Source: Lacrimispora indolis DSM 755
Lineage (GTDB): Bacteria > Bacillota > Clostridia > Lachnospirales > Lachnospiraceae
Reading direction: 5' to 3'
Assembly (NCBI RefSeq): GCF_000526995.1
Contig: NZ_AZUI01000001.1
Span: forward strand, 5,746,001 to 5,810,000
Length of the DNA stretch: 64,000 nucleotides
Shown here: positions 1 through 64,000 of the stretch, one piece after another
How the letters are laid out: each line of letters begins with the position of its first letter
How positions within the stretch are numbered: position 1 is the stretch's first letter
Notes under the pieces: model-generated
Told to the model about the DNA's origin: nothing
Database searches by the model: none
Seen by the model: the letters and a program-made list of their open reading frames with translations, nothing else
Position numbers and translations under genes: made by a program

Positions 1-368
1 TAGCCCTTTTCCATCATATTCTGGGAAACGATTCTGACCGCCCGGTAACTTTCTTCAAAAAACTTTTCTGCAGCCATTTCTCCGTTTATGCAGAAACGCT
101 CTCTGATTTCCACCAGATGAGGAGAGGTAAAGGTACCTACCTTATAGCCTGCTTGTCTTAAAACAGACTGTAAAAATGCACATACCGACCCTTTTCCATT
201 GGTACCTGCCACATGAAAAATTTTCATCCCTTCATCCGGTTCCCCCATTTCACAAAGGAATTTCCGGATATCTTCCAGAGAGTTTTTCTTTCTGGTCCAC
301 ATGGGAATCCGACCCAGATATTCTTCTGCCGTTTCGTCAATCTTCATCGTTAGTGTACCAGCTTCCAT
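1..368 (-). CDS. folC: Folylpolyglutamate synthase / dihydrofolate synthase, N-terminal part
   Basis: Only the first ~122 residues are present; the rest lies beyond the window start. The enzyme adds glutamate to folates (and often to dihydropteroate) in the cytoplasm using ATP. The Mur-ligase-type P-loop VAGTNGKGSVC is visible around residues 45-55, followed by the family block TFTSPHLVEIRERF. The ATG at 366-368 is chosen as start; an AGGAGG lies 21 bases upstream, further than usual, so the exact start is uncertain. The family is recognised with confidence; whether it is mono- or bifunctional cannot be told from this part. Confidence 0.9.
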   Translation of the reverse strand, partial: MEAGTLTMKIDETAEEYLGRIPMWTRKKNSLEDIRKFLCEMGEPDEGMKIFHVAGTNGKGSVCAFLQSVLRQAGYKVGTFTSPHLVEIRERFCINGEMAAEKFFEESYRAVRIVSQNMMEKG

Positions 369-469
369 CTCAATTTCAAGCCTGATTTTCCTCCTGAACA
401 CCGCCCCAATGGGGCCTGATCCGGAAAACCAGCCGTCCGACGGGTAAAAAAAATCGGACTATCTAGTTT

Positions 470-497
470 ATTATAATATATGTCCGTCAATATGCAA
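470..497 (-). promoter_or_regulatory. Sigma-A-like promoter for folC
   Basis: On the minus strand TTGCAT and TATAAT are separated by 16 bases, about 100 bases upstream of the folC start. The remainder of the 303-base gap from 369 to 671 shows no gene and no clear terminator. Confidence 0.5.
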
Positions 498-671
498 CCC
501 ATTTCTTTCGCAAAAAGCCCTTTATTTCTACAACTGCCCTTGAAATGTGCCTCATATTTACAGAAATACAAAAAGAGAGCAAGCCCTCTGAAACGCTGTA
601 AAGCATCTCAAAGTGCTGTACTCCCTGCATTCGTTCCCTTAAAACAAATTCTCAGAAACTGATCCGGCTCA

Positions 672-1055
672 TTACTTGCCGCAGTAAGCGATTGCTTCGA
701 TTTCAACAAGAGCGTTCTTTGGAAGTGCTGCCACTTCATATGCAGCTCTTGCCGGACACTCTCCTGCAAAGAAAGATGCATAAACTTCGTTCATCGCACC
801 AAACTCACTGATATTCTTTAATAAAACGGTTGTCTTAACCACATTATCCATGGATAAGCCTTCGCTTTCCAGAATGGACTTGATGTTTGTCAACGACTGT
901 CTTGTCTGGGATACGATATCATCACCTGCAAACTCGCCGGTAGCAGGGTCAATAGGAAGCTGTCCTGATATAAATACGTAATCGCCTCCACGAACGCCCT
1001 GAGAATATGGGCCGATTGCTGCCGGCGCTTTTTCTGTTGCTAATACTTTTTTCAT
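672..1055 (-). CDS. ridA: RidA family enamine/imine deaminase
   Basis: The 127-residue product matches RidA/YjgF in length and sequence (PAAIGPYSQGV near the N-terminus, FISGQLPIDP, and the C-terminal VEIEAIAYC block, with the conserved Arg in CPARAAYEV). RidA hydrolyses reactive enamines and imines such as 2-aminoacrylate that leak from PLP enzymes, acting as a cytoplasmic trimer. The start at 1055 is chosen over an ATG 24 bases upstream because AGGAG sits at the right distance from it. It appears monocistronic. Confidence 0.95.
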   Translation of the reverse strand: MKKVLATEKAPAAIGPYSQGVRGGDYVFISGQLPIDPATGEFAGDDIVSQTRQSLTNIKSILESEGLSMDNVVKTTVLLKNISEFGAMNEVYASFFAGECPARAAYEVAALPKNALVEIEAIAYCGK

Positions 1056-1176
1056 AATAATGTGACTCCTTTCGTTCATCTCTCTGATAATTCTAGATTA
1101 GCACACATTCTGCAAAAGTCAAGAAACTTTTTAAGGTATTCTTAAAAAAATTTAGTTTATTATATCTTTTTCCCCC

Positions 1177-1205
1177 TTGTCATCTGGTATTGAATACTAT
1201 ATAAT
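1177..1205 (+). promoter_or_regulatory. Strong sigma-A promoter
   Basis: TTGTCA and a perfect TATAAT are separated by exactly 17 bases. Transcription would begin near 1212, giving a leader of about 105 bases in front of the DUF1836 gene. Confidence 0.75.
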
Positions 1206-1211
1206 ATGATA

Positions 1212-1317
1212 TAATAAAGGGGATCATCCCTCGTGTGCGGCAGCGGCCGCGCAGAAGGTCGGCGCCCTGCGGGCAAACCTTTAGCTCAAAAGGCATGGGC
1301 AGGAAAGAGGAAAACAC
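1212..1317 (+). promoter_or_regulatory. GC-rich structured 5' leader
   Basis: The transcribed leader between the promoter and the DUF1836 start is far richer in G and C than the flanking AT-rich DNA. It contains several self-complementary blocks (for example TGCGGC with GGCCGCGCA, and GCGCC with GGGC-type partners). I could not match it to a known riboswitch class. It ends in a GAGG ribosome binding site. A structural regulatory role is inference. Confidence 0.35.
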
Positions 1318-1938
1318 ATGAAAACCAACGACGAAAGAATGCAGGACATCCTAAAGTATCTGGAATCCTTAGATCATATCAGACCGGAAACCATTCCTAA
1401 TATTGATCTGTACATGGATCAGGTCACCACTTTTATGGATGAGCATTTAAAGGATACCAAACGCCATCCGGAAGACAAGGTTCTGACAAAAACCATGATC
1501 AATAATTATGCAAAGAACAATCTCCTTCCGGCTCCTAATAAAAAGAAATACTCCAGAGAACACATTTTTCTTCTAATATTTATATATTATTTTAAAAATC
1601 TGCTTTCCTTCCATGATATTGAACAGCTCTTCCGGCCTATTACGGAAAAACATTTCAATTCTCCGGAAGGGATTCCTTTAGAGGACATCTACAGGGAGAT
1701 CTTCTCTCAGGTAGAAGGGGGCATAGACCGCATCAAAGAAGACATTATCCAAAAACATCAGCATGCCGGCAAAACCTTTGAAGACAAAGGGCTTCCGGAA
1801 GATGATCTGGAATATCTCCGCCTTTTTTCCTGGATCTGTGAGCTTTCCTTTGATGTGTATTTAAAAAAGCAGATCATTGAACAGATCATTGATGATTTAA
1901 GGGAAACCGAGCCTGTTAACATGAAAAAGAAAAAATAA
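1318..1938 (+). CDS. DUF1836 domain protein, MerR-like DNA-binding regulator
   Basis: The 206-residue protein contains the DUF1836 signature around residues 55-100: LTKTMINNYAKNNLLP followed by KKYSREH and a hydrophobic stretch ending in IYYFKN. This family resembles the winged helix of MerR regulators and is common in Clostridia and bacilli; its targets are unknown. The C-terminal half is acidic and helical with a Lys-rich tail. GAGG lies just upstream of the ATG. The gene stands alone behind its own strong promoter. Confidence 0.85.
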   Translation: MKTNDERMQDILKYLESLDHIRPETIPNIDLYMDQVTTFMDEHLKDTKRHPEDKVLTKTMINNYAKNNLLPAPNKKKYSREHIFLLIFIYYFKNLLSFHDIEQLFRPITEKHFNSPEGIPLEDIYREIFSQVEGGIDRIKEDIIQKHQHAGKTFEDKGLPEDDLEYLRLFSWICELSFDVYLKKQIIEQIIDDLRETEPVNMKKKK

Positions 1939-1985
1939 GGCCAATGCCGCTTTGCGGCGCTTGGCTCATTGCCTTCATGGTATAA

Positions 1986-2028
1986 TAAAAACAGGGGCAA
2001 GTACCAACTCCAGGCTTGTCCCTGTTTT
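1986..2028. terminator. Bidirectional rho-independent terminator
   Basis: AAAAACAGGGGCAAG pairs with CTTGTCCCTGTTTT around a 13-base loop. The A/T flanks let it serve both the DUF1836 gene and the convergent YerC-type gene. Confidence 0.85.
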
Positions 2029-2030
2029 CA

Positions 2031-2333
2031 TCAACCTTCTCTCTTCTCTTCTTCCAAACGCTTAAACACCATATCATACCCATCGTTCCCGTAATTTAAG
2101 GAGCGGTTTACACGGCTGATGGTTGCAGTGGATGCCCCCGTCTTTTCCGCGATTTCCAGATAAGTACGGCCCTCCCGCAGCATTTTCGCCACCTCGTACC
2201 TCTGGGATAAGCTTAGCAGCTCATTGACGGTACATACGTCCTCAAAAAAAGTATAGCACTCTTCCGATGATCTTAAGGTCAAAATGGCCTCAAACAGATG
2301 ATCTACCGCATCTGTCTTAATTTTTTTATTCAT
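2031..2333 (-). CDS. YerC/YecD family TrpR-like transcriptional regulator
   Basis: The 100-residue product matches the YerC/YecD group of TrpR-like proteins: FFEDVCTVNELLSLSQRYEVAKML is followed by the helix-turn-helix segment TYLEIAEKTGASTATISRVNRSL. These are small cytoplasmic DNA-binding proteins of uncertain target. The ATG at 2333 is preferred because AGGGG lies just upstream of it; upstream in-frame codons lack a site. It is convergent with the DUF1836 gene and shares its terminator. Confidence 0.9.
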   Translation of the reverse strand: MNKKIKTDAVDHLFEAILTLRSSEECYTFFEDVCTVNELLSLSQRYEVAKMLREGRTYLEIAEKTGASTATISRVNRSLNYGNDGYDMVFKRLEEEKREG

Positions 2334-2418
2334 AGTATTGATCAATCCCCTTTTTCTTGTTTTTGCTCTCAGCTGCATTTTAACATATTAAAGTTGTAAA
2401 GTCCACCCTCCGCGGACA

Positions 2419-3228
2419 TCAGGAAAGCATAAATTTTTCTACAACGCAGGCTATTCCGTCATGATTATTGGAGCAGGTTATATAATCGGCTGCCGTCTTT
2501 ACAGGAAGAACTGCATTTTCCATAGCAACTCCAAGCCCTGCATACCGGATCATGGACAGATCATTATAGCCATCCCCGCAGGCAATCATCTCTTCCCGGC
2601 TCATGCCAAGCCTTGAAAGCAGGCGCTCCAGACTTGCCGCCTTGTCTATTCCCTTGGGAAGAATCTCCAAAAAATAAGGCTCTGAGCGGTAAACGCTGTA
2701 ATCCCGCCCTAAAGCTGCTTTTACCCTGGGTTCCACCATGGCAAGGTAATCGCCCTCTTCCAGCATCAGGAACTTCACAACCGGAAACTGTACATAAGCC
2801 TCCATATCACCGACTTCTTTTACTTCCAGCTTGTTAATGGCTGATTCCTTTTCCACATATTCATCTCCGGCATTGGGAGTGACAATGAGATCATTCTCAT
2901 AGGTCAGAATGTTCACTCCATGATCCTTTGCCATGCGGATAATTCTGGAATTGGAAGACACAGGCAATTCCTTTGCAAAAACAGTTTCCCCGGTTTTGCA
3001 GTCAATGATGCGCCCTCCGTTAAAGGACAGAATATAACCTCCTGACTCATGAAGCTCCAGTTCCTTCGCAAGAGGCATCACCCCGTAAGTAGGCCTTCCA
3101 GAAGCCAGTACAATAATTCCGCCCTGTCGTTTTAATTCAAAAAGCGCTTCCTTGGTTTTGGGCGTGATCTCCTTATTCCGGTTCGTCAGCGTCCCATCCA
3201 AATCCAGCACGATCATCCGATAGTCCAT
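2419..3228 (-). CDS. Cof-type HAD-IIB family phosphatase
   Basis: The 269-residue protein has the HAD nucleophile motif DLDGTLTN at residues 9-16, the motif II segment VLASGRP, and the late motif ACGDGYNDLSMIRYAGLGVAM that binds magnesium. The large cap between them marks the Cof/IIB class, which dephosphorylates sugar phosphates, nucleotides or FMN. The substrate cannot be read from sequence. AGGAG stands 7 bases before the ATG. Confidence 0.92.
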   Translation of the reverse strand: MDYRMIVLDLDGTLTNRNKEITPKTKEALFELKRQGGIIVLASGRPTYGVMPLAKELELHESGGYILSFNGGRIIDCKTGETVFAKELPVSSNSRIIRMAKDHGVNILTYENDLIVTPNAGDEYVEKESAINKLEVKEVGDMEAYVQFPVVKFLMLEEGDYLAMVEPRVKAALGRDYSVYRSEPYFLEILPKGIDKAASLERLLSRLGMSREEMIACGDGYNDLSMIRYAGLGVAMENAVLPVKTAADYITCSNNHDGIACVVEKFMLS

Positions 3229-3391
3229 TGTATTTCTCCTGTTATGTAAATTTTACTATAGCAGTATAACACAGTTTCTCTTCTTATTCCATCTCAAAAT
3301 ACAGAAATATAAGATTGAAAGAAAAAAGGGAACCGCAGCCTGGCCGCTTTCATACAATGTCACTAGGAGATACTGAGAAAGGGTGCACGAT

Positions 3392-3523
3392 ATGAAAAGG
3401 ACAATCGCCTTACTACTGGCGGCATTTACGCTGGCTGTCTCACTGACAAGCTGCAGAACAACGGCCAGAAAGCATATAAGGCCGCTTTTTTATTATGTAT
3501 CCGCCGCAGACAGAAGAATATAA
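3392..3523 (+). CDS. 43-residue lipoprotein-leader-like peptide (possible remnant)
   Basis: An ATG with AAAGGG upstream opens a 43-codon frame: two basic residues, a hydrophobic run and a lipobox LTSC at residues 18-21, then only 22 further residues. A terminator-like hairpin lies inside the frame. It looks like the signal peptide of a binding protein whose body has been lost, or like a leader peptide. In the 371-base gap between 3229 and 3599 nothing else is coding. Confidence 0.35.
   Translation: MKRTIALLLAAFTLAVSLTSCRTTARKHIRPLFYYVSAADRRI
3462..3491 (+). terminator. Terminator-like hairpin in the leader of the binding-protein gene
   Basis: CGGCC pairs with GGCCG across a 13-base loop and is followed by C and six T. 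It sits about 110 bases upstream of the substrate-binding protein gene and would stop transcripts entering from the upstream leader. The stem is short, so confidence is moderate. Confidence 0.4.
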
Positions 3524-3599
3524 ATATTTTCTGAGACAAAGTACTTTCCCATATTCTCATAATAAAATGTAGTATTAAGATTTCCCAAAGGAGGATTTT

Positions 3600-4607
3600 A
3601 TGAGAAAAGCCTATCACTTTTTTCTGGCGGCCATACTCACCGGAGCTTCTATACTTAGCCTGACTGCCTGCGGCTCAAAAGCAAAAGCGTCCGAATTAAC
3701 TCCGGTCACACTAAATGAAGTTGCCCATTCCATCTTCTATGCCCCCCAGTATTCAGCCATTGAACTGGGATATTTTGAAGATGAGGGCATTAATCTGACC
3801 TTAGTCAACGGGGCCGGCGCCGACAAGGTCATGACTGCCTTGATATCAGGCGATGCTGATATCGGATTTATGGGCTCAGAGGCCAGCATCTATACTTACG
3901 CAAATGGCTCCAAGGACTATGCCGTTAACTTTGCCCAGCTGACCCAGAGAGCCGGAAACTTTCTTGTAGGAAGAGAACCTCAGCCTGACTTTAAGTGGAC
4001 GGATCTGAAAGGAAAAAAGGTACTCGGCGGGAGAGCCGGCGGAATGCCGCAAATGGTATTTGAGTACATCCTGAAGAAAAACGGCATTGATCCAGCCACG
4101 GACTTAACCATTGACCAGAGCATAAACTTTGGACTGACTGCTGCGGCCTTTACCAGCAATGACGCAGACTATACCGTGGAGTTTGAACCATTTGCCACAG
4201 GCCTTGAAAAAGAAGGCAGCGGCCACGTGGTAGCCTCCCTGGGCGTTGATTCCGGTTATATCCCTTATACCGCCTACAGCGCAAAGAAAAGCTATATGGA
4301 AAAGAATCCGGAAATCATCCAGAAATTCACCAATGCCATTCAAAAAGGTATGGAATACGTGAATTCCCATTCCTCAGAAGAGATCGCAAAGGTGATTCAG
4401 CCCCAGTTCAAAGAAACCGACGTAGCTACTATTGCAACTATCATTGAACGGTATAAAGCGCAGGATACCTGGAAAAAAGATACCATTTTTGAAAAAGACA
4501 GTTTTGAACTTCTGGAAAACATTCTGGAAGAATCCGGAGAATTAAAGGAACGTGTTCCCTATGAGGACCTTGTAACTACCACTTATTCAGAAAAAGCAGC
4601 AAAGTAA
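3600..4607 (+). CDS. THI5/NMT1-like ABC transporter substrate-binding lipoprotein (orphan)
   Basis: The 335-residue protein starts with a lipoprotein signal peptide ending in LTAC (lipobox Cys at residue 24). A type 2 periplasmic-binding fold of the NMT1/SsuA/ThiY kind follows: LNEVAHSIFYAPQYSAIELGYFEDEGI, then the ligand-loop GADKVMTALISGDADIGFMGSEASIYTY. This family binds small aromatic or sulfonate ligands such as the HMP precursor of thiamine. No permease or ATPase adjoins it, so it must borrow partners or act alone. AGGAGG precedes the ATG. The ligand is unknown. Confidence 0.85.
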   Translation: MRKAYHFFLAAILTGASILSLTACGSKAKASELTPVTLNEVAHSIFYAPQYSAIELGYFEDEGINLTLVNGAGADKVMTALISGDADIGFMGSEASIYTYANGSKDYAVNFAQLTQRAGNFLVGREPQPDFKWTDLKGKKVLGGRAGGMPQMVFEYILKKNGIDPATDLTIDQSINFGLTAAAFTSNDADYTVEFEPFATGLEKEGSGHVVASLGVDSGYIPYTAYSAKKSYMEKNPEIIQKFTNAIQKGMEYVNSHSSEEIAKVIQPQFKETDVATIATIIERYKAQDTWKKDTIFEKDSFELLENILEESGELKERVPYEDLVTTTYSEKAAK

Positions 4608-4632
4608 ATCACATCGTTTAAATCTTACAAAT

Positions 4633-4673
4633 AAAATATACAGGGCCGCGTCCACTGCGGTCCTGTATATTTT
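4633..4673. terminator. Bidirectional terminator
   Basis: AAAATATACAGGGCCGCG pairs with CGGTCCTGTATATTTT around a short loop. It lies between the plus-strand binding-protein gene and the end of the minus-strand xylan operon and can serve both. Confidence 0.85.
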
Positions 4674-4700
4674 ATGCCATTATCCTTCTTTTCCCATCAT

Positions 4701-6572
4701 TCATACAATCACTGTCTCAAATGGGGATACCGGCAGCCCCGATCCCCCGCGCAGATTTCCATTCACAGGATTGTTTGACCAGGCATAACGTATTCCGGTA
4801 ATTGCCTCTCCTTTTTGGACATGCAAAATCACCGTACCGCCTTGGGTCCGGACATCTATGCAATCTGAGGTCCATTTTCCAGATATGCAGACCTCAAAGC
4901 CGCCAGGCGGGCCGCCTGATACAGTAAATCCACTATCCCCATGATCAAAGTGAAGTATTATCTCATCATCTTTCCTTTCAGCACAGGAGAATATTGGGGA
5001 CAGCCACTCCCCCGGCTCATGATATGCAATCTCATAGGCCGCCATGGCCATTCTCTCTCCTACCGTCTTTTTATCCGTTGGATGTAAGTCATTGTATTCG
5101 CCGCAGTCTATAGTGACCACCATGGCACAGTTTGGCAGCTTTGCAAGGCTTTGCTGCATATTTCGGAATTGAATCCAGTTTCCCCCATCTTCCAGATCAT
5201 AATTAGGCAACTGGACGTAAATAACAGGAAACTTCCCCATATGCCATTTTCGTCTGTAATCCTCTATCATACGCTTGAAATACTGAGGATAGGAAAGATC
5301 ATCGTCTGCGTTGCTCTCTCCCTGATACCAGCACATACCACAGATAGGAAAATCATGAAGAGGCGCTATCATAGACTGGTACATACCCATGGGTTTTCTC
5401 TCAAAAAAGACCGGAGGAATAAGAGCTTCCATAGATGCCCCTCTTTTATACTTCCAGCCTTCCGAGACAGGGAGCACCTCTCCTGTTCCAAAAATCATTT
5501 GATGAGATTTCCCCCTGGTAAAGCTGAGCTGCCCGGATACAGATATCACCCGTATGGTGATCTCATGATCCCCTGGAGACAGGCCATCTAAGTGATATTC
5601 CCTGGGCGGATATTTATAAGTGGTATTTCCGATGCACCGCCCGTCTACGTAAGTGTAATCCGCATCTTTAATGGTCCCCAGTGAGAGACGAAGCGGCTTG
5701 CCCGAAAGCTTAAGCGGGATGGTCACAGTCTTTTTAAACCAGACAGAACCTGGCTTTATAAAATCTTCATTTTCATTAAAATCATCGGTAAGATTGACTG
5801 TATTCCATGTATTCTGTATACCGGTATTCAGCCAATCCTTCTGAATCCCCTGATCCGACTCATCCAGGTTCTTATACCACGACAAAACCCTCTCTTCGTC
5901 TTCCTTTTGTATATGCCTGACATAGTCATCTGATTTGCACTGGTCGTCTGCCTTTGTTTTTCCTGAAAAAACCGTAAGCGCTTTTCTGCTCATCCATGCC
6001 TCGATCGGCGTTCCCCCCACTGCAGTGAGTATGAGGCCTATGGGTATATGATATCGTTCCCGCAATTTCACCCCAAAGAAATATCCTGCAGCGGAAAAGT
6101 AAGCAGCGCACTCCAAAGAATAACTTTCCCATTTTCCGTCCGGCAATTCGTCTGCAGGTGCCTTAAAATCCCACTTGGCCGGCACGGTAAACTGGCGGAT
6201 CAGGGGATCCCCGACTTTACCATACTCCTCAGGAAAACGATATCTTACCCTGTGCATGGGCAGCTGCATATTGGACTGACCGGACATGAGCCAGACATCT
6301 CCTATATAAATATCGGAAAATACTTTTCTCCCGCCTGTCCATGTAATGGAAATGGAATAGGGACCCCCTGCCTCCATGGGCATAAACACAAGTTTCCATT
6401 TTCCGTCTTCTTCTGTCAAGGTCTCCTCTCTGAATTCCACTCCCCCATCTTCTTTAAAAAGTATGGCCTCTACCCGCTCTCCTGCACCAGCCGTACCTCT
6501 TATGGGTATGAATTCATTTCTCTGAAGAACTGCATGATCTGATATATACGGTGTGACACAAAAACCGCTCAT
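4701..6572 (-). CDS. Sialate-O-acetylesterase-like SGNH carbohydrate esterase
   Basis: The 623-residue protein has the SGNH/SASA block I serine in MSGQSNMQLPMHRV near residue 95 and the catalytic Asp/His pair in YNDLHPTDKKTVGERMA near residue 540. WYQGESNADD is also typical. An inserted beta-sandwich occupies the middle. Without a signal peptide it is probably cytoplasmic and removes acetyl groups from imported xylo-oligosaccharides. The ATG at 6572 overlaps the permease stop as ATGA; longer readings run into the permease gene. It is the last gene of the GH67 operon. The true substrate is inferred from context. Confidence 0.88.
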   Translation of the reverse strand: MSGFCVTPYISDHAVLQRNEFIPIRGTAGAGERVEAILFKEDGGVEFREETLTEEDGKWKLVFMPMEAGGPYSISITWTGGRKVFSDIYIGDVWLMSGQSNMQLPMHRVRYRFPEEYGKVGDPLIRQFTVPAKWDFKAPADELPDGKWESYSLECAAYFSAAGYFFGVKLRERYHIPIGLILTAVGGTPIEAWMSRKALTVFSGKTKADDQCKSDDYVRHIQKEDEERVLSWYKNLDESDQGIQKDWLNTGIQNTWNTVNLTDDFNENEDFIKPGSVWFKKTVTIPLKLSGKPLRLSLGTIKDADYTYVDGRCIGNTTYKYPPREYHLDGLSPGDHEITIRVISVSGQLSFTRGKSHQMIFGTGEVLPVSEGWKYKRGASMEALIPPVFFERKPMGMYQSMIAPLHDFPICGMCWYQGESNADDDLSYPQYFKRMIEDYRRKWHMGKFPVIYVQLPNYDLEDGGNWIQFRNMQQSLAKLPNCAMVVTIDCGEYNDLHPTDKKTVGERMAMAAYEIAYHEPGEWLSPIFSCAERKDDEIILHFDHGDSGFTVSGGPPGGFEVCISGKWTSDCIDVRTQGGTVILHVQKGEAITGIRYAWSNNPVNGNLRGGSGLPVSPFETVIV

Positions 6573-7454
6573 CCCTTTACTCCCGAACTGGTCACTCCCT
6601 CTACAAAATACCTCTGGCAGCAGAAAAACAGGATCAGGGCAGGGAGCAGAGCTAAGAATGACATGGCCAAGATCTGATTCCATTCCACAATACCGCTGCT
6701 TTGGTCGATGGACATTTTAAGAGCCAGTGACACAGGATATTTCCCAAGGCTGGTCACGTAGATCAAAGGGCCTAAAAAATCATTAAAACTCCACACGAAC
6801 TGAAAGATCGTGCAGCTGATCAGTGCCGGTTTTAATGCAGGGAGCAGGATCATTGTTAAAATTCCAAACGAATTACAGCCGTCTATGGTCGCCGCCTCAT
6901 CTAAATATGTGGGTATGGAACGCATAAACTGGATCAGCATAAATACGAAAAATGGCTCGTTTGCAAATAAGGTTGGAGCCACCAAAGGTACATAAGTATT
7001 TAAAAGTCCCAGATTTTTCCATAAAATGTACAGAGGTATCCTTGTTACTACCGACGGTAAAAACATAGTCGCCATAAGTATGGAGAAAAATACCTTTTTG
7101 AGCGGAAAATTGAATCTGGCAAATCCATAGGCCACCAGTGTGCTGGTTATCAGACAAAACAGGATCTTAGGTATAACGAAACTGAATGTGTTTAAAAAAA
7201 ACGTGGTAAAGGTAAATTTCGTTCTGGTTTTCCAGCCATTGATATACGGCGTAAAATCGATTCTGCTGGGCATGAAATTTATTGATGTAAATAATCTCAT
7301 TGTTCGTCTTAAAAGTAGCTCCCACAAGCCAGATAATGGGGTAAATCATAACCAGAGCAACTACCGTAAGTATGGTATATCTGAAAACAGCATTTATAAT
7401 GAATTTTCTTCTTCTGCGTCTTTCCACTTGGCTGATCAACATTGTCCGTGCCAT
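6569..7454 (-). pseudogene. Sugar ABC permease (MalG/UgpE type) interrupted by a frameshift
   Basis: Two overlapping frames together make one standard permease of about 294 residues. The first starts at ATG 7454 behind GGGGGA and gives the N-terminal helix up to VGATFKTNNEI. The sequence then continues in another frame as LFTSINFMPSRIDFTPYINGW, with membrane helices, the EAA loop YLDEAATIDGCNSFGI and the end GVKG at 6569. The switch needs removal of one base around 7289-7298, where no homopolymer is present. Either the gene is broken, a base was miscalled, or the ribosome shifts frame. It would pair with the permease at 7456-8328. Confidence 0.85.
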
Positions 7455-7455
7455 G

Positions 7456-8328
7456 TTATTCCCCCTTATCCGAATAAAATACCCAGCGGTCCTGGGTAGC
7501 AAATAATACTACCGTAACAGATACAATAATGAGAAACAGTACCCAGCTTGCGGCGCTTGCATAACCCATATTAAAAAGCTGGAAGGCATTGTCATAAATG
7601 AACATAGAGGTAAGGTAAGTGGAATTTAAAGGGCCTTTCTTTGTGATCAGGTAAGGTCCGTTGAATTCCTGGAAAGCATTGACCAGCTGCATGACCAAAT
7701 TGAAGAAAATCGTCGGTGTGATCAAAGGGATCGTGATCTTGAAAAACGAATAAGGCTTCGTCGCTCCGTCCACGCTTGCAGCTTCATAAAGATCCTGAGG
7801 CACGTCCTTAAGGGCTGCCAGGAATATCAGCATGGCAGAACCGAACTGCCATACTTTTAAAAGCACGATAACAGCCATGGCTCCAGGTCCGGAAGATAGC
7901 CATTTTACAGGTCCCACGCCGAATATGCCGAGAAAATGGTTAATAAACCCATCCTGCTGGAATAAAAAACGCCATAATACGGCAACCGCCACATTTCCTC
8001 CCAAAAGGGAAGGTACATAATATGCCGTCCGGTAGAAATTGATAGCCTTTAGTTTAAAATTCAGGATAAATGCAATAAAAAGTGCAAATGCAAGCTGCAA
8101 AGGCACTGTGATTACCGTATATTTAAGCGTCTGTCTCAATGTGCCTAAAAAGTCTTTATCTTTCAATAGCTTCGCATAGTTGGCAAATCCTATGAAATTT
8201 GGTTCCCTGACCAGGTTGTAATCCGTAAAGCTGATAAAAAGCGCGTTAATAAACGGATACAATGTAAGAAAAACCATTCCGATTATCCAGGGGAGAATAT
8301 ACAAAAGCCCGATCTTGCTGTTTTTCAA
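7456..8328 (-). CDS. Sugar ABC transporter permease (MalF/UgpA type)
   Basis: The 290-residue membrane protein has about six helices and the EAA loop YEAASVDGATKPYSFFKITIPLI that docks on the ATPase. It imports an oligosaccharide, together with the adjoining binding protein and the frameshifted second permease. No ATPase is encoded in the operon, as is usual for carbohydrate class 1 importers that share an MsmX-type ATPase. The start codon is TTG, 7 bases after AGGAGG. Its stop is one base from the next start. Confidence 0.93.
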   Translation of the reverse strand: MKNSKIGLLYILPWIIGMVFLTLYPFINALFISFTDYNLVREPNFIGFANYAKLLKDKDFLGTLRQTLKYTVITVPLQLAFALFIAFILNFKLKAINFYRTAYYVPSLLGGNVAVAVLWRFLFQQDGFINHFLGIFGVGPVKWLSSGPGAMAVIVLLKVWQFGSAMLIFLAALKDVPQDLYEAASVDGATKPYSFFKITIPLITPTIFFNLVMQLVNAFQEFNGPYLITKKGPLNSTYLTSMFIYDNAFQLFNMGYASAASWVLFLIIVSVTVVLFATQDRWVFYSDKGE

Positions 8329-8454
8329 AGAAATTCCTCCTAGTTAAGAATGATATAGCCTCTAAGAGCTATATGGTTAATAAGTTTCCAAATCAGATAA
8401 CAGAAGAAATAGTTCTTCTTACATCAGATAAAGCACCTTATAACTTTCCGGTTT

Positions 8455-8489
8455 GTCATTGCGGGCTGCACAGGCAGACCCGCAATGAC
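8455..8489 (-). promoter_or_regulatory. Stem-loop between binding-protein and permease genes
   Basis: GTCATTGCGGG pairs perfectly with CCCGCAATGAC around a 13-base loop, in the 207-base gap after the binding-protein gene. There is no T-run in the transcribed direction, so it is more likely a 3' mRNA stabiliser or a partial terminator than a full stop. Confidence 0.7.
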
Positions 8490-8535
8490 CAATGAGACAG
8501 GGACTGATTTCCCAACCGGCAGTTATTATTTCTGT

Positions 8536-9921
8536 TTATTTTCCATATTCAGCTTTCAGCTTTGCAACCTGAGCGGCTGCCTCGTCAAAGAATGCCTGTG
8601 CAGCTTCGTCTGCGGTACTTGCTCCCAATTCGTATTTCTCATAATTGCTCTCAAAAGAGCTTGTAAATACGGCATCCTCAAAGATAGGGGAGTTGTTGAT
8701 AACTTCTGCCTGATCCGTGAAATCATAAGCCTGCTTTACGGCTCCCGTAATCTGCCCGTCTGCTTCAAGAGCAGCTTTTGCAGACTTTGATGCCACCATA
8801 CCTCTTTTGGAGCCCATGAGCTTTGTGCCTTCCGGATCATTTAAAATATACTGTAAAAATTCTGCTGCTTCTCTGGGGTGCTTGGAATTTTTTGAAATGG
8901 CAAATGTCAGGGACGGTTTTGCCATGGTTCCTTTAAATACTGCTCCGTCTATGGTCGGAAGGGGGGCTACGATGAGCTCATCTCCTTTATCTGCAAGTGT
9001 CTGTGCATTGGAAGCGATACCGCCTGTCCATTCAAGGACTCCCAAATATCCGCCGTCAATATATTTTGCATTCTGGGCGATGGATACGGGGTCATTTCCT
9101 ACATTTTCCAGGTAATCCTGTCTGGAACAGAACACATGAAGATCTGCCAGTTCCTTGTACCAGGTCATAGCTTCCTTGTAGTCTTCTACCGTATAATTCA
9201 TATTTAAGTTTTCATCGAATTCGCCTTTACCGGTCTTCTGCTGCAGATAATAAACGGCAGCAAAACGGAACGTGGGGCTTACGATTAAATAAGCATTTGG
9301 ATTCTGTGCTGTAATAGCTTTGGCCGCTTCCTTATACTCCTCAAATGTAGACGGGATTTCATTAATGCCCGCTCTCTCAAATGCGGATTTGTTCAAATAA
9401 ACGCCCAGAGTGTTCTGTCCGTAAGGAATAGCCTGCATCACACCGCCCGTCTTTCCTGTCTCTAAAAATCCCCCATCATACTGTGAAAAGTCAATGATAT
9501 CGGATAACTGATCCAAATCATAGAAGCCAGTTCCATCCGGACTGTATTTGATGAGCCACGGATAATTGACAGTCATGATATCTGCTTCCGTACCGCCTGC
9601 GTAACGAGTGGCAAAGGTCTCTTCCAGGTTCCCGAAGCCGGAAGGCTCTCCTGTCACTTCGATGGCGCCCGCATGAGCCGCATTAAATGCGTCAATAGCT
9701 TCCTGTGTCGCCTGATGGCGGTCGTCATTCCCCCACCAGGAAAAACTGATTTGTGCAAGCTCACCGGAGCCGGCGGCATCTGTCTTTGCCTCACCGGCAT
9801 TCCCCGACGTTACCGCATTCGTCTGTGCCGAACCTCCTCCATTGCCTCCGCAGCCGGTGAAACTGACTGTTGCCGCTAAAACTGCTGCAAGTACAGCTGA
9901 ACTTCTCTTCCACTTTTTCAT
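8536..9921 (-). CDS. Extracellular sugar-binding lipoprotein (family 1 solute-binding)
   Basis: The 461-residue protein carries a lipoprotein signal ending in FTGC (Cys at about residue 23), a Gly/Ala/Thr-rich linker, and a family 1 binding fold beginning ISFSWWGNDDRHQATQEAIDAF. It captures an oligosaccharide outside the membrane for the two downstream permeases. The GH67 neighbour suggests an aldouronic acid (glucuronoxylan fragment) as ligand. GGAAGG upstream sets the ATG. A 112-base gap separates it from GH67 and could hold an extra promoter (a TATAAT lies at 9951-9956), but no good -35 was found. Confidence 0.92.
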   Translation of the reverse strand: MKKWKRSSAVLAAVLAATVSFTGCGGNGGGSAQTNAVTSGNAGEAKTDAAGSGELAQISFSWWGNDDRHQATQEAIDAFNAAHAGAIEVTGEPSGFGNLEETFATRYAGGTEADIMTVNYPWLIKYSPDGTGFYDLDQLSDIIDFSQYDGGFLETGKTGGVMQAIPYGQNTLGVYLNKSAFERAGINEIPSTFEEYKEAAKAITAQNPNAYLIVSPTFRFAAVYYLQQKTGKGEFDENLNMNYTVEDYKEAMTWYKELADLHVFCSRQDYLENVGNDPVSIAQNAKYIDGGYLGVLEWTGGIASNAQTLADKGDELIVAPLPTIDGAVFKGTMAKPSLTFAISKNSKHPREAAEFLQYILNDPEGTKLMGSKRGMVASKSAKAALEADGQITGAVKQAYDFTDQAEVINNSPIFEDAVFTSSFESNYEKYELGASTADEAAQAFFDEAAAQVAKLKAEYGK

Positions 9922-10033
9922 AATACCTTTTCCTTCCTTTTCTTTTTCTTATTATATTTGCAGGGTTTGTGACCCCCCGTGCCGCCTGATTTTATTATGT
10001 GCGGTCATTTATGCCATTCACAACTGACATTTT

Positions 10034-11989
10034 TTAATCATAGATCTTTCTGCCATGAGCATCGGAAATTCCCGACTTGCGGTAAAAGTATGTATTGATT
10101 TGATCCCGCCAATTGATTGCATTTTCTTTTTGTTTCTTAATACGGTCCCTCACATTGGTGTAGCTTTCTTCATCCAGGAAAGGCTCCAGGCTCTCCCAGG
10201 TCCTCTCGTACTGCTCAACCTTCTCCGCTCCTGCAAAATGTGTGTCATATATATGCTGAATGACAGTCTTTCCTGAACGCAGGACGTGGGTATAGGGTAC
10301 ATGATGGAAAAACAGCAAAAGCTCATCAGGACAGGTGGATAAGTCTTCATATTCTCTGAATCTGGCATCTGAATACTGTCTCGTATATCCGGTGCCCCTT
10401 GCAACCGAACGTTCTCTGCCTACTCCGTTGCGGTCCGCATAATGATAGGTGCCCCATCTGTCGTATTCGTATCCGTCTATGTCTGCCCCGTAGTGAACAT
10501 TGGGCCTGCACATAAATCCCACTGCCAGGGGACATGTATAATCTTCATAAACGCCTCTGGAAGTAGTAAGAATATCCACAATTTTCGACGCCTGGTCTTC
10601 GGGAAGTTCAAAGGTCAGATTCACCCATTCCCTGGCTATCTCCTCTGAACTGAGGGAGTTGTCCCATACAAGCCTGCCATATCCGTATAGATTTGCCTGA
10701 GCCAGTTTGTTGCCTGTCCAGTTTGCGTCCATGCCTACACTTCCCACCGCCGCTATTCCTGATCGTTTGGGATCCGGTGAGTTCTTTTTGATCTCATTCT
10801 TTATGAAAGCATCCTTTCCATAACAGGTATCAAAATCCAAAGTCTCTTTCCACATGGGAACCAGATAGCAAATATCCACCTGATGCCCTGTATACTCCTG
10901 GGTAATCTGAAATTCCAGTATCTGATTTGTCTTTCTAAGTGCCCCGAAAAGCGGAGAATTAGGTTCTCTGATCTGAAAATCAATGGGACCATTTTTGATC
11001 TGAAGGATGACATTGCCTTCAAATTTGCCGTCGTGAGCCATAAATATATCATAAGCAGCCCTGGCACGGTCAAGAGATCTGTCTCTCCAGTCCTGTCCGC
11101 AGTTATATACAAAGCATCTCCAGATAATGATGCCTCCAAAAGGTTTGATCGTCCGCGCCAGCATATTTGCACCATCTTCATGTGTCCTGTCATATGTAAA
11201 CGGGCCCGGCTCTCCCTCGGAGTCCGCTTTCACGATGAAACCGCCGAACTGCGGGATCTCTTTGTATATATCAGCAGTCACTTGCTCCCACCATGCGGCC
11301 ACTTCCGGCAAAAGGGGATCCGCCGTGTCAAGCCCGCCTACCACTATGGGAGCGGCAAAGTTGATAGAGAGATATGTCCTGATTCCGTATTCGCTGAATA
11401 CATCGGCTATCTTTCTGATTTCTTTTAAATTCTCACTCTTTATAAAGAACGTCTCTTTTTTATGCACATTTACATTGTTGACCGATACGGCATTGATACC
11501 TGTACTCGCAAGCAGTCTGGCATAGGAGCGGACGATCTCCATATCTCCTCTAAAGTGGTTTCTATCATAGTAGATCGACTCTCCCGCGTAACCGCGTTCA
11601 ATGGAGCCGTCGAAATTATCCCAATGGTTTATCATGCGGATGCTCTGGTCCGGTTGGCTCTTAAAGGGGAGCCGTCCTTTGGTGATCAGAATACGGTGCA
11701 GACCGAATACTCCATAGAGAAGACCTTTCTCAGATGAGGCTGTTACTGCATAGCCTGCCTCTGTCTTTTCTATCTCATATCCGTCGCCTGTTCCGTCACC
11801 TGTCAGTGATAATACCAACGGGGATTTTGCATCATCCGACGGCTCTGCGTCTTCAAACAGAAGGGACAGCTCTCTCTCTATGGTTTTCATTACAACACTG
11901 TCTCTTCTATTTTTAATATAATAACTGGATATATCCGGCTGATGTACTCTCTTTTTCAGCCAGCACAGATCCCTTGTTTTTGACATCAC
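10034..11989 (-). CDS. aguA: Alpha-glucuronidase, glycoside hydrolase family 67
   Basis: This enzyme removes (4-O-methyl-)glucuronic acid from the non-reducing end of xylo-oligosaccharides. The ~650-residue sequence shows GH67 landmarks: RMINHWDNFDGSIERGYAG, the catalytic-acid region GGFIVKADSEGEPGPFTYDRTHEDGAN, and the FEGNVILQIKNGPIDFQIREP block. It has no signal peptide and so acts on imported substrate. GTG (11989) directly followed by ATG (11986) are both possible starts, 7 and 10 bases after AGGAGG. The end of the preceding oxidoreductase overlaps here, showing translational coupling. Confidence 0.96.
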   Translation of the reverse strand: MMSKTRDLCWLKKRVHQPDISSYYIKNRRDSVVMKTIERELSLLFEDAEPSDDAKSPLVLSLTGDGTGDGYEIEKTEAGYAVTASSEKGLLYGVFGLHRILITKGRLPFKSQPDQSIRMINHWDNFDGSIERGYAGESIYYDRNHFRGDMEIVRSYARLLASTGINAVSVNNVNVHKKETFFIKSENLKEIRKIADVFSEYGIRTYLSINFAAPIVVGGLDTADPLLPEVAAWWEQVTADIYKEIPQFGGFIVKADSEGEPGPFTYDRTHEDGANMLARTIKPFGGIIIWRCFVYNCGQDWRDRSLDRARAAYDIFMAHDGKFEGNVILQIKNGPIDFQIREPNSPLFGALRKTNQILEFQITQEYTGHQVDICYLVPMWKETLDFDTCYGKDAFIKNEIKKNSPDPKRSGIAAVGSVGMDANWTGNKLAQANLYGYGRLVWDNSLSSEEIAREWVNLTFELPEDQASKIVDILTTSRGVYEDYTCPLAVGFMCRPNVHYGADIDGYEYDRWGTYHYADRNGVGRERSVARGTGYTRQYSDARFREYEDLSTCPDELLLFFHHVPYTHVLRSGKTVIQHIYDTHFAGAEKVEQYERTWESLEPFLDEESYTNVRDRIKKQKENAINWRDQINTYFYRKSGISDAHGRKIYD

Positions 11990-13119
11990 TTAAGTTCCTC
12001 CTGATTTCCTCTGACGGCGTTTTGATTCGCCCCATGGAAATTTTTTCCGTTTTCATTTATACCGTCTTTATCATACAACAGGCTGTCCTTTCCCAAAGGC
12101 AGGCGGACTGTTGATCTCGTAAATCCGGATTGATAGATAGCCGTAATAACTTCAAGAGCCAGGCGGCCATCGGCACTGTCCTCCGGATGTATTTCTCCCT
12201 TTTCAATAAAGCTGATCACACGTTCAATCTGCGCCTCATGATTTTCTTTCGTTGGTTCCGGGAACGATTCCCGCACCTTCTCTATCTCTGCCACAGTATC
12301 CGGGTCGTCTACCGGAAATCCTGTATCTGTAGAGCTGCTGCTCCTGACCTCATAAGGAGAGGAGATGCCCGCCTTTTCACACTGGAAAGCAAGCCTTTGA
12401 TACTGGCCATGGGTCACCAGATTCACCGCAAGGGTCACGACTGCCCCGCTTTTATAGGTAAGTATTGCCGCTGACAAATCTTCTGTCTCGGCGTTATCAT
12501 GTGCAATATTTGCCAGAACAGCCGTTACAGTCTCAGGGGGACCCATAATCCAGTTGAGCAGATCGATCTGGTGTACACCATGATTGATGGTACAGCCTCC
12601 GCCTTCCTTCTCCCAGGTGCCTCTCCACCAAAGATCATAATAGCTGTGGCCCCGGTACCAGAATGACTCCACCTGGCCAAAGAGCACTCTGCCAACGGGT
12701 TTGCTGTCTATAAGTGCCTTAAGAATCTGATTTTCTTTCGTAAAACGGTTCTGGCAGACGACTCCTAAATAAGTGTCGGTCTCCTTTTGGACTGCTATCA
12801 TTTCGTCACATTCCTCCAGAGATAAAGCCATGGGTTTTTCCACCAGCACATGCTTTCCTGCCCTCATACATGCTATGGAAGCAGGCAAATGGGTGAAAGG
12901 CGGGGTACACACACTTACAAGATCAATATCCTGTCTTTTAAGCATCTCGTTATAATCCCCATAAACTTCCGCTGCCTCCAGGCCATACTTCTCTTTCAGC
13001 CGCTGTGCTTTCTCGGGAAAGATATCACACAGCGCAACTACCCGGCATCTGTCCGAAAGTGTAAGGTATGCCCTAAGATGTGCCTCTGCAATAACGCCCG
13101 TTCCGATGATACCTACCAT
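11986..13119 (-). CDS. Gfo/Idh/MocA family oxidoreductase
   Basis: The 377-residue protein has the Rossmann start VGIIGTGVIAEAHLRAY and the family EKP motif (VLVEKPMAL) near residue 95, followed by the C-terminal sheet domain with GGGCTINHGVHQIDLLNW. Such enzymes oxidise sugars or inositols with NAD(P). As first gene of the GH67 operon it may act on glucuronate or on a modified xylose; the exact substrate is unknown. It is closely similar in motifs to the gene at 56650-57828 (YDLWWRGTW in both). AAAGGA precedes the ATG. Confidence 0.92.
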   Translation of the reverse strand: MVGIIGTGVIAEAHLRAYLTLSDRCRVVALCDIFPEKAQRLKEKYGLEAAEVYGDYNEMLKRQDIDLVSVCTPPFTHLPASIACMRAGKHVLVEKPMALSLEECDEMIAVQKETDTYLGVVCQNRFTKENQILKALIDSKPVGRVLFGQVESFWYRGHSYYDLWWRGTWEKEGGGCTINHGVHQIDLLNWIMGPPETVTAVLANIAHDNAETEDLSAAILTYKSGAVVTLAVNLVTHGQYQRLAFQCEKAGISSPYEVRSSSSTDTGFPVDDPDTVAEIEKVRESFPEPTKENHEAQIERVISFIEKGEIHPEDSADGRLALEVITAIYQSGFTRSTVRLPLGKDSLLYDKDGINENGKNFHGANQNAVRGNQEELK

Positions 13120-13170
13120 AATACTTCCTTTCTCTAAACAGTTCTCCTGGGTGTGTCAGCATTTTGATTA

Positions 13171-13184
13171 AATAAACGTTTATT
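13171..13184. promoter_or_regulatory. Candidate operator, 14-bp perfect palindrome
   Basis: AATAAACGTTTATT lies in the 274-base divergent region between the GH67 operon and the AraC gene, about 52 bases upstream of the operon's first start codon. It may be bound by a LacI/GntR-type factor or by a global carbon regulator. The rest of the region is AT-rich without other clear sites. Confidence 0.4.
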
Positions 13185-13393
13185 ATGCTTTATATTTTAG
13201 CCAAATCCTCCAATATTGTGAATGTATTATTAAAATACTATTTGTAATTTTTAAATATATTTTTTACTTTGCATTCTCTATTGCACAACTTTACTGAACA
13301 AGATATACTAAATATACAATAAAAAACGTATATCAGAGACAGTCACCGTATTTTTCTAAAAAAATGACAAAAAAATAATGGGAGGCGCAGCTT

Positions 13394-14209
13394 ATGGAAG
13401 TAAATTTTGATAACATGATTCCCGAACTGCACTACTACATCCACAGAAAATGTACTGCCAGTTGGAAGATAGACCCGGATTACATACCTTTCATTGACAT
13501 CACATATGTCATTGCGGGAAAAGCCAGATACTTTATAGACGGTACAGAATATATCGTCCGGAAAGGCGATTTAATCTGCATCCCCAGAGGCACTCACAGA
13601 GCGGCGGTCAGCGTCCCTGAGGATCTGATGGAATGTTACTCCACAAACCTTTTCCTCAGAGATCAGAAAGGCGATGATATCTCCCTGCCCCTTGAATTAA
13701 TCAGCCATATTGGCAGCGTTCCCCAGCTCATTTCATGCTTCCATGAGATCCACGAAGAGTGGCTGAAGCGTGAGTTCGGTTACAAACTAAAGGTGAGGGC
13801 CAGTATGTGCCTGATCCTCTACCATATACTGGATCTCCTTTTCAATGAGAACCGGATCAGCAGTAAAGATATCCGTATCATCAACAGCATCCGCTACATG
13901 AGCACTCATTTTGCAGAAGATGTAAGCATTGATACCATGGCTGATCTGTTCCATATCCATCCGGTATACTATGGAAATCTGTTTAAAAAGGCCATAGGCA
14001 TGACATTCAAACAGTATCTCATATCACTGCGCCTGAATCATGCGGAAAATATGCTGAGGAGCGGCGAGGGCAACGTGGGAGATGCAGCTCTCCAAAGCGG
14101 ATTCTCCGATATATACTATTTTTCAAAATTATTTAAAGAAAAAAAAGGAATCCCCCCTTCAAAGCTGCTCCCGCCGGAGAGGAAGAAAAATGTGGAGGCA
14201 TTCAAATAA
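13394..14209 (+). CDS. AraC family transcriptional regulator
   Basis: The 271-residue protein has an N-terminal cupin sensor (DITYVIAGKARYFIDGTEYIVRKGDLICIPRGTHRA) and a C-terminal double helix-turn-helix (ADLFHIHPVYYGNLFKKAIGMTFKQYLISLRLNHAENML, then GFSDIYYFSKLFKEKKG). It probably activates the divergent GH67 operon and/or the genes downstream in response to a sugar. GGGAGG precedes the ATG. The next gene begins 14 bases after its stop. Confidence 0.93.
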   Translation: MEVNFDNMIPELHYYIHRKCTASWKIDPDYIPFIDITYVIAGKARYFIDGTEYIVRKGDLICIPRGTHRAAVSVPEDLMECYSTNLFLRDQKGDDISLPLELISHIGSVPQLISCFHEIHEEWLKREFGYKLKVRASMCLILYHILDLLFNENRISSKDIRIINSIRYMSTHFAEDVSIDTMADLFHIHPVYYGNLFKKAIGMTFKQYLISLRLNHAENMLRSGEGNVGDAALQSGFSDIYYFSKLFKEKKGIPPSKLLPPERKKNVEAFK

Positions 14210-14223
14210 AGAGGAGGATCGAT

Positions 14224-15147
14224 ATGAAGAAGAAAGCGCTCATCATCGGAGGAAGCGGAGGACTGAGCGGCCGTCTGGCTGCCCTGGCAAAAGAAGAATA
14301 TGAAGTTTGGGCAGTTACCAGAGGGCAGCGCCCCTTAGGTGACAAGATCCATCTTCTGAAAGCCGACAGAAACGATGCTGAAAATTTCCGGAAAACGATT
14401 TTAGATGCGGATACGGTCTGGGACATTGTTTTTGACTGCATATGTATGAATGAAAGACATGCCATGCAGGATTTAAATGTATTTCCCGGAGTAACCAAGC
14501 GCCTGGTAGTGATTTCCACGGATTCTGTATATGATCCCCGCAGGAAAGGCACTCCGCAGAAAGAAGACGGATATTTCGTCGAGGAAGAAGGGGAGCCTGA
14601 AGCACTCACCTATGCAGGCAATAAACGCCGTATGGAACATGTCTTTATGAACAACTTCAAAAGCACCTCCATGGCAATCACACTATTTCGCCCCGGTCAT
14701 ATCTACGGACCCGGTTTTCTTATGGGATGCTACCCGGAGCACAGCAGGCAGAAGGAACTTCCCCAGCTCATCCTGGACCGGGAGCCAATATCTCTTGTAG
14801 GCGGCGGGATCTATCTCACCCAGCCCGTATTTGTGGACGATTTAGCAAATTCCATGCTGGACTGCGCAGACAAACCAGGCGCTTATAACCGCATTTTCTG
14901 TATTGGAGGACCGAAGGCGGTGGAAAACCGAAGATACTATGAGATCATCGGGCAGCTGCTTGACAGAGATGTGAACATAAAAGAGATTCCGCTGACAGGT
15001 TACCTTGAAAAACACCCGGAGTACAGCGGCCACTTATGTCACCGGATCTATGATCTGTCTGCGTTGATGGAGGCCGGTGTCCGCCTGCCGGATACCCCCC
15101 TTGAAACAGGGTTAAAAATACACTTAAAATCACTGGGGTATCTTTAA
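14224..15147 (+). CDS. NAD-dependent epimerase/dehydratase family protein (extended SDR)
   Basis: The 307-residue protein opens with an NAD-binding GGSGGLSGRLAAL and has the Tyr/Lys pair of SDR enzymes in LTYAGNKRRMEHVF near residue 140, with RPGHIYGPGF following. It likely acts on a sugar or sugar acid, with the AraC regulator upstream and the aldo/keto reductase 39 bases downstream forming one operon. AGGAGG lies 7 bases upstream. Substrate unknown. Confidence 0.88.
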   Translation: MKKKALIIGGSGGLSGRLAALAKEEYEVWAVTRGQRPLGDKIHLLKADRNDAENFRKTILDADTVWDIVFDCICMNERHAMQDLNVFPGVTKRLVVISTDSVYDPRRKGTPQKEDGYFVEEEGEPEALTYAGNKRRMEHVFMNNFKSTSMAITLFRPGHIYGPGFLMGCYPEHSRQKELPQLILDREPISLVGGGIYLTQPVFVDDLANSMLDCADKPGAYNRIFCIGGPKAVENRRYYEIIGQLLDRDVNIKEIPLTGYLEKHPEYSGHLCHRIYDLSALMEAGVRLPDTPLETGLKIHLKSLGYL

Positions 15148-15186
15148 AAACGTTTTAAACCCACAAATAAATCCTGGAGGTATAAC

Positions 15187-16278
15187 ATGTATTACAAACA
15201 ATATGGGAACACCGATATGAAGGTCTCCGCCATCGGCATGGGTTGTATGAGATATGACGCAGACGATGTAAAATCAGGCAATTTCGAAAAATGCGCTGAA
15301 GTTGCGCTGTACGCCCATGAAAAAGGCATCAACTATTTTGATACTGCTCCTTATTACTGCGATGATAAAAGCGAGATCATCACAGGCATGGCCCTTTCCC
15401 AGCTTCCCAGAGACAGTTACTATATTTCCTCAAAAACCAATCTGGGCACAGTAGGCGGCAGTTATACAGAATCAGACTTTCGCAGAAGGCTGGAAACGAC
15501 ACTAAGCCGGCTGAAGGTGGATTATCTGGACTTTTATCACCTGTGGTGCATATTAAATCTGGATTCCTTTTCCAAACAGGTGGATATTCTTTACTCATTC
15601 TTTGAGAAAGCAAAATCAGAAGGACTGATCCGCAATATCGTATTTTCATCCCATATGCAGGGCAATGAGCTGGAGAACGCAGTCGCTTCCAATCTATTTA
15701 AAGGAATGCTCATTGGTTACAATGCCCTCAACTACCGCTTCCGCCAGACAGGCATCAAAGCCGCCTATGACAGTGGTATGGGTGTTGTAGTCATGAACCC
15801 ATTGGGAGGCGGCCTGATACCTGGAAACCCGAATACATTCCGCTATCTGACTGAAGGAACAGACCTAACCGTAGCACAGGCTGCCTTAAATTTCGTGGCC
15901 TCCCACAAAGAGATCACAATCACCCTGGCGGGCTGCACCACGAAAGCTCATGTAGATGATGCCGTGAAAGCCGTAGAAAACTTATCAGAACGTCCCGCAG
16001 CTGAAATCTATGAGGAATATGAGAATAAAGGCATGATCAGCAACGATCTCTGCACAGGCTGTGCATACTGCAAGCACTGTCCCAAAGATATTGATATCCC
16101 CAAATTCATGGATGCCTACAACATGAAGCTGCTGGGAAATGATATGTTTGAACGGCTGAAAGGTCACTGGCAGATATCAAAAGACTCCGCCGGAACCTGC
16201 ATCAAATGCGGTAAATGCGAGAAGCTTTGCACACAGCATCTGCCCATCATAGAAAGACTGGCTGAGATAGCAGGTTAA
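15187..16278 (+). CDS. Aldo/keto reductase with C-terminal 4Fe-4S ferredoxin domain
   Basis: Residues 1-270 form the AKR barrel, with the catalytic Asp/Tyr in FDTAPYYCDDKSE, Lys in ISSKTN and His in DFYHLWC. Residues ~290-345 hold two ferredoxin-like Cys clusters, CTGCAYCKHCP and CIKCGKCEKLC. The fused form is common in anaerobes, where electrons can pass through the clusters instead of or besides NAD(P)H. It follows the SDR gene and probably works on the same sugar derivative. GGAGG precedes the ATG. Confidence 0.93.
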   Translation: MYYKQYGNTDMKVSAIGMGCMRYDADDVKSGNFEKCAEVALYAHEKGINYFDTAPYYCDDKSEIITGMALSQLPRDSYYISSKTNLGTVGGSYTESDFRRRLETTLSRLKVDYLDFYHLWCILNLDSFSKQVDILYSFFEKAKSEGLIRNIVFSSHMQGNELENAVASNLFKGMLIGYNALNYRFRQTGIKAAYDSGMGVVVMNPLGGGLIPGNPNTFRYLTEGTDLTVAQAALNFVASHKEITITLAGCTTKAHVDDAVKAVENLSERPAAEIYEEYENKGMISNDLCTGCAYCKHCPKDIDIPKFMDAYNMKLLGNDMFERLKGHWQISKDSAGTCIKCGKCEKLCTQHLPIIERLAEIAG

Positions 16279-16345
16279 ATGCAAATATTTAAGACTGTTA
16301 ATCTTTACTTTTTTAATCCTTCCATCAGTGCTATAATAGAATCTG

Positions 16346-16375
16346 CAGGGCCGCATTTACTGCGGCCCTGTAATT
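16346..16375 (+). terminator. Stem-loop after the AraC-SDR-AKR operon
   Basis: CAGGGCCGCA and TGCGGCCCTG pair perfectly over 10 bases around TTTAC. The trailing sequence is TAATTCTT, a weak T-tract, so termination may be partial. It stands only about 25 bases before the next start and could influence that gene. Confidence 0.65.
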
Positions 16376-16399
16376 CTTACAATGATTGGAGTGATACTT

Positions 16400-17347
16400 A
16401 TGAACATCGTGCTACTAGAATCCCTGGGCATTCCGGACAGCCTTTTAAATGAATACGCAAAACCGCTGATCAAGGCCGGTCACCATTTTGCCGCCTATCA
16501 GAAGGATACTGATCCCGAAGTTCAGATCCAGCGGGCCGGACAGGCAGATATTATCATGATAGCCAATATGCCTCTGTCCGGACAGGTAATATCTGCCTGC
16601 GAACATTTAAAGTTTATAGATGTTGCATTTACAGGGGTCGATCATGTGGACCTGGAAGCAGCCAGATCAAGGGGAATAAAGGTCAGCAATGCGGCCGGAT
16701 ATTCCACGGAAGCCGTGGCAGAGCTTACCATATGCCTGATCCTCTCCCTCCTTCGCAATGTGCCCCAAGTGGAAGCCCGCTGCAGAGAAGGAAAAACAAA
16801 AGATGGCCTGGTGGGATGTGAGCTGATGGGAAAGACTGTGGGCATCATAGGTGCCGGAGCCATCGGCATCAGGGCCGCGGAGCTTTGTTCCGCTTTTGGA
16901 TGTAAGGTTCTGGCATACAAACGGCGCCTGACCGGAAACGAACCTTCCTTCATTGAATTCGTATCCCTTGAGGAACTCCTGTCCCGCGCGGATATTGTAA
17001 GCCTTCATTGTCCATTAAACGACGACTCCCGCCATTTAATAAACAGGGAAACCATTGGGAAAATGAAAAAAGGCGCTTATTTAATCAATGCCGCCAGAGG
17101 TCCTGTGGTGGATTCCAATGCTTTGGCTGAAGCCTTAGACACCGGTTACCTTTCCGGTGCAGGTATTGATGTCTTTGAAACAGAACCTCCCCTGGATCCG
17201 GCCCATCCACTTCTTAGAAGCAAAAATACGATCGTTACCCCTCACGTGGCCTTTGCTTCAGAGCAATCCATGGAGGCCCGGGCAAAAATTGTATTTGACA
17301 ACATCACAAACTGGATGGAAGGCTGCCAGTCAAACATCATTCTGTAG
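16400..17347 (+). CDS. D-isomer-specific 2-hydroxyacid dehydrogenase
   Basis: The 315-residue protein shows the family's NAD-binding VGIIGAGAIGIRAAEL and the catalytic Arg (INAARGPVVD), Glu (GIDVFETEPP) and His (VTPHVAFAS). It reduces 2-keto acids to D-2-hydroxy acids or the reverse. The ATG at 16400 is preferred over one at 16382, since TTGGAGTG lies 6-8 bases before it. Substrate may be a glycerate, glyoxylate or sugar-acid product; it cannot be fixed from sequence. Confidence 0.92.
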   Translation: MNIVLLESLGIPDSLLNEYAKPLIKAGHHFAAYQKDTDPEVQIQRAGQADIIMIANMPLSGQVISACEHLKFIDVAFTGVDHVDLEAARSRGIKVSNAAGYSTEAVAELTICLILSLLRNVPQVEARCREGKTKDGLVGCELMGKTVGIIGAGAIGIRAAELCSAFGCKVLAYKRRLTGNEPSFIEFVSLEELLSRADIVSLHCPLNDDSRHLINRETIGKMKKGAYLINAARGPVVDSNALAEALDTGYLSGAGIDVFETEPPLDPAHPLLRSKNTIVTPHVAFASEQSMEARAKIVFDNITNWMEGCQSNIIL

Positions 17348-17402
17348 AACAAAATCAGAATGAAAATTGGAAAATTTCATGTATTATTTGCACAAATAAT
17401 GC

Positions 17403-17430
17403 TTGTAATTCAGAATCATCGTGCTATAAT
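17403..17430 (+). promoter_or_regulatory. Promoter for the tRNA pair
   Basis: TTGTAA, a 16-base spacer and a perfect TATAAT end 8 bases before the first tRNA. Confidence 0.65.
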
Positions 17431-17438
17431 TTATTCAT

Positions 17439-17511
17439 GGGGATATAGCTCAGCTGGGAGAGCGATGCGTTCGCAACGCATAGGTCACGAGTTCGAGTCT
17501 CGCTATCTCCA
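17439..17511 (+). tRNA. tRNA-Ala (anticodon CGC)
   Basis: A 73-base cloverleaf: acceptor GGGGATA with TATCTCC, D-arm GCTC/GAGC, anticodon stem ATGCG/CGCAT with loop TTCGCAA, and T-loop TTCGAGT. The G3:U70 wobble pair that marks alanine tRNAs is present. The T-stem has an A-C mismatch at its outer pair. The terminal CCA is not encoded. Confidence 0.93.
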
Positions 17512-17517
17512 TGATAG

Positions 17518-17591
17518 GGAAGTATAGCTCAGCTGGGACGAGCGTTCGCCTCACACGCGAAAGGTCATGGGTTCGAGCCCCATTACTTCCA
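17518..17591 (+). tRNA. tRNA-Val (anticodon CAC)
   Basis: A 74-base cloverleaf: acceptor GGAAGTA with TACTTCC, anticodon stem TTCGC/GCGAA with loop CTCACAC, and T-arm ATGGG/CCCAT with loop TTCGAGC. The CCA end is not encoded. It lies 6 bases after tRNA-Ala and is surely cotranscribed. Confidence 0.93.
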
Positions 17592-17610
17592 GTTTCCCAT
17601 AAACGGTAGA

Positions 17611-17659
17611 AACACCGGAGTTCTTCGTAAACACGAGGTTTTCCGGTGTTTTTGTTTTT
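17611..17659 (+). terminator. Terminator after the tRNA pair
   Basis: AACACCGGA pairs with TCCGGTGTT, followed by a T-rich tract interrupted by one G. Confidence 0.85.
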
Positions 17660-17752
17660 CTAATGTACTGCTGTAAGAACTTTGCAAATTCATTCCTTTG
17701 CGAAGCTTGTAACTATTTGCATTTTTGTGTCGTATTTTCAGACATTAACAAG

Positions 17753-17786
17753 TAATCCACAATTATTTCCACATTATTGTGGATAA
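17753..17786. repeat. Inverted repeat containing DnaA-box-like sites
   Basis: TAATCCACAAT and ATTGTGGATAA form a 10/11 inverted repeat around a 12-base spacer that itself contains TTTCCACA. The right arm includes a perfect DnaA box (TTATCCACA on the minus strand), the left arm one with a single mismatch. The 392-base gap from tRNA-Val to the cold-shock gene contains this, a promoter and a hairpin leader, but no other gene. Confidence 0.5.
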
Positions 17787-17826
17787 GTGTCGTTTTAGTA
17801 TCGAAAAATAATGGATGATTTGGGGG

Positions 17827-17855
17827 TTGACTTCTTAGAGATACCGTGCTACACT
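17827..17855 (+). promoter_or_regulatory. Promoter of the cold-shock gene
   Basis: TTGACT and TACACT are separated by 17 bases. Transcription would start near 17862, leaving a leader of roughly 120 bases, long for such a small gene but normal for cold-shock mRNAs. Confidence 0.7.
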
Positions 17856-17884
17856 AAATCAGTATTTTAGATAAAGTTTTGATT

Positions 17885-17936
17885 TCGCATATATTTGTAA
17901 GTCATTATTCTATTGATGATTTACACATATATGCGA
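17885..17936 (+). promoter_or_regulatory. Long hairpin in the cold-shock 5' leader
   Basis: TCGCATATAT pairs with ATATATGCGA; the stem continues inward with TGTAA/TTACA and TCAT/ATGA around a short loop. It lies within the predicted leader, 30 bases before the ribosome binding site, a fitting place for a temperature-responsive element. Confidence 0.6.
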
Positions 17937-17983
17937 TTTTTGATTTTAGACAAATACAATATAATTTTAAGGAGGTATCTTTC

Positions 17984-18184
17984 ATGAAAAAAGGTACAGT
18001 AAAATGGTTTAATGCACAAAAGGGGTTTGGTTTTATCTGCGATGAGGAAGGTAACGATATATTCGTTCATTTCTCCGGTCTTGCTATGGATGGCTTCAAA
18101 TCTTTAGAAGATGGCCAGTCAGTCGTTTTTGAGACAACTAACGGTGCTCGTGGTTTACAGGCAGTAAACGTATCCGTCGCTTAA
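17984..18184 (+). CDS. Cold-shock protein (CspA/CspB family)
   Basis: The 66-residue product is a single cold-shock domain with both RNA-binding motifs, KGFGFI (RNP1) and DIFVHF (RNP2). It binds single-stranded nucleic acid and acts as an RNA chaperone in the cytoplasm. AAGGAGGT lies 8 bases before the ATG. Length and sequence are typical. Confidence 0.97.
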
Positions 18185-18804
18185 TCCTTAACCGTATTAA
18201 TATCACATCTAGCTTATCCATTTTCTTCAAAACACCACATTGATAAAATGAATATGTACCAACAATCTGTATATTAAAAAGTCAGAGCAATGTTTAATCA
18301 TTACAGCTAAGTCAGCAAGGTTTATTCTGTATTCCTTGCTGGCTCAACCTAAAATATCAGTTCAATTTACTTACAAATCATATAAATCAGCCAGACTCAA
18401 ACAATCTGATTTCTTTCCTATAATAATGAATCGCTGGCAAAATCTTTACGTTTACCGGAGTTTTGCAAACCTTCCAATTCAAGTATTTCCCTTTTTAGTC
18501 CTCATCTGCCTAGCTATCGCGCTTCTAAAGTTATCGGACCAACCATTTAAAACACTTCATTTTTAATCTCTTGTTTTCAGCCAGCAGTTTTTCTACTGGG
18601 CAACCAACAACACATACGGCTCTCTCCATATAGGATTCACAAATCTGTTATGTTCCCCTTTATTTAATTCGTCTTCTTTTTCAAAAAAAATTCGGTTTCC
18701 TGTCCAGGGTCAAAAGCTCCTTCCAATATCAACCTAACTATTTCTCGAATATAATACATTAAGCGTCTAATTACGCTGTTTATTAATGTATAGGAGGAAG
18801 CATT
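18185..18804 (+). other. 620-base intergenic stretch, no supported gene
   Basis: The stretch is AT-rich. One hairpin is visible at 18313-18341 (CAGCAAGG with CCTTGCTG) without a T-run. Short open frames here lack ribosome binding sites. A promoter for the collagen-like gene must lie near the end, but I could not assign a clear sigma-K or sigma-E sequence. Confidence 0.5.
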
Positions 18805-20883
18805 ATGTATCCTGAAGAATTTGACGAAATGAATGCATGCAATTGCGGTTATTACGCCAATGCAAATAAATGTTCATGTGATAAATGCTCCGGTCAACAA
18901 AATGTAGCGTGTAAATCCTGCCAATGCAATTGCTGTCGTTGTGTAGGGCCTACCGGACCCACTGGACCTACTGGCGCGACCGGCGCTCAAGGACCTACTG
19001 GCCCTACCGGTGCTACTGGCGCTACTGGCGCCCAAGGACCTACCGGGCCTACCGGTGCTACTGGCGCTACCGGCGCCCAAGGACCTACTGGCCCTACCGG
19101 TGCTACTGGCGCTACCGGCGCCCAAGGACCTACTGGCCCTACCGGTGCTACTGGCGCTACCGGCGCCCAAGGACCTACCGGGCCTACCGGTGCTACTGGC
19201 GCGACCGGCGCCCAAGGACCTACCGGGCCTACCGGTGCTACTGGCGCTACCGGCGCCCAAGGACCTACCGGGCCTACCGGTGCTACTGGCGCGACCGGCG
19301 CCCAAGGACCTACAGGACCTACTGGTGCTACTGGTGCCCCAGGGCCTACAGGACCTACCGGACCTGCTGGCGCTACCGGAGCCCAAGGACCTACCGGACC
19401 TACCGGACCTGCTGGCGCGACCGGCGCCCAAGGGCCTACCGGACCTACCGGACCTGCTGGCGCGACCGGCGCCCAAGGGCCTACAGGACCTACCGGACCT
19501 GCTGGCGCTACCGGCGCTCAAGGGCCTACAGGACCTACCGGGCCTGCTGGTGCTACCGGCGCCCAAGGACCTACCGGACCTACCGGGCCTGCTGGTGCTA
19601 CTGGTGCTCAAGGGCCTACAGGACCTACCGGTTCTCAAGGACCCACTGGGCCTGCTGGTGCTCAGGGACCTACAGGGCCCACCGGACCGCAGGGAGTTGA
19701 AGGACCTATTGGACCCACCGGACCTACAGGTGCCGCCGGTGCTACTGGCGCTCAAGGACCTACCGGCCCCACCGGGCCTCAGGGACCGCAAGGAATTGAA
19801 GGACCTGTTGGACCCACTGGACCTACCGGTGCCGCCGGTGCTACTGGTGCGCAAGGACCTACCGGGCCCACCGGGCCTCAGGGACCTCAGGGACCGCAAG
19901 GAATTGAAGGTTCTGTCGGACCTACCGGACCGACCGGTGCCGCCGGTGCTACTGGTGCGCAGGGACCTATTGGGCCTACCGGACCTCAGGGACCTCAAGG
20001 ACCGCAAGGAATTGAAGGTTCTGTCGGACCTACCGGACCCACCGGGCCTGCCGGTGCTACTGGTGCTCAGGGGCCTATTGGGCCTACCGGGCCTCAGGGA
20101 CCTCAGGGACCGCAGGGAATTGAAGGTTCTGTTGGACCCACCGGACCCACCGGACCTGCCGGTGCTACTGGTGCCCAGGGACCTATTGGACCCACCGGAC
20201 CTCAGGGACCTCAGGGGCCGCAGGGAATTGAAGGTTCTGTTGGACCCACCGGACCTCAGGGACCTCAGGGGCCGCAGGGAATTGAGGGTTCTGTTGGACC
20301 CACCGGACCTCAGGGACCTCAGGGGCCGCAAGGAATTGAAGGTTCTGTTGGGCCCACCGGACCTCAGGGGCCGCAGGGACCACAAGGGATTGAAGGTTCT
20401 GTCGGACCTACTGGACCCACCGGTGCTGCCGGGCCTACTGGACCGACCGGCCCAACTGGAGAAGTTGTTTTGGCTTACGGATCTTTAAGAGGTGGTAGTG
20501 TAGAGACACCTGGGGCAATATTTACACCTGTACCATTTAGTATAGTTGGACCTTTATCGAATACTATCACAGTTAGCCTATCGGGCAACGAATTAGTGGT
20601 AGGAGAAAGCGGAATTTATCAAATAACGATATCTATTAACGCTGAAGCCACCGTTGATCCGGATCCAGATCAACCATATCTGAATGCTATAATTACTGTC
20701 AACGGTGTACCGATTTTTGGCGATACTACTACTTTCTTTAAGATAGCAAATAGAAGTAGTTCAACATTTGTGGTTCAAGCCGCCTTATCAGCAGGAGATG
20801 AAGTAGGCGTAAGTATTATTACAGATTTTCCAGTTTTAGGTTATATGAATCGCTCTTTAACGATTGTTCAATTAAGTAATTAG
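18805..20883 (+). CDS. Collagen-like surface/exosporium protein (BclA-like)
   Basis: The 692-residue protein has three parts. Residues 1-47 contain 11 cysteines and no signal peptide. Residues 48 to ~554 are about 169 unbroken Gly-X-Y triplets, mostly GPT, GAT, GAQ and GPQ. Residues ~555-692 form a beta-rich C-terminal domain ([10 protein letters not shown]..., ending [12 protein letters not shown]) like the BclA C1q/TNF-type trimer head. Such proteins form hair-like filaments on spores of Bacillus and Clostridium; many X-Y threonines could be glycosylated. AGGAGG precedes the ATG. Spore location is inference from family and lack of a signal peptide. Confidence 0.9.
18946..20466 (+). repeat. 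Collagen-coding tandem repeats
   Basis: The first part is built from 45-base units encoding [15 protein letters not shown]; the middle uses [15 protein letters not shown]; the later part uses longer units with [18 protein letters not shown]. Neighbouring units are nearly identical in DNA, the form expected of copy-number changes by slippage or unequal exchange. Assembly of the exact copy number from short reads would be unreliable. Confidence 0.9.
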
Positions 20884-21154
20884 ATGATTTTAGATAAATT
20901 AGATGGCTTTAAATGATAATGAAGCAAAACCTAAGTAAAATCATTAAGTATATTGTGATATTAGGGCTCTGAGGCGATTATTAATGTCCTTTTCGCTTTG
21001 TTATTCCCTAATGAAACTGTGAATGTTACCGTATACTGATATGAATATAAATTGGGTTCCCAGGAAGCATTCTGTTGAATTACCTTATAGATATTTTTAA
21101 AAGCAAAATTTGCTTTATGGATTTTTCCATTTTTCCAAAAAGCATCAGCCAAAG
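20884..21154. other. Non-coding or decayed sequence after the collagen-like gene
   Basis: A 63-codon frame on the minus strand (20961-21152) has a plausible protein-like composition (ending KRTLIIASEP) but no ribosome binding site, and its TTG start abuts the terminator stem. It may be the tail of a lost gene. I do not call it as a gene. Confidence 0.3.
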
Positions 21155-21206
21155 AAAAAAAGTGTAGGTTCTAGATTATGGTTAGTCTAAAAACCTACAC
21201 TTTTTT
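21155..21206. terminator. Bidirectional terminator
   Basis: A-rich AAAAGTGTAGGTT pairs with AACCTACACTTTT across a 21-base loop, with A/T tracts on both sides. It can end the collagen-like transcript and readthrough from the beta-propeller gene. Confidence 0.8.
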
Positions 21207-21433
21207 CGTGCTGACAGATTGGGAGAGATTTGAAATACCAATTGCATTCAACGATTTCTTAATTAGCACACTCAACTCACCATACCCGGATATGATCGTT
21301 TTATGGAATGATTTTTCTTTCCTCTATAAAAACAGTTTTAATTTTGTCATGAATGATTTTAATGATCTGGTGCTGAAATGAGCTACCCTCAAATTTAGCT
21401 GTCATAACGTCACTTACCGCCAAACCCAGCATA

Positions 21434-22840
21434 TCATATCATTACTTTTGTAATTCTCCATATTACTCCTGTATTTGGTAAATAAACATTTCGCATCTCC
21501 AAATCATCAATCCCCATATCTGATATATACATCGCATTATCAGGTCCAAAAGCAACGTCAGTGGGTCTGCTTAACCCCCTTTCTTCCGGAAACCCTGATT
21601 TATTGATAGCAAATGTCAATATATCTCCATTAACAACATTAACTCTCAATACCCTATGTCCTACACCTGAACGTATATAATCGCTTGATTCTTCGTATTG
21701 GACTCCTCCAAAACACGCAATGTAAATATCTCCAATCAGTCCAAAATCTGATGACCCGTTAAAATCGAATCCCATCACATTGGAACCAGACGGAAAAACT
21801 GCAATTGGTGTTGGCGGAAACGCCGGAATGGTGTTAAGTAATAATTCTGGCTTTCTGCCTCTGATCGGAGTGAACCTGGGCATTGTAACTGGAGCTCCCC
21901 CCGAGTAATCCGGCCAGCCATACCATGCCCCCACATTAAATAAATGTAATTCGTCCAATGCATTGGCAATCGGTCTGCTTCCTCTGGTATCCATTCCCTG
22001 GTTTGATATGATCAGCCGATTCAAGCTGTCAAATTTCATACAAAATGGATTGCGAAGCCCCCATGCGACCTGTTCAATATCAGAGCCATCCAGATTTGCT
22101 CTTAATACGCTGCCAGAAGCTAAAAGTCTCCCCTCTTTCACCTGATATCGTTGAATTGTGGGAACCCCAAAGGGGGAAAAGGCTCCGGTAACGGCTGATT
22201 CCATAGCAGGTATCAGCAAATTTCTGGTTTCAAAATTGATCTGGTTAAGAAATATATAGGAACCTGGATAATCATGTAAATGAGGATGCTCAAGAACCCA
22301 GCTGTTATCCAGGCCTACTACGCCGGAATTTGTTGCCGTTCCCTGTCCAAAATAGATTTTTCCATCATTGCCAAGCTCAACCCGGTTATTGCTGAAGTCC
22401 CCATTGCTTGGCAGGCCGCTTATAATATCCTGTCTTGCACCATTGGGATTTATGACAGTTACTACTCCTTTATGGGATACATAAATATGTCCATTTCTAT
22501 AGTTTATTCCAGTCAGCGGGACATTAAAGCCATCAGCAACAACTTCTATTCTTCCATTGCTTATACGCATAACCCGTGGATTCAATGTACCGATTCCGGC
22601 ATCTCCAATCAGCATATCACCGGCATCTGTAAAAACCATACCGATTGGCGCGTTTAATCCTTGAGCAAAGACTTCTATTTGATAACCTACCGGCACACTT
22701 ATTCTATTGGGATCAAGTTCTCTCTGTCTAAATGGAGCTTGTTGAAGGTATATCTTCTGTGCACACTTATTTACAGCGAAATTCACCTTTGGTCTCCGCT
22801 TATATATATTATTGATAATATATGGTGATTTTTTTAACAT
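21434..22840 (-). CDS. Glucose/sorbosone dehydrogenase-like six-bladed beta-propeller protein
   Basis: The 468-residue protein matches the soluble quinoprotein sugar dehydrogenase fold: GLNAPIGMVFTDAGDMLIGDAG, then GLRNPFCMKFDSLNRLIISNQG, DELHLFNVGAWYGWPDY and RPTDVAFGPDNAMYISDMG. It has no signal peptide. In anaerobes lacking PQQ, members may be catalytically different or structural. It diverges from the subtilase pseudoprotease, 139 bases away, suggesting shared control. The start at 22840 has only a weak GAGCGG site. Confidence 0.75.
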   Translation of the reverse strand: MLKKSPYIINNIYKRRPKVNFAVNKCAQKIYLQQAPFRQRELDPNRISVPVGYQIEVFAQGLNAPIGMVFTDAGDMLIGDAGIGTLNPRVMRISNGRIEVVADGFNVPLTGINYRNGHIYVSHKGVVTVINPNGARQDIISGLPSNGDFSNNRVELGNDGKIYFGQGTATNSGVVGLDNSWVLEHPHLHDYPGSYIFLNQINFETRNLLIPAMESAVTGAFSPFGVPTIQRYQVKEGRLLASGSVLRANLDGSDIEQVAWGLRNPFCMKFDSLNRLIISNQGMDTRGSRPIANALDELHLFNVGAWYGWPDYSGGAPVTMPRFTPIRGRKPELLLNTIPAFPPTPIAVFPSGSNVMGFDFNGSSDFGLIGDIYIACFGGVQYEESSDYIRSGVGHRVLRVNVVNGDILTFAINKSGFPEERGLSRPTDVAFGPDNAMYISDMGIDDLEMRNVYLPNTGVIWRITKVMI

Positions 22841-22979
22841 GGTGACCGCTCAGTATCAGATATTCTCAGCCTCAGGCATAAATCCAAAAGAAAACAAACC
22901 TTTATGCTGCTCATAATAGCACTCCTGCTGCATAATATAAAACAAATACTCCTTTCGAATCAGACCTGGAGGCTGAAAT

Positions 22980-24659
22980 TTGGAAAAAATTCTGGACAAT
23001 AACTACTACGACCTAATTATTAATAATGTTTCAATTCCCATGTATGCTTCCGGGGACAACATTACAATGCTGAATTTCAGGCACTCTCTTCTCCACATCC
23101 CTAAGACAAACTCGGATCCCTGCAACTTAGGTATTTATCCTTATCACAGCTTTCCGACTCTCTATGTACCAACTTCCACTGTGAGCATTGAAAAATCAGG
23201 AATCGGCACCGTACAGCGAAATCCTTTTTTAGGCCTGTTTGGAAGAGGGGTCATCGTTGGAGTCATAGATACAGGAATTGATTACCGGCACCAGGCCTTC
23301 CTTTATAATGACAACACCACCAGAATCCTCTCGATCTGGGACCAGTCCATACAGGGTACTTCCCCTCCTGAAGGATTTACATTTGGCACCGAATACAAAA
23401 GAGAGCTTATTAATCTTGCCTTGAGATCAGATAATCCCTTATCCATTGTGCCTTCCGTTGACACCAATGGCCACGGTACCTCCATCGCAAGCGTGATTGC
23501 CGGTAAACCAAATATAGAAGGTACTTTTTCCGGCATTGTCCCGGAGTCCGAACTGTTAGTTGTAAAATTAAAGGATGCAAAGCAAAACCTTAAAGAAACC
23601 TTTTTCGTATCAGACGACATCCTGTGCTTTCAGGAATCCGATATCATTCTTGGGATACGCTACTTAAATGCCTATGCGCAAAGTGTAAGCCGTCCCGTGG
23701 TTATATGCATCGCCCTGGGAAGCAGCCAGGAAGGCCATGACGGCAACGGCGCCCTGAGCAATTATTTAAACTATTTAGGAAGGCTTCCAGGAATCGGTCT
23801 TTCCGTTTCAGCCGGGAATGAAGGAAACAACCGGAGGCATTACTTTAACAACACTACACAGGCTCCCTTTTACAATGACTTTGAATTAAGAGTGGGGGAA
23901 CAGGACCGATTGTTCTCCATGGAAATATGGCCTTACGCTCTTGGACGGCTGGCTGTTGACGTATCTTCCCCAAACAGGGAATCCACACAGCTGATCTATC
24001 CCACCATCGGTTCCTGCAGAATGTTCAACTTCATTTTCACCCCAAGCGTGATTTGGGTCAATAACTTTATATTCGAGGAGGAAACCGGAGACCAGCTGAT
24101 ATTGCTGCGTTTCAGGGATCCCCTGCCAGGGGTCTGGAACATCCGGGTTCAAAGTACTGAAAATGAACCCATATCCTTCCATACCTGGCTGCCCTCCGGA
24201 GACATTATTTCAAATGAAACTTTTTTCCTCAATCCAAACCCTGATACCACCATAACCTCTCCCGGCAACGGGCTCCATCAGCTGACGGTTACTGCCTATA
24301 ACCAGTTTAATGACAGCATACTCATTGAATCAAGCAGAGGCTATACGAGAAACGGCCTGGTCAAACCAGATATCGCAGCTCCGGGCTACCAGCTTCCCTG
24401 CGCTATCCCGGGCCCGGGGAATCAGTATGGAACCATTACCGGAACAGGGGCAGCGGCAGCCCACACAGCCGGAGCTATAGCCATGATCATGGAATGGGCC
24501 ATTCCCAGAGGAAATTACACTTCCATGACTGGATACGATGTTAACCGTCTCCTGATAAGAGGTGCACGGCGTGAAGTTCCCGCTGTTTATCCAAATAACG
24601 TATGGGGTTATGGCCAGCTTGATGTAAATAATCTGTTTCGAAGACTTACAAATATTTAA
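22980..24659 (+). CDS. Csp-like S8 subtilase pseudoprotease (catalytic Ser replaced by Gly)
   Basis: The 559-residue protein resembles clostridial CspB/CspA/CspC germination subtilases, including the long insert and lack of a signal peptide. Asp97 (VIDTGID) and His165 (TNGHGTSIAS) and the oxyanion SAGNEG are intact. The serine motif reads TGTGAAAAHTAG: Gly490 stands where GTS is expected. From the family I know that C. difficile CspC and CspA are pseudoproteases that sense germinants. Start is TTG 8 bases after GGAGG. The protein may be a germinant sensor or a spore-coat partner; it should not be an active serine protease. Confidence 0.85.
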   Translation: MEKILDNNYYDLIINNVSIPMYASGDNITMLNFRHSLLHIPKTNSDPCNLGIYPYHSFPTLYVPTSTVSIEKSGIGTVQRNPFLGLFGRGVIVGVIDTGIDYRHQAFLYNDNTTRILSIWDQSIQGTSPPEGFTFGTEYKRELINLALRSDNPLSIVPSVDTNGHGTSIASVIAGKPNIEGTFSGIVPESELLVVKLKDAKQNLKETFFVSDDILCFQESDIILGIRYLNAYAQSVSRPVVICIALGSSQEGHDGNGALSNYLNYLGRLPGIGLSVSAGNEGNNRRHYFNNTTQAPFYNDFELRVGEQDRLFSMEIWPYALGRLAVDVSSPNRESTQLIYPTIGSCRMFNFIFTPSVIWVNNFIFEEETGDQLILLRFRDPLPGVWNIRVQSTENEPISFHTWLPSGDIISNETFFLNPNPDTTITSPGNGLHQLTVTAYNQFNDSILIESSRGYTRNGLVKPDIAAPGYQLPCAIPGPGNQYGTITGTGAAAAHTAGAIAMIMEWAIPRGNYTSMTGYDVNRLLIRGARREVPAVYPNNVWGYGQLDVNNLFRRLTNI

Positions 24660-24713
24660 TGACCTGGTCAGTCCTTCCATTCTCGTAAAGAGCCGAAACA
24701 TTTTCCAACGCAT

Positions 24714-24760
24714 AAGGGTGTCCCTTTCTATTATGAAAAATCATAATTAGGGACACCCTT
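24714..24760 (+). terminator. Terminator after the Csp-like gene
   Basis: AAGGGTGTCCCT pairs with AGGGACACCCTT around a 23-base loop that has its own small ATTATGA/TCATAAT stem, followed by TTAATAAAATTT. Confidence 0.8.
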
Positions 24761-24787
24761 TAATAAAATTTGGATTTTATGCACTAT

Positions 24788-24931
24788 TTAATTCATTAAG
24801 GATATGTGATATTTAAACTTCCGGTAGATCTTCCAAACAATAACTGCAGGCATGCTTAAAAACAGATACAGGGTGGACAACCCGCCTATGACCGCATAAA
24901 CGGCAATCAACAAAATAATAACGGCATTCAT
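24788..24931 (-). CDS. 47-residue small membrane protein
   Basis: A perfect AGGAGG lies 8 bases before the ATG of a 47-codon frame. Residues 2-33 are hydrophobic (starts MNAVIILLIAVYAVIGGL, probably one helix or a hairpin), followed by a basic tail with WKIYRKFKYH. The composition is typical of a real small membrane protein with a cytoplasmic basic end. Function unknown; it is convergent with the Csp-like gene. Confidence 0.7.
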   Translation of the reverse strand: MNAVIILLIAVYAVIGGLSTLYLFLSMPAVIVWKIYRKFKYHISLMN

Positions 24932-25179
24932 AAATCACTCCTCCTTTTCTATTGTCATTTTAATGAAATTCACTAAAAAAAGGAATAGGAAAAGGGAAAT
25001 CTTAACAGTATTTTAATGCCCGTCATCAGAACCTTAACAGGCCGGTAAATATGGCCCCCATAAAAGCCGTCTGGTTTGCCGTTGACAACCCATACAGATC
25101 TCCTTTATAATAAAATCAGCCTTTATTTGCAATATAAAGCAAATCGTTGACTGAGTCACCATAGAAAGGAATGATGGAA

Positions 25180-25437
25180 ATGGCAGAAGTATCTATGTGT
25201 CAAAGCTGCGGTCTACCTTTTAACAGAGAACACGCTCACTTTATTGCAACAGAACCTGACGGAAGCAGAAGCATTTACTGCACAAACTGTTATAAAAGCG
25301 GAAAATTTATTGACCCGGACATGACTATGGAAGAAATGATCGATACGATCGTACCTGTTTTAGGTAAATCCATAGGCAAGGAAGAAGCAAGAAATGAAAT
25401 GACAGCTTTATTGCCGACTCTTAAGCGCTGGAAATAA
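25180..25437 (+). CDS. Putative zinc-ribbon domain protein
   Basis: The 85-residue product has two Cys pairs, CQSCGLPF near the N-terminus and CTNCYKSGKF near residue 40, forming a single zinc ribbon of the 'putative zinc ribbon domain' family, then a helical tail (TMEEMIDTIVPVLGK...). These proteins are often near stress or metal genes; the role is unknown. ATG 25180 is favoured by AAAGGA 9 bases upstream; ATGs at 25171 and 25174 overlap that site. Confidence 0.85.
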   Translation: MAEVSMCQSCGLPFNREHAHFIATEPDGSRSIYCTNCYKSGKFIDPDMTMEEMIDTIVPVLGKSIGKEEARNEMTALLPTLKRWK

Positions 25438-25481
25438 TCACAATACGGATAAAATCAAACCTAACCTGCTGATATGATGAC

Positions 25482-25580
25482 AAGGGGCTGCCGTAAAAAG
25501 AAGACCAAAGCCAGATATTGCTGCACTGATGTGTTATATGCAATATCCGGCCCGGATCCTCCGTTTTGCGGCAGCCCCTT
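25482..25580. repeat. Nested palindromic element of about 99 bases, possible terminator
   Basis: The ends AAGGGGCTGCCG and CGGCAGCCCCTT are perfect complements, followed inward by AAAA/TTTT. The centre has a second stem, GATATTGC with GCAATATC. The whole can fold as a two-tier cruciform or RNA hairpin between convergent genes. It may be a terminator for both, or a copy of a small mobile palindrome. Confidence 0.6.
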
Positions 25581-25621
25581 AATTTAAAACATTGCCCGGC
25601 ATTTCATTGAATTACAACAGG

Positions 25622-26176
25622 TCATCTTCTGTCAGAGGCCAACATGGCATAATAACAGTGGTCACAGATCCCCTGATTATTACGTCCGGCCTGGCGCATT
25701 GTTCCCTCATATCTCATACCGCATTTAGCCATGACAGCTCCGGAGTTGGCATTTAAAGGGTCATGTATTGCTTCTATGCGGTTCATCCCTACTTCATCAA
25801 ACAAATAATCCATTACCCGTTTAAGCGCCTCAGAAGTAATTCCTTTGTGCCACCACCTGCGGCCAATGCAATATCCGATCTGGGCTGAGGCAACGCTGTC
25901 ATCTAAGTATACCACACTTATGGAACCAATGGGTTCAGCCGGTGATTCTTTTAAAGCAATCGCCCACTGATATTTGTCCGCCCTGGAATAAGCGTTTACC
26001 CATTCGTTCAATACCATTCTGCTGATGCCGGCATCCTTATGGGCCGGCCATGTGAGATATTTTGTTACATCGGTATCGGAAGCCCAATTTTGAAACATTG
26101 CTTCAGCATCTTCCAGGGTAAACCGCCGCAGTACCAACCGTTGTGTTTCCAGATATTCCGTTCCCAGATGTTTCAT
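25622..26176 (-). CDS. GNAT family N-acetyltransferase (RimJ/RimL type)
   Basis: The 184-residue protein begins with LETQRLVLRRFTLEDAEAMFQNW and carries the acetyl-CoA site region IGYCIGRRWWHKGITSEALKRVMDYLFDEVGMNRIEA with the typical RimJ/RimL ending SGAVMAKCGMRYEGTMRQ. It transfers acetyl from CoA to an amine, perhaps a protein N-terminus or a small molecule. AAGGAG precedes the ATG. It is not part of the downstream operon. Confidence 0.93.
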   Translation of the reverse strand: MKHLGTEYLETQRLVLRRFTLEDAEAMFQNWASDTDVTKYLTWPAHKDAGISRMVLNEWVNAYSRADKYQWAIALKESPAEPIGSISVVYLDDSVASAQIGYCIGRRWWHKGITSEALKRVMDYLFDEVGMNRIEAIHDPLNANSGAVMAKCGMRYEGTMRQAGRNNQGICDHCYYAMLASDRR

Positions 26177-26320
26177 GGCATTCTCCTTTTTCCCGCTTTT
26201 TTCCAGCTATTTGTACCATAATACTAAAAAAACGGTTGAGGGTCAATACCAGCTTTTAACATCTGCATTGCAGACACGCAGCCAGCCACTTAACAGCCCT
26301 GCCGTCACTCCGCCCTTTTC

Positions 26321-27091
26321 TCACAGTGAGACGCAGACCGTCTTTTTGCAGGAATCCAGATACAGGATCCTGTTCTCAATACCGTACAATTCTTTTACAG
26401 CCTGTTCCGTAATAATATCCTTCCCCTTCCCCACGCAGTGCTTTTTATTTTTGTAAAGCAGCAGCACATTGGCATCCGCCAAAAACCCGTGATCCGGAAA
26501 ATGGGTTGTCATGATCACTGTCCTGTCAAGCTTTTCAACAAGACCGCAGATGTGGGAAATGATCCTGGCCTGGTTGCCGAAATCCAGATTAGAAACAGGT
26601 TCATCCAAAACCAATATGGGCGTTTGCTGGGCAATGGCCCGCGCGATCAGGGTAAGCTGCCTCTCTCCTCCGCTGATCCGGGTATAATCCTTGTTGCAAA
26701 GATATTCGATCCCCAGCAGTTCCATGGCTTCTTCCACTGCCCTCCGGTCTTCTCCGTTAAGCTTGCCCAAGCCCTGCTGATGAGGATTCCTTCCCATGGC
26801 AATGACCTCCTTAACCGTAAAAGCAAAGGGCGGGACATGGTTTTGTGGAACATAGGCGATCTGCTTTGCCAGCTCCTTCCGGTTCCAGCTTTCGAGAGGA
26901 ATGTCATTTAATGAGATGCTGCCGTTTATGGGCCCCAGCAATCGAAGGACTGTCTTAAAAAACGTGGTTTTCCCCACGCCGTTTGAGCCCAGAACACACC
27001 ACATTTCCTTTGCCTTGATGGTCATATTGATATGTTCAATCACCTCATGGCCATGATAGCCGCAGCTGAGATCTTTCATTTCCATTTTCAT
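26321..27091 (-). CDS. FepC/MolC-type ABC transporter ATPase
   Basis: The ATPase has Walker A GSNGVGKTT, Q-loop YVPQNH, signature ISGGERQ, Walker B ILVLDEP and the switch His in MTTHFPDH, in ~257 residues, the normal size for class II importers (FecE/BtuD/MolC). It powers the FecCD permease encoded just upstream. ATG 27091 is used; TTG 27103 and GTG 27100 overlapping the permease stop are alternatives. The last 20 residues are unusual for the family in holding two Cys. It ends the six-gene operon; no terminator is obvious after it. Confidence 0.93.
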   Translation of the reverse strand: MKMEMKDLSCGYHGHEVIEHINMTIKAKEMWCVLGSNGVGKTTFFKTVLRLLGPINGSISLNDIPLESWNRKELAKQIAYVPQNHVPPFAFTVKEVIAMGRNPHQQGLGKLNGEDRRAVEEAMELLGIEYLCNKDYTRISGGERQLTLIARAIAQQTPILVLDEPVSNLDFGNQARIISHICGLVEKLDRTVIMTTHFPDHGFLADANVLLLYKNKKHCVGKGKDIITEQAVKELYGIENRILYLDSCKKTVCVSL

Positions 27092-27096
27092 TTGCT

Positions 27097-28107
27097 TCAC
27101 CAACCGCTTTCTCTTCTGCTCATCAGAAATATGAGGAAAGGGATTCCAACCAGGGACGTTGTGATTCCAAGGGGAATTTCAATGGTCATTAAGCTGCGGC
27201 ACAAGTCATCCATCAGCAAAAGGTAAACCGCCCCTAAAAGCAGGGAGCCTGGAATCACATATTTGAAATTGGGCCCCATCATCATTCTTGCAAGATGAGG
27301 AACGATCAGCCCGATCCAGCCGATTGTCCCGGTCACTGATATGGAATACGCCGTTAAAACGGTAGCTGAAACAGTGATGATCACTTGAAGCAGCCGTGTA
27401 TTCACTCCCAAAGACTTTGCCTCCTCCTCACCCAGGGCAAGAATATTGATCTTATTGCTGCAGAACACCAAAACCGCAATGCATATGGAAAAGGGCGCCA
27501 TCATGCCCAGGGCATCCTGGTAAGTGGCTTTATTTAAGCTCCCCATCAGCCAAAAGGTGATTTCCGGCAGCTTGTTTTCCGTATCCGCAGTGTATTTCAT
27601 CAAGGTGATCAACGACTGAAACAGGCCGCTGACTAAAATTCCCCCAAGGACCAATAAAAACACCATGTTATTGCCTTTTCCGATCCGCGCGGCAATAAAC
27701 CAGGCCATCATAACAGCCAGAAGGCCAAATGCAAATGCCATCATCTTGGTGCCAACAATGCCAACCGACAAAACAATGCCCAGCACAGCACCAAAAGAAG
27801 CGCCCGAAGACGCTCCCAGTAAGTCAGGTGACACAAGGGGATTCTTAAACATCCCCTGATACGCCGCGCCGCTGACCGCCAGTGCTCCCCCTACCTGGAT
27901 GGCAGCAAATATCCGCGGCAGCCGGACCTGATAAATGATATGGGAGATCTGCTCATTGTCCGAATAACCTGACAGCACCTTCATAACGTCTGCCAGCGAT
28001 ATAGGGAAGCGTCCTGCCAGCAAAGACACTAATATGGAAACCAGCAGAAGAACTGCAAGCAGCCAAAGCACCTGCGCCGGCGGTATTTTATTTTTTGTTT
28101 GATCCAC
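27097..28107 (-). CDS. FecCD/MolB-type ABC transporter permease
   Basis: The 336-residue protein matches FecCD permeases: VRLPRIFAAIQVGGALAVSGAAYQGMFKNPLVSPDLLGASSGASFGAVLGI, then GTIGWIGLIVPHLARMMMGPN and the ending EIPLGITTSLVGIPFLIFLMSRR. About ten membrane helices are expected and two copies form the channel. Family substrates include siderophores, cobalamin, haem, and in Haemophilus MolBC molybdate/tungstate. The ModE-type control region of this operon favours the last. GTG start with AGGATG upstream. Confidence 0.93.
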   Translation of the reverse strand: MDQTKNKIPPAQVLWLLAVLLLVSILVSLLAGRFPISLADVMKVLSGYSDNEQISHIIYQVRLPRIFAAIQVGGALAVSGAAYQGMFKNPLVSPDLLGASSGASFGAVLGIVLSVGIVGTKMMAFAFGLLAVMMAWFIAARIGKGNNMVFLLVLGGILVSGLFQSLITLMKYTADTENKLPEITFWLMGSLNKATYQDALGMMAPFSICIAVLVFCSNKINILALGEEEAKSLGVNTRLLQVIITVSATVLTAYSISVTGTIGWIGLIVPHLARMMMGPNFKYVIPGSLLLGAVYLLLMDDLCRSLMTIEIPLGITTSLVGIPFLIFLMSRRESGW

Positions 28108-28113
28108 TTCCGA

Positions 28114-28806
28114 TCATCCTATCTTCATTTTTTTAATATTTCCTTTTTGAAAGTTTTCACCTATACGGGTCTCTCCCAGGCAATAGGAACAAAGGGCCGC
28201 AGGCATGGTAAACCGGAGGCGGCAATCCTGCATATCCGCCGAAAGAAGGTTTTTTCCCCTGCGGAAATATTCCGCGGCATCAAAAGAGCCTTGTCCTGTA
28301 ATTCCGTTAAGGAATAATATGTCAGCTTTAGGATTTGCCATCTTTACCTTGAAGGCAAAGACCTCTCTTTCCGCCTGGGATACAATATCCCCTTTTGTAA
28401 TAATAATCAGGTCTGCATAACGCAGCATGGGCCCGATTTTATGAGGGGTATTAATGCCTGATAAATTATCAATGACACATACCGCCAAAAATTCACGCAA
28501 ATGAGGAGAACAGCGGTTGCACAGCCCGGCGCTTTCGATCACAAGGTATTCAAAATCATTTTTAAAGCCCCAGGCCGCACACTCTTCAATGTTGCTGACA
28601 AAAAAATGGTCTGGACATAAATTACCCGAAAGCCCCACAACAGAAGAGATCTGGTGCTCCCCGAACCGGTCTGAATCCGAGCTGGATAAGCAGTCAAACT
28701 TTGCCACTCCCACCTTTTCTTTTCCCAGCTGTTGGATGATCCGGATCAGAACTGAGGTTTTTCCCGCAGAAGGCGGCCCGGAAACCGTAATCAATTTCAT
28801 GGGCAT
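28114..28806 (-). CDS. G3E-like (HypB/UreG/CobW-type) metal-handling GTPase
   Basis: The ~230-residue protein starts MPMKLITVSGPPSAGKTS, a P-loop of the SIMIBI G3E class. It has VIESAGLCNRCSPH, which combines the G3-like ESAG with a CxxC pair, the base-recognition ITKGD, and a second CxxC in ALCSYCLGE near the C-terminus. Relatives insert nickel, cobalt or molybdenum cofactors using GTP. Two CxxC motifs suggest a bound metal or cluster. Start 28806 overlaps the preceding gene; 28800 (ATGA overlap) is also possible. Cytoplasmic; its client is unknown. Confidence 0.8.
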   Translation of the reverse strand: MPMKLITVSGPPSAGKTSVLIRIIQQLGKEKVGVAKFDCLSSSDSDRFGEHQISSVVGLSGNLCPDHFFVSNIEECAAWGFKNDFEYLVIESAGLCNRCSPHLREFLAVCVIDNLSGINTPHKIGPMLRYADLIIITKGDIVSQAEREVFAFKVKMANPKADILFLNGITGQGSFDAAEYFRRGKNLLSADMQDCRLRFTMPAALCSYCLGETRIGENFQKGNIKKMKIG

Positions 28807-30026
28807 AATACACCCCCGGGATGAAGCCTGTGCCACTCCTGAAAAAAGACATCCAGGCAGTGTTCCGCCAAAGCAGGAATATCATGTTCACGGATAAAAT
28901 CCCAGCCCAGCCACTGAAAAGCGGCACCAGGCGGCAGCTTTGCATCCACCTCTCCGTTCATAGGCGGCGTATAGGCCTTCACACAAGCCTGGGCGAAGTC
29001 CTTTCCGGTGATATAATCCGTAATATCCTTTACATTCTCAGCCTCATCCTTTCTCACAAGCATATACATGGGCAAGGTAATTGCTCCGTCATCAGGCCAT
29101 ATAATCTCCACCTCATCCCGCACGCAGGTCTGGGCGAAAAACCAGGAAACCAGATAAATGGCTCCTCCTTCCTGCCTGCTGCTTCCCGCTGTCTTTGACA
29201 TCACACTTCCATGGAGGGCGTGTTTCACGTTCCCGGCAAATTTCCGGATCCCTTCCTCGCCATACAGCTTATATAAGTATAAAAACATGGCATTGGATAT
29301 GGTTTCCCGGTCTTTTCCAAAGATAATGATGTTGTTCTCATAAACCGGGTCAAGTAAGTCTTCCAGAGTCCTGGGAACCGGAAGGCTGCCCAGCCGTTTT
29401 TTATCGATCATAAACATTTCGGCCATTACGCCGTAAACCGTATAAATATCCTCCGGGTCCCACAGGCCTGCCGCCTTTAATGCAGGATTCATGTTTTGGA
29501 TGTAGCCTCCTGCAAATATACCGGCCATTTTCTTTTGAAAATCCAAGCCAAGGTATTCATTAAATTCTTTTGAAAACAGCAGTCCGGGAAAACGCTTTGG
29601 ATCAGGGTCTGCCCAGGATTCTTCGCAGGTATCGTTTGTCATTTTCCCAAATTCCAAGTAGCACTTTCTTGAAATCCCATAGTGCTCTTTGTGTTTCCGC
29701 TCCAGATCTTCCAATGCATCACGGAAGGTGAATTTTAGGGGGCATATGGTATTTCCATAAAAATCCAGCTTCTCTCCCGGCGAAAAATCTTCCAGCAGAT
29801 ACTGGCGCTCTGCTTCTGCCTTTAAAACGGCATGATCCAGATGGTATAAAAAAAGTTCCTGATTGACCCCTCTTACATATAACAAGGTCTTTAACATGGT
29901 ATCCGGCCCAACCTCTTCTAAAAAATCCTCCGGTTCTTCATATTCAAAGCCATTTGACCGGAACACTTCAAAACTTTCCGGATACTGTTTTAAGATTTCC
30001 TTTAGCTTCATTGTTCCTGTTATCAC
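28797..30026 (-). CDS. Cytoplasmic binding-protein-like protein with DUF1858-like N-domain
   Basis: The 409-residue protein has no signal peptide. Residues ~6-65 (MKLKEILKQYPESFEVFRSNGFEYEEPEDF...) resemble the DUF1858 small helical domain. The rest looks like a type 2 solute-binding fold of the iron/phosphonate kind (PGLLFSKEFNEYLG, NNIIIFGKDRETISNAMFLYLYKLYG, EVEIIWPDDGAITLPMYMLVRKDE). A solute-binding protein kept in the cytoplasm between an ABC ATPase and a GTPase is odd; it may hold an oxyanion or metal complex for delivery. GTG start 6 bases after AGGAGG. Function not established. Confidence 0.65.
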   Translation of the reverse strand: MITGTMKLKEILKQYPESFEVFRSNGFEYEEPEDFLEEVGPDTMLKTLLYVRGVNQELFLYHLDHAVLKAEAERQYLLEDFSPGEKLDFYGNTICPLKFTFRDALEDLERKHKEHYGISRKCYLEFGKMTNDTCEESWADPDPKRFPGLLFSKEFNEYLGLDFQKKMAGIFAGGYIQNMNPALKAAGLWDPEDIYTVYGVMAEMFMIDKKRLGSLPVPRTLEDLLDPVYENNIIIFGKDRETISNAMFLYLYKLYGEEGIRKFAGNVKHALHGSVMSKTAGSSRQEGGAIYLVSWFFAQTCVRDEVEIIWPDDGAITLPMYMLVRKDEAENVKDITDYITGKDFAQACVKAYTPPMNGEVDAKLPPGAAFQWLGWDFIREHDIPALAEHCLDVFFQEWHRLHPGGVLCP

Positions 30027-30040
30027 AAAAAACCTCCTGA

Positions 30041-31069
30041 CTAAAGCATTGAAACCGACATCTCCACCCGCTCTCCCCTGCGGAGCATCTGTAACAGCTT
30101 TGTTGTTCTTCTGTCCATATCTTCCAGTTCCTTTAAATTCTTCTTTTCCATTTCACTTGTTTCCAGAACGGCTTTCATGCCGCCATTTTCAATAATAATG
30201 CGCTTATCTCCCATTAGAGCAAGGATCGGGTCGTGGGTGGACATGAGCACGATTTTTCGCTCCTGGGCGAGCAGGAGCAGCGCCTTTTTCCGGTCCACTC
30301 CCGCATTTTCGATTTCATCGATCAGCACAATGGGGGAAGTGCTTAAAAAGGCAGTGTCTGCGATCATCAGTGCGCGGGACTGGCCTCCGCTTAACTCTGT
30401 TAAAGGTGTTTCCTTAGAAAACCGTTCTCCTGCCAGGTCATTGGCTGCATCAAAGATTTTCCCGGTCACGCTGTCAAGGGACTCGATCATCCGGCTCTCC
30501 CCGTGAAGGCGCAAAAAATCCATGACAGGAAGATCCATGACAAAGTTCATGTTCTGGGAAAGCTGAGCAATGAGCTTGTTTTCGATTTGAAAGCGCTCCC
30601 TTTCACTGGGGATTCGGTCATCTATCAGGATCCTCCGTTTTGTCTGTGTATCGCCCTGGGCAAGGCACTCAATATCTGCCAGTAAGCAGCTTTTTCCTGA
30701 TCCCGTAGGACCCATAACCGTAATAATTTCACCCTTTTCAATGGTAAAGGACAGGTTTTCACTTTCTCCGAATTTGTTCTGTCCTCCTATAATGGTGATC
30801 TTTTCCACGGATTTCTTTTTCTGCTTTAAAGATTCCATCCGGTTTAAAAACAGGATAAAATGATCTGCCAACTGAGAGGGGGACGCGCCGATATCCTCCA
30901 GCAAATGTTCGGGAACCGAGTCAATATACTGCTGGACGCTGGAATGAGACTGTTCAGAAAAACCATCTATGCCGGAGGCTGCAAAAAAGTCGCCGGCATA
31001 GGGATAGGTTTCTAAAACCATAGCAATGTTATTTGTTAATAATTCCTTTGTTATCATGATTTGATTCAC
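30041..31069 (-). CDS. Soluble ABC ATPase with N-terminal DUF1858-like domain
   Basis: The 342-residue protein has an ABC core: Walker A GPTGSGKSCLLADIE, signature LSGGQSRALMIAD, Walker B PIVLIDEIENAG and STHDPILALMGDK. Ahead of it, residues ~8-75 (NIAMVLETYPYAGDFFAASGIDGFSEQ...) resemble the N-domain of the next gene's product. No membrane helices and no dedicated membrane partner are seen, since FepC-type ATPase and permease are present separately. It may be a cytoplasmic motor for loading metal or oxyanion. GTG start overlaps the upstream stop as GTGA. Confidence 0.75.
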   Translation of the reverse strand: MNQIMITKELLTNNIAMVLETYPYAGDFFAASGIDGFSEQSHSSVQQYIDSVPEHLLEDIGASPSQLADHFILFLNRMESLKQKKKSVEKITIIGGQNKFGESENLSFTIEKGEIITVMGPTGSGKSCLLADIECLAQGDTQTKRRILIDDRIPSERERFQIENKLIAQLSQNMNFVMDLPVMDFLRLHGESRMIESLDSVTGKIFDAANDLAGERFSKETPLTELSGGQSRALMIADTAFLSTSPIVLIDEIENAGVDRKKALLLLAQERKIVLMSTHDPILALMGDKRIIIENGGMKAVLETSEMEKKNLKELEDMDRRTTKLLQMLRRGERVEMSVSML

Positions 31070-32265
31070 TTCCGAAGAGCGTTCTTTGTGATATTTTCCA
31101 CATCCTGGCCGCTCAGTTCCACGTGATAAAAAAGCTTGTAAAATTCTTTTGTTTCTTCCTTAATATCAAAGTCCACATACTCCGGGTACAAAATGGAATG
31201 AACCCACTTGATTCCGATGATCGTATTGACAGAAGGCGGCCTGTCAAACCAGTTCTGAGGCTGCATCGGTGTCTCAAACACAAGACCGTTTTTAACTGCC
31301 GGAATGGTCGACCATTTTCCGTCGTTCATGATGGTGTTATAGCTGCTGGAATCCGCAAATCCATTGTCAACGCTGCAGATGATCAGCTCCGGATTCCATT
31401 TCATAACCTGCTCAATGGAAACAGCAGTGCGCCCGTATCCAGGGGTAATTTCGCAATCCGCTACATTGATTCCGCCGCACAAATCAATTAACTGGGAATG
31501 AGAGGAACCTGAAGGGTCGGTATGAAGGCCATCCTGCTCTTCTGCATAATAAACACGTATCTTTTTATCCTCAGGAATTTGAGCTGTGATTTCTTTTGCA
31601 TCATCCAATGCCTTCTGAGTATAGGAAGCCAGTTCTTCTCCCCGATCTTCCCTGTTAAAAAGCTTGCCTAAAAAGCGGTAGGTTTCCGGCAGATCCGTCA
31701 AATCACTTTTCACCAATATCACCGGTATGCCCAGCTGCTTCTGCAGCTGTTCTGCCTGGTCAATGCTTCCCTGATCCGTTCCGCTGGAAAGAACCACATC
31801 AGGAGCTGCTTTAATAATTTCTTCGATGTTTCCCTGGTTTCCTTTGCCGTACCAGCCTCCTAAATTAGGAAGGGATGCATAGTATTCCGTCAAATAAGCC
31901 TTTTCCCCGTCAGATATGTTCACATTTACACCTGCCACCATTTTGTCATCAAAGGTATACATGAGCATGGTGCCTATAGGGCTGGTGGAATATACGCGGC
32001 TGATGGCCCCAGGCAGTTCCAGCTTACGTCCTGAGTGGTCCGTGACCTCCTGGACTGCTGAATCGTTTTGTGCCGCAAGGGATGATTCCTTCTCTGCTTT
32101 TGCCGTCTCGCCGGCCCCGGCAGAACTGCCCTCCGTTACTGTCTGTGTCTCCTGTGCTGATGAACCGGCATTGGTTCCAGCTCCTTTGCAGGCGCTCAAT
32201 GCAAGTGTGATGCATAAGAGCAATCCGGACAAATAGATGCGTTTCTTCTTTGGTATTCTCCGCAT
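31066..32265 (-). CDS. FecB/MolA-type substrate-binding lipoprotein
   Basis: The 399-residue protein has a lipoprotein signal ending in LSAC (Cys at ~26), a long Ser/Ala/Glu/Thr linker, then a class II binding fold beginning VTDHSGRKLELPGAISRVYSTSPIGTMLMYTFDD. The segment SGSSHSQLIDLCGGINVADCEITPGYGRTAVSIEQVMKWNPELIIC is typical of vitamin B12/iron/molybdate binders. It is the first gene of the operon and feeds the FecCD permease. The ligand is inferred to be molybdate or tungstate from the ModE-like control region; iron complexes are the main alternative. AAAGGA precedes the ATG. Confidence 0.9.
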   Translation of the reverse strand: MRRIPKKKRIYLSGLLLCITLALSACKGAGTNAGSSAQETQTVTEGSSAGAGETAKAEKESSLAAQNDSAVQEVTDHSGRKLELPGAISRVYSTSPIGTMLMYTFDDKMVAGVNVNISDGEKAYLTEYYASLPNLGGWYGKGNQGNIEEIIKAAPDVVLSSGTDQGSIDQAEQLQKQLGIPVILVKSDLTDLPETYRFLGKLFNREDRGEELASYTQKALDDAKEITAQIPEDKKIRVYYAEEQDGLHTDPSGSSHSQLIDLCGGINVADCEITPGYGRTAVSIEQVMKWNPELIICSVDNGFADSSSYNTIMNDGKWSTIPAVKNGLVFETPMQPQNWFDRPPSVNTIIGIKWVHSILYPEYVDFDIKEETKEFYKLFYHVELSGQDVENITKNALRK

Positions 32266-32395
32266 GATAAATAATTCCTTTCTTTTTTTTCTCCTGATTT
32301 TTTATAAATCACAAATTTTTTTATGATAAAGTTTTAACAAATATTGATTATTTTGCTCAAACCAATTAAAAACCAGGAGGAATTTCTCTTTTTTT

Positions 32396-32419
32396 CGATA
32401 TAAATATATTAATATATCG
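32396..32419. promoter_or_regulatory. ModE-type operator palindrome
   Basis: CGATATA and TATATCG form perfect inverted arms around 10 A/T bases, in the divergent region between the metal operon and the ModE-like gene. The known ModE boxes of proteobacteria share the form CGnTATA...TATAnCG. It lies 131 bases upstream of the lipoprotein start and 62 bases before the -10-side promoter of the regulator. Confidence 0.7.
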
Positions 32420-32481
32420 GATTTAAAAAATCAAGCTAACAAAAATTTTGATTTGTAGATTTTTTCTGCTTCACATTCCCC

Positions 32482-32510
32482 TTGCCACAAATTAAAAATC
32501 TTTGTATAGT
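32482..32510 (+). promoter_or_regulatory. Promoter of the ModE-like gene
   Basis: TTGCCA and TATAGT are separated by 17 bases; the predicted start of transcription is about 40 bases before the AGGAGG. Confidence 0.6.
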
Positions 32511-32561
32511 AATCTAAGGCGATAAGCAAGCATATTCGTTTTATTCATTAGGAGGCAAATG

Positions 32562-32891
32562 ATGCGCGTAGTTACAAGAATAAGGATCGGCAAAGAAAGA
32601 ATTTTTATCGGCAAAGGCGTAAAAGAAATGCTGGATGCCATTGAACTGAATAAGTCCATAAAAAAAGCAACGGAATACACGGGGATTTCCTATCCAAAGG
32701 CCATCCGGATGATCCGGACCCTGGAAGAAGAATTGGGATTTCCTGTTGTTATTTCTGAAAAGGGCGGAAACGAGCGGGGAGGAACCCGTTTAACTGAGAA
32801 AGGCAAAGAAGTTCTTGAGACTTACAGGAAGATCGAGAAGGACGTAGAAGAATATGCGGAAAAACTGATTGAGAAGGAATTTCGTTTTTAA
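32562..32891 (+). CDS. ModE N-terminal-type winged-helix regulator
   Basis: The 109-residue protein is a single LysR/ModE-like winged helix: LDAIELNKSIKKATEYTGISYPKAIRMIRTLEEELGFPVVISEKGGNERGGTRLTEKGKEVLETY. The GG-x-GTRLT wing is characteristic of ModE N-domains. It lacks the molybdate-binding TOBE/MOP domains, so it must sense through a partner or respond differently. The second ATG (32562) lies 6 bases after AGGAGG and is preferred over 32559. Divergent placement suggests it controls the adjacent metal operon and itself. Confidence 0.88.
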   Translation: MRVVTRIRIGKERIFIGKGVKEMLDAIELNKSIKKATEYTGISYPKAIRMIRTLEEELGFPVVISEKGGNERGGTRLTEKGKEVLETYRKIEKDVEEYAEKLIEKEFRF

Positions 32892-33017
32892 TGCTACCGA
32901 TTTTAGATCTTCAGACAACAGCAAGGTAAGAACAGGATAATAAACAAAATGGCCTGTATTTTCAATAAACGCATATTTTTTCAGCCATTGTGCATACTCA
33001 ACTCGTGAGGTGATGAT

Positions 33018-33605
33018 ATGAAGCTTTTAAGTCTCTGCGAGATTATATTTCGGTGTGTTTTATTTGCGTTGGCAATTTATCATATTTACAAACGGGAATA
33101 TAAGTTAATGAAATCCGTTATCCTGGTATTTGCGTTGTCATTCTTACCTGAATTATTACATGCTGTATTTCAAATACAGGTTGATGCCTTCAGCATCCTT
33201 GTTTATCTGATCATCATATTTATGGCATTATACCTGGGCAGCTCCTTCCAGTTTTATGATAAATATAAATGGTGGGATCGGTCAATACACTTCCTGTCCG
33301 GCGTTGGGTTTGTGGGTTTTGGAATTGCAATTGCCGGTATAGGTTCTGATATTATAAAATTGGTAATCCTGCTCTTTGGTTTTACCTTTTCCATAACACT
33401 TCATGTGTTTTGGGAGGTACTTGAATATATAACCGATTGTATATTTCATGGAAATGCACAGCGATGGCAAAAGGTCCATGCTTCCATTAACCATGTATCT
33501 GAAAAAGCAATCCAGCCTGCCGGTCTTGTGGATACCATGAATGATATGATCTGCTGCATTGTCGGCGCAGGGCTTACAATTCTTGTCTGGTGGTTTATTA
33601 TATAG
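33018..33605 (+). CDS. DUF2238/YjdF-like integral membrane protein
   Basis: The 195-residue protein has about six hydrophobic segments and the family's conserved polar spots: YDKYKWWDRSIHFLSGVGF, HVFWEVLEYITD and GLVDTMNDMICCIVGA. Conserved His, Asp and Glu inside helices suggest a metal or proton role, but the family's function is not known. GAGG lies 8 bases before the ATG. It stands alone. Confidence 0.8.
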   Translation: MKLLSLCEIIFRCVLFALAIYHIYKREYKLMKSVILVFALSFLPELLHAVFQIQVDAFSILVYLIIIFMALYLGSSFQFYDKYKWWDRSIHFLSGVGFVGFGIAIAGIGSDIIKLVILLFGFTFSITLHVFWEVLEYITDCIFHGNAQRWQKVHASINHVSEKAIQPAGLVDTMNDMICCIVGAGLTILVWWFII

Positions 33606-33616
33606 CTCTTTCCAAG

Positions 33617-33651
33617 CCTTCCTTCCCGAAATCCATTGCCGCGAAGGAAGG
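33617..33651. terminator. Stem-loop between convergent genes
   Basis: CCTTCCTTC pairs with GAAGGAAGG around a 17-base loop. T-runs are weak on both sides, so it may be only a partial terminator. Confidence 0.55.
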
Positions 33652-33660
33652 TTATGCATT

Positions 33661-34077
33661 TTATCTTAAAAGCGCCATGGATCCTGTCAGTTTGTTTACT
33701 TTTTTCTTGCTCCCATAAATAGCAATCCCAAAATACTTATGATCCTGTTCCGTTGTGACAGCCGCTTTTGCAGCATATTCGCTGTATATGTTACAGCCCT
33801 GCGCTACATCAGAAAAATCGGCAACCACCAGGTCGTCAAATTCCGAACCGTACAGACGACTTCGCAAGTCCTTCAGAAGGGCTTTATCCCCACCCAGCAT
33901 TGTAACAGGAATTGAAACGATGCCTAAGTGAGTTTGACCGGAAGCGTCTTTTACATCTGCACCGACTTGTTCTGGGATAAGTTTTCCCAACGTCACGCCC
34001 AAAATAGCTGAGGTGTTGGCCATAATGCCAATAGGTAATTCTGAATCTATAATTATAACACATTTCATATCACTCAT
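33661..34077 (-). CDS. DUF2000 domain protein
   Basis: The 138-residue protein matches DUF2000 over its length (KCVIIIDSELPIGIMANTSAILGVTLG, IPVTMLGGDKALLKDLRSRL, and the ending KYFGIAIYGSKKKVNKLTGSMALLR). The family resembles peptidyl-tRNA hydrolase II-like folds; function unknown. It overlaps the EamA gene by 8 bases and has AGGAG upstream, so the two are cotranscribed. Confidence 0.88.
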   Translation of the reverse strand: MSDMKCVIIIDSELPIGIMANTSAILGVTLGKLIPEQVGADVKDASGQTHLGIVSIPVTMLGGDKALLKDLRSRLYGSEFDDLVVADFSDVAQGCNIYSEYAAKAAVTTEQDHKYFGIAIYGSKKKVNKLTGSMALLR

Positions 34078-34984
34078 ACTTCAACACTCCTCTTGTCTTT
34101 AAAAGTCTCCTGCCCTGGGAAACCAATAATCCCGCCAGTGTAAGCACAATCCCAAGCACAGCAATTCCTGTGATTCTTTCCTGAAGCACAAGAATGGAAG
34201 TGACAACGGTTATTACGGGAACCGCGTAAATGTAAACACTGGTTTTCACTGCACCCAATTGTTTCACAGCAGAATTCCACGTTACAAAGCAAAGGGCAGA
34301 TGCTCCAAAGCCTAAAAACAGGATATTAAACAGATTAACCGGCTGTATCAGTTGATCTATGCTTGGGTGAAATCCAAATATCAGCAATGCTGGCAGCATA
34401 AACAGCAGCCCATAAAAGAAAATTCGCCTTGTTGTCTGAATGGTATTGTAATGGAACCCGCTGATTTTCTTTGTCAAAACAGAATAGGCCGCCCATACCA
34501 CGGCTGCTGAAAGAGCTAGTATATCTCCCATAGGATTCAGCTCCAAGCGGCTGCTTCCGTTAAAGCTGATAATAAAAATTCCGGCAGCAGCAAGGACAAA
34601 CCCCATAAAAAACCCCAGTCTCAATTTCTCTCCATCCAAAAAATAATGAGCAAGAATGGCGGTGAAAAACGGCGCAATGGATACAATGACCCCTACATTG
34701 GAGGCAAAGGTATAGGTCAATGCAATATTCTCAAGCAGAAAATACAGCGTTACTCCGCATAAACCAGCCCCTGCAAAATACAGTTCCTGCTTTCTCTCCC
34801 TGATCCTGAGCCTGTGAGGACAGATCAGCAGCAAAAGGGCAAAGCCTATGGCAAATCTTATAAACAATATTTCAATGGGTGAAATCGCTTTTAAGAGTAT
34901 TTTGGTTGATATGAAAGTCGTTCCCCAAATAAAAATTGTCACAAATGCAAGTAAGTGTCCTTGAATTTCTTTTTTTCCGTCCAT
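34070..34984 (-). CDS. EamA/DMT family transporter
   Basis: The 304-residue protein contains two EamA repeats with about ten membrane helices (FVTIFIWGTTFISTKILLKAISPIEILFIRF near the start, AVVWAAYSVLTKKISG in the second half). These carriers export amino acids or other metabolites. It is cotranscribed with the DUF2000 gene and follows the AraC regulator by 29 bases, which probably controls both. AAAGGG precedes the ATG. Confidence 0.92.
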   Translation of the reverse strand: MDGKKEIQGHLLAFVTIFIWGTTFISTKILLKAISPIEILFIRFAIGFALLLLICPHRLRIRERKQELYFAGAGLCGVTLYFLLENIALTYTFASNVGVIVSIAPFFTAILAHYFLDGEKLRLGFFMGFVLAAAGIFIISFNGSSRLELNPMGDILALSAAVVWAAYSVLTKKISGFHYNTIQTTRRIFFYGLLFMLPALLIFGFHPSIDQLIQPVNLFNILFLGFGASALCFVTWNSAVKQLGAVKTSVYIYAVPVITVVTSILVLQERITGIAVLGIVLTLAGLLVSQGRRLLKTRGVLKYE

Positions 34985-35013
34985 GAAATCCCTTTCTATG
35001 TAAAAAATCAGCT

Positions 35014-35832
35014 TTAGATATCCTTAAAAATGTTCATATACTGTTTTGGCGTCAGCCCGATAAATTTTTTGAAAAAGTTTGAAAAATGGCTTTGGTCCGT
35101 AAACCCGGTCTGTAACGCTGCATCAATGGGCAAAATGCCCTGTTCCAGCAGTTTCTTTGCTTTGTCAATCCGTATGGTTTCTAAATAGCTGTAAGGTGAA
35201 ATCCCCTTTTGTTTGGTAAAGGAACGAAGCAGATAGTATTTGCTCAATCCGGTCAGTCTGCAAAGGTCTTCCAGGGAAATGTTTTCCATGTAGTGGGTTT
35301 CTAAGAACCGGCAAATTTCCCTTGCCTGTGCACTTTGCTCCGTTTTTCCTGCGGGCAGTGCCTGATCCGTATATTCTTCAATCAACTGTTCCAAAAGGAA
35401 AAAGAAAATTTCCTCTTTCCTAAAGTCCTTTTCTTCCTCCATAATCATTTGATGCAATTCACTGAGTACTGCCGCCAATTCACTATGGAAAACTACCTGA
35501 GGGGTAAAATAAGGCAGATATTCGTTTCCTGTTATTTCAAAGACGGCCTTGCTCATTTTATCCGGCTGAATATTGATACAGCGGTAATCCAGGGTTTTAC
35601 CATCAATTTGCTCGCAGGTATGATTATCACGCGGATTAAACAGCACCAAATCTCCCGGCTCTATGGTATACTCCTTGTTCTTACAAGATAAATACCGGCA
35701 GCCTTTTTCAATAAAACCGATCACATAATACTCGTGAAAATGATTGGGGAATTTCTGCATAATGCCTTGAAAATGATAAGCTTCCACATTCAATTCAGTA
35801 TCATATTTTACCGTTCTTATCTCTTTCTTCAT
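35014..35832 (-). CDS. AraC family transcriptional regulator with cupin sensor
   Basis: The 272-residue protein has an N-terminal cupin-like sensor (FPNHFHEYYVIGFIEKGCRYLSCKNKEYTIEPGDLVLFNPRDNHTC) and the C-terminal AraC DNA-binding pair (LEDLCRLTGLSKYYLLRSFTKQKGISPYSYLETIRIDKAKKLL, then GFTDQSHFSNFFKKFIGLTPKQY). This arrangement is typical of regulators of an adjacent EamA/LysE-like exporter. ATG 35832 has AGGAGG upstream. Confidence 0.93.
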   Translation of the reverse strand: MKKEIRTVKYDTELNVEAYHFQGIMQKFPNHFHEYYVIGFIEKGCRYLSCKNKEYTIEPGDLVLFNPRDNHTCEQIDGKTLDYRCINIQPDKMSKAVFEITGNEYLPYFTPQVVFHSELAAVLSELHQMIMEEEKDFRKEEIFFFLLEQLIEEYTDQALPAGKTEQSAQAREICRFLETHYMENISLEDLCRLTGLSKYYLLRSFTKQKGISPYSYLETIRIDKAKKLLEQGILPIDAALQTGFTDQSHFSNFFKKFIGLTPKQYMNIFKDI

Positions 35833-36053
35833 AACTTGTCCTCCTTTCCTGACTCTCTGATATTCAGTGTACCACAAACCACAACAGGATTCTTGTATGA
35901 TATTGCCCTTTTCACTTCGTATCCGTTTACCTAAACGTTACCTGTTTGCCAGCTGTTTGTCCCGTTTTGAAGAATACTTCCACAAATTTAAGCTTCTGAA
36001 TATTTTTCCTAAAAAACATAATAATATCTTATAAAACGAATTGAGGTGAATCT

Positions 36054-36239
36054 ATGCCAAAAAGCAATGTAATTCCCGAAGCAAGGGAGGCACTTGACAG
36101 GTTTAAATATGAAATTGCCGAAGAAACCGGCTTCCCTATCACAAGCAATGATTATGGCAAAATGACGTCTTATCAATATGGTTACATGGTAAAAAAAATG
36201 ATTGAAGAGCAGGAAAAACAGATGATGGACAAATCCTGA
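36054..36239 (+). CDS. Alpha/beta-type small acid-soluble spore protein
   Basis: The 61-residue product has the SASP pattern: VIPEAREALDRFKYEIAEETGF, with the GPR protease site at EIAEE, and a second conserved block YGYMVKKMIEEQEKQM. These proteins coat and protect DNA in the spore core and are degraded at germination. The second half diverges from the Bacillus form, as in other Clostridia. GAGG precedes the ATG. Confidence 0.88.
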   Translation: MPKSNVIPEAREALDRFKYEIAEETGFPITSNDYGKMTSYQYGYMVKKMIEEQEKQMMDKS

Positions 36240-36308
36240 CGATTATTTCCAGCATCTGCAATCAAATAAAAGGCCGTATAAAAATCTTAATAAAAAAGAG
36301 GGCTAACG

Positions 36309-36497
36309 ATGGAAAAATATACCAGCGGTGCAGAATTGCCGGTAGGCTTAGGCCTGGCACTTGAAGAATATAAGGCAATGGATTACTTTTTTTCCTTGCC
36401 TGCTCAAGCACAGCAGCAGATCATCGATCATACTCAAACCATACAGTCGAAAGAAGAAATGCTGACTTATGTTCACACAATCATCGCACCAAAATAA
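36309..36497 (+). CDS. 62-residue hypothetical protein next to the SASP gene
   Basis: The frame follows the SASP gene by 69 bases with AGAGGG 10 bases before its ATG. Its sequence, LPVGLGLALEEYKAMDYFFSLPAQAQQQIIDHTQTIQSKEEMLTY, has the look of a conserved small clostridial protein: two amphipathic helices and no Cys. Function unknown; placement suggests a sporulation link. Confidence 0.7.
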   Translation: MEKYTSGAELPVGLGLALEEYKAMDYFFSLPAQAQQQIIDHTQTIQSKEEMLTYVHTIIAPK

Positions 36498-36503
36498 AAA
36501 AGA

Positions 36504-36557
36504 TCAGCCACTCCTGCAAAAAGGCAAATATCCTTTTGCGGGAGTGACTGTTTTTTT
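36504..36557. terminator. Bidirectional terminator
   Basis: CAGCCACTCCTGCAAAAAGG pairs with CCTTTTGCGGGAGTGACTG around a short loop, followed by seven T. A-rich flanking also permits use by the minus-strand GH2 operon. Confidence 0.88.
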
Positions 36558-36612
36558 AACAATTATCCACAATAAAAATTATGATTGATCCAGTTCTGGC
36601 AAAAGACGTGTA

Positions 36613-38412
36613 CTACCGGAGTTCATTCCTCCAAAAAGCAACTCTCTTTTCATTAATTTCTTTTATCTTCTCCGGATCCACCTTAAAGTTTCTCCTGATA
36701 TCCATCAGTCCATTGACCTCCTGCTGCACATCCGTGACCTGGGTATAGCAATAGCCGCATACATAGGGTATCTCCTTAATGGCTGTGGTAATGCTCTCAA
36801 ACCTCTTTAAAAAGTCCTCCTTTGTATTGACCTTATTTCCGTAGCCCCAGCCTTCCTTGTCACTGTCAAATGCGATGCCTCCGAATTCACTGATCATCAC
36901 CGGCTGGCCCCTGTAAGAAAAGCCATTGGCAAAAGCCGATTTAGAGGTAGAGTGGTAAACCTCTGCCGTCATAATCTCATCCTTGTATTCTGTATAACGT
37001 TTTCTAAGCACTTCCCCCTTCTCTTCGTAATCGTGAAGGGTGATGATATCTGAAACCGTATGCTCCCATCCGTCATTTACAATCACCGGACGGTATTGGT
37101 CAACGCTTTTCGTCAGATGATAAATTCCTTCCGTAAAATGCTGCTGCTTCCTGCTCGTCTCAATCTGCGGAACCCCCCAGGATTCATTTATGGGCGTCCA
37201 TGTAATAATGGAAGGATGATTATAATTCTGCTTCACAATATCCAGCCATTCCCCTGTAAAAAGCTCCACTGCCCGGTCGGAATAAATATAGGCTGCCGGA
37301 GCCTCGCTCCAGACCAGCATTCCCTTTACATCGCACCAGTAAAGGAACCGTTCATCCTCTGTCTTCTGATGCTTCCTCAAACCGTTATATCCCAAAGCAT
37401 GGATTTTATCAATATCTTCGATCAACGCGTCCTCATCAGGAGGTGTCAAATGAGTTTCCTCCCAATATCCCTGATCAAGGATCAACCTTTGATACAGCGG
37501 TGCTCCATTGAGAAGAATGTTGGGACCATCGATGCGGATCTCACGCATGCCAAAGTAAGATCCTGCCTCATCACACACCTCTCCGTCGTACCGGGTGCAG
37601 AAGCTGATATCATAAAGCTGGGGAGCTGCCGGGGTCCATGTGCGTATCCCCCACGGATTCTCCGCTTCAGCCGCCTCTAAGTCAATGGAAACCTTAGTGG
37701 GATTTTTCCCTATACCGGTAATGGTTCTGGTGATAAACCTGCCCTCAAAGCTTACGACCGCCTCCACCTCCAGCCTTCTCCCGTCAAGGGCAGCCGGACA
37801 GTCCACGGTATATTCCAGCTCAAGCCTGCCCTCTGGTAAATTAGGAGTCATCTTCACCGAACTTAAGCAGATGTCCGGCACATACTCCATCCATACGGTC
37901 TTCCATATCCCTGTTGTCTGAACATACCAGCAGCCAAAATTCTCAGAAACCCAACGCTGCTTTCCCCTTGGCTGCTGGGGATCCATATGATCCTCCGCCT
38001 TTACTGTCACAAGGTTTTCCCCATCTTTTACAAGGTTTGTGATATCAAAGGAAAAACGGGAATATCCTCCCTCATGCATGCCGGCAAACTTCCCGTTGAT
38101 CCACACCTTTGTGAGGAAATCACTTCCCTCAAAATGCAGAAACAGCTTATTTCCGGATAATTTCTCCTTCTGCGCCTGAAACCTGCGGCTATACCACACA
38201 AAATGGTGAACCTCCTGGTCATGGATATTGCTTTTCTTCGTTTCATAGGTAAAGGGCACGCATATTTCTCTTTCCGTCTGGAAGCCCTCATACCAGCCCT
38301 CGGCTTCGCCTTTATTGTCATCATCAAAACCGAAGTCCCAATTTCCGTTTAAATTGGTCCAGTCCTTACGGACAAACTGGGGTCTTGGATAGTCCTTTTG
38401 ATAGCATAGCAT
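36613..38412 (-). CDS. Glycoside hydrolase family 2 (beta-galactosidase/glucuronidase type)
   Basis: The 599-residue protein has the GH2 jelly-roll start (FVRKDWTNLNGNWDFGFDD), an immunoglobulin-like middle and the catalytic barrel. The acid/base Glu lies in WTPINESWG (about residue 410) and the nucleophile Glu in VMISEFGG (about 510). There is no signal peptide, so imported oligosaccharide is cleaved in the cytoplasm. It is the last gene of the operon with two permeases and a binding protein. Beta-galactosidase, -mannosidase or -glucuronidase cannot be separated with certainty. ATG 38412 has GGAGAA upstream. Confidence 0.92.
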   Translation of the reverse strand: MLCYQKDYPRPQFVRKDWTNLNGNWDFGFDDDNKGEAEGWYEGFQTEREICVPFTYETKKSNIHDQEVHHFVWYSRRFQAQKEKLSGNKLFLHFEGSDFLTKVWINGKFAGMHEGGYSRFSFDITNLVKDGENLVTVKAEDHMDPQQPRGKQRWVSENFGCWYVQTTGIWKTVWMEYVPDICLSSVKMTPNLPEGRLELEYTVDCPAALDGRRLEVEAVVSFEGRFITRTITGIGKNPTKVSIDLEAAEAENPWGIRTWTPAAPQLYDISFCTRYDGEVCDEAGSYFGMREIRIDGPNILLNGAPLYQRLILDQGYWEETHLTPPDEDALIEDIDKIHALGYNGLRKHQKTEDERFLYWCDVKGMLVWSEAPAAYIYSDRAVELFTGEWLDIVKQNYNHPSIITWTPINESWGVPQIETSRKQQHFTEGIYHLTKSVDQYRPVIVNDGWEHTVSDIITLHDYEEKGEVLRKRYTEYKDEIMTAEVYHSTSKSAFANGFSYRGQPVMISEFGGIAFDSDKEGWGYGNKVNTKEDFLKRFESITTAIKEIPYVCGYCYTQVTDVQQEVNGLMDIRRNFKVDPEKIKEINEKRVAFWRNELR

Positions 38413-38443
38413 GTAATGATTCTCCTCTCCTTTTTTCCTTAAG

Positions 38444-39274
38444 TCAGCCCTTAACGCCGGACATGGTGATTCCCTGCACAATCTGTTTTTCAAATATTAG
38501 ATAAATGATAATGGCAGGTATGGATGCGATCATATTGGCCGTCATAGGCTTCACATAATCCACAGTGTAAGTCCCGGCAAAAATGGGGATGCCCACAGGC
38601 AATGTAAATTTACTGCTGTCCATGGCGCAAAGCAGAGGCCACAGATAATTATTCCAGCTTCCGATAAATGCGAAAATGCTGATAGTGGAAACCACTGCCT
38701 TTGATAAAGGCATGATGATCCTGGCAAAAATGATAAGCTCTCCGGCGCCGTCGATCCTTGCAGCTTCAATGAGGGAATCGGGAATCCCCTTAAAAAACGT
38801 CACCATGATGATCAGATTCATGGACACTGCCACAGACGGCAGAAGCAGCCCTGCGTAAGAATCAATCAGGTGCAGCCCATTGGCCGTTATAAACAGCGGA
38901 ACAACGGTCGCTTCCCCTGGGACCATGAGTCCCAATAAAAAATAGAAATACAGCTTATTTCTTCCCGTAAATTTGATTTTTGCCAGAGAATAGGCTGCCA
39001 TGGCGGAAAAAATGACAGTTAAAACCGTTACCAGTACTGCAACGATCACAGAGTTGAACAGCCACTTGGCAACATCGGAACCGATGATTAAGTCCAGATA
39101 ATTTCCAAAGGTATAAGGAGGAGAAAACCAGCTGGACACGCTTTTGATCTGCTTGCCTTCATACTGCAGGGATACGAAAAAAGCCCAGAACACAGGTGCC
39201 AGAAAAATGACGGCAAGCGCTGCGGACAGAAGGGTTAAAACAACGCTCCCTGGCGTTACTTTCTTATGCTTCAT
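38444..39274 (-). CDS. Sugar ABC permease (MalG/UgpE type)
   Basis: The 276-residue protein has six predicted helices, the EAA loop LIEAARIDGAGELIIFARIIMPL and the GITMSGVKG ending of MalG-type permeases. It is intact, unlike the counterpart at 6569-7454. It pairs with the permease at 39264-40163, whose gene overlaps it by 11 bases. Confidence 0.93.
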   Translation of the reverse strand: MKHKKVTPGSVVLTLLSAALAVIFLAPVFWAFFVSLQYEGKQIKSVSSWFSPPYTFGNYLDLIIGSDVAKWLFNSVIVAVLVTVLTVIFSAMAAYSLAKIKFTGRNKLYFYFLLGLMVPGEATVVPLFITANGLHLIDSYAGLLLPSVAVSMNLIIMVTFFKGIPDSLIEAARIDGAGELIIFARIIMPLSKAVVSTISIFAFIGSWNNYLWPLLCAMDSSKFTLPVGIPIFAGTYTVDYVKPMTANMIASIPAIIIYLIFEKQIVQGITMSGVKG

Positions 39275-40163
39275 CTTCCTTCTCCCCCTTCCTCTGAATC
39301 GCTTTCTGAATAAGGGTGCACACCACCAGAATGGCAAACAGCACATAGGACATGGCAGCAGCATAGCCCATATTGTTCTTGGTAAACCCTGTCTCATAAA
39401 TATACTGGATCAGAGGCTTTGTACTTCCTGCCGGCCCTCCTACGGTAATTAAGTAAATCTGGCCGAACACCTTAAAGCTGGCAATGATCTGCAGCATGAC
39501 GATCAAATAGGTGGTGGGCTTTAACAGCGGCAGGACAATGGAAAAAAGCTGCTGCCATTTTGCCGCTCCGTCGATTTCCGCAGCCTCATAAATCTCCGGA
39601 GAGATGTCCTGCAGAGCCGATAAATATAAAAGCATGGAAAATCCTACGGTCCACCATACGGTCATCATGGTAATTACCGCCCATGCGTGATTTGTGTCAA
39701 TCAACCACTGGATTTCTGATCCCGGGCTTAAAAGCCCGGTCAGATGGAGAATTCCGTTTACAAAGCCCATATAGGGTGCAAACATGTATTTTGCAATAAA
39801 TGACGCAACAGAAACGGATATAATGCTGGGAAGATAAAACGCGATTCTTAATCCCCGCCTGATCTTCACCGGCCTGTTGGCAAACAGCGCCAGTATCAAG
39901 GCCATGATCACCAAAAACGGTACGGACAGGATGACAAAAAAGACCGTATGTCCCAATGCGTCAATAAATTTCTGATCTGAAAAAAACTTAATATAATTAT
40001 CCAGTCCTATAAATTTTACCTTACCCATTAAGGACCACTTATGCAGGCTCACATACAGCCCCTGGATAACCGGCCATATGGTAAAAACCGTATATAAGGC
40101 CAAAAAGGGAAGGCATAATCCCAGGCCTGTAGCCATATCTCTTATTTTTCTGCTTCTGCTCAA
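39264..40163 (-). CDS. Sugar ABC permease (MalF/UgpA type)
   Basis: The ~299-residue protein has six helices and the EAA loop YEAAEIDGAAKWQQLFSIVLPLL. A TTG at 40163 lies 8 bases after GGGGAGG and is preferred; an in-frame ATG 21 bases upstream (40184) has no ribosome binding site of its own. Imports the oligosaccharide bound by the lipoprotein encoded upstream. Confidence 0.92.
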   Translation of the reverse strand: MSRSRKIRDMATGLGLCLPFLALYTVFTIWPVIQGLYVSLHKWSLMGKVKFIGLDNYIKFFSDQKFIDALGHTVFFVILSVPFLVIMALILALFANRPVKIRRGLRIAFYLPSIISVSVASFIAKYMFAPYMGFVNGILHLTGLLSPGSEIQWLIDTNHAWAVITMMTVWWTVGFSMLLYLSALQDISPEIYEAAEIDGAAKWQQLFSIVLPLLKPTTYLIVMLQIIASFKVFGQIYLITVGGPAGSTKPLIQYIYETGFTKNNMGYAAAMSYVLFAILVVCTLIQKAIQRKGEKEDEA

Positions 40164-40201
40164 ATCACTGTCCTCCCCAACCATGCAATGCTTCTATATT
40201 A

Positions 40202-40226
40202 AGAGGGGAGAAGGATCCCCCCCTCT
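40202..40226 (-). promoter_or_regulatory. Stem-loop between binding-protein and permease genes
   Basis: AGAGGGG pairs with CCCCTCT around an 11-base loop, in the 74-base gap after the binding-protein gene. It corresponds in position to the hairpins at 8455-8489 and 57861-57886. Confidence 0.6.
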
Positions 40227-40237
40227 GTTTCATAAAA

Positions 40238-41653
40238 TTACGGAAGGTTTGATTCAAGCTCATCATAGAGCGCATCAATACCGGAGGCAGCATCTCCCTT
40301 TCCTGTCCAGATGGTATCCAGGCTGTCGATCATCCCTTTCTTCATCCCGTTAAAAGTAGATACCTTTGCCGGAAGGACTGCCTTCTCTACCTCTGACATA
40401 TAGCTGCTTCTGTATGGAAGCGCCTTATAGTCATCACTTGCAAGAACTTCCTTGCATGCGGGAATCTGGCCTGAGCTTGCCCAGGTCACTCCGCCCTTCA
40501 TGGATGCAGCCGCCATAAATTCCACTGCTGCCTTGCTGTCAGCCTCATTCCTTGCTTTCTTTGTAGGAAGAATAAAGGTATGAGAATCAGCCCAGCAGTT
40601 ATCCGTATCAAAAAGCTTGGGGAAAGCCATTGGAACAAAGCTTAAATTATCCGTCTGCTCAAAAGCGCCTACTGCCCAGGTTCCGCCGATGCAGATTCCT
40701 GCTTTTCCGCTCTGGAAGAACTTCTGGTGATCATCAATTCCTTCCTTAATATAGCCCTTATCATACAGACCCTTTACAAATTCTGCCGCCTTAACTGCCT
40801 TTTCCTTATCAAGGGTTACCTCCTTGCCGTCTTCGCTGACAATAGGGGTTCCTCCCATCTGGAAATAGGTTGCCCACCATAAGCGGTAAGGATCGTCTCC
40901 GTTATTGGTGATTGCAATGGTTGATCCGTCTTCCGGGATCACAGCCTTGATCTTATCGCAAACGGCATAGAACTCATCCACGTTCTTAATGTCAACTGCA
41001 CCCTCCGCATTTAAGGTCACGCCGGCCTGCTCTAATATGCCTTTGTTAAAGTACATGATCTCTGCATGAGTATCTAAAGGTATCGCATAGACTTCTCCAT
41101 CAAAGGTCACGGCATCAATGGAGGCCTTGGAATAATGCTGGCTCAAATCGATTCCCAGTTCATCAAGGTAAGAAGTAATGGGCTGTACCACACCGTCTTC
41201 CACCAGCTGAGGCAGGGAGGAGGCATGGGAAATACCGATATCCGGCCCTTTTCCTGCGGCAACGGCTGTCTGAAGCTTTGTATAATAATCTGCCCATACC
41301 AGCATAATGGACTGTACCTGCTTGGTAGGGCTGGTGCCGTTATACTCTTCGATCATCTTGTTCATGAAACCACCGTCACCACCGCTGAACAGGGACCACA
41401 TAACCAGCTTATTGGAATCTACCGCCACCTGCTCCGGATTGTTGACCGTTCCGTCGTCATTGACATTCTTTGTTTCTTCCGTTGCCGCTGCCGTAGTTTC
41501 ACCCCCGGAAGTCTCCTTGCTCTCCTGAGTTTCCTGCGCTGCCTGGGATCCTGCTGTCGTCTGTGTTGCTGTGCTGCTTCCGCAGCCTGACAGTGCTGCC
41601 ATAACCAGTGCCGCTGCACCTAATGCAGCCATCCATTTTTTACCCCTTCTCAT
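40238..41653 (-). CDS. Extracellular sugar-binding lipoprotein (family 1 solute-binding)
   Basis: The 471-residue protein has a lipoprotein signal ending in LSGC (Cys at 24), a Thr/Gln/Glu linker and a family 1 binding fold (LVMWSLFSGGDGGFMNKMIEEYNG, PLDTHAEIMYFNKGILEQAG). It delivers an oligosaccharide to the two permeases for GH2 cleavage. AGGAGG precedes the ATG. It is the first gene of its operon and is preceded by paired palindromes. Confidence 0.93.
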   Translation of the reverse strand: MRRGKKWMAALGAAALVMAALSGCGSSTATQTTAGSQAAQETQESKETSGGETTAAATEETKNVNDDGTVNNPEQVAVDSNKLVMWSLFSGGDGGFMNKMIEEYNGTSPTKQVQSIMLVWADYYTKLQTAVAAGKGPDIGISHASSLPQLVEDGVVQPITSYLDELGIDLSQHYSKASIDAVTFDGEVYAIPLDTHAEIMYFNKGILEQAGVTLNAEGAVDIKNVDEFYAVCDKIKAVIPEDGSTIAITNNGDDPYRLWWATYFQMGGTPIVSEDGKEVTLDKEKAVKAAEFVKGLYDKGYIKEGIDDHQKFFQSGKAGICIGGTWAVGAFEQTDNLSFVPMAFPKLFDTDNCWADSHTFILPTKKARNEADSKAAVEFMAAASMKGGVTWASSGQIPACKEVLASDDYKALPYRSSYMSEVEKAVLPAKVSTFNGMKKGMIDSLDTIWTGKGDAASGIDALYDELESNLP

Positions 41654-41737
41654 AATTACCTCCTTGATTTGTTTGTTTTACCACATAAACCATAAAACAG
41701 CCTGTTGTCCTTCCGGCTCGTAAAAAGTCGAATTAGC

Positions 41738-41752
41738 AACAGTATTACTGAT
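41738..41752. promoter_or_regulatory. Operator copy 1 (AACAGTA-N-TACTGAT)
   Basis: AACAGTATTACTGAT is a 15-base dyad with one mismatch, 85 bases upstream of the sugar-binding-protein start. It nearly repeats the perfect dyad at 41842-41856. Confidence 0.55.
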
Positions 41753-41841
41753 TTAATACATCAACAATACACCTTTTCATTGTGTAAGTCAATATATTAT
41801 TCTATATTTTATATATTTATTTGTTTATTTTTTACATTTAC

Positions 41842-41856
41842 AACAGTACTACTGTT
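41842..41856. promoter_or_regulatory. Operator copy 2 (AACAGTA-C-TACTGTT)
   Basis: A perfect 15-base palindrome 104 bases from copy 1, close to ten helical turns apart. The adjoining ArsR-type regulator is the natural candidate to bind it. These two dyads and a terminator are all that I see in the 349-base gap 41654-42002. Confidence 0.6.
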
Positions 41857-41936
41857 TTATTATTTATCTCTTCCATTTAAAAAAATAAGATTCCTGTTAT
41901 AATACAAGCCCTCTCCTCTCCACACGGAAGACAGAG

Positions 41937-41984
41937 AAAAAACAGCCGCCCGGAAAATATAAATATTCTCCAGACAGCTGTTTT
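41937..41984 (-). terminator. Terminator of the ArsR-type gene
   Basis: AAAACAGCTGTCTGG pairs with CCGGGCGGCTGTTTT (read on the minus strand, with G-T pairs) around an A/T-rich loop, with T-runs after it. Confidence 0.7.
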
Positions 41985-42002
41985 CACTTTCGTCATATAT
42001 CA

Positions 42003-42923
42003 TCAATATTCGATTTCCATAATAATGTCCTGAGCATAATCACCGAAGGCCTTTCCAAAAAGATTAAATCCACCCTCATACTTTGCATTTTTCTTATTGC
42101 CAACGGTCATACTAATAAAGGCGTTTTGCGAAAGCCCGATATCACTGATCCTGACTTTGGAAGCCCGCTCCCCGTTAATATAGCTTCCATCTTCCCGGAT
42201 CTCCCACTTTACCAAAAGACCGTACTGAGTAGAACCGTTTGGCCACAAAGCTGGCGTAAGCCGCCCTCTTCTGGACCCGAAATCTCCCGGGCAGTGCCAG
42301 GTAGCACATTCTACTCCGTTTACCCATATGGTGATATCGGACTTCCAGTCCTCCGCATACCCAGGCGCCTCCGAGCATATCTCCATACAAAAAGACAGGC
42401 GCACTGGCTGTTTTCCTGCAGGAAGCTGATTGGGGAACCTGTATTCCACATGGCCTTTGGAAGTCCATAAGAGACCGGCCTCCATCCGCTCCGGCAGATA
42501 AAAGCTGTATTCCTTATCCTCCATTCCGACTACCCCAAAAGGCGCGTACAAGCCGCAGGTAGGGAAAATACTGCAATCAACAAATGCACCCACCGGCATT
42601 TCAAGGCTTAGGACCTCATTGATCTGGCTGTTTCTGGGGAGAAAGCAGAGATTGGCATAGTCCTGCTTCCTGCTGCATACCTTCATGGTCCCATGGCTCC
42701 CCGGCTGTTCTTCCATGCGGATCAAGTCTGCCGCCTCAAGAAGCTTTAAATGAAAGGCAGCGCTGGACTGAGGGAGATTAAGGGCTTCCGCGATCTGACT
42801 TATGGAATAATTGTTCTGATACAGAAGCTTGATGATTTCCAGCCGGACAGGTGATGAGACCGCCTTACCGAACTCGCAGATTTCCTCCATATTTTCCAGC
42901 GTAAATTCCTTGATTTTTGCCAT
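42003..42923 (-). CDS. ArsR family regulator with C-terminal ligand-like beta domain
   Basis: Residues ~15-90 form an ArsR winged helix (SPVRLEIIKLLYQNNYSISQIAEALNLPQSSAAFHLKLLEAADLI). The remaining ~210 residues are beta-rich with many aromatic residues (VPTCGLYAPFGVVG-like, DITIWVNGVECATWHCPGDFGSRRG), resembling a carbohydrate-binding jelly roll. This suggests a sugar-sensing ArsR rather than a metal sensor; no metal-binding Cys pair is seen in the helix domain. It lies just upstream of the GH2 operon in the same direction. AAAGGAG precedes the ATG. Confidence 0.85.
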   Translation of the reverse strand: MAKIKEFTLENMEEICEFGKAVSSPVRLEIIKLLYQNNYSISQIAEALNLPQSSAAFHLKLLEAADLIRMEEQPGSHGTMKVCSRKQDYANLCFLPRNSQINEVLSLEMPVGAFVDCSIFPTCGLYAPFGVVGMEDKEYSFYLPERMEAGLLWTSKGHVEYRFPNQLPAGKQPVRLSFCMEICSEAPGYAEDWKSDITIWVNGVECATWHCPGDFGSRRGRLTPALWPNGSTQYGLLVKWEIREDGSYINGERASKVRISDIGLSQNAFISMTVGNKKNAKYEGGFNLFGKAFGDYAQDIIMEIEY

Positions 42924-43272
42924 AATGCCTTTCTCCTTTCACCCTTTTGATCCCCGGCGTTTACACACTTTGTTGGTCCGCCGTCGCGGAAACCGGATCC
43001 ATGGCTGCAGACTCTTCTTTGATTATGTTTTCTCCTACTGCGAAGTTATGCTGTCATTGTTTGATAATTTATCATACCTTATCTTCTGCAAAGCTGTCAA
43101 TCCCGGTTAACAGTCTTTTACACCGGAAATCCGAGCCATGAAATCTGCCCATTGCCCATTTGTTGCATGAATTGGAAAATATTTATATTTACCAATTTTT
43201 TTTCCAAAAAGAAAAAATCTTGCTGAATTATGTCTAACTTTATGATAAAATAAAAAAAGTTTCGTCATCAAG
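42924..43272 (+). other. Intergenic region with possible promoter for the amino acid permease
   Basis: No gene is supported here. A -35-like TTGCTG at 43220-43225 with TATGAT at 43241-43246 (15-base spacer) is a weak promoter candidate. The region before it has no clear element. Confidence 0.3.
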
Positions 43273-43322
43273 AAATAATTGCCTCGATGTTATCAAATCT
43301 GATTTTATGGCAATTATTTTTT
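43273..43322 (+). terminator. Attenuator-like hairpin upstream of the amino acid permease
   Basis: AAATAATTGCC and GGCAATTATTT pair perfectly over 11 bases around a 25-base loop and are followed by a T-tract. It is 56 bases upstream of the permease start, where a terminator makes sense only as an attenuator or as an insulator. A second hairpin (TCCTAT/ATAGGA, 43351-43368) includes the AGGA of the ribosome binding site. Confidence 0.55.
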
Positions 43323-43377
43323 ATGTTGAAAGAATAATCAAAAAAGGAATCCTATGGAAGAATAGGACTGGTAAACT

Positions 43378-44730
43378 ATGGAACCGAAATTAGAAAAGAA
43401 ATATGGTCTTTTTACAGCCATTGCAATGGTTGTAGGCATCGTCATCGGCAGCGGCGTATTTTTTAAGGCGGAAAAGATCCTCACAGCAACAGGAGGCAAT
43501 TTAAAAGAGGGCATCCTGGCATGGGTGATCGGCGGTATCATCATGATTTCCTGTGCGTACACATTTTCTGTCATGGCTACCAAATATCAGTATATCAACG
43601 GTGTGGTGGATTATGCAGAAGCCGCAATGGGAAAAACATATGCCTATTATGTCGGCTGGTTTATGGCAGTGATTTATTATCCCACAATTACCTCAGTTCT
43701 TGCATGGGTTTCCGCCCGGTACACCTGTGTGATTTTCGGTTTTTCCATTACAGGCGGAGAATGTATGACCATTGCCTGCCTTTACCTTGTTACAAGCTTT
43801 ACAATAAATGCCCTGTCTCCTGTTTTGGCCGGAAAGTTTCAGGTAAGCACTACGGTCATTAAACTGATCCCCCTCTTTTTAATGGCAGTGGTTGGGACCT
43901 TTGCAGGACTCCGAAGCGGCATGACCTTGTATAATTTCACCCATTACGTGTCCCAAAGCTCTTCCAATGGACTATTCACCGCTATTGTAGCAGCCAGTTT
44001 TGCTTATGAGGGCTGGATCATTGCAACCTGTATTAACGCGGAATTAAGAAATGCAAAAAAAAATCTTCCATTGGCTTTGATTGTGGGTACTTTTATAACC
44101 ATGTCCGTTTATATTCTGTATTACATCGGTCTGGCCGGAACAATTAAAAATGAGGTGATGATGGCCGGTGGGGAATCCGGCGCCAAGCTGGCATTCCAGA
44201 CGGTTTTCACCTCAGCAGGCGGTTCCCTTTTATTTGTATTCGTCATCATTTCATGCCTGGGGACCTTAAACGGGCTGATGCTTGGCTGCACCCGGGGAAT
44301 CTATTCCATTGCCGCAAGAGGCCTTGGCCCTAAACCCCAGGTTTTCAGCCAAATAGACCCGGCGACCAATATGCCTGTGAATTCCGCAATTATGGGGTTG
44401 TTTCTTTGTGCCATCTGGTTATTTTATTTTTATGGGGCTAACTTAACCTCCAATTGGTTTGGATTTTTCAGTTTTGATTCTTCGGAATTGCCTATTATTA
44501 CAATATATGCTCTATATATCCCTATTTTTATTATGTTCATGGTAAAGGGGAAAGAGCTTAACTTTTTTAACCGGATATTTATGCCCTGCGTATCTCTCGC
44601 AGGTTGTATCTTTATGGTCACAGCGGCCTGGTTTGCCCACGGAATGGCTGCAGTCGCTTATTTAATTGTATTTTTTGTTATTATGACCTCTGGCGCTGTG
44701 CTTTTGCGGAAAGGTCTGCCTCTCCGGTAA
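43378..44730 (+). CDS. APC family amino acid permease
   Basis: The 450-residue protein begins with the APC helix-1 motif YGLFTAIAMVVGIVIGSGVFFK and has about twelve membrane helices, with FAYEGWIIATCINAELRNAKKNLPLALIVG in the middle. It imports or exchanges an amino acid. The ribosome binding site is weak (AGGA about 10 bases off) and partly inside a hairpin. Alone in its transcript. Substrate unknown. Confidence 0.92.
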   Translation: MEPKLEKKYGLFTAIAMVVGIVIGSGVFFKAEKILTATGGNLKEGILAWVIGGIIMISCAYTFSVMATKYQYINGVVDYAEAAMGKTYAYYVGWFMAVIYYPTITSVLAWVSARYTCVIFGFSITGGECMTIACLYLVTSFTINALSPVLAGKFQVSTTVIKLIPLFLMAVVGTFAGLRSGMTLYNFTHYVSQSSSNGLFTAIVAASFAYEGWIIATCINAELRNAKKNLPLALIVGTFITMSVYILYYIGLAGTIKNEVMMAGGESGAKLAFQTVFTSAGGSLLFVFVIISCLGTLNGLMLGCTRGIYSIAARGLGPKPQVFSQIDPATNMPVNSAIMGLFLCAIWLFYFYGANLTSNWFGFFSFDSSELPIITIYALYIPIFIMFMVKGKELNFFNRIFMPCVSLAGCIFMVTAAWFAHGMAAVAYLIVFFVIMTSGAVLLRKGLPLR

Positions 44731-44871
44731 CGGACTAAGACCGGTCATTTTTAAGCCGGAAGAGGCAGCACATGAACCGCATACAGCAGATGGAAGGAAA
44801 TAAAACCAGTACATAATCGAAGATGAAACTCCCCTTCATCCGCTTGCTCAGCCTTCATAAGGACTGTGGAA

Positions 44872-44915
44872 ATAAGCTGTGATCTATGGTATGATAATCA
44901 TAAATCACAGCTTAT
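44872..44915. repeat. Perfect 12-base inverted repeat with nested dyad
   Basis: ATAAGCTGTGAT and ATCACAGCTTAT enclose 20 bases that themselves contain TATGAT-A-ATCATA. It sits between the permease and the acetyltransferase gene. No T-run follows, so it is more likely an operator or RNA structure than a terminator. Confidence 0.55.
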
Positions 44916-44984
44916 CAACGGTTTGCAATGGAATCTGCAAGTTCCGATAAGCTATATGATATAAGAGTTTGGAGGGAGAAAATC

Positions 44985-45641
44985 TTGCATAGGGAAAATA
45001 TTAGATTACGTCAGGAAAACGCATCGGATTACAGGATTGTTGAAGAATTAACCCGTGAAGCGTTTTGGAATCATCATGTCCCCGGCTGCAATGAGCATTA
45101 TTTGGTGCACATTATGCGGGAATCACAGTCATTTATAAAAGAACTGGACATTGTTGCTGCTGAAAATGAAAAGATTGTGGGAAACATCATGTACACAAAG
45201 GCAACCATACTGTGTGATAATGGGGACAATTATCCGGTTATCAGCTTTGGTCCCATTTCGGTTTTACCCGAATTTCAAGGGCAAGGGATAGGTAGATTGC
45301 TCATCGAACACACCAAACAGCTTGCAAAGGAATTGGGCTGCAAGGCAATTTTGATTTACGGTGATCCTTCCTACTACAGTAAATTTGGTTTTGTTGGGGC
45401 AGAAACTTACAAAATCGGCACACCGGATCATATGTATGCTGCTCCATTACTGGCTCTTGAATTAATTGAAGGTTCATTGTCCAATTGTTCCGGCCGCTTC
45501 TTTGAAGACCCAATATTTGAAATTGATGAAGAAGCAGCAAAAGAATTTGACAAAGGGTTTCCATACAAAGAGCTTCAAAATTCTTTACCTTCACAGGAAA
45601 GGTTTCTTCAGCTGGTTAAAATGCGGACTCCAAGATTATGA
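44985..45641 (+). CDS. GNAT family N-acetyltransferase
   Basis: The protein has the acetyl-CoA loop VLPEFQGQGIGRLLIEHTKQLAKELGC and the typical ending IYGDPSYYSKFGFVGAETY of the YhbS-like group. A TTG at 44985 stands 7 bases after GGAGGGAG and is the likely start (218 residues); the longer reading from ATG 44928 has no ribosome binding site. Acceptor unknown. Confidence 0.9.
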   Translation: MHRENIRLRQENASDYRIVEELTREAFWNHHVPGCNEHYLVHIMRESQSFIKELDIVAAENEKIVGNIMYTKATILCDNGDNYPVISFGPISVLPEFQGQGIGRLLIEHTKQLAKELGCKAILIYGDPSYYSKFGFVGAETYKIGTPDHMYAAPLLALELIEGSLSNCSGRFFEDPIFEIDEEAAKEFDKGFPYKELQNSLPSQERFLQLVKMRTPRL

Positions 45642-45710
45642 GCATTTTACTCAGTTCCTTTCATGGTACGATGTAAACCCACCTAAATAGCGGTCTGAAC
45701 ACTTTATAAT

Positions 45711-45762
45711 AAGAGGGTTGCAGCTTCATAGCCATTTGCTAAGAAGCTGCAACCCTCTTTCC
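45711..45762 (+). terminator. Terminator after the acetyltransferase gene
   Basis: AAGAGGGTTGCAGCTTC pairs with GAAGCTGCAACCCTCTT around a 15-base loop and ends in T-rich sequence. A very stable 17-base stem. Confidence 0.88.
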
Positions 45763-45844
45763 TCAATCGGATATTCGCAATGACCAAAGGTCACAGCGCT
45801 TCCAGCACCATCGGGCGGACTCTCCGCTTTGCTATTTGATGAGG

Positions 45845-46060
45845 TTAAACACCGTCATGCTTATTTCCCGTTTTGTAATCGTCCCTGGCCCAGTTTGGAG
45901 CATTGATCGGGCCAGCTTTATCATTCCCATTTTTTGCTGCTCCCTGGATTTCCGGCACTTGGGCCTGCTCATTTTTTGGACGGTGCATTTTCTCATGATT
46001 CTCCGTTCCATGATTATTTGAATCATAAGGACTGGGTCTTCTCATACCTGCTTTTGCCAT
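45845..46060 (-). CDS. 71-residue hydrophilic small protein
   Basis: A clear AGGAGG lies 7 bases before the ATG. The product is highly hydrophilic, rich in Asn, Lys, Gly, Pro and His (MAKAGMRRPSPYDSNN, then NHGTENHEKMHRPKNE), with no hydrophobic core; probably disordered. Small proteins of this kind occur in spore-forming Clostridia and may be spore constituents, but that is only inference. Confidence 0.7.
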   Translation of the reverse strand: MAKAGMRRPSPYDSNNHGTENHEKMHRPKNEQAQVPEIQGAAKNGNDKAGPINAPNWARDDYKTGNKHDGV

Positions 46061-46239
46061 AATGATACCTCCTATCTGTCGATAGTTTTTGTATTTCCAC
46101 GGAAACTATGCAGAAAAGATCATGAAATGATCATCAGATATCTGTTATTGTTTCTTCTAACAATCTGTATCCAACTCCCATTTCCGTTAAAATGTATTGG
46201 GGATCTGCCGTATCTAGTTGTATTAGTGCAGGGATATGT

Positions 46240-46773
46240 TTATATAAACCGGACAATTTCATCCAGCGGTTTACGGGATTTCTTCCGTACCGTCTGGTCT
46301 GCCGGATATCCGGCCGCAATTAATCCGCATATATGCTTTTCCTTGGGAATATTCAGCAGCGAAGCAACCTTTTCTCTGTCATACATTCCCAATATGCAAG
46401 TACCGATTCCCTGTGATTCAGCTTCCAGGCAAAGATAGGCAATTGCCGCCCCAATATCCCCGGGAGCAAAATACTGACTGTCTACAAGGCGCTTAACATG
46501 AGGCATTAAATTGGCGTACTCTTCGACCACAACAAAAAATGCCCGTGCTTTGGCAGCAAACCCATTTGTTCCCAGAGGCTGTGCACATTCTGCAACCGGT
46601 TCTATGAGTTCCGGATTTTCAACTACCACAAAACTCCAGGGCTGACCATTGCAGCCAGATGGTGCCAGGTGTGCCGCCTCAACACATTTGACCAGCTTTT
46701 CATGTTCTACCGGTTGATCTTTAAAATTTCTGCAGCTTTGCCTGCGAAGGCATAAATCCATAAAATCATTCAT
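46240..46773 (-). CDS. Nitroreductase family protein
   Basis: The 177-residue flavoprotein shows the FMN-binding start RRQSCRNFKDQPV, the family block AAHLAPSGCNGQPWSFVVVENPE, and IGAAIAYLCLEAESQGIGTCILG. It uses NAD(P)H to reduce nitro compounds or quinones. Ends with PLDEIVRFI as in many short clostridial members. GGAGC precedes the ATG. Not clearly linked to neighbours. Confidence 0.93.
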   Translation of the reverse strand: MNDFMDLCLRRQSCRNFKDQPVEHEKLVKCVEAAHLAPSGCNGQPWSFVVVENPELIEPVAECAQPLGTNGFAAKARAFFVVVEEYANLMPHVKRLVDSQYFAPGDIGAAIAYLCLEAESQGIGTCILGMYDREKVASLLNIPKEKHICGLIAAGYPADQTVRKKSRKPLDEIVRFI

Positions 46774-46895
46774 TGTAATTGCTCCTTATATTTAATATTT
46801 TCCAGGTTTCTTTTTACTGTAACATGATTCACACCAGCTTTTAACTGGCATTTTTGCACCGGTTGCAGTTAAAGCTTTGTGGATTTGTCTTGCTT

Positions 46896-48143
46896 TCATT
46901 CCACATATGGTCTTGCAAACCTTTTTTCATAAGCACCATTTTTCTTAAGATTGAAGTCCCAATAATAGTTTGTTAATCCGGTTAAAGAAAACAGGGAGAA
47001 TAATAATTGTATACCCTTTGACAGGTATTCGGACTTCTCATATTCCTTTTTCAAGCTTAAATCCATAATTCCTTTGTCTGCATAGGTTCGTCCTATTGCC
47101 TCCATTTGATCATAGAACTTTTTGTTGGCTTTTTCCGGTTTCATTTGAATGCCTTCCACGCCGCCTTTTATAATGGTTCCATCAAAGGATACCCCCAGCC
47201 TTTTTGTAATAAGTTCAAGATAAGGTCTCAAATAGTACGACTGGCTGGTCTCCGGAAAACCGGACTGAACTAAAAATGCCATATGTACTTCTTTATTGTT
47301 TATTGGTTTTAGCTGTTCAAAGAATTTCATTACTGAGCCAGGCATGGCATGAACATAAAGCGGAAAAACAAATAAATTATTTTCTGCAGAACTGAAATCC
47401 TCAGCCCATATTTTATGTTCTTTTACATTTATCAGATTCCTTACCTCTATATTTTCTGCTCCCTGTTCTTTCATCCCTGTAATTATCTTTTCAATGATCC
47501 GCTTGCTGTTAGAATGATTTCCTCTTGGAGAGCCATTATAAATCACCCATTTACCGCTGGTTTTTCTTCCAACAACTTCCTTTGCCAGAACCTCGGCCAT
47601 AGGTTTTGTACATTCTAAGTTCATTGTCTGTACGCTTTCGTTTTCATACAGAAGTTCTTTACAAGCACTATGGAAATGGTATGCTGTCCGGGCAAGATGG
47701 TTCTTTATGACTTTTACTTCCTCATCACTCAACCCGCTTTTTTCTAAATAGAAGTTCATTACTGGATATTTATGATATCTTTTCAGGTGACCGCATTCAC
47801 CGTTTCTTATTTTAATGTAGGGTAAATAATGCTGTATTAAACGGTCCAAAAATGTTTTTCCCTTGCCGTCAATAAAGCCATTTTCTGTATGAAAAAGAAT
47901 GACCACTTCATCACTGTTTATATAGTCCTTATACAATTTATAGGCATCATCATTTAAAGCACATTTTCCAGGACTCTTCCACCAGCAGCTCCAGCAGCCT
48001 ATACAATCCTTTATTTCGGTATCAATAGAATGATAGATAATCACTTCAGCGTCTTTATTCTTTTCCGTATAATAATTCTTAATTTCCTGAGCCAGTGATT
48101 CTTTTCTTGTGTTTTTCCCTAAATCAAAAATCGATATCTTCAT
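46896..48143 (-). CDS. Two-domain flavodoxin-like NAD(P)H-dependent oxidoreductase
   Basis: The 415-residue protein has two flavodoxin-like halves. The first includes CIGCWSCWWKSPGKC (residues ~48-62), a Cys cluster typical of iron-sulfur flavoproteins, with LDRLIQHYLP; the second starts KWVIYNGSPRGNHSNSKRIIEKI. Such enzymes pass electrons between NAD(P)H and flavin or quinone. Its ATG overlaps the PadR stop as ATGA, so it is under PadR control. Two-domain tandem form is less usual. Confidence 0.85.
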   Translation of the reverse strand: MKISIFDLGKNTRKESLAQEIKNYYTEKNKDAEVIIYHSIDTEIKDCIGCWSCWWKSPGKCALNDDAYKLYKDYINSDEVVILFHTENGFIDGKGKTFLDRLIQHYLPYIKIRNGECGHLKRYHKYPVMNFYLEKSGLSDEEVKVIKNHLARTAYHFHSACKELLYENESVQTMNLECTKPMAEVLAKEVVGRKTSGKWVIYNGSPRGNHSNSKRIIEKIITGMKEQGAENIEVRNLINVKEHKIWAEDFSSAENNLFVFPLYVHAMPGSVMKFFEQLKPINNKEVHMAFLVQSGFPETSQSYYLRPYLELITKRLGVSFDGTIIKGGVEGIQMKPEKANKKFYDQMEAIGRTYADKGIMDLSLKKEYEKSEYLSKGIQLLFSLFSLTGLTNYYWDFNLKKNGAYEKRFARPYVE

Positions 48144-48694
48144 GACTCCTCCTCAATCCTTATGAAATAATCCTCAAACCACTTTATAACAAAGCCGGAA
48201 TATGCAAGACCAAACTCAAGAGCATCATTTTCATATTTGGCTGGCTTACAGTCTTCTAAAGAAAGCCCTAGTTTCTCAAGCTGCAGTTTTCCTTCATCTC
48301 TGATGTTTACCAGGTCTCGCTGCATATCTCTAAAGTTCTTAATATGGGTGTTAATGGATTCCAGCCGTTCATCTTTGGTTAACTCATTGAAGAAAAACAT
48401 CTTTAGCAATTGTGTGGATTTATACTTATCAGGACCCAGATCATGTCTCATTAACATACTAAATCGTTCTCTTCCATTCTCTGTAATTCTATATAATTTT
48501 TTTGTCCTGTTATTCTTAACTTCTTCTTTTGAAGTTACATATTCATTCTTCTCAAGTTTCACTAAAGTTGGATGGATTGCGCCTTGACTTGTACTTGCAA
48601 AATATTCAGTGCTTCTTTCCATTCCCTTTTTTATGTCATATAAAGTGAGTGAATGATTATAGGATAAAAATCCTAAGATAATCAACTCTATCAT
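48140..48694 (-). CDS. PadR family transcriptional regulator
   Basis: The 184-residue protein has the PadR winged helix (ILGFLSYNHSLTLYDIKKGMERSTEYFASTSQGAIHPTLVKLEKNEYVTSKEEVKNNRTKKLYRITENGRERF) and a helical C-terminal dimerisation half. It normally represses its own operon until a small molecule binds. AGGAG precedes the ATG. It is cotranscribed with the flavodoxin-like oxidoreductase. Confidence 0.95.
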   Translation of the reverse strand: MIELIILGFLSYNHSLTLYDIKKGMERSTEYFASTSQGAIHPTLVKLEKNEYVTSKEEVKNNRTKKLYRITENGRERFSMLMRHDLGPDKYKSTQLLKMFFFNELTKDERLESINTHIKNFRDMQRDLVNIRDEGKLQLEKLGLSLEDCKPAKYENDALEFGLAYSGFVIKWFEDYFIRIEEES

Positions 48695-48722
48695 GAGATT
48701 GCTCCTTTATAAAATCATGGTT

Positions 48723-48747
48723 TATATATGTCGTTTAGACATATATA
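48723..48747. promoter_or_regulatory. PadR operator palindrome
   Basis: TATATATGTC and GACATATATA are perfect inverted arms around GTTTA, 29 bases upstream of the padR-type start. The ATGT...ACAT core matches known PadR operators, so self-repression is likely. Confidence 0.75.
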
Positions 48748-48851
48748 ACATTACTCCCTTTTCCATATTCTGTCAAGAATGAATAATCAGCATCACTGCC
48801 TCAGCGTGCTGCCAACGGTCCTCCTTAGAATCAACCATATTCTTTTGTAAT

Positions 48852-48892
48852 AAAAAAACTGCTGCAATAAGGTATGACCCGCTTGCAGCAGT
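48852..48892 (-). terminator. Terminator of the Cys-Pro-rich protein gene
   Basis: On the minus strand ACTGCTGCAA pairs with TTGCAGCAGT around 15 bases and is followed by seven T. Confidence 0.88.
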
Positions 48893-48929
48893 CCAGAAAA
48901 ATAATAACACACGGCAAATTGATATGAAA

Positions 48930-50816
48930 TTATTCAATCATAAAACATTCAACACCAATATTACTAAAAGTAATGACTGGTTTGCACCGGTATGTCTTGC
49001 TGCAGCTATCAGACAGCCTTACTTTTAAAACATACAGGCCTTCAAAAGGAACTGTGAATTTAAAGCAGCCACAACCGTTAATCTGTAAACAGCACAGAAA
49101 CGTGTCTATGCCGTTGCATCTCTCATATAATTTCACATCCCAATCATGGAAATTATCGCACCGGCAGCCCCAAATACACCCCATAATAATACAGGGTTTA
49201 ATCAGGCATTCCTCACAAACAGGACAGGGTTCGGGTTCCGGGCACTCTGCAGGTACGGGTATTGGAACGGGAATAAATATCGTTTCCGGCTCCGGACAAG
49301 GTGGGCAAGGTTCTGGCGCCGGGCATTCCGGACACACCGGACAGGCCGGGCAAGGTGTTGGTTCCGGACACACCGGGCAGGGAGGACAAGGCGTTGGTTC
49401 CGGACACACCGGACACACCGGGCAGGGAGGACAAGGCGTTGGCGGCGGACACACCGGGCAGGGTTCCGGTTCCGGACATGGCAGTGGTGCCGGGCACGCC
49501 GGGCAGGTCGGGCACGTCGGGCACGTCGGACACGTCGGACACGTCGGGCAGGGTTCCGGTTCCGGACATGGCGGCGGCGCCGGGCACGTCGGACAGGGTT
49601 CCGGTATCGGGCATGGTTCAGGCAGCGGACAAGGTTGCGGCACCGGACACGTCGGGCAGGGTTCCTGTGGTGGACAAATTGTCGGAGCCGGACACACCGG
49701 GCATTCCGGGCACACCTGAGCAGGCTGTTCCTCACTTTCCGGCAATACCTGAGGTACTTCCGGAGTGGGAACCACAGGGGCTGGTGCTATGCCCTGACAT
49801 TCCACTCCTCCAACAAAGGGGAAATAATGAAATTCAAAGCCGCTTTCAGCATTTACTGCAAACGAGCCTAAAGCAGCATTACCGCTTACATGGCCGCCTG
49901 TAGAATGTGCATGGAACATTGCCTGTGGTGCCAGTATACTTCCCCAGATATCGGAGGACTTTTCCATATAAATATTGGATGCATCCTCAAACAAATACAA
50001 TGTCTGATTTGCCTTACTTCTTTCCCCGTAAACACCGTATTGCAAATGAGCATTTGCTCCCGTTCTCAGCCTTACAATAACCCTGCTTCCTTGTGGAACC
50101 TCTGCACGTATTCCTTTGTTGATTAAACCATTTGGCCTTACATCAATAAGGAATACATTTTGTACAGGGTCATTGCCTCTTAAAATCCACTCGAAATTAT
50201 TATCCACAACAACTCCATTTGGAGTTAATGCTTCAATACAGTCTTTGTAGTATCCGATGTTTTCCCTGGCATCATTGAAAAATCTGGGTAAATCGGCGCC
50301 TATCCTGCTTGCAGGTATATATCTTGGTACATCATAACTGGGAACCACATAGTGATCACCCTTATCCGATGGTGTCCAATATTGGCTGCCTCCATTGGCC
50401 TGGTATAAAAATTTCAGTTCTTGTATCCCATCATTTATACCACCTTTTCCAATTAAATACGTACTTCCCTTGGCTGCACGGAATCCGCCTCCCACAACCA
50501 CATGGCCGATCACAACCAAAGGGCCGGTCATAGATACATTACCGCCAACTAAAAAGCGTACTAAATCCGGTGAGTAACTGACTTCCTTGTTACCTCTTCT
50601 GACAAATCCAACACTCAATCCTCTTGGGCTGTAAAAACTTCCGCCTATTGCTACAGGTCCTTCAACATCAACAATGTTATTGGCATCGTTAAAAATAATA
50701 ACATTAAATTTGGAGGCAGTACCAAAAGGCTGGCCCGCAATACTATACCAGTTTATATTATCATAAGGTAATCCTGCACTTGCCATTGCTTCATCACTAT
50801 AACTGATATTGTCCAT
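48930..50816 (-). CDS. Choice-of-anchor A protein with Cys-Pro-rich repeat domain
   Basis: The 628-residue protein has three parts. Residues ~30-345 match the choice-of-anchor A / collagen-binding-type beta-helix (FNVIIFNDANNIVDVEGPVAIGG, GNVSMTGPLVVIGHVVVGGGF, SSDIWGSILAPQAMFHAHS). Residues ~367-508 are a low-complexity block of CPxCP, CPEP and CPTCP units with about 34 cysteines. The C-terminal ~110 residues are a Cys-rich beta domain (FHDWDVKLYERCNG...). There is no signal peptide and no sorting motif, suggesting a spore-layer protein cross-linked by disulfides; that is inference. Promoter side is AT-rich; single gene. Confidence 0.8.
   Translation of the reverse strand: MDNISYSDEAMASAGLPYDNINWYSIAGQPFGTASKFNVIIFNDANNIVDVEGPVAIGGSFYSPRGLSVGFVRRGNKEVSYSPDLVRFLVGGNVSMTGPLVVIGHVVVGGGFRAAKGSTYLIGKGGINDGIQELKFLYQANGGSQYWTPSDKGDHYVVPSYDVPRYIPASRIGADLPRFFNDARENIGYYKDCIEALTPNGVVVDNNFEWILRGNDPVQNVFLIDVRPNGLINKGIRAEVPQGSRVIVRLRTGANAHLQYGVYGERSKANQTLYLFEDASNIYMEKSSDIWGSILAPQAMFHAHSTGGHVSGNAALGSFAVNAESGFEFHYFPFVGGVECQGIAPAPVVPTPEVPQVLPESEEQPAQVCPECPVCPAPTICPPQEPCPTCPVPQPCPLPEPCPIPEPCPTCPAPPPCPEPEPCPTCPTCPTCPTCPTCPACPAPLPCPEPEPCPVCPPPTPCPPCPVCPVCPEPTPCPPCPVCPEPTPCPACPVCPECPAPEPCPPCPEPETIFIPVPIPVPAECPEPEPCPVCEECLIKPCIIMGCIWGCRCDNFHDWDVKLYERCNGIDTFLCCLQINGCGCFKFTVPFEGLYVLKVRLSDSCSKTYRCKPVITFSNIGVECFMIE
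49285..49715 (-). repeat. Cys-Pro coding repeat block
   Basis: The block encodes tandem CP, CPTCP, CPVCPEPTPCPPCP and PEPEPCP units. On the plus strand the same DNA opens several long frames of Gly/His/Arg repeats; these are shadows. DNA-level near-identity between units suggests copy-number variation. Confidence 0.8.
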
Positions 50817-50972
50817 ATAAACTCCTGCAAACTGCTTGAAATTAACGCATTTTCATTCTCAGTTCAGTTTATTCTAATGGAAATTGTCCTGTGCTGCTTT
50901 TTATGCAATTGGACTAAATTTTATGATAATCTTTGTAATACATATCAAATATTTTCCACAATACCGGTTCCT

Positions 50973-51818
50973 TTAGTTGACCGCATCTTGATTACTAAAA
51001 TATATATTTTTATAGTGAGGATCATACAAGACCGGTTCCCTGCCGGTATTAACAAAAATACCGGCATTCATCCCGGCCTTTAACCCTGCCTCATTGTATG
51101 CCCACTGATAATAATGATACCAGTCTTTCATTCCGCCTCGCTTTTTCATTTCTGTAAAATCGGTGGAAACCAAAACCACATCGGGATGTTCCTTGGGAAT
51201 CTGGGTCTGCACTTTTATTATCTTATCATAATTTACCGCTTCCTCTCCGTTATATTCTCCAATCCGGATCAGAAAGCACTTTTCCGTGCCTGTCTCCTTC
51301 ATTTCCCCCAGCATCCTCTCAAAATATAACCGGTATTCCTCAGGCTCCAACCCCCGGTCTCCATCGGTTTCTCCCTGGCACCAAAGCATATAAATATGGC
51401 GAATACAAAAGCCTTGTTCCACCAAATACTTCCTGCCAGACCGCAAACGCTCCTTCGCATCTTCAAGAAATTCTCCTCCTGCCTGCCACTCCAGAATGGA
51501 GGAACCTCCCTTGGAGGCTGAAATTGCAACAACCGGAATTCTCGTACAAAGGTAATAGGCATTGATAAAGGCAGCCGCCAGGGAGCCGGTCTTTTTATCC
51601 CCATCATCGATCCCGCCTTCCCGGTTTTCTTCCTTCCCAAAAGGCTCTTCCATTAAAAAAAGGCGGTCCGGCGCAGTCACGGCACGGTATTCATAGCCGG
51701 CACCAGGCAAAATTACCGGAGCTTGCTCTCCGGTTTTTCCATCCGGAATCCCCCTGCCTGCCATATTAGACTGACCCATAAACAGAAATAAATCCATGTT
51801 TCCTTTCACTGCATCCAT
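50973..51818 (-). CDS. Sialate-O-acetylesterase/SGNH family esterase
   Basis: The ~281-residue protein contains the catalytic serine in FLFMGQSNMAGRGIP, then SKGGSSILEWQAGGEF, LWCQGETDGD and the C-terminal DWYHYYQWAYNEAG with a His in the place of the catalytic dyad. No signal peptide, so it works on imported sugar, probably removing acetyl groups from xylan fragments. ATG 51818 has AGAAGGA plus GGGGGTG upstream; ATG 51797 is a second possibility. It is the last gene of the long hemicellulose operon. Confidence 0.85.
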   Translation of the reverse strand: MDAVKGNMDLFLFMGQSNMAGRGIPDGKTGEQAPVILPGAGYEYRAVTAPDRLFLMEEPFGKEENREGGIDDGDKKTGSLAAAFINAYYLCTRIPVVAISASKGGSSILEWQAGGEFLEDAKERLRSGRKYLVEQGFCIRHIYMLWCQGETDGDRGLEPEEYRLYFERMLGEMKETGTEKCFLIRIGEYNGEEAVNYDKIIKVQTQIPKEHPDVVLVSTDFTEMKKRGGMKDWYHYYQWAYNEAGLKAGMNAGIFVNTGREPVLYDPHYKNIYFSNQDAVN

Positions 51819-51870
51819 TCCTTCTTTCACCCCCTGCTTCCCTGGCACAACCTAAGTTCCTGATTCCATA

Positions 51871-52788
51871 TCACAAAATATGGCATTTCCTCATCCGGTC
51901 TTCGCAAGCCGCCATAATTGTTGACAAATGCTTTTTCTGTTTTTCCGTCAAAGGTGTCAAAGGATTCCTGCACTTAATACTTATCTCAATTCCCCTGTTC
52001 CTGACTCCTTCCTTTATGACCGGCACAAAGATCTCTGCCACAGAATAAATTTCCATAAGCTGGTCAAAAATTCCCTGAATGTTTTCACAAGCCTCAAGGT
52101 TTCTTTCATCCACTACCCGGACCCAGGCCGAAGCCAATTCCGGATAAATATTGGATAATCCGCCTATGCAGCCGCTTCCTCCTGAGAGCATATTATGAAG
52201 CATGAATTCGTCAAAACCAGAGAATATCTCAAAATCAGGAAATTCTTGTGACACTGTCTGGATCAGGGCACGGGTATGTCCCATTTCCCCCACAGTGTCC
52301 TTATAACCTACAATATTTCCATGGCTGCGCAGAAGCTCAAGGGTGGTTTGGGGACTTATGTCATAGCCGGTCCTGGCAGGAAAATTATACAGATAAACCT
52401 TCCCCTTGATTTTACCGCATACCGTGTCATAATAATGATGTATTTCCCTTTCAGACAGGGAAAAATAGTACGGACTTATTACCAGCACTGCATCCGCTCC
52501 CTTTGACAGCGCATAGTTGGAAAGTAAAACTGTTTCCTCCGCATTCATGCCTCCGGTTCCAATTAAAAGCCTGGTCCTTCCTTTTGCATAGTCCGTCACA
52601 TCACATATCAGACGGCGCTTTTCCTCATAATCAAGAGCAAAAAATTCCCCAATGCTTCCCATAATGACCAGACCGCTGACGCCGCCGCTTATCAGGTGTT
52701 CCCAGATTTTCCGGTTTCCGTTGCTGTCCGGCTTTTCTGTTTCATCAAAGACAGTAACAACAGGTGTATAATAATTTGCTTTCTTCAT
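51871..52788 (-). CDS. DapA/NanA family aldolase (dihydrodipicolinate synthase family)
   Basis: The 305-residue protein matches the family: GGVSGLVIMGSIGEFFALDYEEK, VLVISPYYF, the Tyr in YNFPARTGYD and the Schiff-base Lys in VGYKDTVGE. Next to an IlvD/Edd dehydratase it is most likely a 2-keto-3-deoxy-sugar-acid aldolase giving pyruvate and an aldehyde, rather than a lysine-pathway enzyme. GGAAGG precedes the ATG; 12 bases separate it from the dehydratase. Confidence 0.88.
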   Translation of the reverse strand: MKKANYYTPVVTVFDETEKPDSNGNRKIWEHLISGGVSGLVIMGSIGEFFALDYEEKRRLICDVTDYAKGRTRLLIGTGGMNAEETVLLSNYALSKGADAVLVISPYYFSLSEREIHHYYDTVCGKIKGKVYLYNFPARTGYDISPQTTLELLRSHGNIVGYKDTVGEMGHTRALIQTVSQEFPDFEIFSGFDEFMLHNMLSGGSGCIGGLSNIYPELASAWVRVVDERNLEACENIQGIFDQLMEIYSVAEIFVPVIKEGVRNRGIEISIKCRNPLTPLTEKQKKHLSTIMAACEDRMRKCHIL

Positions 52789-52800
52789 ATTCTTCCTTCC

Positions 52801-54519
52801 CTAATAACCTGCCCCTTGCATCGCAGACAGTGCATGCCTGGTATACCTGCCAAAAAGCCCTTTTCTTCCTGCGGGCAGTTTGGGATCTTCTTCTGATTTT
52901 CTCCGTTCCATTTCCTCAGCAATTTTTTCCGGTGTCATTTTTTCTCCGGCGATCCCTACGATATCCAGAATTCTTTTTTCCACATCATAATGAATTAAGT
53001 CTCCTGACCTTATAAAAGCCAACGGTCCGCCCCTGGCAGCCTCCGGAGACACGTGGCCGATGGCTGCACCTCTCGTCGCACCGGAAAATCTTCCATCTGT
53101 CACAAGAGAAACCTTACCGTTTAAGTCCTTATCACAAACAATGGCTTCCGTTGTCATAAGCATCTCCGGCATACCGCTTCCTCTGGGCCCCTCGTAACGG
53201 ATCACAAGAATATCTCCCTGCTCTATTTCATGACTGACAACCGCAGAAAAAGCATCTTCCTCACAGTCAAACACTTTTGCTGTTCCTGTGTGGGAGCGCA
53301 GTTCTCCTGCACAGGCAGAATATTTAATGACCGATCCTTCGGGAGCTAAGTTCCCTTTCAGGATTGCAATGGAACCTTTTTCTTCTGCATCTTCCGGTTC
53401 CTGAATGACATCCTGCCGTTTCAATCCGTAATTATGTAAATATCCCAGATTCCGTTCGAAAAAGCCTTCTTTACGGATATCCTCCAGATTTTCTCCAAGG
53501 GTTTTTCCGGTCACAGTCATAACATCCAGGTTCAAATAATTCTTTAACAGCATCTGAACCATTGGGATTCCGCCTGCAAACCAGAAGCTTTCCGTCAATT
53601 GAGTTCCGCTGGGTGTAAGATTGCATAAATGAGGGATTTCGTGATTGATTTCATCAAACCATTCCATAGGCAGCTCCATTCCCAGTTCCGATGCAATGGA
53701 GGGCAAATGCAGGGTGGCATTGGTAGAACCGCCGATGGCACTATGCAGGATGATTGCATTTTGAAACGCCTCTCTGGTCATAATCTGGGACGGCTTTAAA
53801 TCAATCCGGGCCAGATTCATGACCGCTTTTCCCGCCCGCCTTGCGTATTCCGAAATATCCCGCATGGTGGCCGGAACCAGGGCACTGCCGGGAAGAGCCA
53901 TTCCCAAAGCTTCTGCCATACATTGCATGGTGGAAGCCGTTCCCAAAAAGGTACATGCCCCCGCAGAAGGACAGCCGGTCAATTTATATTCCCGGATCTC
54001 CTCCTTTGTTATTTCATTCTTTCTTTTTTCCCTTAGGGATATATCTCCGGCCACCAGAGAAGTAGTCATATAAGGCCCCGGCCTCATGCTTCCTCCCGGC
54101 AGAAAAACCGTTGGAATATCCATTCTGGCCGCTGCTTTTAAATGGGCCGGAACCGATTTATCACAGGAGCTGGAAAGAACCATCCCATCCCAAGGCACAG
54201 CACCGGCATGAACCTCCACCATATCGCAGATGGCTTCTCTTGATGCCAGTACCAGATTCATTCCGTCATGGCCCTGTGCACAGCCGTCACAAATATCTGT
54301 CACGTGATACTGTGCGCCATATCCTCCGGCTGACAGCACACCCCATTTCACCTGATCTGACAGACGGTTTAAATGGACACTTCCCGGATGGGAATCCCCA
54401 TATACATCTTCAATCAGGATCTGGGGCTTTTCAATATCTTCCTCTGCCCAGCCGCTTCCCAGCTGCAGTGCATCAAATTGAGCCCACAGTCTGCGTTCTC
54501 TTTCACTTTTCTGTTTCAT
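52801..54519 (-). CDS. IlvD/Edd family sugar-acid dehydratase
   Basis: The 572-residue protein has the cluster and metal motifs [25 protein letters not shown] and [18 protein letters not shown], then [12 protein letters not shown] and [26 protein letters not shown]. The [30 protein letters not shown] start is that of aldonate dehydratases (xylonate/arabinonate type), not of IlvD. It converts a sugar acid to its 2-keto-3-deoxy form for the adjacent aldolase. ATG 54519 follows TGAGG; the longer reading overlaps the upstream gene. Confidence 0.9.
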
Positions 54520-54550
54520 ATTCAAAGCCTCATCAAATATTGGTTTTTGT

Positions 54551-55552
54551 TTACAGATCAAAATAAACCCGTTTTCCAGTCTTTGCAGATTCCTGGATCT
54601 TGTCGATCAGGACGCTGACCTTTCTGGCTTCCCTAAGACTGATGCAAGACCCTCCGCTGCCTGCCAGCATATGATAAAATTCCCGGATGGCACGGGAATG
54701 GCTGTACCCGTAATAATCCTTTCCTCCACCTTCTGCATGGTCCTCTGCCAAAACGCTTTCCTGCCCATCCTTCAACACAGTCAATTTGTCGTTTCTTAAA
54801 AAAAAGGTTCCTTTTTCCGTTGTGACCTCAAGTTCAGCACTGGAATTCCTGCAATGGGTAACCGTGCCGTAGAATACTCCATGAACATCTTTTTCAAACA
54901 TCGTAAAGCTGCATGCCGTATCCTCTACCTCAATATCCTCCAGAAGAAGGTTTCCTGCCATTCCTTTTGTCCAGACAGGCTTTCCGCAAAACAACTCCAT
55001 TAAATCCATGGTATGAACCGCCTGGCTTAACATGACTCCGCCTCCGGCTTCTGCCTTTTTTCCTCTCCAGGGATCTCTGTTATAATAATCCCCGGTCCGG
55101 TTCCATGTGACCGCGGCTTTACAGCCCAAAAGCTTCCCATAGCTTCCTTCTTCCAGAATTTTGAGCATTTTCTGGACAGAAGCATCATAGCGGTGCTGAA
55201 AACACACGCCAAGATGAATGTGGTTAAGGTCCTCATTCTGAAGCAGGGCGTCTATATCCTCTGTATTCAAGCCAGCCGGTTTTTCCATGAAAACTGAAAC
55301 TCCCATAGATGCAGCCAGCTTTGCCGCAGGCACATGCAGGTGGTGAGGCAGACAGATATGCAGGCAGTCAAGGCTTTCATTTTTAAGCATCTGTGCCAGA
55401 TCCGTATAAAATACAGTTTCCAGGGCTTTCTCCTTTTTCCGGATATCACAGTCGCAGACTGCAGTTACTTCTGCTTCGCCCTGCAGAGAGCCAATCACCT
55501 TCCTGTGAACTTCCGATATGACACCAAGCCCTGCAATCCCGATTCTAAGCAT
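54551..55552 (-). CDS. Gfo/Idh/MocA family oxidoreductase
   Basis: The 333-residue protein starts [20 protein letters not shown] and has the EKP motif (VFMEKPAGL) near residue 90, with [22 protein letters not shown] in the catalytic domain. It oxidises a sugar or related polyol with NAD(P). The second of three such genes in a row, and the first immediately before the dehydratase; it may produce the lactone or sugar acid for it. GAGAGGA precedes the ATG. Confidence 0.92.
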
Positions 55553-55567
55553 ATGCGATTCATCCTC

Positions 55568-56653
55568 TCATTTTACTTTTCTGGCCAGCATCTGTGCCTT
55601 TACGCACAGCTCCGCCGCTTTTAAGGCATGTTCCTGGGTCATGGCATGTTCCGTACGGTTGATGCAGTCCAGGATCAACTGACCAAAAAACGGAAAACCT
55701 ACACGGCCCCGGACATTGACGGAATGCTCTCCCTCCTTATCCGCCCAGAGCACAAAATCACCGGCGCCTTCCCTTTCCATATCCACATACTTCCTAAGCT
55801 CAATATATCCTTCCGTTCCCAGGACAAAGGTCCTTCCGTCTCCCCAGACAGACAAGCCGTCCGGCGTAAACCAGTCCACACGGAAGTATCCCATGGCTCC
55901 GTTGTCACCTACCAGGGTGGCGTCACCGAAATCATCCAGCTCCGGGTATTCCGGGTGATTGTAATTTCCGATCTCACTGTTTACCACTGTTGCGTCCCTG
56001 GCACCTGTATAATACAAAAACTGTTCAATCTGATGGCTTCCGATATCGCACAGGATGCCTCCATATTTTTCTTTTTCAAAAAACCAATCCGGCCTGGAAG
56101 CAGCATTTAATCTGTGAGGGCCCAGTCCCAGTACCTGAATAACCTTACCGATTGCACCTGCCCGGATCAGTTCCCCTGCATACACGGCACTTTCCACATG
56201 CAGCCGTTCACTGTAGCTCACCATATATTTTCTGCCGGTCCTCTTTACTGCGGCCTTTATCATCTCCAGCTGCTCCAGAGTTGTCAGAGGCGCCTTATCC
56301 ACAAAGCAGTCCTTTCCGGCTTCCATGACCCTTACTCCCAGAGCTGCGCGCTCTGAGGTGATGCATGCCGACGCCACCAGGCTGATCTCCGGGTCTGAAA
56401 GTATCTGATTTTCACTTTCAGCCGCCATAACACCTTCTTCCCGGTAGGTCTCCAAAAATTTTTTCACCTTTTCCGGATCCGGATCATACACCCATTTTAA
56501 TGTTGCACCGGCTTCCAACAGTCCGTTGGTCATTCCATAAATATGTCCGTGGTCCAGACCCACTGCCCCTATGATAAATTCCCCCGGTTTCACAACCGGG
56601 GCCGGTTTTCCTTTGGGGGCATAGTTCATTCCGTCTTTTTGATTTACCGTCAT
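55568..56653 (-). CDS. Gfo/Idh/MocA family oxidoreductase
   Basis: The 361-residue protein differs from its neighbours in its start (GEFIIGAVGLDHGHIYGMTNGLLEAG) and in having DKAPL where EKP is expected, as in a subgroup of the family (DCFVDKAPLTT). The C-terminal part has GGILCDIGSHQIEQFLYYTG. NAD(P)-dependent action on a sugar derivative is expected; the missing Glu of EKP suggests different chemistry. Its ATG overlaps the upstream stop (ATGA). Confidence 0.9.
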   Translation of the reverse strand: MTVNQKDGMNYAPKGKPAPVVKPGEFIIGAVGLDHGHIYGMTNGLLEAGATLKWVYDPDPEKVKKFLETYREEGVMAAESENQILSDPEISLVASACITSERAALGVRVMEAGKDCFVDKAPLTTLEQLEMIKAAVKRTGRKYMVSYSERLHVESAVYAGELIRAGAIGKVIQVLGLGPHRLNAASRPDWFFEKEKYGGILCDIGSHQIEQFLYYTGARDATVVNSEIGNYNHPEYPELDDFGDATLVGDNGAMGYFRVDWFTPDGLSVWGDGRTFVLGTEGYIELRKYVDMEREGAGDFVLWADKEGEHSVNVRGRVGFPFFGQLILDCINRTEHAMTQEHALKAAELCVKAQMLARKVK

Positions 56654-57828
56654 TTCTTTTTCTCCCCATAATTCCCGACGGATATATCCGCCGCCGCAAA
56701 ATTTTCTACACTCGCTGCCTTTTCATAAAAATGGATGGCATGCCTGCCAATTCCATCTGCCGTATAGTATTCATCATCCGTTGTGATGGGTAAGGACACC
56801 GTCCGTTTCTCAAATCCGGCCTTATAGATCGCGGTAATCAGTTCCACGGTCTTCCTTCCATCAAGCCCGGTGATCAACGGCCGGTTTCCGTGCTCAAGGG
56901 CGCTGAGAACATCATCGATTTCTCCGGTATGGCCTTCATATTCCAGATCTTTTATTTCTCCATAAGCCTGTTCCAGCTTTTCCATAAGCTCCGTATTCTT
57001 TTCCGGTAACGGAAATCCGTTTTCCTGTGTAATTTCAGCCGCACAGGACCAGGGGGCAGCTATTTTTGCATACTCGCACTGAAGCATAATTCCCTGCTCT
57101 CCGCCGTGATGCACAACAGAGCTGGTCACCTCTGCCACAGATCCATCTTCATACCGAAGCGCCGCAAAGGACAGATCTTCTACCTCTGAATTGTCATGCA
57201 TCACATTGGCGAGCATGGAGGATACTTCCGAAGGAAGAGATCCCTGAATCCAGTTCAGCATGTCGATCTGATGTACGGCATGATTAAGAGTAGGACCGCC
57301 GCCTTCCTTTTTCCAGGTTCCACGCCACCATAAATCATAATAGCAATGGCCTCTCCACCAGAGAGAATCAATGTGGGCGCAGCGGATCTTTCCTGCCAGA
57401 CCGCTGTCTGCCAGCTTTTTCAGCTTCCAGATGATATTCCGGAAGCGGTTCTGTGCAATACAGGCCATGACCACTCCATTCCGCCGTTCCGCTTCAATCA
57501 TTTCATCGCATTCCTTCAGGCTGGGAGCCATGGGCTTTTCTACCAATACGTTTTTTCCGGCATTCATGCAGTTTATGGCAATTTCCCCATGACTGGATGG
57601 GGGTGTACACACATGGACCAAATCAATTTCCAGTCCGTAATCCAGCATCTCCTTATGATCGGCAAATATCCTTGCCTCTGTAAGGCCGAAGCGTTCTTTT
57701 GCCGCCTGTGCCTTTTCCGGATAAATATCACAAAGGGCGACAATTCTGCACCGTTCCTGAAAGGCCAGAAGCCCGTTCAAATGATTGCCCGATATATTTC
57801 CCAAACCTATGACCGCTACTTGAATCAT
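56650..57828 (-). CDS. Gfo/Idh/MocA family oxidoreductase
   Basis: The 392-residue protein begins VAVIGLGNISGNHLNGLL, has VLVEKPMAPSLKECDEMIEAERR, and shares with the gene at 11986-13119 the block IDSLWWRGHCYYDLWWRGTWKKEGGGPTLNHAVHQIDMLNWI. The two are probable paralogues in the two hemicellulose operons and should act on the same type of sugar. GGATAG precedes the ATG. Cotranscribed with the other two oxidoreductases. Confidence 0.93.
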   Translation of the reverse strand: MIQVAVIGLGNISGNHLNGLLAFQERCRIVALCDIYPEKAQAAKERFGLTEARIFADHKEMLDYGLEIDLVHVCTPPSSHGEIAINCMNAGKNVLVEKPMAPSLKECDEMIEAERRNGVVMACIAQNRFRNIIWKLKKLADSGLAGKIRCAHIDSLWWRGHCYYDLWWRGTWKKEGGGPTLNHAVHQIDMLNWIQGSLPSEVSSMLANVMHDNSEVEDLSFAALRYEDGSVAEVTSSVVHHGGEQGIMLQCEYAKIAAPWSCAAEITQENGFPLPEKNTELMEKLEQAYGEIKDLEYEGHTGEIDDVLSALEHGNRPLITGLDGRKTVELITAIYKAGFEKRTVSLPITTDDEYYTADGIGRHAIHFYEKAASVENFAAADISVGNYGEKKK

Positions 57829-57860
57829 ATTCTATCCTTCCTCTCCGCCAGCTTTTGGTC

Positions 57861-57886
57861 TTGAGGCGGAAAGCAATCCGCCTCAA
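57861..57886 (-). promoter_or_regulatory. Stem-loop after the binding-protein gene
   Basis: TTGAGGCGGA and TCCGCCTCAA are perfect 10-base arms around AAGCAA, in the 78-base gap between the binding-protein stop and the next oxidoreductase. No T-run follows on the minus strand. Confidence 0.7.
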
Positions 57887-57906
57887 AACCAGACTTATGT
57901 ACCACA

Positions 57907-59517
57907 TCACTTATTCCGGAAATATTCCTCTCTTTCCGTTTTCACCTCTTCTGCTCCGGCTTCCTTCAGCGCTTCCATATATGCATCAAAGGTTTTATCA
58001 AAATCTTCTGGAGCACAAGTCATACATTTTACAAGATATTCGTCATCTGCAAGCAGGATCTTTGCACTGTTTTCTGACTGGGTAGGAGAAGTATATGCGG
58101 GATCATACACAAGGTCTCCTGCAATGGCATTTTCGAAGTTGTCCATTACATACTCCTCATAACCTGGAATCTCCTTTGAAGTGGCCTTCATGAAATCTTC
58201 TTCCGAAGCGTAATATCCCTGATTTCCTACCAGGAACAGGTCATGACGGATCCAGTCCTTATCCTCGGCATTAAAATCCGAATTGATGACCACGGGTACC
58301 CCGTCTTCTAAGTTGTAATGCTCGCCCTCAAATCCATGGAAGATGGCAAAGCCGCCTTCTTTGGTACTCAGCCAATCCAGATAGGTCACCACTGCTTCCG
58401 GATTTTTGCAGGTTTTCGGAACAATGTTATAGGCTCCGCACAGGGAATACTGAGGATTATACTGTTTCCCGTCATTCACATTCTTTAAAGGCGGAATGGA
58501 AACCATATCAGCCTCTGGCTCCAGGGCCTTTAGATTCTGCAAAAGCCCTCCTCTTAAGGCGTCCACATTTCCGTTTGCACTGTATTCTCCGATTCCCAGC
58601 TGCCCATTTACGAATTTTTCCTTCAGAGTTCCATCCTGATCGGTACTGGTATAAAATTCAGGGTCCAGAAGACCTTCGTTATATAATTTATTCATAAATT
58701 GCAGATAGTCCTTATATCCCGGATCTAAGTAGGCTGACATCTTATAGGAAACACCTGCCGCCGCCTCATCTCCCAGCGTCTGCATGAACGCTGACGACAG
58801 CCATGTTGTCCAGTCGGACTTCATGTAGGTAGAATAAAACGGAACCACATCCGTTCTTCCATCCGGATTATTATTTTTAAAAGCCTTTAATACGTTGTAC
58901 AGTTCATCCGTTGTGGTCGGAATCTCCATTCCCAGCTTGTTCAGCCAGTCCTTCCGGATAAACACATTCTGACGTGCGGTAATGGAACGTCTGGCAGGAA
59001 TTGCCCATAATCCGCCTTCCGTATTTCTGCCCAGATCAAGTACCTGATCCGTCACATATGCCTTTAAATTTTTCGCCTGACCGTCTCCGTCAATATAAGG
59101 ACTTAAATCATAGGTACCACCCTGAACGTAATAGCTTTCTGCCAGGGTGGGGTCATAAGTCATAATAATGTCCGGCGCCGTGCCGCTGGCCATCATGGTC
59201 TGAATCTTTGTGGTTTCTTCATTTCTGGGAACCGCAACAAACTCTACGTTAATGCCCACCTTATTCATTTCTTCTTTTATATAATTTGTCCATCGGTTTT
59301 CCGTAATGGTAGAGCCTGCCGGTGCCGTGCTCCGGTCAAAAAGCTCCACTGTAATCGTCACATTATCAAATGTTTTCTCTCCGTAAGTGGTAACATAACC
59401 AGTTTCTGATGCAGCAGATTCTGCTGCTGTCTGTCCCGGCTGACTGCTGCCTCCAGTTCCGCTGCAGCCGCTCAGCAGCATTACAGCTGCCAGACAAATT
59501 GCTGATTTTCCTTTCAT
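57907..59517 (-). CDS. Large extracellular binding lipoprotein (LplA type)
   Basis: The 536-residue protein has a lipoprotein signal ending in LSGC (Cys at ~18), a Ser/Ala linker, and an extended type 2 binding fold (VTITVELFDRSTAPAGS, then GGLWAIPARRSITARQNVFIRKDWLNKLGMEIPTTTDELYNVLKAF). This LplA-like class works with LplB/LplC permeases on complex oligosaccharides. ATG 59517 lies 8 bases after GGAGG; an ATG 6 bases upstream is too close to it. Ligand probably a decorated xylan or pectin fragment. Confidence 0.92.
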   Translation of the reverse strand: MKGKSAICLAAVMLLSGCSGTGGSSQPGQTAAESAASETGYVTTYGEKTFDNVTITVELFDRSTAPAGSTITENRWTNYIKEEMNKVGINVEFVAVPRNEETTKIQTMMASGTAPDIIMTYDPTLAESYYVQGGTYDLSPYIDGDGQAKNLKAYVTDQVLDLGRNTEGGLWAIPARRSITARQNVFIRKDWLNKLGMEIPTTTDELYNVLKAFKNNNPDGRTDVVPFYSTYMKSDWTTWLSSAFMQTLGDEAAAGVSYKMSAYLDPGYKDYLQFMNKLYNEGLLDPEFYTSTDQDGTLKEKFVNGQLGIGEYSANGNVDALRGGLLQNLKALEPEADMVSIPPLKNVNDGKQYNPQYSLCGAYNIVPKTCKNPEAVVTYLDWLSTKEGGFAIFHGFEGEHYNLEDGVPVVINSDFNAEDKDWIRHDLFLVGNQGYYASEEDFMKATSKEIPGYEEYVMDNFENAIAGDLVYDPAYTSPTQSENSAKILLADDEYLVKCMTCAPEDFDKTFDAYMEALKEAGAEEVKTEREEYFRNK

Positions 59518-59571
59518 TTGCATTTCCTCCCATTTTATAGTTTATTTTATTTCATACACTTTTGAAACAAA

Positions 59572-60462
59572 TCACCCTTTTACCGAACCGACCATAACAC
59601 CCTTTACAAAATATTTCTGCAGCCATGGATATACCAGAATGATCGGAACGGTTGAAACTATGACACTGGCCATCTTTAAGGACTCCGCCATAACGGCAGT
59701 CCCCAGATTGTCCGATGAAGCAGATACCTGGCTCAATTGTCCTGCAAACAAAAGCTGTCTGAGCCGCAGCTGCAACGTATATTTATTCGGCGTCTGAATA
59801 TACAGCAGGGCACTGAAATAATCATTCCAGTAGGAAACTGCATAAAACAGTCCGATGGTTGCAATAATGGGGGCAGACAAAGGCAGGACAATGCGGAACA
59901 ATACCTGCATCTCACTTGCGCCGTCAATATAGGCTGCCTCCTTTAATTCCTTGGACATTCCCCGGAAAAAGGTTCTCATGACAATAAAGTTAAATACATT
60001 CATGGCGGACGGGATCACCAGACCGGCAATGCTGTCATAGAGCCCAATTCCCTTCACTACCAAAAAGGTAGGTATAATTCCTCCGTTAAAATACATGGTA
60101 AAGAGGATGATACCGGTTAAGAATTTCCCTCCCTTTAAGGTGGGATCAGATAATACATAGGCTGCCGCCACGGTTAAAAACAGTCCGAGTCCGCTTCCCA
60201 GAATGGTTACGATGACGGAAACATACATCGCGCTCCAGATCTGTGTCTGCTTTACCAGAATTTCTTTATATGCATTTAAAGTAAAATCTATGGGGTAAAA
60301 TGTCACTCTTCCTGACAGTACAGGCGCATTTCCGCTCAAAGAGTAAGCCAATACATTTAAAAAAGGATAGATGCAGGCGATCACCGTAACTGTCAGTACC
60401 CCGTAAAGTGCCGCCGTTCCGATCTTTATCCCTTTCTTTTTCCCGTAGGTATCCCCCTTCAT
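59572..60462 (-). CDS. LplC/YtcP-type sugar ABC permease
   Basis: The 296-residue protein has about six helices, the EAA loop LKEAAYIDGASEMQVLFRIVLPLS and the ending KYFVKGVMVGSVKG. ATG 60462 has AGGAGG 8 bases upstream; longer readings run into the previous gene. It pairs with the permease at 60494-61396. Confidence 0.93.
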   Translation of the reverse strand: MKGDTYGKKKGIKIGTAALYGVLTVTVIACIYPFLNVLAYSLSGNAPVLSGRVTFYPIDFTLNAYKEILVKQTQIWSAMYVSVIVTILGSGLGLFLTVAAAYVLSDPTLKGGKFLTGIILFTMYFNGGIIPTFLVVKGIGLYDSIAGLVIPSAMNVFNFIVMRTFFRGMSKELKEAAYIDGASEMQVLFRIVLPLSAPIIATIGLFYAVSYWNDYFSALLYIQTPNKYTLQLRLRQLLFAGQLSQVSASSDNLGTAVMAESLKMASVIVSTVPIILVYPWLQKYFVKGVMVGSVKG

Positions 60463-60493
60463 ATTTCCATATCCTCCTGTTCTTTTCATTCGG

Positions 60494-61396
60494 CTATATG
60501 ATCCCTTCTTCCCCGATCTTCTTTGCAAACTTATCAGCTGCAAGCAAAACAATGATATTGACAACCGACTGGAACAGTCCGACCGCTGTTGACTGGGAAT
60601 ACTGTGCTTTTTCAATACCGATCCTGTAGATATAAGTACTGATCACCTCAGATACCCCCATGACCTTTGTATTGCCGAGAAGCAGAGGCGCATCCAGTCC
60701 AATGGACATCATTTTGCTCACTGACAGAATCAGCATGGTAATGATCACAGGCTTGATCATTGGAATGGTAATATGTATAATCCGTTTTAGCTTGGAAGCC
60801 CCATCCAGATAAGCAGCCTCATAAAGACTTTCATCCACTCCGGTCAGTGCCGCCAGATAGATCACCGTCCCCCAGCCGATTTCTTTCCACACATTGCAGA
60901 TTACATAGGTAAATATCCACCAGCCGTTACTGCTTAAAAACGGAACAGGATTTCCTCCTGCCGCCTTGATCATGTGATTAAAAGTTCCTGATGTAACTGA
61001 AAAAAGGTTCATTGCGATTCCCGCTACAACCACCCAGGAGATAAAGTGAGGCAAATACAGCAGAGACTGTGACAGCTTTTTGAAACGGGCATTGGTAACC
61101 TCATTGAGCAGCAGCGCCAAGCCTATGGTAAGAGGAAAATTCATTGCCAGGGTGAGCAGATTCAGCATAAGAGTGTTTCTGACAACATTCCAAAACTGCT
61201 TGTCCCTGAAAATCTTTTCAAATACCGAAAAACCCACAAATTTGCTGTCAAACACCCCACGGAAGATATTGTAGTCCTGAAAAGCCATTACCAGGCCTCC
61301 CATGGGAATGTACTTAAAAATGATATAATACAGCACAGGAAAAAGCAGCATCAGATAAGACCACTTCTTTTTCCAGACATACTCGAATCCCTTCAT
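60494..61396 (-). CDS. LplB/YteP-type sugar ABC permease
   Basis: The 300-residue protein has the LplB-like start FEYVWKKKWSYLMLLFPVLYYIIFKYIPMGGLVMAFQDYNIFRG and the EAA loop LYEAAYLDGASKLKRIIHITIPMI. With LplC and the LplA-like protein it forms the importer; the ATPase is encoded elsewhere. ATG 61396 follows GGGAGG by 7-8 bases. Confidence 0.93.
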   Translation of the reverse strand: MKGFEYVWKKKWSYLMLLFPVLYYIIFKYIPMGGLVMAFQDYNIFRGVFDSKFVGFSVFEKIFRDKQFWNVVRNTLMLNLLTLAMNFPLTIGLALLLNEVTNARFKKLSQSLLYLPHFISWVVVAGIAMNLFSVTSGTFNHMIKAAGGNPVPFLSSNGWWIFTYVICNVWKEIGWGTVIYLAALTGVDESLYEAAYLDGASKLKRIIHITIPMIKPVIITMLILSVSKMMSIGLDAPLLLGNTKVMGVSEVISTYIYRIGIEKAQYSQSTAVGLFQSVVNIIVLLAADKFAKKIGEEGII

Positions 61397-61414
61397 TAAT
61401 ATCCCTCCCAAAAC

Positions 61415-62998
61415 CTATTCTTCCTTGTAAGAAAAGAAATCGAAATCCGCATACCCTCCCATACCGGATAAATCCTGACAGCATATGCCAATAAAAGCTC
61501 CTGTAAACATAACATGACCGGTACTTTGAAAATAATCATCGGAAAGCTTTGTGGCATCCATGGCATCTCCGATATTTAAATAAGTCTCTCCATCAAAGGA
61601 ATAGGAAAACTGTGCTTTTTCCTTTGATGTCTTCAGGCGGAGATACAGCTCCCTATTCTCCGGGATGGAAACTCCCATTCCTATGGGATGGCTCCCTCTT
61701 CCCAAATCACATTGAAGAATGGAAAGTGTCTTTCCCTCATATTCATCTCTGGAAAGATACAGGTAATAGTAGCAGTCCGTATTATAAAAATACGTCAGTC
61801 CGGCCATTTGCTGGAAGTTCTGAGGTTCAAAATCAACTTTTGTAACTGCTTCCACATAAAATTCCTGCTGCCGGTGGGCCAGCAGAGACTGCCTGTATTT
61901 TGAATTTAAGGATTCTGCCCCATACAGCCTCAGCCAGCCTTCTCTTGCTTTTAAATCCCCTCTTTCTCCCAGGGGGACTCTCAGTGTCTGCAGATTTTTG
62001 TCCCATGTGCTGCCGTTAAAATCCTCAAACAGCTCCACAGGATCAACCGGAATTTCTTTTTCTCCCATTCCTATCTGGAGCACCATATCCGGTCCTATGG
62101 TTCCGTTCTCCATATACAGCCAGTCATTGCGCCATATCACCCGCTGCAGCCCTGTTTCTCTTCCCAGTATGCACCGTCTGTCTTCGCCGGCCGGCCTGCT
62201 GCATAAGTGTGCCAGATACCATTCTCCATCCGGCGTGCTTACAAGGCTGGCATGTCCTGCTTTCTGCAGTCCGCACTCCGGCAGATGGCGCGTCGTAAGA
62301 AGCGGCGTATTGGGAGCAGTCTCATAAGGCCCTGAAATCGTCCGGCTCCTCGCTGCTGTGACTGCATGGTCAAAGCCTGTCATACCTTCTGCTGTGATCA
62401 GATAATAGTACCCGTTTCTTTGGTACAGATGGGGGCCTTCTGCATATCCGATGTGAGAGCCTTTAAAAATCAGTTTCTGCTCTCCAACCAGCTTTTTCTT
62501 ACTGCAATCGTATTCCTGAAGAACAATTCCACCGAATTTGGAATGATAAGAGCGGTAATCCATCTGCATGTTTAAAAAGTATTTTTTTCCGTTTTCGTCA
62601 TGGAACAGCGACGGATCAAAGCCGCTGGAGTTTATATAAACCGGTTCGCTCCATGGTCCGCAGATGTCTTCAGCCGTAATCAGATAATTATGGGTATCCT
62701 TAAAACTGCCCCGATAGGACTTCACATCGGTATACACCAGATAAAAGATCCCTTCACTGTAGGACAGACACGGGGCCCAGACCCCGCAGGAATTATCTTC
62801 CCCCAGCATATTGATTTTTTCTGTTGAATCAAGGGGATATCCGATGAGGTCCCAGTTCACCAGATCGGTCGAATGATAAAGCCTTACTCCCGGAAACCAC
62901 TCAAATGTAGAAGTGGCAATGTAATAATCCTGTCCAACCCGCAAAATAGAAGGGTCAGGATTAAATCCTCTTAAAATAGGATTATGAATTAAAGTCAT
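61415..62998 (-). CDS. Glycoside hydrolase family 43 beta-xylosidase/arabinofuranosidase type
   Basis: The 527-residue protein has the five-bladed GH43 catalytic domain: general base Asp in FNPDPSILRVGQDYY, pKa-setting Asp in SSGFDPSLFHDENG, and acid Glu in GYAEGPHLYQRNGYYYL. A C-terminal jelly roll follows (VEAVTKVDFEPQNFQQMAGLTYFYNTDCYYYLYLSRDE), the subfamily 11-like architecture of beta-xylosidases. No signal peptide, so it acts inside the cell. It is the first gene of the operon after the LacI gene. AGGA lies ~11 bases before the ATG. Confidence 0.93.
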   Translation of the reverse strand: MTLIHNPILRGFNPDPSILRVGQDYYIATSTFEWFPGVRLYHSTDLVNWDLIGYPLDSTEKINMLGEDNSCGVWAPCLSYSEGIFYLVYTDVKSYRGSFKDTHNYLITAEDICGPWSEPVYINSSGFDPSLFHDENGKKYFLNMQMDYRSYHSKFGGIVLQEYDCSKKKLVGEQKLIFKGSHIGYAEGPHLYQRNGYYYLITAEGMTGFDHAVTAARSRTISGPYETAPNTPLLTTRHLPECGLQKAGHASLVSTPDGEWYLAHLCSRPAGEDRRCILGRETGLQRVIWRNDWLYMENGTIGPDMVLQIGMGEKEIPVDPVELFEDFNGSTWDKNLQTLRVPLGERGDLKAREGWLRLYGAESLNSKYRQSLLAHRQQEFYVEAVTKVDFEPQNFQQMAGLTYFYNTDCYYYLYLSRDEYEGKTLSILQCDLGRGSHPIGMGVSIPENRELYLRLKTSKEKAQFSYSFDGETYLNIGDAMDATKLSDDYFQSTGHVMFTGAFIGICCQDLSGMGGYADFDFFSYKEE

Positions 62999-63055
62999 AG
63001 TCGTCTGTTCCTATCTTTTTTCTGTTTCGTCTTAAAACAGGCTTTCTCAGTTCTT

Positions 63056-64000
63056 TTACGGCATCCGGAACGTGCTTTCCCTTACAATCAATTTTGTTGG
63101 AATTCTTATTGTCTCCGTACTCCCTGTTTTCTTTTCCATTATTTCCACCAGCAGCCTTGCTGCCTGTGCTCCGATCTGCTCCCTGTCCTGGCGAATCGTC
63201 GTAATTCCCGGTGAAACATAGGAAGCTACCGGCAAATCGTCATTTCCGATCACAGATACATCTTCCGGAATCCGAAATCCCCTCTTCCTCAGGATCTCTA
63301 TGGCCCCACTGGCATACTCATCATACGTGGCATAAATGGCAGTAGGAAATTCATCCCAGCATTGCTGAAAAAGGATATTCACCGCTTCCAATCCGGCTTC
63401 TCTTGAATACTTGGATGCTTCCACGCAGTACTTGGGATTCCATTCCAGATTGTTTTCTCTTATGAACCGCCTGTATTCCTTAAACCTTTCGCTTCCGGAA
63501 ACCGTATCCTGAGGGCCAGCCAGAATCGCTATCTTTCTGTGCCCCAGCATATAAAGATGCTTTAAGCTCTGATTGGCGGCCATGGCATTATCAGAAATGA
63601 CAGACGGAACCCCCGGAAATATTCCCTCCACCGATACTTTTGGCAGGGGAGCATCCAGCAAATCCTTAAACTGCTCTAAGAAGCTGTTATTTAACGCCAG
63701 CAAGACTCCGTCTACATTCCGGTATTTGCAGTGTTCCAGAAAAGATATCTTTTTTTCTCCCAGGAAATTGTTGATAAAAACAATGTCATAGCCATAACCT
63801 CCTGCCACCATTTTAAATCCCTGAAGAATGCCGCTGTAATGGGGATGCATGATCCCCATTCCCTGTTCCTCTGCAAAAACGATCCCGATCAGCCAGGATT
63901 TCTGGGTCGCCAGTGTTCTTGCCGTATTATTTGGTACAAATCCCAGTTCCTTTATGGTTTGCTTTACAAGGGCACTGGTCTCTTTATTGACACCTTTGTA
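63056..64000 (-). CDS. LacI family transcriptional regulator, cut at window end
   Basis: The start lies beyond the window; 314 residues are present. The first are the end of the helix-turn-helix hinge (ALVKQTIKELGFVPNNTARTLATQ), then the sugar-binding domain IGIVFAEEQGMGIMHPHYSGILQGF and the ending LPVASYVSPGITTIRQDREQIGAQAARLLVE. It should control the GH43/Lpl operon that starts 58 bases downstream in the same direction. Confidence 0.93.
   Translation of the reverse strand, partial: YKGVNKETSALVKQTIKELGFVPNNTARTLATQKSWLIGIVFAEEQGMGIMHPHYSGILQGFKMVAGGYGYDIVFINNFLGEKKISFLEHCKYRNVDGVLLALNNSFLEQFKDLLDAPLPKVSVEGIFPGVPSVISDNAMAANQSLKHLYMLGHRKIAILAGPQDTVSGSERFKEYRRFIRENNLEWNPKYCVEASKYSREAGLEAVNILFQQCWDEFPTAIYATYDEYASGAIEILRKRGFRIPEDVSVIGNDDLPVASYVSPGITTIRQDREQIGAQAARLLVEIMEKKTGSTETIRIPTKLIVRESTFRMP

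Follow-up and report, generated by a model that had tools for sequence, protein, structure and literature searches.

A candidate operon for molybdenum (possibly tungsten) acquisition and intracellular delivery behind a ModE-type palindrome in Lacrimispora indolis DSM 755

The stretch studied here, in the following called the window, comprises 64,000 nucleotides of Lacrimispora indolis DSM 755 (contig NZ_AZUI01000001.1, positions 5,746,001-5,810,000). Seven reading frames, forming a six-gene operon and a divergent regulator gene, were confirmed at the positions below, and the Pfam families of all seven bear out the gene identities read in the preliminary description.

26321..27103, minus strand: FepC-type ATPase of the importer (ABC_tran, 100 bits)
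27097..28107, minus strand: FecCD permease (FecCD PF01032, 289 bits)
28114..28836, minus strand: G3E GTPase, HypB/UreG-like (cobW, 48 bits)
28797..30026, minus strand: cytoplasmic DUF1858 + SBP_bac_6 protein, DUF1858SBP (SBP_bac_6 207 bits, DUF1858 30 bits)
30041..31069, minus strand: soluble ABC ATPase, ABC2 (ABC_tran, 59 bits)
31066..32265, minus strand: lipoprotein solute-binding protein, class II, FecB/MolA-like (Peripla_BP_2, 83 bits)
32396..32419, no strand: ModE-type palindrome CGATATA-N10-TATATCG, the sole exact motif match in the genome
32559..32891, plus strand: stand-alone ModE N-type winged-helix regulator (HTH_1, 30 bits)

In gene order from the lipoprotein, the spacing is a 4-nt overlap, a 14-nt gap, an overlap, a 6-nt gap and a 7-nt overlap; with overlaps, or gaps of at most 14 nt, the tight packing described before was found as claimed. 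For the GTPase, the ATG at 28798-28800 is the probable start, and not 28836, since seven aligned homologues begin at this codon or within two residues of it (the L048 row of the alignment was trimmed there by hand). Between 25000 and 34000, Rfam gave zero matches at gathering score. Promoter-like sites (15 vs 11.6 expected by chance, sd 2.6) and terminator-like sites (7 vs 8.1, sd 2.8) were near chance.

The regulator (110 aa) showed a match to NCBIfam ModE_repress (TIGR00637) of 59.5 bits (E 2.6e-16; cut-off 98.5) and has a solved relative in 2ijl (5e-8). It is a lone DNA-binding domain with no recognised molybdate-binding domain, and a Pfam scan up to E 1 gave no TOBE/Mop match. The earlier reading as a ModE N-type regulator is borne out in the divergent position, with a family match at a score below the cut-off and for a protein without the TOBE/Mop domain. 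The palindrome claimed between the divergent genes is present; its distances to their start codons are 131 and 139 bp, and its CGnTATA half-sites lie 10 bp apart. An excerpt of PMC545781 gives the ModE-site consensus as ATCGNTATATA-N6-TATATANCGAT. Allowing up to one mismatch to CGNTATA-N10-TATANCG, the palindrome was the sole match in the window (0.06 expected), and 32396-32419 was the only exact match in the 6.38-Mb genome. Genome-wide sites with one mismatch are noise (9 per strand including the exact one, vs 11 in the reversed control), so that the site at 4906486, which precedes another FecBCD operon (L176), counts as no more than a lead.

With FecCD permease, FepC ATPase and class II binding protein, the operon contains the gene set of a class II importer. 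The lipoprotein carries the lipobox LSAC, and its closest solved chains are 4pag (9e-60), 4ovk (1e-31) and 4hn9 (2e-20), all three with unverified ligand, followed in fourth place by MolA (HI1472, 3psa, 1.5e-17) and then by iron-, siderophore- and B12-type binding proteins. The best NCBIfam matches of the FepC-type ATPase were corrinoid, haem and Fe-citrate importers, every one under its cut-off.

The three remaining proteins, DUF1858SBP, the HypB/UreG-like GTPase and the permease-less ABC2, form a trio conserved as a module in many phyla, for which no description was found in our literature searches. DUF1858SBP shows no signal peptide by eye, its DUF1858 score lies just under the Pfam cut-off (30 vs 32.2 bits), and its conserved residues include C95, H272, M276 and D313. 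Queried as a single sequence against solved chains up to E 0.1 it gave no match, while a profile query gave weak matches; the fold is closest to ferric-binding proteins (FbpA/FutA group). ABC2 comprises Walker A (120), LSGGQ (226), Walker B (247) and H-loop (277), is conserved together with the GTPase across loci, and lacks a dedicated permease gene in the operon. Its N-terminal domain aligns with the DUF1858 of DUF1858SBP (hhalign 90.8%, E 1.2e-6), and Pfam DUF1858 was matched weakly in 4 of 16 ABC2 members. The GTPase is closest in fold to HypB (E 1.4e-10) and UreG (2e-9) but stays under the curated cut-offs (hypB 50.6 vs 121.2 bits, ureG 26.7 vs 204.2 bits). The Cys and His of its motifs CPDH, C-x2-C and CSYC are invariant in a 33-row alignment, and those near the switches of the G3E fold constitute a predicted metal site.

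A first contig scan with DUF1858SBP alone revealed no relatives; these were found by GTPase profile search of genome contigs. The resulting tree has 117 rows, namely a starred clade of 44 rows named after the hybrid cluster protein (HCP), 14 distant rows, the L131/L149 pair and 57 rows outside all of these, termed window-side; some GTPases (e.g. L068, L079 and L082) are absent since they were unrecognised (overlapping frames). The window GTPase lies within a 94-row group on an end branch of 1.25, with no starred set, and the tree was used only for its exclusion from the starred HCP clade. Neighbouring genes were named by tested representatives, by clustering or by eye, the latter applying to XdhC, YqeB, NifE, NifN-B, NifV, TrmO, CODH, nitrogenase-like genes and TonB receptors.

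As the preliminary description had proposed to check, the trio recurs as a unit and travels with FecBCD-type importers in other phyla. The window-side part of the tree is linked to such importers and to molybdenum genes: of 57 window-side GTPases, 14 have genes read as molybdate uptake, Mop, a PBP-like regulator or ModE within 9 kb, compared to 2 of the 44 HCP-clade GTPases, counts for which Fisher values are too optimistic due to the kinship between rows. Among eight Mod-type neighbours tested, six pass Mo-specific curated cut-offs (L051, L063, L082, L120 and two of L118, where L118 belongs to the HCP clade and L082 is not in the tree), L108 passes a related curated cut-off and L102 misses. 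In Anaerobacterium modABC, FecBCD and the trio are consecutive, and L063 carries on one strand ModA-ModB-ModC-SBP-FecCD-FepC-methyltransferase-DUF1858SBP-G3E-ABC2-DUF1858SBP (ModC assigned by clustering with L118). In Chlorobi and Deferribacterales, related genes are likewise preceded by the ModE-type motif. With up to one mismatch, 14 sites were determined at window-side loci (reversed control 3), compared to one each at HCP-clade and distant loci (control one each). Altogether, the molybdenum/tungsten reading put forward earlier retains a link through the ModE-type box, through mod genes and Mo regulators in the neighbourhood of window-side relatives, and through MolA as fourth of the nearest solved lipoproteins. 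The trio itself is not molybdenum-specific, since the HCP clade exists; this clade, together with additional paralogue groups, points to other uses of the trio as well.

In the HCP clade, 19 of 44 rows have HCP within 9 kb, an observation which could be explained by a trio that traffics iron or nickel for metalloclusters (HCP, nitrogenase-like). The window would then combine a siderophore-type importer with this module, the ModE-type protein being incidental. The ferric-binding fold of DUF1858SBP and the kinship of the GTPase to Ni chaperones would fit, as would the presence of HCP in 17 of 18 carriers of a close-type GTPase in a phylum-wide set vs 181 of 249 genomes overall. The third of three GTPase copies in the own genome adjoins NifH/D/K-like genes and converges with CODH (names by eye). 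However, none of the 57 window-side rows has HCP within 9 kb, and Mo genes and ModE-type boxes are concentrated on the window side, which makes an iron or nickel module quite unlikely here. HCP was dropped as partner of the window copy for the same zero count. The CODH adjacency in L131 was set aside as evidence, since it was seen in a single case and with the genes in convergent orientation.

The FecBCD-type importers, and the TonB receptors (by eye) that flank Chlorobi versions behind ModE-type boxes (L110, L123), would also be consistent with uptake of a metal chelate, a molybdophore or siderophore, from which the trio strips the metal with no chaperoning to a target. We consider this very improbable, since no chelator-synthesis genes were noticed in the loci read by eye and the HCP-clade trio occurs mostly without importer (FecCD within 9 kb in 6 of 44 rows).

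Regarding the destination of the metal, nifD was detected in 31 of 33 genomes with window-side copies (24 over cut-off, 4 full-length at 626-641 bits, 3 partial), which span six phyla and are not independent, as they are related and partly MAGs. A comparison of this value with 24 of 249 is not relied on, because sampling schemes are mixed. L089 (a MAG) has neither nifD nor moaC, and L104 no true nifD. NifQ was found in 3 of the 33 genomes and not in the own genome; a NifQ-family match was absent from 35 of 42 genomes searched, and a Pfam scan up to E 1 gave none among the seven window proteins. An excerpt of PMC4761190 describes nifQ as absent in diazotrophic Clostridium, Paenibacillus, cyanobacteria and Frankia. 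The own genome carries a nif operon, beside which Mo-hydroxylase-type genes were seen by eye. Covariation with nif failed inside the host genus, where 17 of 24 relatives have nifD without the window SBP type and their best hits to DUF1858SBP reach only 26-33% identity; across 392 genomes of the order, the window type occurs in the own genome alone. In the phylum-wide set, nifD of at least 639 bits was present in 4 of 18 close-type carriers, and a close-type copy in only 4 of 26 genomes with such a nifD.

These data could also originate from a molybdate/tungstate importer whose trio feeds only Moco or tungstopterin enzymes (molybdenum hydroxylases, formate dehydrogenase), in which case the nitrogenase link would be a by-product of anaerobic lifestyle. 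The own genome carries a Moco operon that has a separate lone ModE (L177) and the hydroxylase-type genes mentioned above, MoaC occurs in 16 of 18 close-type carriers vs 174 of 249 genomes overall in the phylum set, and a ModE-linked pair in G151 is accompanied by MoaC and no nifD. In contrast, moaC was found in 19 of the 33 window-side genomes, and of the 14 without it, where some absences may be false since many genomes are drafts or MAGs, 13 have nifD (2 as fragments). A route to Moco enzymes only is therefore regarded as unlikely.

Altogether, we slightly favor an operon for the acquisition and intracellular delivery of molybdenum, possibly tungsten. Lipoprotein, FecCD permease and FepC ATPase would import molybdate/tungstate or its chelate, and the FbpA-like DUF1858 protein may take up the metal species in the cytoplasm. 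ABC2, with its related N-terminal domain, and the Cys/His-rich GTPase would hydrolyse nucleotide and release the metal, which could then be handed to the site where a cofactor is assembled. This sink may, in many carriers and perhaps here, be FeMo-cofactor assembly of nitrogenase, most such genomes lacking NifQ; Moco enzymes are another possible sink. Through the lone ModE-type domain at the palindrome, expression may follow the Mo status.

A three-gene module that often adjoins Mo-type importers in nifD carriers is a concrete, knock-out-ready candidate for the route of Mo to FeMo-cofactor in diazotrophs without NifQ, limited by the many diazotrophs without the trio. That the trio is a nucleotide-driven metal trafficking machine new to biochemistry, the missing Mo donor to FeMo-co without NifQ, with a sister form serving HCP, is a rather doubtful proposal. 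If true, this would be an unusual role for proteins of the ABC ATPase and solute-binding types, with no membrane step.

Compared to known systems, the operon resembles MolBC-A, the molybdate/tungstate importer of Haemophilus influenzae, in its FecCD-type permease, FepC-type ATPase and class II binding protein, whereas its lipoprotein is closer to 4pag, 4ovk and 4hn9 than to MolA and the operon faces a divergent ModE-type gene. We know of no cytoplasmic trio with MolBC-A. The regulator is akin to ModE in its DNA-binding domain, at a score below the ModE_repress cut-off, and in the half-site spacing, but has no tandem molybdate-binding (Mop/TOBE) domains. DUF1858SBP has the SBP fold of the iron-binding proteins FutA1/FbpA, from which it differs by the added N-terminal DUF1858 domain and, as judged by eye, the lack of a signal peptide. 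With HypB and UreG the GTPase has fold and P-loop in common, and its CPxH aligns with the GCPH stretch of UreG. In contrast to these proteins, which act with HypA and UreEFH, it shows the extra C-x2-C and CSYC motifs and has as partners an ABC ATPase and a protein of SBP fold in place of HypA/UreE. To NifQ, the Mo donor of nitrogenase, the likeness would lie only in the proposed role, the supply of Mo to FeMo-co.

All seven genes and the palindrome of the preliminary description were recovered by reading frames and family matches:

32396-32419: ModE-type palindrome CGATATA-N10-TATATCG, between the divergent genes
(-) strand, operon in order of transcription: lipoprotein, soluble ABC ATPase (ABC2), DUF1858-SBP, G3E GTPase, FecCD permease, FepC ATPase
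Divergent from the operon: ModE N-type regulator gene

The spacing of the palindrome corresponds to the E. coli ModE consensus ATCGNTATATA-N6-TATATANCGAT given in an excerpt of PMC545781. For CGNTATA-N10-TATANCG with at most one mismatch, 0.06 matches are expected in the window, and the palindrome is the only exact match in the 6,383,701-base host genome. Since 9 matches per strand with at most one mismatch compare to 11 in the reversed control, the inexact sites of the host genome are background. The family scan revealed no molybdate-binding domain among the domain matches of the regulator, which places it in the same situation as the lone ModE DNA-binding domains known in other bacteria, whose molybdenum sensing is unknown according to the same excerpt.

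Close relatives of the DUF1858-SBP are rare: the protein search, which finds only relatives with shared exact words, yielded 30 clusters (20 with at least 50% identity), and among 392 genomes of the host's order only the host carries one. In contrast, the G3E GTPase and ABC2 recur together. The preliminary description had pointed to a neighbourhood search for the three cytoplasmic proteins, and this found them side by side: DUF1858-SBP, GTPase and ABC2 are adjacent in 12 of 12 loci (12 genomes of the host's order, drawn from 30 with an SBP match), while the ABC2 of locus L041 is divided between two frames. A GTPase profile scan matched at least 592 stretches with at least 543 relatives among them, of which the best 80, i.e. 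the top scorers against a profile begun from the window GTPase, were retained (at least 10 phyla, judged by record titles). Neighbour clustering of 92 loci placed G3E and ABC2 in 79 each and the SBP in 65, other SBP forms falling in separate clusters.

The host genome holds three GTPase copies. In the 117-row GTPase tree, a supported 44-row clade contains the host's second copy (L039) and all 19 rows that have a hybrid cluster protein (HCP) within 9 kb, while the window GTPase lies outside. Two further rows stand apart, one being the host's third copy, and a distant group of 14 rows adjoins a protein that by eye carries a 4Fe-4S-type motif. Within 9 kb, the remaining, window-side rows showed molybdenum genes in 14/57, FecCD in 23/57 and HCP in 0/57, compared to 2/44, 6/44 and 19/44 in the HCP clade. 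In L151-L163 and L165, a distant ABC2-G3E pair (Firmicutes) is followed by a conserved protein of about 220 aa whose cysteines form a 4Fe-4S-type motif (by eye), and the pair has no recognised SBP beside it. A protein of about 80 aa lies 3' of ABC2 in 19 loci, mostly Desulfuromonadales of the HCP clade (e.g. L105:11704-11946, L045:7426-7710), and is weakly HypA-like (19.9 bits, under cut-off).

Eight Mod-type neighbours were scored against NCBIfam cut-offs. Six exceeded molybdate-specific ones (L051 ModB, L063 ModA, L082 ModA, L118 ModB and ModC, L120 ModB), the one in L108 exceeded only that of a related permease model, and the one in L102 fell narrowly below. In Anaerobacterium chartisolvens (L063), importer, mod genes and trio share one strand:

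L063, in order: ModA, ModB, ModC, lipoprotein, FecCD, FepC, methyltransferase, DUF1858-SBP, G3E, ABC2, second DUF1858-SBP

With at most one mismatch, the window-side loci (1.13 Mb including the window) contained 14 ModE-type sites versus 3 in the reversed control, compared to 1 versus 1 in the HCP-clade loci (0.74 Mb) and 1 versus 1 in the distant loci (0.35 Mb); loci without a placed GTPase were entered as window-side, L164 and L166 as distant. Sites lie upstream of DUF1858-SBP (L093, L102), upstream of TonB receptors (L110, L123) and between a TonB receptor and ModB (L102), while several of the 14 lie within or far from system genes (L097, L116, L140, one in L102). Molybdenum control would be a property of the window-side branch and no accident of the window, and the site counts are the best independent evidence for it.

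Elsewhere in the host genome, L176 (G000:C1:4899001-4915000) carries at 7486-13127 an operon of XdhC-like, NTPase, FecCD, FepC, DUF364-type and lipoprotein genes (names by eye), with 44% (FecCD) and 36% (lipoprotein) identity to the window; a one-mismatch ModE-type site and an apparent decayed MocA/ModE remnant (by eye) lie upstream. In the window itself, a 692-aa frame at 18805-20883, whose N-terminus is Cys-rich and which contains collagen-like GPTGPTG repeats, is perhaps a spore-surface type protein.

Nitrogenase is only a candidate destination of the operon, and the boldest reading that the evidence allows. Among the 33 genomes of window-side loci from the profile scan (best 80 of at least 543), several genomes in this survey being MAGs in which presence or absence may be false, 31 contained NifD: the match exceeded the curated cut-off in 24, was full-length at 626-641 bits in 4 and was partial in 3. 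Of the other two, L089 has no match and L104 has only weak ones of nitrogenase-like type. MoaC was found in 19/33, and the 14 genomes without it comprised 11 with full-length NifD, 2 with partial and 1 with none. The 16 comparison genomes (14 of the HCP clade plus those of L079 and L082, both not in the tree) showed full-length NifD in 7, a weak match in 1 and none in 8. NifQ occurred in 7 of the 42 genomes searched, 3 of them window-side, and was not found in the host. Host NifD scored 640.8 bits, and the nif operon reads as follows (names by eye):

L180 (G000:C1:5948001-5968000), 4716-15599: nifH, two glnB-like genes, nifD, nifK, nifE, nifN-nifB fusion (906 aa), split nifV

This operon directly adjoins xanthine-dehydrogenase-type molybdenum hydroxylase genes.

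Other results speak against the nitrogenase link. Since NifD is present in 17/24 relatives of the host genus, whose SBP matches reach only 26-33% identity to the window SBP, nitrogenase in this genus does not depend on the window operon. The phylum-wide set contained the GTPase family in 37/249 genomes; its 18 close carriers (E < 1e-90, host included) showed NifD of at least 639 bits in only 4, MoaC in 16 and HCP in 17, the totals for all 249 being 26, 174 and 181.

Altogether, the finding of a Mo/W-linked importer joined to a cytoplasmic module stands and has been enlarged. As the preliminary description put it, this combination is not known from any described pathway. No prior description of the trio was found in the titles and abstract openings listed for open-licence PMC papers on DUF1858, FecCD/MolABC, G3E/CobW, HCP, ModE and molybdenum trafficking. 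The host's third GTPase-ABC2 copy (L131, G000:C1:583001-603000, 2472-13854), with an SBP-like gene, is divergent from a NifH-like gene, two nitrogenase-component-like genes and a FecBCD importer, and a CODH-like gene lies downstream, convergent (names by eye). An excerpt of PMC3464626 describes nitrogenase-like genes adjoining ABC transporters and suggests that metal transport may be coupled to cofactor assembly; the third copy in L131 fits this suggestion. PMC9164220 tabulates UreG, HypB, MeaB and COG0523 as G3E subfamilies, and in the excerpt none of them has an ABC ATPase and an SBP as partners.
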